Position numbers and translations under genes: made by a program. A DNA stretch of 33,914 nucleotides from Dehalococcoidia bacterium (GTDB taxonomy: Bacteria > Chloroflexota > Dehalococcoidia > GIF9 > UBA5629), in assembly GCA_003142375.1 (NCBI GenBank), contig PLME01000012.1:38340-72253 (forward strand). Reading direction: 5' to 3'. Each line of letters starts with the position of its first letter. The stretch's first letter is position 1. Below, piece by piece: positions 1 to 33,914 of this stretch. The notes beneath the pieces are model-generated. The model saw only the letters and a list, made by a program, of their open reading frames with translations, did not search any database and was not told where the DNA came from.

Positions 1-842
1 TTATGGAACGCAAGCAGATGGAAAAAGAGGCCATGGGCGCTTTACTGGGTGTGGCCCAGGGCACCAGCCAACCTCCCAAGTTCATCGTTCTCAGCTACAG
101 GGGCGACCCGGCATCCAAAGAAACGGTCGGCTTTGTCGGCAAGGGTTTGACCTTCGATTCTGGCGGCATCTCTTTGAAGCCACAGGAATTTATGTCGGAT
201 ATGAAGGGAGATATGTCCGGCGGCGCTGCCGTCATTGCAGCCATCAGGGCGGTCGCCAAGCTCAGATTAAAGATAAATGTAAGTGCAGTCGTCCCGGCTA
301 CAGAAAACCTGCCGGGTGGACGGGCGCTCAAACCCGGGGACGTATTGAAAGCTTCTAATGGTAAGAGTATCGAGGTGGTCAATACGGATGCCGAGGGGCG
401 GCTGATCCTTTCTGATGCTTTATCCTATGCTGTAAAAAAGGGCTTTTCACCTTTGATAGACCTGGCCACGCTGACGGGGGCCTGCCATGTGGCGCTGGGC
501 GACCTCTATGCAGGGGTGTTCAGCAATAATCAGGCGCTGGCCGACAAAGTGGTTAAAGCGGGCAAGGAAGCCGGAGAAAACCTGTGGCAACTGCCCTTGC
601 CGGAAGAGTATAAGGAGCTGAATAAGAGCGATATCGCCGATATAAAGAATTCCGGAGGCAGGTATGGCGGCGCTATCACGGCAGCCCTGTTCTTGCAGGA
701 ATTTGCCGGCGGCAAACCATGGCTGCATATGGATATTGCCGGGCCGTTCATGTCCGAAAAAGACAAGGGAGTGCTGGTCAAGGGGGCCACCGGTTTTGGC
801 ACCAGGACATTGATAAGGTTAGCTATAAATCTAAGTAAATAA
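1..842 (+). CDS. pepA: Leucyl aminopeptidase (M17 family), 5' end cut by window
   Basis: Cytosolic metallo-exopeptidase that removes N-terminal residues from peptides. About 279 residues of the C-terminal catalytic domain are present; M17 enzymes are about 500 residues long, so the N-terminal domain and start lie before the window. The signature NTDAEGRL is at residues 127-134 counted from the first in-frame ATG (base 3). The whole expected two-metal site can be read: K47, D52, D70, D129 and E131 as ligands, with K59 and R133 as the catalytic pair, by analogy with E. coli PepA. The start is unknown; the ATG at base 3 is internal. The stop (840-842) is followed by a GGGAGG ribosome site for the next gene, 12 bases away, so the two are probably co-transcribed. 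Confidence 0.95.
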   Translation, partial: MERKQMEKEAMGALLGVAQGTSQPPKFIVLSYRGDPASKETVGFVGKGLTFDSGGISLKPQEFMSDMKGDMSGGAAVIAAIRAVAKLRLKINVSAVVPATENLPGGRALKPGDVLKASNGKSIEVVNTDAEGRLILSDALSYAVKKGFSPLIDLATLTGACHVALGDLYAGVFSNNQALADKVVKAGKEAGENLWQLPLPEEYKELNKSDIADIKNSGGRYGGAITAALFLQEFAGGKPWLHMDIAGPFMSEKDKGVLVKGATGFGTRTLIRLAINLSK

Positions 843-854
843 GGGAGGAAAACG

Positions 855-1508
855 GTGAAGATCAAATGGCTGGGACATTCATGTTTCCTGCTTACATCGG
901 ATCAGGGCGTAAGGCTACTTATGGACCCGTTCCACGCCGATACCAGCTCCGGGCTGAAATATGCCGAGGTCAAGGAACCCGTCGACCTGGTTACGGTCAG
1001 TCATGATCATTTTGACCACAATAACACGGAGGCGCTACCCGGCAAGCCGGAGATATTAAAAAGACCTGTTGATAAAATAGTAAAGGACATATCCATCAGT
1101 GGGATACCTTCATATCATGACGAGAGCAAGGGCAGCCAACGGGGGCCCAATATCATCTTTTGTTTCGATGTAGACGGTATCAAAGTCTGCCATTTGGGCG
1201 ACCTCGGCCACGATCTGGGCAAGGATGAGATAGGTAAAATGGGGCAGGTGGATGTCCTGCTTATTCCCATAGGAGAAGTTTTCACGATCGGTGTGGATGG
1301 TGCGGGCAATATCTGCGATAGGGTTAAGCCGCGTATGGTCATTCCCATGCATTACAAGACCGATCAGTGCGACTGGTTGAAATACGGGCTGGAGGATTTC
1401 ATAAAGGGCAAGACTAAAGTTCGCAAGCTCAGCGCTAACGAAATAGAGGTAAAAAAGGAAACCCTGCCGCAGCAGATGGAAATTATCGCTTTAAAATATA
1501 CGTGCTAA
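855..1508 (+). CDS. Metallo-beta-lactamase-fold metal-dependent hydrolase (UlaG-like)
   Basis: A 217-residue protein with the MBL fold of the UPF0173/UlaG-like group, a family of cytosolic metal-dependent hydrolases mostly of unknown substrate. The N-terminal strand pattern KIKWLGHSCF is typical. The HxHxDH motif is in SHDHFDHN (H50, H52, D54, H55), and later metal-site histidines are in HLGDLGH and PMHYKT. It starts with GTG; GGGAGG at 843-848 lies 6 bases before it and decides the start. It follows the aminopeptidase by 12 bases, so it likely shares its transcript. Its last 4 bases overlap the stop of the convergent RNase III gene. Family assignment is secure; substrate is unknown. Confidence 0.9.
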   Translation: MKIKWLGHSCFLLTSDQGVRLLMDPFHADTSSGLKYAEVKEPVDLVTVSHDHFDHNNTEALPGKPEILKRPVDKIVKDISISGIPSYHDESKGSQRGPNIIFCFDVDGIKVCHLGDLGHDLGKDEIGKMGQVDVLLIPIGEVFTIGVDGAGNICDRVKPRMVIPMHYKTDQCDWLKYGLEDFIKGKTKVRKLSANEIEVKKETLPQQMEIIALKYTC

Positions 1509-2254
1509 TCCTGCTGATACATGTCCGGGGACAACTTCTCAAGGGCGATGCGCGCCGCCTCCGATTCAGCCACTTTCCTGGTCTTGCCTGAGCCAATGGC
1601 CAGCACTGTTTCCCCCAGTGAGACCGACACGCAGAATAGCTTATCGTGGTCGGGTCCGGTGGCCTCCAAAATCTCGTATCCCGGCAACGTCTTAAATTTA
1701 GCCTGCATATACTCTTGCAGGAGGGCTTTATAGTTGAGGACCGGCTTTCCCGCCTTGATGGCGAAAATATCTTTGGCGTAATTTGAGAACACGAATTCAC
1801 GGGCCTTGCCTATTCCCCCATCGAGGAAGATGGCGGCGACCAGCGCCTCGAAGGTGTCGGCCAGGTTATTGCGCCTCTCTCTGCCCCCTGATGAGTCCTC
1901 CCCCTTTCCCAGTACCAGGTAATCACCCAGCTTGAGGGCGGCGGATTTTTCGGCCAGTTTTTCCTGTCTTACCAGCGATATGCGCAGCTCCGTCAGCTTG
2001 CCTTCCGGCAGATCCGGGAATTCCCTGTAAAGCAGCTCTGCGAATATCATGGTGAGCACCGCATCGCCCAGGAATTCCATGCGCTGGTTATCGTGTATGT
2101 CGGCGCCCGAATTTTCATTTATGTAGGAGGTATGGACAAAGGCCTGCTGCAGAAGGGAAGGATTATGGAAGGTTATCCCCAATGCCGATTGGATATCATC
2201 TACGTCAGACAAAGTACGGCCCTGATAGGATGGGTCCAACTCAGTTGAACTCAT
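1505..2254 (-). CDS. rnc: Ribonuclease III
   Basis: Double-strand-specific endoribonuclease for rRNA and mRNA processing, 249 residues, a normal length. The signature NQRMEFLGDAVL (about residues 56-67) carries E60 and D64, and DTFEALVAAIFLDGG carries D133 and E136; together these give the four acidic metal-binding residues. The C-terminal ~70 residues form a double-stranded-RNA-binding domain, ending in KVAESEAARIALEKL. It starts at ATG 2254 and overlaps the end of the upstream membrane-protein gene by 14 bases, so the two are probably translationally coupled from the promoter at 2662-2689. Confidence 0.96.
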   Translation of the reverse strand: MSSTELDPSYQGRTLSDVDDIQSALGITFHNPSLLQQAFVHTSYINENSGADIHDNQRMEFLGDAVLTMIFAELLYREFPDLPEGKLTELRISLVRQEKLAEKSAALKLGDYLVLGKGEDSSGGRERRNNLADTFEALVAAIFLDGGIGKAREFVFSNYAKDIFAIKAGKPVLNYKALLQEYMQAKFKTLPGYEILEATGPDHDKLFCVSVSLGETVLAIGSGKTRKVAESEAARIALEKLSPDMYQQD

Positions 2255-2618
2255 CTTTGGCTAGTGAGGTGATGATTACCGACGGGATCCCGAAGAAAGG
2301 GAAGGCTATGCAGGAACTAATGGCCCCCGCCAGGGCAAAGACCCAGATCCTCCTCTGAAGTGCATAGACGCCGCCGATGATTGAGACAATACCGATAAAA
2401 ACCAAAACGAAAGGTACGGCGAACAACGTGGAGAACATATTCTCAACCCACTTAATCATAGCGGGTTGTATTATCTGGGGATTAAAGCGCAGGACCTCCT
2501 TGTTAACGGTGTCGAAAAACAATTTCAGCATGGCGAAGGCAATGCCGCTGACCATGCCGATGGCGCCTGCCATGATGTCGAGAATGCTGGCCATAATGGG
2601 TTTCCAGGTAAGTTTCAT
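2241..2618 (-). CDS. Small integral membrane protein of unknown function
   Basis: About 125 residues with three to four hydrophobic segments: around IMASILDIMAGAIGMVSGIAF, around FAVPFVLVFIGIVSIIGGVYA, and a last pair after a short basic loop (QRRI). No family is recognised with confidence; it resembles small multi-pass proteins of the DUF4064/DUF4190 kind only in general appearance. I chose ATG 2618 because GGGGAG (complement of 2625-2630) precedes it at a good distance, and because the longer frame to 2663 would place its start inside the -10 of a good promoter. Its 3' end overlaps rnc by 14 bases, so it heads a two-gene unit with RNase III. Confidence 0.75.
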   Translation of the reverse strand: MKLTWKPIMASILDIMAGAIGMVSGIAFAMLKLFFDTVNKEVLRFNPQIIQPAMIKWVENMFSTLFAVPFVLVFIGIVSIIGGVYALQRRIWVFALAGAISSCIAFPFFGIPSVIITSLAKDEFN

Positions 2619-2661
2619 AGTATGCTCCCCAATTACGATGTGCGTCGTTTCTTCGGTTTTC

Positions 2662-2689
2662 ACAATACCTATTTTACAGGAAGTGTCAA
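2662..2689 (-). promoter_or_regulatory. Sigma-70-type promoter for membrane protein-rnc unit
   Basis: Read on the minus strand: TTGACA (2689-2684), 16-bp spacer, TATTGT (2667-2662). Transcription would start near 2655 and leave a leader of about 37 nt with a GGGGAG ribosome site before ATG 2618. Confidence 0.65.
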
Positions 2690-2740
2690 CAAGATTGAAG
2701 GGAGTGGATAATTGTCCGGCATTTTCTTATATACAGCCGG

Positions 2741-2770
2741 TTGCCCTTAAATACGTGCCGATGATATAAT
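2741..2770 (+). promoter_or_regulatory. Promoter of tRNA-Gln
   Basis: TTGCCC (2741-2746), 18-bp spacer, perfect TATAAT (2765-2770). It ends 10 bases before the mature tRNA 5' end, as expected for a tRNA promoter with almost no leader. Confidence 0.7.
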
Positions 2771-2780
2771 CTCGACGCAC

Positions 2781-2854
2781 TGGGGATTAGTCTAGCGGTA
2801 GGACAGCGGACTCTGAATCCGTGAGGCCAGGTTCGAATCCTGGATCCCCAGCCA
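2781..2854 (+). tRNA. tRNA-Gln (anticodon CTG)
   Basis: A full cloverleaf can be drawn. The acceptor stem TGGGGAT pairs with ATCCCCA; the anticodon stem is GCGGA/TCCGT (one G-U pair) with loop CTCTGAA, so the anticodon is CTG at 2813-2815. The T arm contains GTTCGAATC. Discriminator G2851 is followed by an encoded CCA (2852-2854). The anticodon reads CAG (glutamine). Confidence 0.95.
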
Positions 2855-2898
2855 GCTTCTTTATTTCGTTCAGCCCGTATCTTTACAGTGCCCGGCAA

Positions 2899-2928
2899 TT
2901 GACGATAGAATTAGCCTGCCTTTAGTAC
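2899..2928 (+). promoter_or_regulatory. Probable promoter of the MmpS-like secreted protein
   Basis: TTGACG (2899-2904), 18-bp spacer, TAGTAC (2923-2928). The -35 is good and the -10 weak. It would give a leader of about 25 nt containing the GGAGGG ribosome site before ATG 2959. Confidence 0.4.
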
Positions 2929-2958
2929 ATTATGCCCTGATAACGGAGGGAATTTACC

Positions 2959-3330
2959 ATGAAATCGAAGCTTTTGCCGTCAATTCGCGTCGCCATCCAA
3001 ATAATAGCGTGCCTATTTTTACTGGCATGCATGGGCGTAAATGCGGCCTGCCACCAGAACGATGTAGTGATGTACGAGGTGGTCGGAACTGCGACGGCGG
3101 TGGATATTCAGGTGACCGATCCCTCCGGCGGCACCGATAAGTACGAAGATCAAGGCCTGCCATGGAGATTTTCTTACGAGGGATTCGAAAACAACCAGGC
3201 CTATATTTATGCGCATAATAATACGGAAGACGGCGGTATTACCGTAAATATATACGTTAACGGCCAGCTTGTAAGGACAGCCACCAGTACCGGGCCCTAT
3301 CAAACTGCTGTCACTTACTGGGATAAATAA
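2959..3330 (+). CDS. Small secreted or lipid-anchored protein, MmpS-like beta domain
   Basis: 123 residues. A hydrophobic export signal covers about residues 8-30. LLAC (residues 21-24) looks like a lipobox and could anchor the protein by C24; signal peptidase I cleavage after VNA is the alternative. The mature part is a small beta-sandwich with the pattern VVMYEVVGTATAVDIQVTD, then GLPWRFSYEGF, and an ending VNGQLVRTATSTGPYQTAV. This resembles the MmpS-type transport accessory domain that recurs in Chloroflexota and Actinobacteria as stand-alone secreted proteins. GGAGGG at 2945-2950 supports the start. It is convergent with the lipoprotein gene, with a 20-base overlap of coding ends. Function unknown. 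Confidence 0.8.
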   Translation: MKSKLLPSIRVAIQIIACLFLLACMGVNAACHQNDVVMYEVVGTATAVDIQVTDPSGGTDKYEDQGLPWRFSYEGFENNQAYIYAHNNTEDGGITVNIYVNGQLVRTATSTGPYQTAVTYWDK

Positions 3331-4624
3331 GGGCCGGGTTGCTAAATAGCTTCGGCAGATACTGGCCGAGGGGACTGAGATTTCCCTTTTGCATACTGCT
3401 CATTGAGGCCTGGGTTATCAGCCGGTTCATCTCTGCAGTGGTGAGGTTGTGCGGTGTCGCCTGGTAGTCCAGGTAAGCGAAGAAATAGCGGCTCCAGAAA
3501 AAGGAAACAAAATCCATATCGGCCTTGGCGGCCAAGCTCACCACCATACCGATGAACCGGGCATCCAGCGGGCTCCAGAAGCTATAGTAATCCCGGTCCA
3601 TGATCATCTCGGCGTTGCCCAAACTACTTCCCAACTCCTGGGGCAGGGTTTTATATAGCCAGCATTCGCTGACGGTTACGCGTTTCCCGTTTCCGGCAGC
3701 CGTTTGAGAGTAGCTCAAAGCCCGGTCGAGGTACACATCGTCGGTGCCCATCGGGTAGATGTGCAGGTCGATATAATCAAGGCCGGGCATATTGATGATG
3801 GAGTTCATATAGGCGGGGTTTTCCCAGGTGCCCGTGCCGGCGCCGACCAGGATGCCGTGCGAGCGGTCAATCCTATTGGCGGTTGAGTTGATAAAGCTGC
3901 TCCAGGCCTCGGGAGTTATTTGGAGTTTGGTCAATCCCTCATCTGTGACCGGCTCATTGGCAAGCGTGAGATAGTCGGGCTGTACCTGGCCGGCCACCAG
4001 TAGTAGCTGGTCTTCCAACCCCTGCAAAAAGGTTTGCGTCGTATACTTGGACCAGTCTACCTGGACGGGCGAGTAGGGCGTGCCTGAGAAAATAGCCCCT
4101 ACTTCCACCAATACCTTTATATTGCGGCTGTGGCATTCAGCGATGATTTCTTTATAAAACTTGAGGAATTCGGACGAGCGCGGGAAATCCGGGCTGAGCA
4201 ACGGGTACTTGATCGCCACCACCACGCCCTTGATGCCCATGGATTGAAAGCGGTCCAGCATCAGCCGGTTTAAGCTCATAACCTGGGGATTCAGGAGCCC
4301 TTCGCCCACGTTGCCGTTGGCATATAGCAGTTCGGCAGCGAAGACGGTTTTGTCCGCCGTGGCTCTCCCGCTCGACATTAAGTCGAGCTTTAACTGGAAT
4401 TGGTCCATTTCGCTGGCCAGGCCGCTGTAAAGCTGCGCATATTCCTGCGGCACGGACGGCACTGTTTCGTTGGGGGGCACGGTCGTAGTTTGATTGTTTT
4501 GGCCTGTCGGGGGTAGGCTGGACTGCGCCGGCAGAGCAGAGGGTTGGCCTGCTCGCCGACAGCCCGGGGCCAGCATCCCCGTCAGGATTACCAATATGAG
4601 TAATATAAGCCAGCTTTTATTCAT
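3311..4624 (-). CDS. Lipoprotein with clan GH-A (TIM-barrel) glycosidase-like domain
   Basis: 437 residues. A signal peptide ends in LAPGC (C22), an acceptable lipobox, and is followed by a Ser/Pro/Gln/Thr-rich linker (about residues 25-60), suggesting a membrane-tethered extracytoplasmic enzyme. The rest fits a beta/alpha barrel of clan GH-A: LANEP (E214) is the expected acid/base site at the end of strand 4, and VTVSECW (E310) the expected nucleophile at strand 7. LHIYPMG between them matches the conserved active-site His/Tyr region. The exact GH family is not recognised, and the substrate is unknown; a role in turning over a surface glycan is inference. The start is supported by GGGAG upstream of ATG 4624. 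Confidence 0.75.
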   Translation of the reverse strand: MNKSWLILLILVILTGMLAPGCRRAGQPSALPAQSSLPPTGQNNQTTTVPPNETVPSVPQEYAQLYSGLASEMDQFQLKLDLMSSGRATADKTVFAAELLYANGNVGEGLLNPQVMSLNRLMLDRFQSMGIKGVVVAIKYPLLSPDFPRSSEFLKFYKEIIAECHSRNIKVLVEVGAIFSGTPYSPVQVDWSKYTTQTFLQGLEDQLLLVAGQVQPDYLTLANEPVTDEGLTKLQITPEAWSSFINSTANRIDRSHGILVGAGTGTWENPAYMNSIINMPGLDYIDLHIYPMGTDDVYLDRALSYSQTAAGNGKRVTVSECWLYKTLPQELGSSLGNAEMIMDRDYYSFWSPLDARFIGMVVSLAAKADMDFVSFFWSRYFFAYLDYQATPHNLTTAEMNRLITQASMSSMQKGNLSPLGQYLPKLFSNPALIYPSK

Positions 4625-4656
4625 ATTTCTCCCTACTCACAGGCCCGACTGGGGAT

Positions 4657-4685
4657 ATTATAAAACTTTGCTACGCAGGGTCTAA
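4657..4685 (-). promoter_or_regulatory. Probable promoter of the glycosidase-like lipoprotein
   Basis: On the minus strand a perfect TATAAT (4662-4657) lies 17 bp from a weak -35, TTAGAC (4685-4680). The leader would be about 25-30 nt. Confidence 0.45.
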
Positions 4686-4696
4686 ATAATGCTGAA

Positions 4697-4725
4697 TTGT
4701 CGTTTCGAGGGGGCGTTGATATAAT
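4697..4725 (+). promoter_or_regulatory. Promoter of tRNA-Glu
   Basis: TTGTCG (4697-4702), 17-bp spacer, perfect TATAAT (4720-4725), 16 bases before the tRNA. It overlaps nothing coding and is divergent from the lipoprotein promoter. Confidence 0.7.
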
Positions 4726-4741
4726 ATTTAACGCTTCGTGT

Positions 4742-4818
4742 GGCGCATTCGTCTAGGGGTTTAGGACGCTGCCCTCTCAAGGCAGAGATCACCGGTTCGA
4801 ATCCGGTATGCGCTACCA
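4742..4818 (+). tRNA. tRNA-Glu (anticodon CTC)
   Basis: The acceptor stem GGCGCAT pairs with ATGCGCT (the first pair is G-U). The anticodon stem CTGCC/GGCAG holds loop CTCTCAA, so the anticodon is CTC at 4776-4778, reading GAG. The T arm is ACCGG/CCGGT with TTCGAAT. Discriminator A4815 is followed by an encoded CCA (4816-4818). The G1-U72 pair is unusual but does not disturb the fold. Confidence 0.94.
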
Positions 4819-4834
4819 AAAACCTCCCGGCCTG

Positions 4835-5191
4835 TCAGACAACCTCGATGCCTTCTATTCGGAACTCGGTGCCCGAAATAAGAGTGTAATTTTTTGAGGA
4901 GCAATCGGGGCAAGCAATATCCTCGTCATACAGGCTGTCCCTCTCCACCTCGAATTCCCGGCCGCATGCACGGCAGCTAAAAACGATGGGATTGACTATG
5001 ACAAGAATTTCAGCATCTTCCGCCACCGTACCCTTTCTGATAAAGTTGAAGTAGTATTGTAGCCATTCCCTTTGGACATCGCGCAGTGCACCCAGGCGCA
5101 GAACGATGGTTACTATCTTCTGCGAGTTGGTCTGGCAGGCATACTTCACCGCTGTATCCAGTATGTCCTGCGTCAAAGCAAGCTCATGCAT
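4835..5191 (-). CDS. hypA: Hydrogenase maturation nickel metallochaperone HypA
   Basis: 118 residues, the normal HypA length. HypA delivers nickel to NiFe hydrogenase (and sometimes urease) precursors together with HypB. The conserved N-terminus MHE (H2 and E3, nickel-binding) is intact, and the zinc site has two CxxC pairs: C73/C76 in CRACG and C94/C97 in CPDC. No Shine-Dalgarno is obvious. The gene lies 20 bases behind the Fe-S protein on the same strand and is probably its operon partner. No other hyp gene and no hydrogenase subunit is in the window, which is odd for a maturation factor. Confidence 0.93.
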   Translation of the reverse strand: MHELALTQDILDTAVKYACQTNSQKIVTIVLRLGALRDVQREWLQYYFNFIRKGTVAEDAEILVIVNPIVFSCRACGREFEVERDSLYDEDIACPDCSSKNYTLISGTEFRIEGIEVV

Positions 5192-5211
5192 AGTTGACAG
5201 CTACGTTTGTG

Positions 5212-6318
5212 TTACGAGATGGACTGCACCCGCCTGATCCTGTCGGCCTCCGCTTTTTCACGTCCCATCCTTTCCTGGTTATCGAAAAACTTATCATCCT
5301 GCGGGATCGTCAGCCGGTCATCGGGTTTTCTGTCAAGTATCAAAGCCCCGCTGGGGCAGGTTGTAACACACAGGCCGCAGCCAAAGCATCTGGCTGGATT
5401 ATAAAGGGCTTTCTTATCCTTGACGGACATCGCCTTCATGGGGCAGCGTTCCGCACATTTTCCACAATCGATGCAGACCGTCTCATCCTTGACGCATTTA
5501 TAATTGCTCCAGGTTTCGAACCCGGTGCCCTGCTCGATTTTAGCGCCGATCAATATGCCGCAGTGGCATCTGGCGCAATTGCAGAACCCTGAGCATTCCC
5601 TGGCATGCGCAGCCTGGACGAACATCCCTGCACTGTCGTCCTTGTACAGGATTTCCAGGGCTTGTCCGACAGTGAGGACGTGGGGATTTCCGATATTGGA
5701 TTCCAGCATAAATTCCGCCATCCGGCCAAAAGCAATGCAGACGTTGATATTATCAGTGCAACTGCAGGGCCTTTTGGAGAAAAGGGCTACCTTTCTGCAG
5801 GCGCAGTCGTTAGCTACGATCAGCGTCTGTCTTTTTATGATGGCCTCGATATCATCCTCGGGCAGCAGATTTCCGTCCTTCACTGTATTGGGCCGAATAG
5901 GAACGATCCTGGCTATAGGGAGACGGTAATCCAGCAGTGTTTTCCCGAACCCGTCAATGTAAAACTGCCCCATGTTGGCGGCGTCATCCCGGTCAAACCA
6001 GTCAACGCGGAATTCCCACAGGCCATGGATGAAGGGTATGATGCGGTATCTCTTTTCGCTGCCGTCCCGTTCCCAGTACAGCAGGCCTTTCTTTGCCATC
6101 GATTCAAGCCGGTCCCCGGCTTCCTCAAGGCTGATCCCCATATGCTTTGCCACCTGCTGCGTGGATTGCAAGCCTGGTTTGAATTTGATGAAAAACTCGG
6201 CTTCCTTCTCGCTGAAGCTCTTTTTCAGGAAGACCATCTCAGAGCCCCTGGCGGTTTTGGGATAGCCCTTGGTCATGCCGTCCAGTTTCTGCCTTAGCCT
6301 TTCATATACATCTTCCAT
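5212..6318 (-). CDS. Helix-turn-helix/4Fe-4S ferredoxin-type protein
   Basis: 368 residues. Residues ~35-95 look like a winged helix (QSTQQVAKHMGISLEEAGDR, then a basic wing near residue 90). The middle has unusual cysteine clusters: DCACRK (C172, C174), PCSC (C185, C187), C194, and a cluster at residues 242-253 (ECSGFCNCARCHC). The C-terminus has two 4Fe-4S ferredoxin motifs, CIDCGKCAERCP (282-293) and CFGCGLCVTTCP (311-322). This matches a family of anaerobe Fe-S proteins with a CxCR motif and no assigned reaction. It is probably a cytosolic redox or sensory protein. GAGGA before ATG 6318 supports the start. It is followed by hypA, which hints at a link with hydrogenase metabolism (inference). 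Confidence 0.8.
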   Translation of the reverse strand: MEDVYERLRQKLDGMTKGYPKTARGSEMVFLKKSFSEKEAEFFIKFKPGLQSTQQVAKHMGISLEEAGDRLESMAKKGLLYWERDGSEKRYRIIPFIHGLWEFRVDWFDRDDAANMGQFYIDGFGKTLLDYRLPIARIVPIRPNTVKDGNLLPEDDIEAIIKRQTLIVANDCACRKVALFSKRPCSCTDNINVCIAFGRMAEFMLESNIGNPHVLTVGQALEILYKDDSAGMFVQAAHARECSGFCNCARCHCGILIGAKIEQGTGFETWSNYKCVKDETVCIDCGKCAERCPMKAMSVKDKKALYNPARCFGCGLCVTTCPSGALILDRKPDDRLTIPQDDKFFDNQERMGREKAEADRIRRVQSIS

Positions 6319-6347
6319 GGCAGTTCCTCATAGCCTGTTATCCTGCA

Positions 6348-6376
6348 ATTTTAGGGGCAAAATGACGCTGACGCAA
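6348..6376 (-). promoter_or_regulatory. Promoter of Fe-S protein-hypA unit
   Basis: On the minus strand TTGCGT (6376-6371), 17-bp spacer, TAAAAT (6353-6348). The leader would be about 25 nt and includes the GAGGA ribosome site. Confidence 0.55.
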
Positions 6377-6442
6377 AGTTTAAGGCAGTGGGCGGTCAAA
6401 TTTAGCAGCCGAGATAAGGGCTCTTTACAGGCCCATCATTTA

Positions 6443-7654
6443 CTATTTTCGACCGCTTGCAACACCGTTTCTGAATGGTCGACGGCCATTGGACCTGTTA
6501 GGTAGCGGCCTGCCTGTCACAACCGGCGCAGGAGTCAAATAGTTGAAACCTTCCAGAGTGATGCGCTCCAGGGGTGCATTCAGCACATTCTCAATGTCAC
6601 GTATCAGAGAAGCATCTTCATGCGTAACAAGAGTCAAGGCAATGCCCTTTTGTTCCACTCGACCCGTGCGGCCTATGCGATGTGTATAAGCATCAACGCT
6701 ATCAGGCATATCGTAGTTGATTACGTGTGAAATGCTCAGGACATCGATGCCGCGGGCGGCAATGTCGGTCGCTACCAGGATTTTAACTGATCCGGAACGG
6801 AACGAATCCAGAGCGGCCTGGCGCCTGTTTTGGGCCAGGTCACCGTGTATTTGCGCTACGTGGAAGCCGGCCCTCTCCAACTGCATAGCAACGCGGTCTG
6901 CGCGGCGCTTGGTGCGTGTGAATACCAGCACGGAGTCGGTCTCATTACGTCTCAGGAATTCGATCAACAGCGAAGTTTTTAAATGCTGTTTGACCGGGTA
7001 TACCGCGTGCGAGACGGTGTCGGCAGGCGCCGACTGACCGATCTGCACGGTGACCGGGTTGCGTAAAGTGTCCTTGACCAACCTGCGGATATCCGCCGGC
7101 ATAGTGGCAGAGAAGAGCAGCGTCTGGCGCCGCTCCATCACGCATTTCAGGATGCTTTTTATATCGGGAAGGAACCCCATGTCGAACATGCGGTCGGCTT
7201 CGTCGATTACCAGTATGTCCAGGTGGGACAGGTCTATCGTGCCCTTCCAGATGTGGTCTAGTAATCGGCCCGGACAGGCTACAGCTATCTCTACGCCGCT
7301 GCGAAGCCTGCGTACCTGCTGGTCCATGCCGACGCCGCCATAGATGGCTATGCTTTTCAAGCCGGTTTTCTTTCCCAGTTCGTCGATTGCCTCGCAGGTT
7401 TGCTCGGCAAGCTCACGCGTGGGAGAAATGATAAGGGCTCCGATCTTGCCCCTGGGTAGCTGCAACAGGCGGTGCATGGCTGGAAGCAGGAAAACTGCCG
7501 TTTTGCCTGTCCCGGTTTGCGCTATGCCGATGATATCGCGGCCCTGCATAATCGGGGGGATGGCCTGCATCTGGATGGGTGTGGGCGTTGTGTAACCAGC
7601 CGCCTCTACGCCAGCCATGATGCTGGGATGGAGATTGAAATTTTGGAAACTCAA
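6443..7654 (-). CDS. DEAD-box RNA helicase, RhlE-like
   Basis: 403 residues; an ATP-dependent RNA helicase of the cytosol. All family motifs are present in order: Q motif with FQNFNLHP and PTPIQ, motif I AQTGTGKT (45-52), PTRELAEQ (78-85), DEAD (151-154), SAT (182-184), then ARGID and HRIGRTGR in the second RecA-like domain. The tail is short and basic (RSNGRRPFRNGVASGRK), as in short RhlE/CshA-type helicases. The start is TTG 7654, supported by AAGAGGT (complement of 7662-7668) 7 bases upstream; no in-frame ATG is better placed. A strong promoter lies at 7768-7796, so the mRNA has a leader of about 105 nt. Long leaders on such helicases are often linked to cold or autoregulation (established for other species, inferred here). 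Confidence 0.94.
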   Translation of the reverse strand: MSFQNFNLHPSIMAGVEAAGYTTPTPIQMQAIPPIMQGRDIIGIAQTGTGKTAVFLLPAMHRLLQLPRGKIGALIISPTRELAEQTCEAIDELGKKTGLKSIAIYGGVGMDQQVRRLRSGVEIAVACPGRLLDHIWKGTIDLSHLDILVIDEADRMFDMGFLPDIKSILKCVMERRQTLLFSATMPADIRRLVKDTLRNPVTVQIGQSAPADTVSHAVYPVKQHLKTSLLIEFLRRNETDSVLVFTRTKRRADRVAMQLERAGFHVAQIHGDLAQNRRQAALDSFRSGSVKILVATDIAARGIDVLSISHVINYDMPDSVDAYTHRIGRTGRVEQKGIALTLVTHEDASLIRDIENVLNAPLERITLEGFNYLTPAPVVTGRPLPNRSNGRRPFRNGVASGRK

Positions 7655-7767
7655 ATGGATGACCTCTTAGTATTTAATTTAGCCAGGTTGGGCCATCCAA
7701 GAACTTGAGATAAATCTGAAGAGACTATACGAAGCTGGTGAATAACCTTAACTTGAACTATATACAT

Positions 7768-7796
7768 ATTATATATTACATAAGGCTATGTGTAAA
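7768..7796 (-). promoter_or_regulatory. Strong promoter of the DEAD-box helicase
   Basis: On the minus strand TTTACA (7796-7791), 17-bp spacer, perfect TATAAT (7773-7768). It lies about 115 bp before the TTG start and would give a leader of roughly 105 nt. This and the promoter at 7887-7915 are all I see in the gene-free stretch 7655-8040. Confidence 0.7.
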
Positions 7797-7886
7797 GCTG
7801 GGACATATGTTAGCAGGCTGTCCGCACCGCACTTTTGGCCTTTCAATTCACGATCGTCATCAGTTGCCGGCTAATACGATATGAAT

Positions 7887-7915
7887 TTGTGTAACGAGGT
7901 TTTCTACTGTATAGT
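7887..7915 (+). promoter_or_regulatory. Possible promoter of the zinc-ribbon gene
   Basis: TTGTGT (7887-7892), 17-bp spacer, TATAGT (7910-7915). It is about 125 bp before ATG 8041, implying a leader of about 115 nt. The -35 is weak. Confidence 0.4.
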
Positions 7916-8040
7916 TAAGAAGGTGGTTAAGTTTCGGTTATTGCTAACTGGATTACATTAACGCATTACCCCGCCTTAATTTATTCATGTTTCAGATGAC
8001 CCCGACTCAAGCCATTAGTAAATAATTTGGAGGTCATCAC

Positions 8041-8346
8041 ATGGGTTTCACCGACAAAAATCTTACCTGCGCCGACTGCAGCAAAGAGTTCACGTTCACC
8101 GAGAACGATCAGGAGTTTTATGCGTCCAAAGGTTATACCAATGAGCCTAAGCGCTGTCCTGATTGCAGGCAGGCGAGGAAATCATCCCGCGGCGGCGGCA
8201 GCAGTGGCCGTCAGGGCTATGTGCGGCAGATGTATTCCACAGTATGCGCTCAGTGCGGCAAACAAGCCGAGATACCTTTCGAACCTCGAGCTGACAGGCC
8301 GGTCTATTGTAGCGATTGCTACAGTGCGATAAAACCGAAGATATAA
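8041..8346 (+). CDS. CxxC zinc-ribbon protein
   Basis: 101 residues. Its N-terminal half matches the 'probable zinc-ribbon domain' (zf-trcl type): CADCSKEF near residue 10, the conserved FYASKGYTNEP, then CPDCRQAR. A Gly/Ser/Arg-rich linker (about 50-60) leads to a second ribbon, CAQCGKQAEIPFEP and YCSDCY, like the CxxC-20-CxxC proteins common in Chloroflexota, Firmicutes and Archaea. A nucleic-acid-binding role is plausible but unproven. GGAGGT at 8029-8034 lies 6 bases before the ATG. It is on the same strand as, and 77 bp before, the sigma factor gene. Confidence 0.85.
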   Translation: MGFTDKNLTCADCSKEFTFTENDQEFYASKGYTNEPKRCPDCRQARKSSRGGGSSGRQGYVRQMYSTVCAQCGKQAEIPFEPRADRPVYCSDCYSAIKPKI

Positions 8347-8423
8347 AAAATCTTCTTCAACGACACAAGCAGGTTGTAGCCTGGAAATAACAAAATTTAT
8401 CGGGTGTTAGCGAGATATTCATA

Positions 8424-9953
8424 TTGACAATTAGCAAAGAGATCGGTCTTAAGAGCCCTTTCATTTCGACGCCGGGCCAGCAGTCATCAACAGGCCTTGA
8501 TGTTGTACTGGATGTTTTCGACGAAAAGGAAGTAGATGAGTTCGCCCGCACGTCTTCCATCTGGGAAGACCTGGTGTCGATTGAGAATGGGTTAGAGGAC
8601 CCGACGGCTTTACGGCCTGACATTAAACAGATTCTGCCGTCTGTCATAGCGGCTGAGGTAGCCGAATATTATGATGACCCGATACACTTGTATCTGCGTG
8701 AGATCGGAAAAGTGGCGCTTCTTAATGCCAAGGAAGAGCGCTCGCTGGCAGGCAAGGTTGAGGACGGCCGTTACCTGGAAAGACTGGAAAAGTTCTATAA
8801 TGCCAATCCGGAACAGTATGACCGGGAGATCAGCGTAATCCTGGCCAGCCTGCGCAAGCTGGTTTCCGCCTACCCGATAGTTCTGGCTTTATACAAAAAT
8901 CTGGGAATGAAGCCTGGAAGTAATTTCAAGCAAACGCTTCTCAAGCCGGAATTGAGGACTGCCATCGACGGCGTAGTAGAGATATCCTTTGTTGAGGCAA
9001 TATGTGCAACCTGCGGAAAGACTTTCATGGAAGTCTGGCATGATATTGCCGATATATCCATATACAGCCGGCTGCTGCCACTGAAAATATATGACATTAT
9101 CGGGAGCCGTACGTCATGGGCGCAAGTGGAGCAACTCCTCCAGGATCCGGTGAATGAAAAGTTGCTGGCGCAGTTGCAGTTGCTTAAAGACCAATTCATA
9201 CAATTTTCCAACAGTGTAAAACGGGATGCGGATAAATCGTCCAGGCACCTTATCGAGGCCAATTTGAGGCTGGTGGTCAGTATTGCCAAGAAATACAGCC
9301 AGCAACATATGCCGATCCTCGATCTAATACAGGAAGGGAACATAGGACTGGTGCGGGCTGTCGATAAATTTGAATACAGGCGCGGTTTTAAATTCAGCAC
9401 TTATGCTACCTGGTGGATACGGCAGGCCGTTACAAGGGCGCTTGCCGATCAATCACGCACTATCAGGATTCCCGTCCACATGGTGGAAAATATCAACAGG
9501 TTGTTGAGGACCCGCAGGCAGTTAAGCCAAGAGGGTGGCGGTGAGCCTAATATAGATGAGATTGCCCTGGCCATGGAACTTTCCGTGGAAAAGGTAACGG
9601 AAATCCTGAAATTGACCAGGACCCCCTTATCATTGGAGACGCCTGTCGGAGAGGAAGAAGACAGCCATCTGGGGGACTTTATAGAGGACAAGACAGGCAT
9701 GGCTCCCAGCGAGGTGGCAACCATTGGGCTGCTACGCACCCAGATAAATGAATTGCTGGGTGAATTGACCGACAGGGAAAGAAGGGTAATATTATTGCGC
9801 TTTGGCCTGGAAGACGACCGGGCGAGGACGCTGGAGGAAGTGGGCCAGGAATTCAACGTGACAAGGGAACGTATCCGCCAGATCGAAGCCAAAGCCCTGC
9901 GTAAATTGCGTCATCCCAGCCGCAGCCGTAAGCTCAAAGACTATCTTGATTAA
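8424..9953 (+). CDS. rpoD: Primary RNA polymerase sigma factor, RpoD/SigA type
   Basis: 509 residues; it directs RNA polymerase to housekeeping promoters of the TTGACA/TATAAT type seen throughout the window. Region 1.2 is [12 protein letters not shown] (84-95). A non-conserved insertion of about 150 residues (about 112-265) separates it from region 2, which contains [16 protein letters not shown] (276-291), [15 protein letters not shown] and the Trp-rich YATWWIRQA (327-335). Regions 3 and 4 follow, with the helix-turn-helix [20 protein letters not shown] at 468-487. The start is uncertain: TTG 8424 is the only reasonable in-frame start after the upstream stop, and its ribosome site is poor. 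A full acidic region 1.1 is lacking. Confidence 0.93.
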
Positions 9954-10088
9954 ATAATCCGCGTGAATAAATAGCTAAATTCTTCACTGACCTTATTTAC
10001 AATTTCATCAGTCTGCTCAAGCATGATATTATTACGTGGAAATCCTGTTACCTATATCCAAAATAACGATCAAACTGGAAAAGATTAT

Positions 10089-11123
10089 ATGGAAATGGAA
10101 AAGCAGGCCAGGCAGCGCTATTCAAGGCAGGTGATGTTCCACGGCATCGGCGAAAAAGGCCAGGAAAAGTTGGAACGCAGCAGCATAGTGATAGTGGGGT
10201 GTGGGGCACTGGGCAGCAATGCGGCCAACCTGCTGGTAAGGGCGGGAGTGGGCAAAGTCAGGATTGTCGATAGGGACTTCGTAGAGTATCACAACCTGCA
10301 GCGGCAGGTGCTTTTCGACGAAAACGACGTTAAAGAACAACTGCCTAAAGCCATAGCCGCCAAACGGCGGCTGAATGCGATTAATTCCCTTATTGAAGTC
10401 GAAGCCATAGTGGCCGATATCAATGTGAGCAACATGGAAAGGTTTTGCTCAGGCGTGGATGTCATCCTGGACGGCCTGGACAATCTTGAAACCCGCTATC
10501 TGGTCAACGACGCTGCCCTTAAACTGGGGATTCCCTATGTCTACGGGGGAGCTATTTCATCATTCGGAATGACTATGACCATAATACCCGGCCGGACTCC
10601 CTGCTTCAGGTGCGTTTTCCCCGACATGCTTCCCGGTGGGGCCATGCCTACCTGCGAGACTGATGGCGTGCTGGGCACGGCGGCCGCAGCTATCAGCTCG
10701 TTTGAAGCTACGGAAGCCATTAAAATCATGGTCGGCAGCGACAAATTGAATAAGGACCTGATCAGCCTCGATATTTGGGATGGGTCTTTCCAGCGCCTGC
10801 CCATAACACGCAAGGAAGGCTGTCCGGCCTGCAACGGCAACTATGAATTCCTTAAGAATAAAAAGACACTACTAAAATCGTCGCTCTGCGGTCAGAGCCG
10901 TGCCGTACAAATAGTGGATACTGCCTCCGGGGAAATCGTGTTCAAGCAGCTTGCCGCCCGCCTGACGGATGTCCAAAACCTGACACACAATGAATACATG
11001 CTGAGTTTTGATGCCGATAATTGTCATATCACGGTATTTCAGGACGGGCGTGCGATTATCCGCAATACGCTGGATGAGAAACAGGCTGAAAAACTCTATT
11101 ACCGCTATGTTCGAGGGCATTAA
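10089..11123 (+). CDS. ThiF/MoeB/HesA-family E1-like adenylyltransferase
   Basis: About 344 residues. This family adenylates the C-terminal Gly-Gly of a ubiquitin-like sulfur carrier (ThiS or MoaD) in thiamine, molybdopterin or related pathways. Visible parts: RYSRQ near residue 10, nucleotide loop GCGALGS (38-44), RDFVEYHNLQRQ (62-73), DGLDNLETRYLVND (128-141), and a zinc site of two CxxC pairs (C172/C175 and C245/C248). C189 in PTCETDGVLG is in the position of the E1 cysteine. A C-terminal domain (about 262-344) resembles the small domain of clostridial and Chloroflexi MoeB-like proteins. I chose ATG 10089 because the family begins there (RYSRQ about 11 residues in) and purines precede it; an ATG at 10023 has no ribosome site. 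Which carrier it serves is not clear. Confidence 0.87.
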   Translation: MEMEKQARQRYSRQVMFHGIGEKGQEKLERSSIVIVGCGALGSNAANLLVRAGVGKVRIVDRDFVEYHNLQRQVLFDENDVKEQLPKAIAAKRRLNAINSLIEVEAIVADINVSNMERFCSGVDVILDGLDNLETRYLVNDAALKLGIPYVYGGAISSFGMTMTIIPGRTPCFRCVFPDMLPGGAMPTCETDGVLGTAAAAISSFEATEAIKIMVGSDKLNKDLISLDIWDGSFQRLPITRKEGCPACNGNYEFLKNKKTLLKSSLCGQSRAVQIVDTASGEIVFKQLAARLTDVQNLTHNEYMLSFDADNCHITVFQDGRAIIRNTLDEKQAEKLYYRYVRGH

Positions 11124-11130
11124 CCTAAGT

Positions 11131-11159
11131 TTGTAGGCAAAATAGCCCTTTGCTATACT
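11131..11159 (+). promoter_or_regulatory. Extended -10 promoter of marC-like gene
   Basis: TTGTAG (11131-11136), 17-bp spacer, TATACT (11154-11159) preceded by TGC, an extended -10. The leader would be about 45 nt and includes AAGGAGAGG before the TTG start. Confidence 0.6.
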
Positions 11160-11210
11160 ACGTGCGATACAAACGCATTCATCCAAAATCGTTTAAGGAG
11201 AGGCACGGGT

Positions 11211-11813
11211 TTGTTTTTGAATCTTCTGCGTGATTTCGGACTGACCTTCGTCCCGCTGTTCGTGGCCATGGATTCCATCAGCGTTATCCCCATCCTGCTT
11301 ACGCTTACGCAGGAAATGACCGATAAACAACGGGGAGGAGTGATACGCAACGGGCTTATCACCGCCCTGGCCCTGGGGCTGGTGTTTATTGCCATAGGGA
11401 AAGGCATCTTCATCTTTATGGGGATAACTGTGAACGATTTCCTCATAGCGGGCGGGCTGATCCTCTTCCTGCTGGGCGCCAAGGAACTGGTGGTCGGCAA
11501 GATGTTCGAGGCGCAGGCCTCGATGGGAGATAACGTGGTCGGAGTCGTGCCCCTGGGTACGCCGCTGGTAGTCGGCCCGGCCGTGCTAACCACTCTGCTG
11601 ATACTCAACGACCAGTACAATATCTTAATCGTAACGTTCTCGTTCATCGTGAACCTGCTTATATCCTGGCTGTTCTTCGCCCAGGCCAACCGGTTGGTTA
11701 AAATACTGGGGCGAGGTGGGGTGCTGGCGGTATCCAAAATATTCGCGCTGCTATTAGCCGCTATCGCCATCAGCATGATCCACCGCGGCATCGCTAATTT
11801 CCCGGTGAAATAG
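11211..11813 (+). CDS. MarC-family integral membrane protein
   Basis: 200 residues with about six membrane segments. It matches MarC/UPF0056: MDSISVIPILLTLT near the start, AGGLILFLLGAKELV in the middle, and the conserved VVPLGTPLVVGPAVLTTLLIL around residues 105-125. The family's transport role is not established, and the old link to multiple antibiotic resistance has not been upheld. The TTG start is supported by AAGGAGAGG at 11195-11203. The rubrerythrin gene follows after 30 bases and may be co-transcribed. Confidence 0.9.
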   Translation: MFLNLLRDFGLTFVPLFVAMDSISVIPILLTLTQEMTDKQRGGVIRNGLITALALGLVFIAIGKGIFIFMGITVNDFLIAGGLILFLLGAKELVVGKMFEAQASMGDNVVGVVPLGTPLVVGPAVLTTLLILNDQYNILIVTFSFIVNLLISWLFFAQANRLVKILGRGGVLAVSKIFALLLAAIAISMIHRGIANFPVK

Positions 11814-11843
11814 CAGCTATTATTGAGTTTCGGAGGTTAAATT

Positions 11844-12452
11844 ATGTGGCTGTGTACTAACTGCAGGCACCTTGAAATGGCCGAGGCGAAACCCGAGCAT
11901 TGCCCGGTATGCGGCGCCCCCGCCGATCAGATGGAACTTTACCAAAATACCAAGATAAAAGGCACTAAGACCCTAAAAAATTTGCAGGAGGGCTTTGCGG
12001 GCGAATCAAAGGCCAATGTAAGGGACCTGGCCTTCGCTTTAAAGGCCGACCAGGAGGGTTTACCTGCTATCGGTGGACTATTCAGGGCGGTAGCGCAATC
12101 CGAGGCCATACACGCCTCCCGCCACCTACAGCTGCTGGGAGTCATAGCGGACACGCAGGAGAACCTGCAGGCCGCATTTGAACGTGAAAACTATGCCAAA
12201 GATGCCTATCCGGACTTTATCAAGGATGCCAATGAAGAGGGAAACGCGGCTGTAGCCAAGGTGTTCGAGTTTCACCGAGACGTGGAGCGAGGGCATGCCA
12301 AGCTGTATGAAAAGGCGCTGGACCGCATCATGGACCCGCAAGGCGTGGAGTATTACGTCTGCAACGTCTGTGGCTATGTGGCAGTTGGTTCTGCGCCTGA
12401 CGAATGCCCCATCTGCGGCGCCAAGAAAGAAGCGTTCAAACTGGTGGTCTGA
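11844..12452 (+). CDS. Rubrerythrin with rubredoxin-like domains at both ends
   Basis: 202 residues; a cytosolic non-haem iron peroxidase that removes hydrogen peroxide in anaerobes. The N-terminus has a short rubredoxin-like Cys4 site (C4, C7, C20, C23). The central ferritin-like four-helix part holds diiron-ligand candidates E54 (AGESKAN), E87 and H90 (SEAIHASRH), the EEG at 131-133, and E148 and H151 (DVERGHAKLY). A second Cys4 rubredoxin-like domain is at the C-terminus (C173, C176, C188, C191). Classical rubrerythrin has only the C-terminal one, so this is a two-ended variant. CGGAGG upstream of ATG 11844 supports the start. Confidence 0.92.
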   Translation: MWLCTNCRHLEMAEAKPEHCPVCGAPADQMELYQNTKIKGTKTLKNLQEGFAGESKANVRDLAFALKADQEGLPAIGGLFRAVAQSEAIHASRHLQLLGVIADTQENLQAAFERENYAKDAYPDFIKDANEEGNAAVAKVFEFHRDVERGHAKLYEKALDRIMDPQGVEYYVCNVCGYVAVGSAPDECPICGAKKEAFKLVV

Positions 12453-12479
12453 TTGCGCACGCTATACTAGCGGCGCAAT
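12452..12479. terminator. Long hairpin between convergent rubrerythrin and nadE
   Basis: ATTGCGC (12452-12458) pairs with GCGCAAT (12473-12479); inside it CGCTA (12460-12464) pairs with TAGCG (12468-12472) around a TAC loop, with one bulged A. It lies exactly between the two convergent gene ends and covers the nadE stop. There is no clear T-run on either side, so termination by it is likely but unproven. Confidence 0.45.
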
Positions 12480-14452
12480 TTGGAATACATATTTTCCAGG
12501 TCTTCCAGCCACAGGGCAGGCTCGGCATCGGAAGGCATCCTCCAGTCGCCCCTGGGCGACAGGCTGACCGAACCCACCTTCGGCCCCTCGGGCAGGCATG
12601 TCCGCTTGAACTGGTTGGAGAAGAACCTCTTGATGAAATTCATCAGCCAGCGGTGGATATCTTCCAGCGTATAATGCCCCTCGAACAGTTTCTGCTTGCG
12701 GGCTTCATTGGCCAGGAAAAGTATCTTGCCTGGACGTGTGCCCAGCCTGACCAGCGGATAGAGGAAGAAATCGGCCAGTTCAACGGGGCCAATAACGTCT
12801 TCGCTCATCTGGCTGATCTTGCCTTTAACGGGCCTTTTTAGCTCCGGAGAGATGGGGGTATCCAGCACATCGTACAGCACCTTCTGGGCCGGCGTGCCCG
12901 ACAGCTCCTCGTCCGCCACCCAGCGTATCAGGTAGCGCACCAGCGTCTTGGGCACCGATACGTTTATATGGTAGTGCGACATGTGGTCGCCGGAGAAAGT
13001 GCTCCAGCCCAGCGCCACCTCGGTCAAATCGCCGGTGCCGAGCAAAATGCCGTGCAGCTCATTGGCCTTGTTGAAAAGGAACTCGGTGCGATAACGGGCC
13101 TGGTTATTTTCAAAAACGATGTCTTCGCTGCCGCTATGCTCAAGATCAGAAAGATGGGCTTTGCAGCTCGTTGAAATGTCAACGCGTTTGATGTTTACCC
13201 CAAGGGCCTTACACAGGCTGGTGGCATTATTGTGGGTGCGTTCGGTAGTGCCGAAGCCTGGCATAGTGAAGGCATAAATATTTTTCCGCGGCATTTGGAG
13301 GAAGTCTGCGGTCTTGGCAGCGGCCAGCAGCGCCAGGGTGGAATCGAGACCGCCCGATACGCCCAGTATGATACGGTCGATTTTGGCCCCGGTCAGCTTC
13401 TTGGCTAACGCAGCCACCTGCATGGAGAAGATATCGTGACATCTCTCGGCGCGCCTGGCCGGGTCTTTGGGAACGAAGGGCTGCGGATCGATATCCCTTA
13501 AAAGCCCGGTTGCCGCAGTATCGTCCACATATGTCTCGATAACGCGGAAGGGCTTTATATGTGCAGGAGATTGCCGGAAGCTGTTGAGTATGATACGGTC
13601 ATGCACCAGCCTGTCCAGGTCGATATCGGAGGTAATCAGAGATGGGTCAGGGAGAAGCCTCTGCGACTCTTTGAGTATATTGCCGTTCTCGGCTATCAGG
13701 CAGTGGCCGCCGAAGACCACGTCATTGGATGATTCGCCGGTGCCGGCCGATACGTAGCAGGAGGCGGCAATGCAGCGTCCCGACTCAGAGGAGACCATGG
13801 TGCGCCGCCAGTCCGCCTTGGCCAGTATTTCATTGCTGGCGGATATGTTGACCAGCACCGTGGCGCCGGCCAGGGCCTGATATTCATGCGGCGCCAGGGG
13901 AACCCACATGTCCTCGCATATCTCAACACCGATGATGGCCGAGGGTAGCCCGTGAAGAGTGAATAATATATTGGTGCCGAAGGGCACTGCCCTGCCGTCG
14001 ATATGCACGATATCCGAGAGAGCATCCTCAGAGGAAACGAACCACCTGTTCTCGTAATATTCTTTATAGGAGGGCAGGTAGGTCTTGGGGATTATGCCCA
14101 GTATCTGCCCGCCGCAGATCACGGCAGCGCAATTGAAGACCTTCTGGTCGATGCACATCGGCAGACCGATTATCAGCATCATGTTCGAACCGGCAGTGGA
14201 TTCGACCAGGGAGTTCAAGCCATCCGCAGCTTTTGCCAGTAGCGATTCCTGCTGAACCAGGTCGCCCAGCGTATAACCGGTTATACACATTTCAGGCAAC
14301 GACAGCACCTGTATGCCCGCCGCGCCGGCTTTTTCAACGATATCGATAATGGCCTTTACATTGAAGTCGACATCGGCTACCTTGAGCGCAGGCACAGCCG
14401 CGCCGATTCGCAGGAACCCCAGGTCTTTGCTTAGATTTACTGTTTGTACCAA
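12467..14452 (-). CDS. nadE: Glutamine-dependent NAD+ synthetase
   Basis: 661 residues. It converts deamido-NAD+ to NAD+ with ATP, using ammonia released from glutamine, in the cytosol. The N-terminal nitrilase/glutaminase domain shows the Glu-Lys-Cys triad: E54 in SLPEMCITGY, K123 in IPKTYLPSYKEYYE and C179 in GVEICEDMW. The C-terminal synthetase domain has the PP-loop SGGLDST (366-372), and further on GTGDLTEVALGWSTFSGDHM, a signature of the family. Length agrees with two-domain NadE. The start is TTG 14452, supported by AGGGGGA 6 bases upstream. The stop lies in the hairpin at 12452-12479. I see no partner gene in an operon. Confidence 0.95.
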   Translation of the reverse strand: MVQTVNLSKDLGFLRIGAAVPALKVADVDFNVKAIIDIVEKAGAAGIQVLSLPEMCITGYTLGDLVQQESLLAKAADGLNSLVESTAGSNMMLIIGLPMCIDQKVFNCAAVICGGQILGIIPKTYLPSYKEYYENRWFVSSEDALSDIVHIDGRAVPFGTNILFTLHGLPSAIIGVEICEDMWVPLAPHEYQALAGATVLVNISASNEILAKADWRRTMVSSESGRCIAASCYVSAGTGESSNDVVFGGHCLIAENGNILKESQRLLPDPSLITSDIDLDRLVHDRIILNSFRQSPAHIKPFRVIETYVDDTAATGLLRDIDPQPFVPKDPARRAERCHDIFSMQVAALAKKLTGAKIDRIILGVSGGLDSTLALLAAAKTADFLQMPRKNIYAFTMPGFGTTERTHNNATSLCKALGVNIKRVDISTSCKAHLSDLEHSGSEDIVFENNQARYRTEFLFNKANELHGILLGTGDLTEVALGWSTFSGDHMSHYHINVSVPKTLVRYLIRWVADEELSGTPAQKVLYDVLDTPISPELKRPVKGKISQMSEDVIGPVELADFFLYPLVRLGTRPGKILFLANEARKQKLFEGHYTLEDIHRWLMNFIKRFFSNQFKRTCLPEGPKVGSVSLSPRGDWRMPSDAEPALWLEDLENMYSKLRR

Positions 14453-14564
14453 TTCAAATCCCCCTATAAATCGGTTTCAACCCAGTTTTTCAGGTATAGC
14501 CCTGCTTATAAGCTGTGTTTGCTGAAGTCCCTTCGCAAACAATGCAGGCCGGGCTAGCTTTGGT

Positions 14565-14570
14565 TATAAT
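14565..14570 (+). promoter_or_regulatory. Possible -10 element for phosphoglycerate mutase
   Basis: A perfect TATAAT about 70 bp before ATG 14638 in the divergent nadE-gpmA gap. No convincing -35 is found 16-18 bp upstream. Confidence 0.35.
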
Positions 14571-14637
14571 AAAACGTCATCGAAATAAAATCAACGTATT
14601 ATATTTAATATTTTATAGGTTTTACGGAGAAATTCAT

Positions 14638-15384
14638 ATGATCAAGCTGGTTTTGCTGCGGCACGGTGAAAGCCTGTGGAACAGTGAGAACAGGTTTACC
14701 GGTTGGACCGACGTGGACCTTTCGGATAAGGGCATCAAGGAGGCCGCCGGGGCGGGGAAGGTATTACGGGAACAGGGATATGTGTTCGACCTGGCATTCA
14801 CATCCGTACTGAAGCGGGCCGTCAGGACGCTCTGGATCGCACTGGATGAGCTGGACCTGATGTGGATACCCGTAAAAAATTCGTGGCGACTTAATGAGAG
14901 GCATTACGGTGCGCTGCAGGGCTTAAATAAATCCGAGACGGCCGCCAAATACGGCGAGGGTCAGGTATTGATCTGGAGGCGGAGCTACGATATCCCACCG
15001 CCGGTCCTGGATAGAAAGGATGAGCGCTACCCCGGCCGCGAGCCTAAATATGCCGACTTGAAACCGGTTCAACTGCCGCTTTCGGAAAGCTTGAAGGATA
15101 CCTACAGGCGCTGCCTCCCCTACTGGCACACTTCAATTGCGCCGGCTATAAAATCTGGCAAACGGATTATAATCTCCGCTCACGGCAACAGCCTGCGGGC
15201 GCTGGTGAAATATCTTGATAATGTCTCCAATAAGGAAATAGTCAGCCTTAATATTCCCACCGGCATCCCGCTGGTCTATGAGCTGGACTCCAACCTGAAA
15301 AAGTTGAACAGCTATTACCTGGCCAGCGCCGAGGAACTGCAGAAGGCTACCAGCGCCGTGGCCAACCAGGGCAAGGCTAAATAG
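14638..15384 (+). CDS. gpmA: 2,3-bisphosphoglycerate-dependent phosphoglycerate mutase
   Basis: 248 residues, the typical length of the cofactor-dependent enzyme that interconverts 3- and 2-phosphoglycerate in glycolysis and gluconeogenesis. RHGES (R8, H9) holds the phosphohistidine; E87 in [15 protein letters not shown] and H182 in [11 protein letters not shown] complete the site, and the long insert with [10 protein letters not shown] is diagnostic of GpmA rather than shorter phosphatases. I chose ATG 14638 because the family starts [12 protein letters not shown] and ACGGAGA precedes it; a longer frame back to 14515 is not supported. Confidence 0.95.
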
Positions 15385-15418
15385 CCGTTTTTCAGTTTCT
15401 TCGCTTACGTAATTTTGT

Positions 15419-15448
15419 TTACTTTTTGCGCGATAAGTCTGGTATTAT
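15419..15448 (+). promoter_or_regulatory. Possible promoter of the first glycosyltransferase
   Basis: TATTAT (15443-15448) preceded by TGG (extended -10), with a weak TTACTT (15419-15424) 18 bp upstream. It is 35 bp before ATG 15484. Confidence 0.4.
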
Positions 15449-15483
15449 ATCTGGCGTCAAATAAGGCGTAACGGTCTATACAC

Positions 15484-16713
15484 ATGCGGATTTGCATTTT
15501 AAGCTATCGCAGCTACCCCTATTCAGGCGGCCAGGGCATTTACATGCGCTATCTGAGCAATGCCCTGCGTGACCTGGGGCACGAGGTAGACCTCATGTCG
15601 GGGCCTCCCTATCCTATTGTGGACGAGGGCGTGGGGTTGATAAAGCTGCCCAGCCTTGACCTTTATGCCATGACATCCTTTCAACGGCTGTTCATCGACC
15701 CGCGCAAGCTGAATACCTTTGCAAACTTCGTGGAGTGGGGTGGCACGGTGACCGGTTATTTCTCCGAGCCCCTGACCTTCGGCATGAGGGCCTACCAGTA
15801 TCTCTGCCGTGATGGTAAAAAGCTGTATGACGTGATACACGATAACCAGACGTTATCATATGGAATAGTCGACATTCAAAAAGCAGGATATCCGGTGGTG
15901 GAGACCATTCATCACCCGGTCACCAAAGACCGTGACCTGGCTATCAGCTCGGCCAAATCCCTCAAAGACAAGCTTGGCTATCGACGCTGGTTTTCTTTCA
16001 CCGGCATGCAGATAAAAGTGGCACAACAACTGCCCTATATTATCACCGTCTCGGAGATGGCCAAGCAGCATATTCACGAAGTATTTAAGGTGCCTGAGAA
16101 CAATCTCAGAGTAATCTATAACGGAATCGATACCGAACTCTTTAGTCCATCGGACAGCGTGCGAAGGCTGGATAACATGATACTGATGGTGATGAGCCGT
16201 GATACCGCAGTCAAAGGCTTACGCTTCCTGCTCGAAGCCCTGGCCGAATTGAGGAAAAAATACGATTTAAACCTTGTGGTGGTGGGCAGGACCATGGGAG
16301 ACGGCCTGACGGAGAAGCTCATGGAGCGGCTGGGCGTCACGGCCAGTGTCACCTTCCGAGACCGTATAGATACTGATGAGCTGGTAAACCTCTACAGGTC
16401 GGCAACGCTGGTGGCCGTGCCCTCCACTTATGAAGGATTCGGGCTGCCGGCAGCCGAGGCCATGTCCTGCGGCGCACCGGTGGTATCCACCACAGCCGGG
16501 GCATTGCCGGAAGTGGTGGGTGGTGCAGGGATACTGGTGCCTCCCGCTGATTCTGCGGCGCTGGCTGTCGCCATAGGCAGCCTCGTTGCAGACCCTGTTA
16601 AAAGACTGGAATACAGCTCGCTGGGCCGCCAGCGCATCCTGGATAACTTCAACTGGAAGAATGCCGCCCAACGCACGGCCAGCATATATCTCGAAGCTAT
16701 TAAAGGCAGGTAA
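15484..16713 (+). CDS. Family-4-type glycosyltransferase (first of a tandem pair)
   Basis: 409 residues with the GT-B fold. The N-terminal half has SYRSYPYSGGQGIYMRYLS (residues 7-25), where the Gly-rich loop binds the acceptor side. The C-terminal half has VIYNGIDTELF, then the nucleotide-sugar signature YEGFGLPAAEAMSCG with the EX7E glutamates, and TTAGALPEVVGGAGILVPP. No membrane segment is seen, so it likely works on the cytoplasmic face of the membrane on a lipid-linked or nucleotide-linked acceptor. The start ATG lacks a clear ribosome site. It is about half identical by eye to the next gene, a clear tandem duplication. Sugar and acceptor cannot be told from sequence. Confidence 0.92.
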   Translation: MRICILSYRSYPYSGGQGIYMRYLSNALRDLGHEVDLMSGPPYPIVDEGVGLIKLPSLDLYAMTSFQRLFIDPRKLNTFANFVEWGGTVTGYFSEPLTFGMRAYQYLCRDGKKLYDVIHDNQTLSYGIVDIQKAGYPVVETIHHPVTKDRDLAISSAKSLKDKLGYRRWFSFTGMQIKVAQQLPYIITVSEMAKQHIHEVFKVPENNLRVIYNGIDTELFSPSDSVRRLDNMILMVMSRDTAVKGLRFLLEALAELRKKYDLNLVVVGRTMGDGLTEKLMERLGVTASVTFRDRIDTDELVNLYRSATLVAVPSTYEGFGLPAAEAMSCGAPVVSTTAGALPEVVGGAGILVPPADSAALAVAIGSLVADPVKRLEYSSLGRQRILDNFNWKNAAQRTASIYLEAIKGR

Positions 16714-16749
16714 TAAGGGCCGTAAGATGCCCTCCAATTTGCCCCAGCA

Positions 16750-16778
16750 TTGATTAACCGGTTAATTACATGTAAAAT
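16750..16778 (+). promoter_or_regulatory. Promoter of the second glycosyltransferase
   Basis: TTGATT (16750-16755), 17-bp spacer, TAAAAT (16773-16778), giving a leader of about 45 nt to ATG 16831. A perfect 14-bp palindrome overlaps the -35 and spacer, so the two tandem paralogues may be regulated separately. Confidence 0.6.
16753..16766. promoter_or_regulatory. Perfect palindrome, candidate operator
   Basis: ATTAACCGGTTAAT is its own reverse complement over 14 bp. It covers the last 3 bases of the -35 and the first 11 bases of the spacer of the promoter above, the typical place of a repressor site. No other intergenic copy was noticed. Confidence 0.5.
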
Positions 16779-16830
16779 GTTCGGGTGCCTTCAGCATGAT
16801 TACTAATAAAGTGAGGTTGGCGGATATCCG

Positions 16831-18081
16831 ATGCGTGTATGTTTACTCAGTTACCGGGCATATAAATACTCCGGCGGACAGGGAGTATATGTTAAATATC
16901 TCAGCCAGTCTCTAAGGGACCTGGGGCATGAGGTGGATGTGGTTGCCGGGCCGCCTTATCCCGACCTTGCGGACGGCATCAAGTTGATCAAGCTCCCCAG
17001 CCTTGACCTTTACAGATACCCTGAAATCAGACGTTACTTTATCAATCCCCTGCTGTTGAATACCTGGCCAAACTTCGTTGAGTGGATTGGAGAATGCGGT
17101 GGATTCTTTACCGAGCCGAAGACCTTCGGGATGCGTGCCTACGATATGTTCCGCCAGAATGGCCATGCCAAGAAATATGATATCGTGCACGACAACCAGT
17201 GCATTACCGAGGGTATATTGAAGATCAGGCAGATGGGAATGCCGATGGTGACCACAATTCACCATCCTATAACCATAGACCGGCAGCTGGCACTCAAGGC
17301 GGCACGCTCTTTTATCAATGAACTGGGAATACGCCGCTGGTATGCTGTCTGCGACACTCAAGTCAAGGTTGCCGGACAGTTGTCGCACTTCATCACGGAT
17401 TCTCAGAATTCGCTGGATGAAATAACACAGAGCTTCGGCCTCACTCCCGATAAATTCAAGATAATCTACTGCGGCGTGGACCATGAGATATTCAGGAAAT
17501 CTCCGGGTTCGGTCAGAGCGGATAATAAAATATTGGTGATCAACAGCGGCGACACGCCGCTCAAGGGCTTGAAGTATTTAATGGAAGCCGTTGCCGAGCT
17601 GCGCAAGACCAGAAACATCAAGTTGACCATAGTCGGGCAGCCCATGAAGAATGGCTATACGCAGGGGCTGATACGGTCGCTGCATTTGGAAGACTGTGCT
17701 ACATATACGGGCAAAATTGATACCGATGATCTGGTCAACCACTATTCCACTGCTGCCATGCTGGTTGTCCCTTCGATTTACGAGGGTTTCGGATTGCCTG
17801 CAGCCGAAGCCATGGCCTGCGGCACGCCGGTGATATCGACCACTGCCGGGGCATTGCCCGAGGTGGTAGGTGACGCCGGCATCCTGATACCGCCCGGCGA
17901 TACAGGGGCAATAGTCGGCGCCATTACTTCGTTGCTGGATGATGAAAACAAACGCAGACAATTGGGCAAGATGGGCGTTGAAAGGGTCAGGAGATTATTT
18001 AACTGGGAGAACACAGCCAGGCAGACGGCTGACTATTACAGGGAGGCGGTGGAGTCACAGGCTTTACACGCCGGGGTTTAA
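16831..18081 (+). CDS. Family-4-type glycosyltransferase (second of a tandem pair)
   Basis: 416 residues, GT-B fold, paralogue of the preceding gene. The N-terminus SYRAYKYSGGQGVYVKYLS and GPPYPDL mirror its neighbour. The C-terminal signature is YEGFGLPAAEAMACG, followed by STTAGALPEVVGDAGILIPP. Both share the middle pattern TIHHPIT/V...DR..A...A, so the pair arose by duplication and probably adds related sugars to the same product. It starts at ATG 16831 after GTGAGG. The next gene begins 8 bases after its stop, so they form an operon. It has its own promoter at 16750-16778. Confidence 0.92.
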   Translation: MRVCLLSYRAYKYSGGQGVYVKYLSQSLRDLGHEVDVVAGPPYPDLADGIKLIKLPSLDLYRYPEIRRYFINPLLLNTWPNFVEWIGECGGFFTEPKTFGMRAYDMFRQNGHAKKYDIVHDNQCITEGILKIRQMGMPMVTTIHHPITIDRQLALKAARSFINELGIRRWYAVCDTQVKVAGQLSHFITDSQNSLDEITQSFGLTPDKFKIIYCGVDHEIFRKSPGSVRADNKILVINSGDTPLKGLKYLMEAVAELRKTRNIKLTIVGQPMKNGYTQGLIRSLHLEDCATYTGKIDTDDLVNHYSTAAMLVVPSIYEGFGLPAAEAMACGTPVISTTAGALPEVVGDAGILIPPGDTGAIVGAITSLLDDENKRRQLGKMGVERVRRLFNWENTARQTADYYREAVESQALHAGV

Positions 18082-18088
18082 AACTACT

Positions 18089-19153
18089 ATGAGCATAAAC
18101 AGCAGCACTCTTGATAATGTGTTCGGCATGGAAAATCAATTGTCGAAGCAGTTCCTCAACCCCACGTTGGAGGGCATAGTCAGCGTTCAGGAAAAGGGGG
18201 GCGGCGTGCCGGAGCTGGAGGGGGGCATCGTCGAACCATGGACCCATGTAGAGTGCGCCATGGCTATCGATGCAGGCGGTTTCCACGACGAGGCCCAAAA
18301 AGCCTACGAGTGGCTGGCCAATATCCAACTTGCAGATGGAAGCTGGTATGCCAATTACAGGAACGGCCGGCCCAAAGACATGTACAAGGTTTCGCACGCT
18401 ATTTCTTATATTGCAGTGGGCATCTGGCACAACTATCTAATAAATGATGACGTCCGTTTTGTCGACAGGATGTGGCCCTGCGTGCGCAGCGCCATAGATT
18501 GTATTCTCGAAATGCGCGGCCCCAATGGGGAAATATACTGGGCCAGGGATGCAGAAGGCGCTTTGTATCCATCGGCGCAAATCGCCAGCTGCAGTTCATC
18601 TTATTTAAGCATCAGGTGCGCCCTGAAGATGGCGGAACTCATGGGCGAAGACCGCCGCGACTGGCGGGAAGCCAATGAGGTTTTGCGCTCCGCAATCCTG
18701 AAGATGCCCCTGCCCTATGTTGCTAAGTTCGAAGGCGACAGCCTCTCGGCGTTTGCCATGGACTGGTATTATCCCGCCCTGTGCAGCGTCATCAACGGGC
18801 GTGAAGCGATTAGCCGCATTTACGACAGCTGGGATAAATTCATAGTGCACGGCAAAGGTTCAGTTTGCAACCTGGAGAAACAGTGGGTCACGGCTGCCGA
18901 AACGAGCGAACTGGCCATTTCCCTGGCGGTGCATGGTGAATACCGGCAGGCTGCGATGGTTTACAATTGGATCCACCATTTGCGCGACGAGGATGGGGCT
19001 TACTGGTATGGCATGGCTTACCCGGAAAACGAGATATGGCCGCTGGAGAAGCCGACCTGGACGGCCGCCGCAGTTGTCCTGGCGGCGGATATGCTCAACC
19101 GGGAATCAGCAACAAACCTTCTTTTCGATCACCACGGGGTCGCTCTTCTTTAG
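18089..19153 (+). CDS. Alpha/alpha-toroid protein, prenyltransferase-like
   Basis: 354 residues without a signal peptide. The all-helical pattern and two QW-like turns (ANIQLADGSWYANY near residue 77 and HLRDEDGAYWYGM near residue 303) suggest an alpha/alpha toroid as in squalene/prenyl cyclase-like or glycoside hydrolase-like proteins. The DxDD motif of class II cyclases is absent, so 'prenyltransferase' should be read as a fold label only. Genes of this look next to GT4 glycosyltransferases and a SAM methyltransferase occur in Actinobacteria and Chloroflexota, which hints at a surface-glycan or lipid role. I chose ATG 18089 because a longer frame to 17939 would run inside the previous gene. 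Its last 48 bases overlap the convergent methyltransferase gene. Confidence 0.75.
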   Translation: MSINSSTLDNVFGMENQLSKQFLNPTLEGIVSVQEKGGGVPELEGGIVEPWTHVECAMAIDAGGFHDEAQKAYEWLANIQLADGSWYANYRNGRPKDMYKVSHAISYIAVGIWHNYLINDDVRFVDRMWPCVRSAIDCILEMRGPNGEIYWARDAEGALYPSAQIASCSSSYLSIRCALKMAELMGEDRRDWREANEVLRSAILKMPLPYVAKFEGDSLSAFAMDWYYPALCSVINGREAISRIYDSWDKFIVHGKGSVCNLEKQWVTAAETSELAISLAVHGEYRQAAMVYNWIHHLRDEDGAYWYGMAYPENEIWPLEKPTWTAAAVVLAADMLNRESATNLLFDHHGVALL

Positions 19154-19759
19154 AATCCCCAAAGTATTTACCATGGGCAGCTCCACATAATTGCCGCTTT
19201 TGACGGCTTTTTTATACACATCGTAGGGCGCCTGCCCCCCCTTTGCCGGGTCCAAATATATATCGTGAAAGATCAGGTATCCCCCCGGCACCAGGTGAGG
19301 GTTCCAGCAGGTATAGTCAGACAAAGCCGTCTCATAGCTGTGGCCGCCGTCGATGAAAACGAGGCTGAGCGGCGTGGACCAGTTCCTGGCTGCCACCCTG
19401 GACCAGGTAACCATGGGCACTACCGTGTCTTCCAGCCCCGCTTCTTTTAAAGTGACCCTCAGTATGGGGAAGCTGTCTATCTCCCCTTTCTTCTCATCAT
19501 ACAAGTCGGGATCAAAGTAAAGCTGCCCCAGCTGCTGCTCCTCCGAGCCGCGGTGGTGATCGATGGTGAAGAGCGTAACTCCCCTGATTTTACAGGCGGC
19601 GCCCAAATAGACGGTGGACTTACCGCAGAAGCTGCCTATCTCCAGACAGGGCCCTGAAGCGGCTGCCTCCAGCGCCAGCTTGAAGAGGCATTGGCCCTCG
19701 TCCTCGGCCAGGTATCCTTTCACCTGTGAAGCAAATATAAAAGCAGATTCTATATCCAT
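19106..19759 (-). CDS. Class I SAM-dependent methyltransferase (Methyltransf_24 type)
   Basis: 217 residues with a Rossmann-like methyltransferase fold. CLEIGSFCGKSTVYLG (residues ~39-54) is the SAM-binding motif I, TIDHH (65-69) the acidic end of strand 2, and VFIDGGHSYETALSDYTCW (about 133-151) the motif typical of the CmcI/Methyltransf_24 group, whose members often methylate sugars or glycan precursors. VPGGYLIFHDIY follows. It sits 35 bases behind the large BNR gene on the same strand, with its 3' end overlapping the toroid gene by 48 bases on the other strand. A role in decorating the surface glycan made by the adjacent glycosyltransferases is inference. Confidence 0.87.
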   Translation of the reverse strand: MDIESAFIFASQVKGYLAEDEGQCLFKLALEAAASGPCLEIGSFCGKSTVYLGAACKIRGVTLFTIDHHRGSEEQQLGQLYFDPDLYDEKKGEIDSFPILRVTLKEAGLEDTVVPMVTWSRVAARNWSTPLSLVFIDGGHSYETALSDYTCWNPHLVPGGYLIFHDIYLDPAKGGQAPYDVYKKAVKSGNYVELPMVNTLGILKKSDPVVIEKKVCC

Positions 19760-19794
19760 TAATTTATTCTCACATGGTCGTCGGACCGGTACGT

Positions 19795-22700
19795 TTAATC
19801 CCTGCGCATATAATTGTAAAGGAATACGGCGGTGATCAAAACCAGTATAACCGCCGCGGCGATGATTACAGCTATCCAGAGGTAGGATGGGGGCAGGGAC
19901 TCCCAGGGTAAGGTCCGGCTTGAGGATATGGCGAACGTGCCCGTGGGGCTGGGATCGCTTTCAATCGGCGCCACGGCTTTCACCTGCCAGAAATAAATTC
20001 TGCCCGGCGCCAGACTGCCCTCATATTTGTAGGCGGTGGTGGTCGTGACGGTCTGGACAATTATATCTTTCAAGTCCTGATCGTAAGCAAGGGTGAACTC
20101 ATATTTCTTGGCATTCTTAATGGGTGTCCAGCTAAAGCCGACCGACGATTGGCAGTCATTGCAGACGCCGCCCACAGGTGTCAGCAATTCCGGGCCCGTT
20201 CCTATGCCCTTCACAGCAAAACCCGGTTTGACTGAGAAAAACATGACGGGCGACCACAGGCTGTGAATGGCGGAGCCGGTTATGGTCCTGCTGCCCCTGA
20301 TTCTCCAATAATAGGACTTCCCGGCTTCCAATACACCGGGTGGGATCCATGCACCCGGTGACAATTGCTGTGATTTGCCGAGTGTCACTATCAAATTACC
20401 CGTGGTATTATCCACGCCCACCACCCAGGCGCCCGTCCTATTATCCACCGGGAACATATGGATGCCCGTCTTATTGTCCACCAGGAATACATTCTGGGAC
20501 AGCAGCAACGTAAAATTCACGTCTTTGGCCATCAGCAGGTCGTAGCCGAAGATATCCTTCAGTTGCCGCCATTTAATATCAATCTGCTGGGACCTGCCGG
20601 TAACGGGGTCCGCCCCGATAAAACTCCCGGACGGCGGTGCTGTTGGCCAGGGGCTCACCTTGGCTACCGAGTCTATATATTGCCAGAGGCAGCCTATTTT
20701 ATTATCGAAATCGTATGGCTTCGCAATGTTATCGATTGCCCACAACGTATTATTGGTATTGGATGATATTTTGAATGATGTGGGCTCATGGGTGAAGGCA
20801 ACGGGATAGTTGACAGCGCCCGATACGGGAAGGCCGTCTTTCATCTCATCCCACTCGGGCGCCGGGGGGACCTTGACCCTCGGATAGAGTGTGCGGTCCA
20901 CGCCGCCGCTGTTCAAAGGAGTGGTTGTATCAAGGTTCCAGGCGCCATAAAGGGCGTCGCCGGCCATGGCTATCCCAAAAAATGCACGGTTGATAGGCTC
21001 CAGCTCATCCCAGTCGGTACTGCTGCCCACAACCCATCTGTAAATAACGCCGTCGCTGCTTGTGATTGACACAGCACCAGCGTTTACGGCCGCATAGATG
21101 ATCATATTCTTGTCGTACTTGCTATCCGTGATTACATGCACGTTACCTGTCTCAGGCAACATCTTAAGTATGGTGAATTTGGGGTTAGGTTCATTAAAAT
21201 CGGTCCAGGCTACATAGGCCTCGGGGTTCCCCAATATGCTGATGCCCGTGCCTATGAAGACCATATCCGTCTCTTTGGGGTTGACCAGCGGAGTAGTTAT
21301 CGTATGTGCGGATACGGGTAAATCCGTATTGACGAAATTGCCGGGCACCCAATTGGTAGATCCCTGGTAAAGTTGCCTTACCCTGTAGTCCTCAAGTACG
21401 TAGATAGTTGTTTCATCCCTAAATGTTACATCACGCAGGGATGATATTCCCGCCAGGACTAGTTCCCATCTCTGCCCCTCATCCGGGGTATACATGATAG
21501 TGGATGTGGCCAGGTCCCCGAATATCAGTGCGCTGGAAGAGCCCGTCGCCTTCACGTTCACACGCAAGATCATTCCTGTGTTATTGGTTGTATGCGTTAA
21601 GATGCGTTCCCATACATCCCCCAGCGTATCGCTGGTGGAACGCCATACGCTATCGAAACTATAAGTTACGGTGCCGACTGTATTCAGAGAAGACAGGTAG
21701 AGCACGCTGCCCTGGGTGGTGGCGGGTGGAGCTTCAAGGACTGCCGAATCCGATAGTTGATTGATCTTGGTATCTATCAGGCCGATCTGGTTCCAGCTGA
21801 GCCCGCCGTTTGAGCTGTATGAAAAAGCGGACTCATCCAGTGCCACAGTATTCAATTTGGATTTAGGCCATTGTCCTAAAGCCCATCCCGTTCCTCCGGT
21901 ATAGTCATCTTCCGAGCTTGTAGCGCAGTAGGCCATGCCGTTATAGCCCCAGCCCAGTATGGCGTTGGCGTAGAAGATTGGAGGAATACTCAGACTGTTA
22001 GTATTCCCTCCACCTGTTGGTGACTTGTAGCCGTTATAATCTGCTGAGCTGGTCCAGGTGGCGGTCCCCGGGCTGGACGACTGGGCATTGGAGCTTTGAT
22101 AGATAGGGACCATGGCGGTAGCCGGGTTAGCCGGGTTAGCCGGGTTAGCCGTGGCTTCACCGGCCAGCAGGATGCCGTTGGTCTGGCTGCCGTTATAGGC
22201 AATCGAATAGATACGTCCTGTAGAGACCACAGGCAGGGGGGTAATGGTGTAGGGAAGGGCGCCGGCGAAGGCATTAATATAAAAAACGCCGGTTTGGGTA
22301 GTTCTGCCCATAGGATCTGTGAACGCAGTGCCGGATTGGATGCTGGTGAAGCAGCCTTGCCCGGCGGGGTTCTGGCTGTTGAAATCGGACGGCAGTGCCA
22401 GGTCGGTCCCGATCACCTGAGCCGCTGTGACACTGGCAAAGCTGGCGATATTACTCCATGTTGTAGTGTTTGCTGTAGTATCATGTTGTCCAATGCTAAG
22501 AACCGCCGATGCGCCGCAAGAAATGACGGCTAGTGTTAAATCCGTGGTATAGCTCGGTGAGAATTTAAGGGATGTTACAGCAGCAGGTGTAATGCCCTGC
22601 GAGGGCCATCCAATACTACCAGAGCCGTACTGGTGGTTTAATACTTGCCCGGAGTTGGTTGTGGTGCGTGTGCCGATAGCGATATCGCGCAGCGCGTTTC

Positions 22701-23208
22701 CGTATTGCCTGGATATATCTATGCAGCTTACATACTCATTCGCGACCAGGCTGTTTAGGCCGGCATTTTGCCAGTTGCCACCTCCATCGATGGATACATA
22801 TACCTGCCGGGGCCCTGGTGCACTACCATCAGTGACAACCACTACGAATCTCGGATCGTCCGGAGCTACTGCAACCGACCAGACCGGCAAAGCGGCTCCG
22901 GCGGCGGTGGTAAGGCTATTGCTGATATCGGTGAAGCTGTACCCGCCGTTCAGGGAGCGAAATAGCGTCAGGTTTTCAGTATCGGCGCAATAGATAACCC
23001 CTTCGCCCAGGGCCACGGAATTAATCTCGCTTCCAGCTCTAATTACATTGTCGGGGCCTTCAGCCGGTGTTTTTACTACGGACCATGTCAGGGTCCGGCT
23101 GGCTGAGTCGGCGGCATGGGCGGCAGGATAGAACGAACATATATCTAAAATGCCCAGTACCAGCAAAAGAAAAATGGCGAATATGCGGTATCCACGTTTT
23201 CTATACAT
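19795..23208 (-). CDS. Large secreted BNR/Asp-box repeat protein with C-terminal membrane anchor
   Basis: 1137 residues. A signal peptide ends in AHA about residue 32. Many Asp-box-like turns (S-x-D/N-G-G-x-x-W) follow: SLNGGYSF, SIDGGGNW, SSNGGLSW, TPDEGQRW; these point to one or more beta-propellers of sialidase/Vps10-like form, without obvious sialidase catalytic residues. After about residue 850 come two fibronectin-III-like stretches with W-W and YYWRIRG/YFWQVKA patterns. A single membrane helix (LWIAVIIAAAVILVLITAVF) and short basic tail (YNYMRRD) anchor the C-terminus. Similar proteins in Dehalococcoides have been proposed as S-layer components; I infer the same here. No Shine-Dalgarno is visible; a GGAC-TNAA-GTCC hairpin abuts the start. 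It likely forms a unit with the methyltransferase. Confidence 0.85.
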   Translation of the reverse strand: MYRKRGYRIFAIFLLLVLGILDICSFYPAAHAADSASRTLTWSVVKTPAEGPDNVIRAGSEINSVALGEGVIYCADTENLTLFRSLNGGYSFTDISNSLTTAAGAALPVWSVAVAPDDPRFVVVVTDGSAPGPRQVYVSIDGGGNWQNAGLNSLVANEYVSCIDISRQYGNALRDIAIGTRTTTNSGQVLNHQYGSGSIGWPSQGITPAAVTSLKFSPSYTTDLTLAVISCGASAVLSIGQHDTTANTTTWSNIASFASVTAAQVIGTDLALPSDFNSQNPAGQGCFTSIQSGTAFTDPMGRTTQTGVFYINAFAGALPYTITPLPVVSTGRIYSIAYNGSQTNGILLAGEATANPANPANPATAMVPIYQSSNAQSSSPGTATWTSSADYNGYKSPTGGGNTNSLSIPPIFYANAILGWGYNGMAYCATSSEDDYTGGTGWALGQWPKSKLNTVALDESAFSYSSNGGLSWNQIGLIDTKINQLSDSAVLEAPPATTQGSVLYLSSLNTVGTVTYSFDSVWRSTSDTLGDVWERILTHTTNNTGMILRVNVKATGSSSALIFGDLATSTIMYTPDEGQRWELVLAGISSLRDVTFRDETTIYVLEDYRVRQLYQGSTNWVPGNFVNTDLPVSAHTITTPLVNPKETDMVFIGTGISILGNPEAYVAWTDFNEPNPKFTILKMLPETGNVHVITDSKYDKNMIIYAAVNAGAVSITSSDGVIYRWVVGSSTDWDELEPINRAFFGIAMAGDALYGAWNLDTTTPLNSGGVDRTLYPRVKVPPAPEWDEMKDGLPVSGAVNYPVAFTHEPTSFKISSNTNNTLWAIDNIAKPYDFDNKIGCLWQYIDSVAKVSPWPTAPPSGSFIGADPVTGRSQQIDIKWRQLKDIFGYDLLMAKDVNFTLLLSQNVFLVDNKTGIHMFPVDNRTGAWVVGVDNTTGNLIVTLGKSQQLSPGAWIPPGVLEAGKSYYWRIRGSRTITGSAIHSLWSPVMFFSVKPGFAVKGIGTGPELLTPVGGVCNDCQSSVGFSWTPIKNAKKYEFTLAYDQDLKDIIVQTVTTTTAYKYEGSLAPGRIYFWQVKAVAPIESDPSPTGTFAISSSRTLPWESLPPSYLWIAVIIAAAVILVLITAVFLYNYMRRD
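22121..22150 (-). repeat. In-frame 9-bp tandem repeat coding Pro-Ala-Asn
   Basis: The 9-bp unit GCCGGGTTA is repeated three times (22121-22147) plus 3 bases. On the coding strand it gives PAN repeats in a loop of the BNR protein. Gain or loss of units would keep frame. Confidence 0.85.
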
Positions 23209-23260
23209 AGGACTTCAGTCCCTGATACTGGAGCGGCTCAATTGCAGGAATTCATTAATC
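23169..23260. repeat. Duplicated 5'-end segment, copy A (functional)
   Basis: This stretch covers the first ~13 codons of the BNR gene and about 50 bp before its start. It matches copy B at 23729-23820, best from the shared TATACATAGGACTT through AGTCCCTG and again at GCAGGAATT, with short indels. Confidence 0.75.
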
Positions 23261-23324
23261 CTAGTGCAAACTACCAAAGAGAGACAGGTTCTTTTCGTCC
23301 GTTTTGACGTGAGTATTGAATGTT

Positions 23325-23606
23325 TCACTCATCTAGAACACCCCCTTTTGGCTTTATTGATAAGGCAGCCTGCTCGCTGCCTTTAACGACTGAAGGTGAT
23401 TCCGACAGGACCGGAAATACAGGCATGGCTATCTGGGCTGGCGAAACCTTTGGCTCACGCCTTGATTGCGAGGTAATAGCCAGGTGAAGCGCTTCGCCCA
23501 TCGTGATACCGAGTTTGTTGCTTAATTCGGTGAGCAAAAAATAATCGCCGACATTGACGCGGACATGCCGCGTACTCAACTCGCTGGGATACTTCCGCTT
23601 TGCCAC
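23325..23606 (-). CDS. Small ribbon-helix-helix-type DNA-binding protein, probable autoregulator
   Basis: 93 residues. Residues 11-47 fit a ribbon-helix-helix fold: the strand STRHVRVNV, helix 1 in DYFLLTELSNKLG, and helix 2 in TMGEALHLAITS. The remaining ~45 residues are low in structure (PKVSPAQIAMPVFPVLSESPS) with no partner fold recognised. The start is GTG 23606; there is no ribosome site, but a TTGACA-17-TAGTAT promoter ends only 10 bases before the GTG, so the mRNA is nearly leaderless. Dyad repeats overlap that promoter, as expected for self-repression. It lies 116 bp before the BNR surface-protein gene on the same strand and may control it. The fold call is from pattern only. Confidence 0.65.
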   Translation of the reverse strand: MAKRKYPSELSTRHVRVNVGDYFLLTELSNKLGITMGEALHLAITSQSRREPKVSPAQIAMPVFPVLSESPSVVKGSEQAALSIKPKGGVLDE

Positions 23607-23616
23607 TTCAAGTTTT

Positions 23617-23645
23617 ATACTACAGTCTTGTTAACAACTTGTCAA
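23617..23645 (-). promoter_or_regulatory. Promoter of the ribbon-helix-helix gene (near-leaderless)
   Basis: On the minus strand a perfect TTGACA (23645-23640), 17-bp spacer, TAGTAT (23622-23617). Transcription would begin a few bases before GTG 23606. Confidence 0.6.
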
Positions 23646-23652
23646 CAAGACT
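23624..23652. promoter_or_regulatory. Dyad operator overlapping the promoter
   Basis: AGTCTTGTT (23624-23632) and AACAAGACT (23644-23652) form a perfect 9-bp inverted repeat with an 11-bp spacer. Nested inside are the palindrome TTGTTAACAA (23628-23637) and ACAACTTGT (23634-23642), whose reverse complement ACAAGTTGT recurs at 23670-23678. The cluster covers the -35 and spacer of the promoter above. Repeated short half-sites of this kind suit a ribbon-helix-helix repressor. Confidence 0.6.
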
Positions 23653-23722
23653 AGCCCAGCCCCCGGGAAACAAGTTGTAACCAGCCAGTTTGGGGCTGTG
23701 CGACCTGTCCGGCCTGGCGCGA

Positions 23723-23767
23723 GGGGAGGAAAATAGCGAATATTTAGTATACATATTTACTATACAT
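23723..23767 (-). pseudogene. Relic of a second copy of the BNR-gene 5' end
   Basis: Reading from ATG 23767 gives MYSKYVY, a stop, then IFAIFLP, against MYRKRGYRIFAIFLL in the functional gene. The codons for IFAIFL are ATA TTC GCT ATT TTC CTC here and ATA TTC GCC ATT TTT CTT there, so all differences are synonymous. Similarity ends soon after. This is what remains of a duplicated gene start that was once under selection as a signal peptide. Confidence 0.65.
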
Positions 23768-23820
23768 AGGACTTTAGTCCCTGGTACTAGAGAAGATCAG
23801 TTTTTGGCAGGAATTTGTTA
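23729..23820. repeat. Duplicated 5'-end segment, copy B (relic)
   Basis: Counterpart of 23169-23260, about 560 bp further on, in the same orientation. It includes the hairpin sequence GGACTTTAGTCC (23769-23780), which differs from copy A (GGACTTCAGTCC, 23210-23221) only in the loop. The rest of the gene-free stretch 23653-24037 holds only the candidate promoter at 23861-23889. Confidence 0.75.
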
Positions 23821-23860
23821 TATCAGGCTTAGTCGAAATCTACCATAAACAGCGAGATAT

Positions 23861-23889
23861 TTGCAAAATGCGGAATCGCATGCTAGATT
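23861..23889 (+). promoter_or_regulatory. Possible promoter of the pilus operon
   Basis: TTGCAA (23861-23866), 17-bp spacer, TAGATT (23884-23889) with TGC before it (extended -10). The spacer contains the dyad ATGCG-gaat-CGCAT (23868-23881). The leader to ATG 24038 would be about 140 nt. Both hexamers match only 4 of 6. Confidence 0.38.
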
Positions 23890-24037
23890 AAGCTAAATGA
23901 ATCTGGAATGCAGTGAAAACACAGGGCAGGCCACAGCTATTATTTACTGGTTCTAACATCGGGAGCCGGCGGTTGTTTTTGAAGCAAGATAAGGTCATTT
24001 ATGAGTAATCTGTACATTTATGTATACGGGGAAAAAG

Positions 24038-25399
24038 ATGATTGAGATATTAGAAGCTTCTCAAACGGCAACCCATGATCCCAAGGTGCTGCACCTTATC
24101 AACGAAATGATCGACGGCCGTATTGAAGAGATACGTCCGGTTATCGACTTCACCAAGCAGTCCGGTGCCGTATATCCCCAGGTTGAAACGCTGCTGGGCA
24201 AGACCTCGGAAGAGGTTATAAAAATACTCGATAGCCTGGTGGAGGAGCGCATACTGGAAGGGCGTTTCTATGACCGCCTGATCTTCTGTCCCGTATGTAA
24301 TTCCATGAATTTGAGGCCCAGCCTGAGGTGCCCTAAATGCGGGTCGGGTAATGTTGCCAAGGGAAGGATTCTGGAGCACTTCGCCTGCGGGAAGAACGGG
24401 TTGGAGCAGGAGTTCATCGCAGGCGGAAAATACGTATGTCCGCATTGTAAAAAACCGCTTAAGTTCCTGGGCACGGATTACCGCAGCCTGGGCGTGAATT
24501 ACAAGTGCCAGAGCTGCGGCGGCCTGTCCACTGATATCACCATGAAATGGCAGTGCCTTAAATGCTCCATCTTCTTCTCCGATGAAGAAGCTAAAGTCCA
24601 GACCATTAACTCTTACATTTTGAATGAGCAGAGCAGGAACTGGCTTACATTCGATATGGGCTTCAAGTCCAAGTTTATCACCTACCTGGAGCAGCAGGGC
24701 TACAATGTATTTGAAAAGGCCAGGGTGAACAGCGGGTCCGGGTCGGGGGTGACGCACGTAATGGACATGCTGGCCCAGCGTGACGACGGGTTCCTTACAT
24801 TCATACTGGGCATTGGTATAGCCATCGGGCACGATTCGGAAAATATCGGCCTCGAGGATGTGTTCAGGTTCGATAACAAGGCCTATGACCTGGGTATACA
24901 TGATAAGATCCTGCTGGCCATGCCCGGGCTAAATAGCGAGGCCAGGCAATTTGCCCAGAGGCAGCGCATCAAGTCGTTCAATGCCGACGAATTGGAGGCA
25001 TTCTTAAAGGGCGCAGGCGATAACCAGCCGGGCAAAGTTGATAAAAAACCGTTCAAGTTTGAAAGCCGTAAACAGTTGCTGAAATACCTGCACGGACAGG
25101 GCTACAGGACGGAGGAAAAAGCCAAAATACGCGGCCGCTCGGGAGCCGAATATACCATGGATATTATCGCTTATTACGACGACGGGCTGTTCACACATAC
25201 CATATCCATCGGTATCCTGGTGGATGCCCAGGGGGTTAGCCTGGAAGCCGTATCCGCTTATGATACCAAGGCCTATGACATCGGCATCCACGATAAGATA
25301 CTGCTGGCGTCGCCGGGCCTGGCCAAAGAAGCACAGCAATTTGCCGAACAGCAGAAGATAAAAATTATTAATGTGGAGGATGCGGCCACACTAGCATGA
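24038..25399 (+). CDS. Zinc-ribbon (TackOD1-like) protein with two degenerate nuclease-fold repeats
   Basis: 453 residues, no membrane segment. The N-terminal ~75 residues look helical (helix-turn-helix-like). Residues ~84-176 carry five to six CxxC pairs (CPVC, CPKC, CPHC, CQSC, CLKC) plus HFACG and LGTDYR, closely following the pattern of the TackOD1 output domain. Two direct repeats follow (about 206-322 and 342-452); both share KAYDxGIHDKILLAxPGL and resemble Mrr-like restriction-endonuclease folds. The early Asp is present (HVMDM, YTMDI), but the E-x-K expected on the next strand is replaced by hydrophobic/Gly residues, so nuclease activity is unlikely. I prefer ATG 24038 because GGGGAAA precedes it; ATG 24020 has no ribosome site. 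The pilB gene begins 24 bases later, so it heads the pilus operon, perhaps as a regulator (inference). Confidence 0.75.
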   Translation: MIEILEASQTATHDPKVLHLINEMIDGRIEEIRPVIDFTKQSGAVYPQVETLLGKTSEEVIKILDSLVEERILEGRFYDRLIFCPVCNSMNLRPSLRCPKCGSGNVAKGRILEHFACGKNGLEQEFIAGGKYVCPHCKKPLKFLGTDYRSLGVNYKCQSCGGLSTDITMKWQCLKCSIFFSDEEAKVQTINSYILNEQSRNWLTFDMGFKSKFITYLEQQGYNVFEKARVNSGSGSGVTHVMDMLAQRDDGFLTFILGIGIAIGHDSENIGLEDVFRFDNKAYDLGIHDKILLAMPGLNSEARQFAQRQRIKSFNADELEAFLKGAGDNQPGKVDKKPFKFESRKQLLKYLHGQGYRTEEKAKIRGRSGAEYTMDIIAYYDDGLFTHTISIGILVDAQGVSLEAVSAYDTKAYDIGIHDKILLASPGLAKEAQQFAEQQKIKIINVEDAATLA

Positions 25400-25423
25400 T
25401 ATGTATAGTCATTAAGCGAGTCT

Positions 25424-26986
25424 ATGATGGCATCTGATTCCAAAGAAACCAAGGGCGGCGCTAATACTAGAAGCGGAGCGGGCAAGGCCGGCATCGCCAG
25501 GTTGAATGTCCAGGCGGATGTGCCCATGCCGGAGGCGCTGCAACTCGTGCCCGAGGATATCGCCAGGAAATATAATGTGCTGCCTCAATCCCTGGAAGGC
25601 AATACTTTGCGCGTTTACATGGCCAATCCCAGCGACATACTCACCATAGAGAACCTGTCGATCTATACCAAAAAAAGGATTGAGCCGATCCCCGCCATCG
25701 AGGCCGATATCAAAGAGGCCATTGATTACAATTACAAGACACCCAAAGGAGGGGGCAAAGGTAGCGACCGGACTTCCGCAGCCCAGGCGCCGGTGGATGT
25801 TGCGATGGCGGATGAGGCTTCCGATACCCCCATAGCGCGCCAGCTCGACAGGCTGTTGGAAGAAGGGGTTAAGGCACGCGCCTCCGACATACATATCGAG
25901 CCGGATGAATTAAGGGTGCGCGTGCGTTACAGGATCGACGGTATTTTGCATGAGGTCGCCTCTCTGCCGTTAAGCGTGCACACTGCTTTGATTTCGCGTA
26001 TCAAGATCCTTTCTGATATGAATATTGCCGACCACCGCCGGCCGCAGGACGGCCAGTTCTCTTTCGAGGCGGATGCCAAGCGGATCGACGTGCGCGTAGC
26101 CACTATCAACACCGTTAACGGAGAGATGGGGGTGCTGCGGCTGCTTGATAAGTCCATGGCGGCGCTGGCCCTTCCGCAGATCGGTTTTCTCAGGGAGAGC
26201 CAGGAGCAATACGAAAAGATGTTGATGATGCCCTACGGCATGGTCTTGATCAGCGGCCCGACGGGCGCCGGCAAGACTACGACGCTGTATGCAGCCGTCA
26301 ACTCGCTGGACAGCGTGGGCAAAAACATCATAACCATCGAAGACCCGGTAGAATACCGCTTTGAAAATATTAATCAGATACAAGTTAATATAAAGGCGGG
26401 CCTGACCTTTGCCGGCGGGCTGCGCTCCATCGTCCGGCTGGACCCGGACGTGATCCTGGTGGGCGAGATACGTGACAGCGAGACTGCGCAGATCGCCGTG
26501 CAGTCGGCGCTTACGGGGCATTTGGTCCTTTCCTCAGTGCATGCCAATGAGACGGTAGGAGTGCTCTTCCGCTTGATCGACCTGGGTGTTGAGCCGTTCC
26601 TGATAAGCTCCGCATTGGTAGGCATAGTAGCCCAGAGGATGGTCAGGCGCGTTTGCCCTCACTGCGCCCGTAAGGTGACGGTACCGCTGGTTGAGCAAAT
26701 AGCCTATGAGAAGGAGACGGGGGAGAGCAGGACCGAGTTTATGTATGGCGCAGGCTGCAAGGAATGCGTATATTCCGGCTATCTGGGGCGCACCGCCATA
26801 TTTGAGATCTTGACCATGACCGATGAGCTGCGCCGTATGATAGTAGCGGGCGCCGGCAACCAGGATATCCATGCCACTGCCTTGAGCCAGGGCCTGGTGA
26901 CTATTGCCAAGGACGGAATGATGAAGGCCAAAGCCGGCATCACCACCCCCTATGAAGTCCTCAGAAACGCCTTTGCTATCTCTTAG
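25424..26986 (+). CDS. pilB: Type IV pilus assembly ATPase PilB (GspE family)
   Basis: 520 residues; the cytoplasmic hexameric motor for pilus extension. An N-terminal MshEN-like domain (about 40-105, ALQLVPEDIARKYNVLPQ) is followed by a linker and the ATPase core: Walker A GPTGAGKTT (278-286), Asp box IITIEDPVEYR (302-312), Walker B RLDPDVILVGEIRD (338-351) and His box TGHLVLSSVHAN (364-375). A zinc site is given by C411/C414 and C445/C448 (CPHC, CKEC), which separates PilB/GspE from PilT. The N-terminal domain is shorter than in Gram-negative PilB. The start has only a weak purine stretch. It is in one operon with the genes that follow. Confidence 0.95.
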   Translation: MMASDSKETKGGANTRSGAGKAGIARLNVQADVPMPEALQLVPEDIARKYNVLPQSLEGNTLRVYMANPSDILTIENLSIYTKKRIEPIPAIEADIKEAIDYNYKTPKGGGKGSDRTSAAQAPVDVAMADEASDTPIARQLDRLLEEGVKARASDIHIEPDELRVRVRYRIDGILHEVASLPLSVHTALISRIKILSDMNIADHRRPQDGQFSFEADAKRIDVRVATINTVNGEMGVLRLLDKSMAALALPQIGFLRESQEQYEKMLMMPYGMVLISGPTGAGKTTTLYAAVNSLDSVGKNIITIEDPVEYRFENINQIQVNIKAGLTFAGGLRSIVRLDPDVILVGEIRDSETAQIAVQSALTGHLVLSSVHANETVGVLFRLIDLGVEPFLISSALVGIVAQRMVRRVCPHCARKVTVPLVEQIAYEKETGESRTEFMYGAGCKECVYSGYLGRTAIFEILTMTDELRRMIVAGAGNQDIHATALSQGLVTIAKDGMMKAKAGITTPYEVLRNAFAIS

Positions 26987-27036
26987 TACACAAAGTCTGG
27001 AATTAGCTTAAATATATATTTTCGGGTAAAGAGGCT

Positions 27037-28251
27037 ATGGAATACGAATATGTCGGATATACGGTAGACCGCCGGGTCGTAAAAGGCAGGATAACTGCCG
27101 ACAGCGAGAAGAGCGCCGGCGATGCGCTTTTACGCGACGGCTACCAGATTCTCAACGTAAAGCCCATCACCCCTTTCCTTACCGGTGTTCCTTCCTTTAT
27201 GAAACCGAAGGTCAAGCCGGAAGATGTGGTAATGTTTTCCAGGCAACTGGCTTTGCTTCTCGAGTCCGGCGTAGGGATAGTACAAAGCCTCGACCTGCTC
27301 CGTGCACAGTCGGTCAGCAAGAATTTTTCCGCCATGCTGGCAAAAGTGGTGACCGACCTGCGCGCTGGTTTGCCGCTATCAATTGCCCTGGAAAAACACC
27401 CCGGGGCTTTTTCCAAGATGTTCTGCAAGATTATTGCCGTCGGCGAACAAACCGGTCAATTGGAGAGCGTACTGAGGAACCTTGCCGGCTATTCCGAGCA
27501 GTCTACAGCGGCTGTCAGGAAGGTCAAGCAGGCGACAACTTATCCCGTGGTGGTGCTGGTCCTGGCAATCCTGGTGGCCATACTCATGGTCACATTCATT
27601 TTGCCGCCGATCTTGGCCGTATTTAAAAACCTGGGCGGTAACCTGCCGGTGATCACACAGATACTGATATGGGGGATTTCATTCGCCACCAGCTACGGTA
27701 TATACATATTTATAGTTATTGGCCTGGCAGGGGTAGTCGGCTATTTATATAGCAGGACGCCTGAGGGCGCCTATCAGAAGGATGCCCTGTTGCTTAGATT
27801 GCCGGTACTGGGTAGGCTCATCCTGCTCAACACCCTTTCACGTATCTGCCGCAGCATCACCCTGCTATTCAGGTCAGGCCTGCCCCTGCCCGATATTTTA
27901 ACTTTGACCGCCGATTCCGCAGGCAATAAGGTTATAGCCAAAGCCCTGATGGATGTAGAGCAGGACATTATCAAGGGCGAGGCCCTGGCCTCGGCGATGA
28001 GGAAAAAGCTCGTTTTTCTGCCGCTCATGGTAGAGATGATCAGGGTGGGGGAAGAGACCGGAAACCTCGACAGCACTTTGACTGTGGTCTCGGACAGCTT
28101 CGAAATCGAGGCGGCTGACAAGCTGCAGACGTTGCTGGGCCTGATCGAGCCTGCCATGACCGTAGCCATCGGCCTGGTGGTCGGGTTCCTGGCATTGTCT
28201 ATTTTCGTTCCTATCTACTCCACCGTCAGCATGGTCGGAGGAGGAGGGTAA
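27037..28251 (+). CDS. pilC: Type IV pilus inner-membrane platform protein PilC (GspF family)
   Basis: 404 residues. Two GspF domains are visible: FSRQLALLLESGVGIVQSLDLL (about 68-89) and SRICRSITLLFRSGLPLPDIL (about 268-288). Each is followed by a membrane helix; three helices in all: VVVLVLAILVAILMVTFILP, the segment around IYIFIVIGLAGVVGYLY, and the last, AIGLVVGFLALSIFVPIY. EQTG and EETGNL motifs lie after each domain. PilC is the platform on which PilB and PilT act. It lies 50 bases after pilB and 4 bases before the first prepilin gene, whose ribosome site (GGAGGAGGG) is in its last codons. Confidence 0.95.
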   Translation: MEYEYVGYTVDRRVVKGRITADSEKSAGDALLRDGYQILNVKPITPFLTGVPSFMKPKVKPEDVVMFSRQLALLLESGVGIVQSLDLLRAQSVSKNFSAMLAKVVTDLRAGLPLSIALEKHPGAFSKMFCKIIAVGEQTGQLESVLRNLAGYSEQSTAAVRKVKQATTYPVVVLVLAILVAILMVTFILPPILAVFKNLGGNLPVITQILIWGISFATSYGIYIFIVIGLAGVVGYLYSRTPEGAYQKDALLLRLPVLGRLILLNTLSRICRSITLLFRSGLPLPDILTLTADSAGNKVIAKALMDVEQDIIKGEALASAMRKKLVFLPLMVEMIRVGEETGNLDSTLTVVSDSFEIEAADKLQTLLGLIEPAMTVAIGLVVGFLALSIFVPIYSTVSMVGGGG

Positions 28252-28255
28252 ACAT

Positions 28256-28729
28256 ATGAGGCCTCTTGTCAGTGGTGGTGAGTGGGGAGTCAGTCTTATG
28301 GAAGCCCTGGTAGCCGTCGCTATTTTGGGCTTCGTGGGTGTCACATTGGTTGCGGGCATATATACAACCATTCAGGGTAATAATATAGCGCGCACCAATA
28401 TCACGGAGGAAAGCCTGGCGCGCTATGAACTTGAATATGTCAGGTCTGTAGGCGAAAACTGGACCAATATCTCTAAAGCCACGACGCCCTGGTCATATAC
28501 ATTGCCGGGCGGACCCTATCCGGCCTGGGATTCATCCCACAACAGCCTTCCATCGGGTTACACAGGCTATTCCGTAACGGTACAAGGAGCTTTGCTGACC
28601 GCATCACCTTATAACAGCGATTCCAAAATCCAGAAGGTGACTGCTACCGTGACATATACTATCGTGACATATAAGATGGGAAATCAAGTGAAGAGCATGC
28701 AGATAGCCGAATACATAACCGGTTATTAA
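28256..28729 (+). CDS. Type IV prepilin-like protein (PilV/GspI-like minor pilin)
   Basis: 157 residues. A short 11-residue leader ends in G11, and the mature part begins VSLMEALVAVAILGF with E16 at position +5, an exact prepilin peptidase (type III signal) site. A hydrophobic N-terminal helix covers about 12-36. The C-terminal ~110 residues contain aromatic-rich beta strands (WSYTLPGGPYPAW, YTGYSVTVQG), as in minor pilins. GspI/PilV-like members usually prime assembly at the pilus tip. The start is confirmed by GGAGG just upstream. A prepilin peptidase is not in the window, so it must be encoded elsewhere. Confidence 0.85.
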   Translation: MRPLVSGGEWGVSLMEALVAVAILGFVGVTLVAGIYTTIQGNNIARTNITEESLARYELEYVRSVGENWTNISKATTPWSYTLPGGPYPAWDSSHNSLPSGYTGYSVTVQGALLTASPYNSDSKIQKVTATVTYTIVTYKMGNQVKSMQIAEYITGY

Positions 28730-28740
28730 GTTGACATAAG

Positions 28741-29259
28741 ATGATGATAAGCGGAAAGTCTGGTTTAAACGCCAAGTGGAGCAGGGGTTACACGCTGATA
28801 GAATTGTTAGTCCTGATAACTATTATAGGCGGGGTCAGCGCAGTTATGGCCCTGACATTCAGCGAGGCGACCAAGCTGACGAGCTCTGATATGGCGCAGG
28901 CCATAGTGTTGGCGCAAGTACACCAGGCCGGCGACTGGATTGCCAAAGACGTCGCCGGCGCCTACAGTGTATCGGCCGGGTCATCGGGCAACTGGACCTG
29001 CTCAATGTCATGCTATCAATGGAACGGGAGCGCGTTTACGACCAGCACTATAGCCTACACGATAAGCAATGGGGTACTTAGGCGCAATGGGCAATACATT
29101 GCACAATATATCGTAAACCCCGGGACCGACACTTTATTTACCAAGGTCACCCCCACAGTTAACGAGAATAATACGTATTTATTGACTGTCAAGGCGGTAA
29201 AAAATAACGTTAGCTTCAGTAAGGTCTTCAAAATCTTCCAGAGGATACCGCCGCAGTGA
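28741..29259 (+). CDS. Type IV prepilin-like protein (GspJ/PilW-like minor pilin)
   Basis: 172 residues. The leader MMISGKSGLNAKWSRG is followed by YTLIELLVLITIIGG with E21 at +5, a clean prepilin site. The N-terminal helix runs to about residue 45. The following SSDMAQAIVLAQVHQAGDWIAKDV is the region where GspJ/PilW-like pilins have a conserved alpha-spine. The C-terminal part is Thr/Ser/Asn-rich and contains two cysteines (CSMSC, about 84-88), possibly a small disulfide loop. ATG 28741 or 28744 may be used; no strong ribosome site is visible. Its stop overlaps the start region of the next gene. Confidence 0.82.
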   Translation: MMISGKSGLNAKWSRGYTLIELLVLITIIGGVSAVMALTFSEATKLTSSDMAQAIVLAQVHQAGDWIAKDVAGAYSVSAGSSGNWTCSMSCYQWNGSAFTTSTIAYTISNGVLRRNGQYIAQYIVNPGTDTLFTKVTPTVNENNTYLLTVKAVKNNVSFSKVFKIFQRIPPQ

Positions 29260-29267
29260 GGCGCATT

Positions 29268-30524
29268 ATGATGTTTAGAAGGTTTCTAAGAAAAATCGGT
29301 GGTAAAGAGTCCGGCATGGTATTGCCCCTGGCCCTGGTACTGTTGGTGGCCGCGGCCTTGATAGTTATACCCGGGTTGGGGTTCATGTATTCACTCCTGA
29401 CCACAAACCGCACTGCTCAACAGGACGTAACAGCCTATTACTCTGCCGATGCAGGTGTGTCTGCAGTCTACTGGTATTTTAATAAAAATTCCGCCGCCCC
29501 TGCTTTCCCTTATACTCTTTCGGTCAATGGGCTGACAGTGAATGTGACGCAGTTGGCGCATACGTCTGCCATCGATAACTCATCTGACAATTATACCATT
29601 CAGTCGAGTGCGCTGGTGGGTACCCAACCCAGGGCAACCGTGGTGGCCAAAATCAATATTCCAGCCCCCGGCAACAATATATTCAGCGAGGCGGCAGCCA
29701 GCCTCCAAGGGGATTTCATCATTGACGGCGGTGGACACATAATATCCGACGGGAAAATACCGGGTAACTACGGCAATATATGGGCAAATGGAAATGTAAA
29801 TATTAAGAATGGAGAAGTCGGAGGAACTTCGTGCCCCGGACAGGGCATTGCATCGGCAACAAACAGCGTGACCGTCGATCAGTGGAGTGGGTGTGTTGCC
29901 ACAAAGGCCCCCAATCAACCGACACCAATCTCATATACAATTACCCTCTCCAATTTTACGACTCCGGCGGATGCCCCCAACGGCACGAACTTCACCAGCC
30001 AGGCATCAAGTTGGGCAAATGGTGGTACGACATATACCCTACCAGGGGCCGGATATGTGAACGGCGATGCGACTATAGGGGGATCTAATACTGTTATATT
30101 AAACGGCAATTTGCATGTAAAAGGAAAGCTCACCATAACTGGAAGTGGGGTGGTCAAGGGAGCCTACACCATCATAGTCGATGGGGCGCTGGTTGTAAGC
30201 GGTGGGGCATCAGCCAGCCTTGCGGCCGGTAACATCCCTTTTATTATTGTCGAGGGCACAGGGAGTACTAAATCGAACCCTGCTGTCGACATTTCGGGCA
30301 GCGCGGAGGTAGCGGCAGTAATATATGCTCCTAACGGTTTTGCTTATTTGCATGGTGGTCCAGGCGCTGACGGCTACAATGTATACGGCTCTGTTATTGC
30401 TAAAAGCGGCATAGAGGTCGATAGCATGACAATTAAGTACATGAGCGGCATACACTCGGAGACCCAGATACCCGGCGCTGGCCTAGGAGGCGTCCCGGTT
30501 TTAATTGACTACAATTATCAATGA
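29268..30524 (+). CDS. PilX-like pilus protein with C-terminal beta-helix-like domain
   Basis: 418 residues. The N-terminus MMFRRFLRKIGGKESGMVLPLALVLLVAAALIV has the PilX pattern, where Glu at +5 is missing and P follows the G-M-V-L segment. The region AYYSADAGVSAVYWY (about 57-71) is the usual PilX motif. The last ~220 residues are Gly/Ala/Ser/Val-rich and repetitive (GYVNGDATIGG, VILNGNLHVKGKLTITGSG, IIVDGALVVSGG, VDISGSAEVAAVIYAPNG), consistent with a parallel beta-helix or DUF7305-like fold. I chose ATG 29268 because GAGG at 29258-29261 lies 6 bases before it; GTG 29256 overlapping the previous stop is the alternative. A pilus-tip adhesin role is an inference. Confidence 0.8.
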   Translation: MMFRRFLRKIGGKESGMVLPLALVLLVAAALIVIPGLGFMYSLLTTNRTAQQDVTAYYSADAGVSAVYWYFNKNSAAPAFPYTLSVNGLTVNVTQLAHTSAIDNSSDNYTIQSSALVGTQPRATVVAKINIPAPGNNIFSEAAASLQGDFIIDGGGHIISDGKIPGNYGNIWANGNVNIKNGEVGGTSCPGQGIASATNSVTVDQWSGCVATKAPNQPTPISYTITLSNFTTPADAPNGTNFTSQASSWANGGTTYTLPGAGYVNGDATIGGSNTVILNGNLHVKGKLTITGSGVVKGAYTIIVDGALVVSGGASASLAAGNIPFIIVEGTGSTKSNPAVDISGSAEVAAVIYAPNGFAYLHGGPGADGYNVYGSVIAKSGIEVDSMTIKYMSGIHSETQIPGAGLGGVPVLIDYNYQ

Positions 30525-30610
30525 GATACCGGATGAAAAATATAGAAACGGGTTAAAATTGACTTATTTAATGTATAATATGCGCAAAAGGCTGGTAGGA
30601 ATAAATAGAG

Positions 30611-31210
30611 TTGCGTCCGCCCGCTAATTCTTCCAAGAGTGCCACACGTAGCCTCCTGCAAAGGCTGCCCCGCTTGAGCACGTCTGTGTGGCTGATCATT
30701 GTAGGGGCCCTTTTTCTCATAGCCATAGTGCCCATCGCCATGTCCTACTCGGACGAGATCTACAGGCAGAGCGCCCTGAATAACAGGCTGGGGGAACTGG
30801 AAGTGCAATATAATATCCTCCAGGGCCAATTAACAGCACAGTCCTCAATCGATAGTGAAATAACTAAATTACGCTCAGATATCGCCGCTGCAAGGGCAAT
30901 TTACGGAAATGGCTGCGACAGCATCGAGACATCGCAGAAATTGATTAACCTGGCCTGGCAGTATGACATTACCATCACGTCCATGTCCATCTCAACTGAC
31001 AAATCTCAAATACAGGGTACGGACTATCCCGTTACTGTTTATATACTGGGCATGAACGGCTGGATCCAGAATTTCCTGAATTTTATTAGGGACCTGGACA
31101 AGGTATTGCCGTCAAGTATGGCAACGGATATAAGCATGCAGCCCGCTCAGGCCCAGGGGTCGCCGGACCAGGCCACAATTACCGTTACCGTGTTTTGCAC
31201 TGATCAATGA
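30611..31210 (+). CDS. PilO-like pilus alignment protein
   Basis: 199 residues. A short basic N-terminus is followed by one membrane helix (about 27-44, LIIVGALFLIAIVPIAM), a coiled-coil-like stretch (about 45-95, RLGELEVQYNILQGQL), and a small alpha/beta domain with the pattern WQYDITITSMSIS and LNFIRDLDKVLPSS. This is the layout of PilO, which pairs with PilN in the inner membrane and links the motor to the outer assembly. It starts with TTG 30611. It precedes rather than follows the PilM-PilN gene, the reverse of the usual pilM-N-O order. A cytoplasmic N-terminus of about 26 residues rich in Arg/Ser is longer than average. Confidence 0.75.
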   Translation: MRPPANSSKSATRSLLQRLPRLSTSVWLIIVGALFLIAIVPIAMSYSDEIYRQSALNNRLGELEVQYNILQGQLTAQSSIDSEITKLRSDIAAARAIYGNGCDSIETSQKLINLAWQYDITITSMSISTDKSQIQGTDYPVTVYILGMNGWIQNFLNFIRDLDKVLPSSMATDISMQPAQAQGSPDQATITVTVFCTDQ

Positions 31211-31231
31211 GAACGGCCTGGTAAAAGAAAA

Positions 31232-32641
31232 ATGTTGACGCTAAATATTGAAGATGATTCGGTAAGGATAACCCAGGTCCGCGGCAAACGGGTGACATAC
31301 GCCGTCGAAGGGAACTTGACGGCCGGCTGGGTGCAGAACGGAGTCGTTCTTGATAAAGAGTCCGTAAGTCAGCAAATTATTAATCTGCTTACCACCAACA
31401 ATATCCGGGAGAGAGAAGCCATAGCCTGTGTAAGCGGTGTTCATTCAATTTACAGAGTGGTATATGTACCCAAACTCGAAAGAGGTTTGCTGGCAGAGGC
31501 AGCCGGGAAAGAGATGGAACGCGTCAGCCCCGTCCCGCTGGAAACCCTTTATACTTCGTGGCAGGACATCAAAATATCGAGTGTTGAATCGGCGCTGTGC
31601 CTGCTCGGTTTGCCACATGAAAATGTCGACTCGGTAACGGATACCTTGAAGCTGTGCGGCCTCAGGCTAAAATCGCTGGAGCTTAAGCCGCTGGCTGTGG
31701 ACCGCGTGGTTGATGAACAGACCGCCGTGGTGGTAAATGTGCAGGTAAACGGCTTTGATATCAGCGTGTTGGACTCGGGTATACCGGAGCTGATGCGCAG
31801 CCTGACCTTCGCTCAGGCAGATATGAGCGAGCCAGATAAAATATCCATGATCAACGATGAAATAGTCAGGACGGTCAATTTCTATAATTCCAGCCATACC
31901 GATAGACAACTGGACAAGAATGCAAAGTGCTTCCTGAGCGGCGACCTGCGAGATGGCCTGGAGCAGGTTATTACATACAGCATAAGAGCCCTGCCTTCCA
32001 ACCTGGCTTATCCCGCCGGGGTTGATGAGGGCAGGTTTGCCGCCAATACCGGGATGGCCTTGAAGGGGATGGGCGGCGTGGCCAAGCTGATGAAGGTTAA
32101 TATCGATGTTATGCCCCGGCTGGGGGCTACCAAACCTGCGGCCAGGACCAGCATGCTTCCACTTTTCGCGCTGGCTATTGCCTCAGTAATATTTATTGCC
32201 ACCTACATTCTTTTTAGTTCGACGGTGGCACAGAACAAAAGCCTGCAATTGCTTGTCAATGAGAAGACAAAGCAGGTCGTGGATACGCAAAGGAGTGTCA
32301 AAGAGCAGGGAGATAAAGCCGCCAAGCTGCGTGATCAATACAAGCAAACACTTAACAACTTAAAAGCTCCGCTGGATTATCTGGCTCGGCAGAGGTCTGT
32401 TATCAACAGGGACTGGGGCGATTTGATAGCTCCCCTGCCGGGATTTATATATTTGACCTCTGTCCACGATGACGGCAAAAGCATACTGATTCAAGGTACA
32501 GCTCCTAATGGTGATATGTTGCTCGATTATGCCCGCAACCTCAAGCAGAACGGAAATTACAAACAGGTAGATGTGACTTCCATAACCAGCACATCGTACA
32601 ATCAAACGCAGTTTCAGATTACTTTGACACCGGACAGATAA
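31232..32641 (+). CDS. PilM-PilN fusion protein
   Basis: 469 residues. Residues 1-285 look like PilM, the actin-like cytoplasmic ATP-binding protein: it begins LTLNIEDDSVRITQVRG, and later has AVVVNVQVNGFDISVLDSG (165-183), the expected ATPase strand pair, although the usual D-I-G-S residues are altered. Residues 286-296 (LMKVNIDVMPR) take the place of the INLLP peptide by which PilN binds PilM. A membrane helix follows (307-330), then a coiled coil (about 331-375), and a C-terminal alpha/beta domain (about 395-469) like periplasmic PilN. So PilM and PilN are joined in one chain. It lies 21 bases after the PilO-like gene. Confidence 0.78.
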   Translation: MLTLNIEDDSVRITQVRGKRVTYAVEGNLTAGWVQNGVVLDKESVSQQIINLLTTNNIREREAIACVSGVHSIYRVVYVPKLERGLLAEAAGKEMERVSPVPLETLYTSWQDIKISSVESALCLLGLPHENVDSVTDTLKLCGLRLKSLELKPLAVDRVVDEQTAVVVNVQVNGFDISVLDSGIPELMRSLTFAQADMSEPDKISMINDEIVRTVNFYNSSHTDRQLDKNAKCFLSGDLRDGLEQVITYSIRALPSNLAYPAGVDEGRFAANTGMALKGMGGVAKLMKVNIDVMPRLGATKPAARTSMLPLFALAIASVIFIATYILFSSTVAQNKSLQLLVNEKTKQVVDTQRSVKEQGDKAAKLRDQYKQTLNNLKAPLDYLARQRSVINRDWGDLIAPLPGFIYLTSVHDDGKSILIQGTAPNGDMLLDYARNLKQNGNYKQVDVTSITSTSYNQTQFQITLTPDR

Positions 32642-32675
32642 AAAAGCGAATCCCAGGGAGATCCAAGAGTTGCAG

Positions 32676-33746
32676 ATGAATATTCAGGATTTGATAAAGC
32701 TGGCAAAAGATAAAAAGGGATCAGACCTCCATCTGGTAGCAGGCGTACCTCCCCTGTTGAGAATTGACGGTGAGTTAAAGCCGTTCGCCGAATTCGGGAT
32801 TATGACTGCCGAGGATGTCGAGCGCCTCTTTCACCAGCTCGCCAATATCCACTTGAGGGATTTGCTAAAGAGCGAGTTGGAAGTTGATTTTGCGCATGAG
32901 CTTCCGGGAGGCGGGCGCGGCCGCTGTAATGCCTGCTGGCAGCAGGGCTCGATCAGCCTGGCTATACGTATTTTGTCGGACCATATTCCCAGTGTCGAAG
33001 AAATCGGGCTGCCCGATATCGCCAAGGAGTTGATAACGCGGCCCAGGGGACTGATACTGGTTACCGGCACCACAGGCTCAGGTAAAAGCACAACCATAGC
33101 TGCCATGTTCAGTCACCTTAACCACTCGTTGCAGAGATATGTTGTTACCATCGAAGACCCTATCGAATACATTCATCCCGGCATTAAATGCGCCTTTTCA
33201 CAGAGGGAACTGGACCAGGATACACATTCATTCGTGAACGCTTTAAAGTACGTCCTGAGGCAGGACCCGGATGTGATACTGGTGGGTGAAATGAGGGACC
33301 TGGAGACGGCTTCTGCTGTCCTGACTGTGGCCGAAACAGGACACCTGGTGCTGTCCACCGGGCATGCTCCCAGCGCTGCTCAATCCGTTGAGAGGATCGT
33401 GGACCTGTTCCCGCCCCATGAGAGACAGATGGCACAGTCGAGGCTGGCATCCACTCTGCTGGCGGTTTTCTGCCAGGTTCTGGTACCGCGTATAGGAGGC
33501 GGACGCGTAGCGGCCGTGGAAATCATGCTGGCTACGGCAGCGGTCAAGAATTTGATCAGGGAAGGGAAACCGTTCCTCATTCCCAACACCATTCGCACTA
33601 GCTCTAATATGGGAATGAGGACGCTGGATGATGCGTTGGTAGATCTATACAGGAGGAAGGTAATATCGCGGGAATCGGTATATGCCTTCTGTCAGGATGT
33701 AGACGATGTAAACAAAATATTGAAGTCTGATAATACGATTAAATGA
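32676..33746 (+). CDS. pilT: Type IV pilus retraction ATPase PilT
   Basis: About 356 residues; the motor that depolymerises pili, giving twitching movement or DNA uptake. It begins NIQDLIKLAKDKKGSDLHL, as PilT does. Walker A GTTGSGKST (131-139), Asp box VVTIEDPIEYIH, Walker B RQDPDVILVGEMRD and His box TGHLVLSTGHAPSAAQSVERIVDLFP are present; the usual STLHTNSA is changed to STGHAPSA, keeping the His. The AVKNLIREGK segment near residue 285 corresponds to the PilT-specific AIRNLIRE helix. No zinc cysteines, unlike PilB. I prefer ATG 32676 from family alignment; TTG 32670 with GGGAG at 32656-32660 is equally possible. A strong terminator follows 20 bases after the stop. Confidence 0.93.
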   Translation: MNIQDLIKLAKDKKGSDLHLVAGVPPLLRIDGELKPFAEFGIMTAEDVERLFHQLANIHLRDLLKSELEVDFAHELPGGGRGRCNACWQQGSISLAIRILSDHIPSVEEIGLPDIAKELITRPRGLILVTGTTGSGKSTTIAAMFSHLNHSLQRYVVTIEDPIEYIHPGIKCAFSQRELDQDTHSFVNALKYVLRQDPDVILVGEMRDLETASAVLTVAETGHLVLSTGHAPSAAQSVERIVDLFPPHERQMAQSRLASTLLAVFCQVLVPRIGGGRVAAVEIMLATAAVKNLIREGKPFLIPNTIRTSSNMGMRTLDDALVDLYRRKVISRESVYAFCQDVDDVNKILKSDNTIK

Positions 33747-33765
33747 AGCTGATTATGAAGAATAT

Positions 33766-33801
33766 AAAAAGAGCGTGGAATTTAATCCACGCTCTTTTTT
33801 T
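33766..33801. terminator. Intrinsic, bidirectional terminator after pilT
   Basis: GAGCGTGGA (33771-33779) pairs perfectly with TCCACGCTC (33786-33794) around a 6-nt loop; five A before and seven T after (33795-33801) make it work on both strands. It ends the pilus operon and the convergent gene at 33828. Confidence 0.92.
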
Positions 33802-33827
33802 ACATCTGGTTTACGTTATCTAATTTC

Positions 33828-33914
33828 TCACGGGTAGGTTGTCTGAGAGACCTGGCCGGTTGTCTGGTCGATGGTATAGGATCCATGCGGGGAACCCAGG
33901 AAATAGGGGGACAG
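33828..33914 (-). CDS. 3' end of a convergent gene, cut by window
   Basis: The minus strand is open from the window edge to a TGA at 33830-33828, coding 28 residues that end GSYTIDQTTGQVSQTTYP. The stop lies 27 bases from the bidirectional terminator, as expected for a gene ending there. The Y-T-I-D-x-x-T-G-x-V pattern resembles the C-terminal strands of some pilin-like or secreted proteins, but 28 residues are too few for assignment. Confidence 0.6.
   Translation of the reverse strand: MSPYFLGSPHGSYTIDQTTGQVSQTTYP

Follow-up and report, generated by a model that had tools for sequence, protein, structure and literature searches.

A zinc-ribbon protein with two inactive restriction-endonuclease folds lies directly upstream of pilB in a Dehalococcoidia genome, and the same repeat pair is fused to PilB in relatives

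The 33,914-nucleotide stretch of a Dehalococcoidia genome analysed here, hereafter the window, carries a gene directly ahead of pilB at the start of a type IV pilus operon (Table 1). As the initial annotation had described, this gene is an open reading frame encoding a TackOD1 domain followed C-terminally by two Mrr-like repeats, a pair for which we use the short form Mrr2, and the ATG of pilB at 25424 lies 24 nt past its stop codon; no terminator-like site was found on the + strand between the two genes. An alternative in-frame ATG is present at 24020, while homologues begin at the methionine encoded at 24038, 5' of which the stretch GGGGAAAAAG resembles a ribosome-binding site. Comparison with the nearest sequenced relative gave a dN/dS of about 0.03, which indicates that the gene is real and under constraint.

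Table 1 Features of the TackOD1-Mrr2 gene and the adjoining pilus operon in window coordinates.
Feature	Position	Strand	Basis
TackOD1-Mrr-Mrr CDS, 453 aa	24038..25399	+	ORF, Pfam, 20 relatives aligned, dN/dS about 0.03
TackOD1 domain, residues 17-194	24086..24619	+	PF18551 133 bits; secondary structure of model
Cluster C84-C176 of five CxxC and one HxxC, predicted to bind metal	24287..24565	+	Invariant in 21/21 sequences
Mrr-like repeat 1, residues 205-325	24650..25012	+	Pfam, 1Y88 profile alignment, fold match
Mrr-like repeat 2, residues 336-450	25043..25387	+	Pfam, 1Y88 profile alignment, fold match
pilB, extension ATPase, 520 aa	25424..26986	+	T2SSE 414 bits, MshEN 61 bits (Pfam)
pilC, platform protein	27037..28251	+	T2SSF 193 bits (Pfam)
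Two prepilin-like genes	28256..29259 (28256-28729, 28741-29259)	+	Weak N_methyl matches, N-terminal hydrophobic helix
DUF7305 protein, pilus operon	29256..30524	+	PF23981 31 bits; position kept in relatives
PilO-like gene	30611..31210	+	Position alone; no Pfam match
PilM-PilN-like fused gene	31232..32641	+	PF05137 PilN 33 bits; PF11104 PilM 19 bits, under cut-off
pilT-type ATPase	32670..33746	+	PF00437 146 bits

Within the operon, the PilM-PilN-like open reading frame encodes 469 aa, and relatives have frames of similar length at the same place. On the other side of the TackOD1-Mrr2 gene, a - strand gene (19795-23208) encodes a probably secreted protein of about 1100 aa with a C-terminal membrane helix and a weak Sortilin-Vps10 match only. 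Genes of this type stand divergently beside TackOD1-Mrr2 and pilB at more than five loci and also adjoin Mrr2-fused pilB genes (see below) at three, and the product may be a pilus-linked surface protein. Between it and the pilus operon lies a 93-aa open reading frame (23325-23606, - strand) without a Pfam or NCBIfam match, whose product looks, by eye, like a ribbon-helix-helix type regulator. Two tandem family 4 glycosyltransferase-like genes followed by glycosyl-hydrolase-like and methyltransferase-like genes, all named by eye, occupy 15484-19759, and close relatives (three loci) keep this set next to the pilus operon.

The N-terminal part of the window protein was assigned by Pfam to TackOD1 with a score far above the curated cut-off of 32 bits, in line with the TackOD1-like cysteine pattern initially noticed as five to six CxxC pairs. 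The exact count is five CxxC and one HxxC (C84xxC87, C98xxC101, H114xxC117, C134xxC137, C157xxC160, C173xxC176), the same number of motifs as in the published definition of the domain (PMC5847659). All six motifs, with their 11 cysteines, are invariant among the 21 homologues, and metal binding is predicted from this pattern. The structural model further predicts a helical, winged-helix-like N-terminal part of TackOD1, with the zinc-ribbon motifs after it. No Response_reg (REC), EAL, GGDEF or PilZ domain was found in the window protein by Pfam, an NCBIfam search returned nothing above cut-off, and a single-protein sequence search of the PDB gave only zinc ribbons and chance matches.

The C-terminal part is matched twice by Mrr_cat (PF04471; 34.9 bits, cut-off 21). 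Aligned to each other, the two repeats score 252, compared with 26.8 +/- 4.6 and a maximum of 44 for 500 shuffles, and the blocks KAYDLGIHDKILLAMPGL and KAYDIGIHDKILLASPGL are both found in the protein. An AlphaFold2 model built from 21 relatives reached a mean pLDDT of 85.4, and its best solved Foldseek match was the archaeal Mrr-like protein AF1548 (PDB 1Y88; E 9.8e-6, 2.3 Å over 103 columns), followed by nucleases including Cdn1, Can2 and MspJI; a profile search of the PDB with Mrr2 had yielded a marginal 1Y88 match (E 0.083), which this fold comparison later confirmed. With the D...ECK motif of AF1548 as the active-site reference, repeat 1 retains D243 (24764-24766) and has G258-I-G260 (24809-24817) at the E-x-K site, while repeat 2 retains D375 (25160-25162) and has S390-I-G392 (25205-25213). 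Throughout the homologues, every aligned repeat carries A, G, S, V or I at the E/Q position and G, D, A, C, S, N or E, mostly G or D, at the K position. Mrr2 is thus a restriction-endonuclease fold whose active site has been lost, an inactive member of the family and not a nuclease. The initial reading of two direct repeats with a kept Asp and a replaced E-x-K, and its expectation of an Mrr or restriction fold, are therefore borne out; the repeats did not fold differently, and no complete active site was found. The Asp is kept in 21/21 first and 19/21 second repeats of the standalone proteins, and in both repeats this residue is nearly invariant, as are the SG loop and another Asp further along; this conservation suggests that the old nuclease cleft retains some role.

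These data also bear on whether the gene encodes a still-active nuclease or a defence protein that stands next to pilB by chance. The Mrr_cat match above cut-off and the retained Asp would fit such a protein, but the Glu/Gln and the Lys are gone in both repeats and in all aligned sequences, PADLOC returned no match for the window protein, and the linkage to pilus genes described below is conserved, so that we regard this as extremely improbable.

Matches were found in 53 of 100 related genomes; named records of relatives belong to Dehalococcoidia and other Chloroflexota, mostly as metagenome-assembled genomes, and a sample of 301 genomes from across the phylum yielded the Mrr2 pair in the window's own class only. 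Three kinds of protein carry it: standalone TackOD1-Mrr2 of about 455 aa, the kind found in the window; REC-linker-TackOD1-Mrr2 (roughly 630-820 aa), whose gene usually neighbours that of a GT2 polysaccharide synthase and frequently that of an epimerase; and PilB with an N-terminal Mrr2. The window's genome holds a second copy on another contig (C11; L004 2-1714) whose start is lost at the contig end; this paralogue adjoins a GT2 polysaccharide synthase and an epimerase, and its full-length relatives start with a receiver domain. A REC-TackOD1-GGDEF protein was observed in Candidatus Tantalella remota, a member of another phylum (L183 748-2193), with a GT2 glycosyltransferase gene (2918-4105) two genes away. 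TackOD1 thus pairs with different outputs. In the REC-TackOD1-Mrr2 and REC-TackOD1-GGDEF architectures, TackOD1 and Mrr2 behave like signalling modules.

Two further observations concern the wider distribution. In ten genomes of one family (f16; also locus L053), which are single-contig assemblies of 1.4-2.1 Mb, Mrr2 occurs in PilB-sized frames, and those also searched for TackOD1 gave no match to it. In about nine genomes of one family, a gene for a GAF-GGDEF-HD protein of about 1015 aa (L047 1919-4960, - strand; similar-size frames at L048, L129 and L130) lies about 4 to 10 kb from Mrr2-fused pilB; such a protein is also encoded near TackOD1-Mrr2 at L073, and the domains were checked in L047 and L073.

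The association with type IV pili extends beyond the window's family. Standalone genes from other families and orders are found downstream of pilT (L105/L168, L167, L170) or, at more than five loci, directly upstream of a canonical major pilin gene (GFTLIELLVVIAILG...), which often faces pilT. No convincing pilus gene was within reach at five loci, and several contigs in the survey were too short for judging pilus linkage. As TackOD1 (arCOG06883) proteins also occur in thaumarchaeal type IV pilus loci (PMC4858521, PMC5847659), three arrangements in two domains of life are hardly explained by inherited gene order alone. The link of TackOD1-Mrr2 to type IV pili is strong, and the proposed survey of gene neighbourhoods found it conserved across the class, as the initial annotation had anticipated.

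The central result concerns PilB itself: at least 22 relatives carry Mrr2 fused to the N-terminus of this ATPase (22 distinct PilBs), and the survey of 100 genomes contained 29 PilB open frames of 730-850 aa with both Mrr2 and PilB matches. Pfam recognises Mrr_cat, MshEN and T2SSE in one chain of a fused PilB. In the alignment, fused PilBs (about 766-814 aa) run from Mrr2 through a variable linker and the MshEN_C half to the ATPase; the window PilB and its nearest relatives have the MshEN_C half as their first part. The window PilB is the only PilB-type ATPase in the window's genome and carries no fused Mrr repeats. An AlphaFold2 model of one fused PilB was poor (pLDDT 61, pTM 0.33), and its repeats alone were moderately confident. 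Among PilBs of the window's clade with a readable upstream gene, TackOD1-Mrr2 is encoded directly upstream and on the same strand for 9 of 12 unfused pilB genes, compared with 0 of 19 fused ones. Three genomes have an unfused PilB and no TackOD1-Mrr2 gene upstream of it, which shows that TackOD1-Mrr2 is dispensable in some lineages and not strictly required. Eight genomes contain a standalone TackOD1-Mrr2 together with a fused PilB, so TackOD1-Mrr2 is not simply PilB's missing piece.

Two 24-residue motifs of the form RLGxx(L/V/I)(L/V/I)xxG in the first half of MshEN mediate c-di-GMP binding in other bacteria (PMC5013675). When this published pattern was applied in relaxed form, the MshEN_N motif was found in 0 of 35 PilBs of the window's clade, fused or unfused and including that of the window; more distant PilBs from the same bacteria possess RLGEVLVRxGM-type N-termini. 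Mrr2 thus occupies the slot of the c-di-GMP receptor half. The notion that Mrr2 stands there because c-di-GMP is absent from these bacteria was rejected, as GGDEF proteins are present, eight of them in the window's genome. Mrr2 could conceivably have turned its former nuclease pocket into a sensor of a nucleotide second messenger, be it c-di-GMP or a different one, and have replaced the receptor half of the motor. Its position at the place of MshEN_N, its occurrence where GGDEF stands in the parallel REC-TackOD1 protein, the near-invariant active-site Asp and SG loop and the GAF-GGDEF-HD gene in the vicinity of fused pilB all hint in this direction, and we treat the idea as a long shot.

With respect to the history of the two forms, the PilB tree requires two changes between fused and unfused states, with the fused pair G004/G025 nested within the unfused clade, and in the Mrr2 tree the pairs from fused PilBs, including G004/G025, branch apart from those of TackOD1 proteins. 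As the forms are phylogenetically clustered, few independent events underlie the adjacency count. For this reason we offer it as a hypothesis that the fusion to PilB is old, that parts of the window's family have lost it and that TackOD1-Mrr2 there took up a place beside pilB. An origin of the standalone gene as a split-off PilB N-terminus is unsupported, given the separate Mrr2 branches and the genomes that hold both forms.

As the Mrr repeats are fused to PilB itself, the motor is pointed to as their target, and a neutral to acidic Mrr2 (repeat pI 5.3 and 7.0) joined to an ATPase favours a role at the protein level over nucleic-acid binding. We therefore consider it unlikely that TackOD1-Mrr2 is a transcriptional or post-transcriptional regulator that would use TackOD1 and the dead folds to recognise pil promoter DNA or mRNA and would autoregulate its operon. 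A predicted winged-helix-like N-terminus with zinc ribbons, the descent of restriction-endonuclease folds from nucleic-acid enzymes, the response-regulator paralogue and published REC-wHTH-TackOD1 architectures (PMC5847659) would all suit such a regulator, but fusion of Mrr2 without TackOD1 to the motor ATPase is hard to square with a promoter-binding part, and the N-terminal part of the window protein is acidic as well (pI 4.7). An even less probable factor for natural transformation, whose dead folds would bind DNA as the pilus pulls it in, could draw on the nuclease-derived fold, the zinc ribbons and the pilus-gene linkage; it leaves both the PilB fusion and the location beside a polysaccharide synthase unexplained, no obvious competence gene is present among the window ORFs, and we give it very little weight.

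The best explanation, to which we assign a probability of roughly 0.55, is that TackOD1-Mrr2 works in the cytosol as a signalling protein specific to the type IV pilus. TackOD1, with its predicted winged helix and zinc ribbons, would be the part that receives a signal or serves as a scaffold, whereas Mrr2 would be a protein-docking output part acting on the PilB extension motor, presumably through physical contact. In many relatives, Mrr2 belongs to the motor in cis, at the position that MshEN_N takes in other PilBs, and in the window's lineage TackOD1-Mrr2, encoded directly upstream, may supply or replace the absent Mrr2 function of PilB in trans; as Mrr2 of PilB and of TackOD1 proteins lie on separate branches, their partners may differ. 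A doubtful alternative would have Mrr2 and TackOD1 hold PilB on the inner-membrane platform as a structural adaptor that carries no signal. The gene does sit within the pilus operon, and Mrr2 replaces part of the PilB N1 domain, which according to a review (PMC11656802) probably faces the stator complex, yet some lineages keep PilB and lack the gene, and the receiver-domain paralogues beside a polysaccharide synthase indicate signalling. The dead-nuclease pilus regulator initially envisaged is upheld in outline, in its TackOD1 domain, its dead folds and its pilus link, while the fusion to PilB had been missed.

In other bacteria, c-di-GMP controls pilus growth at the N-terminal domain of the extension ATPase. 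Many Dehalococcoidia have a dead nuclease pair there and employ it also in a separate zinc-ribbon signalling protein. The presence of the pair within PilB in many relatives suggests that this two-copy dead-nuclease piece has a part in pilus control that had so far escaped notice. It gives work on pilus control in Dehalococcoidia a concrete target, provides the orphan archaeal and bacterial TackOD1 with a testable partner, the pilus motor, and clearly exemplifies the recruitment of a nuclease fold to a task that does not involve nucleic acids.

No dead nuclease domain in PilB turned up in the literature searches, and the searched text of a 2024 review of PilB regulators (PMC11656802) mentions neither nucleases nor restriction folds, so the Mrr2 pair and the Mrr2-PilB fusion appear undescribed in the searched literature. 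The initial statement that no pilus regulator of this layout has been described consequently stands for these two elements and needs amending for TackOD1, whose archaeal pilus-locus proteins are published. The latter (arCOG06883) share with the window protein the five CxxC and one HxxC, the pilus loci and the REC-TackOD1 response regulators (PMC4858521, PMC5847659), and the portions consulted of these papers mention neither Mrr repeats nor a PilB fusion; the window protein, in contrast, comes from Chloroflexota (Dehalococcoidia) and has two dead Mrr-fold repeats added. AF1548 and Mrr_cat share fold and sequence with the repeats, but AF1548 has D...ECK, whereas the window repeats lack the E and K and stand two in tandem. 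The NA-iREase1/3 families (PF22722, PF22739) are likewise dead endonuclease folds and match several relatives weakly, nearly all below cut-off with one at 28.2 versus 27 bits; they are named for their association with NACHT ATPases, whereas no NACHT is present here. FimX and PilZ (PMC8389850, PMC11656802) are cytosolic proteins encoded by separate genes that tune PilB, and they serve as a works-like comparison only, as the window protein has no domain relation to them. Assignment to this class of PilB regulators is indirect, deriving from fusion, adjacency and co-occurrence. A positional counterpart is MshEN of PilB/MshE (PMC5013675), which is also an N-terminal module of an extension ATPase at the same place in the chain, whereas the fused Mrr2 has an unrelated fold and stands where the c-di-GMP motif half, MshEN_N, is missing.
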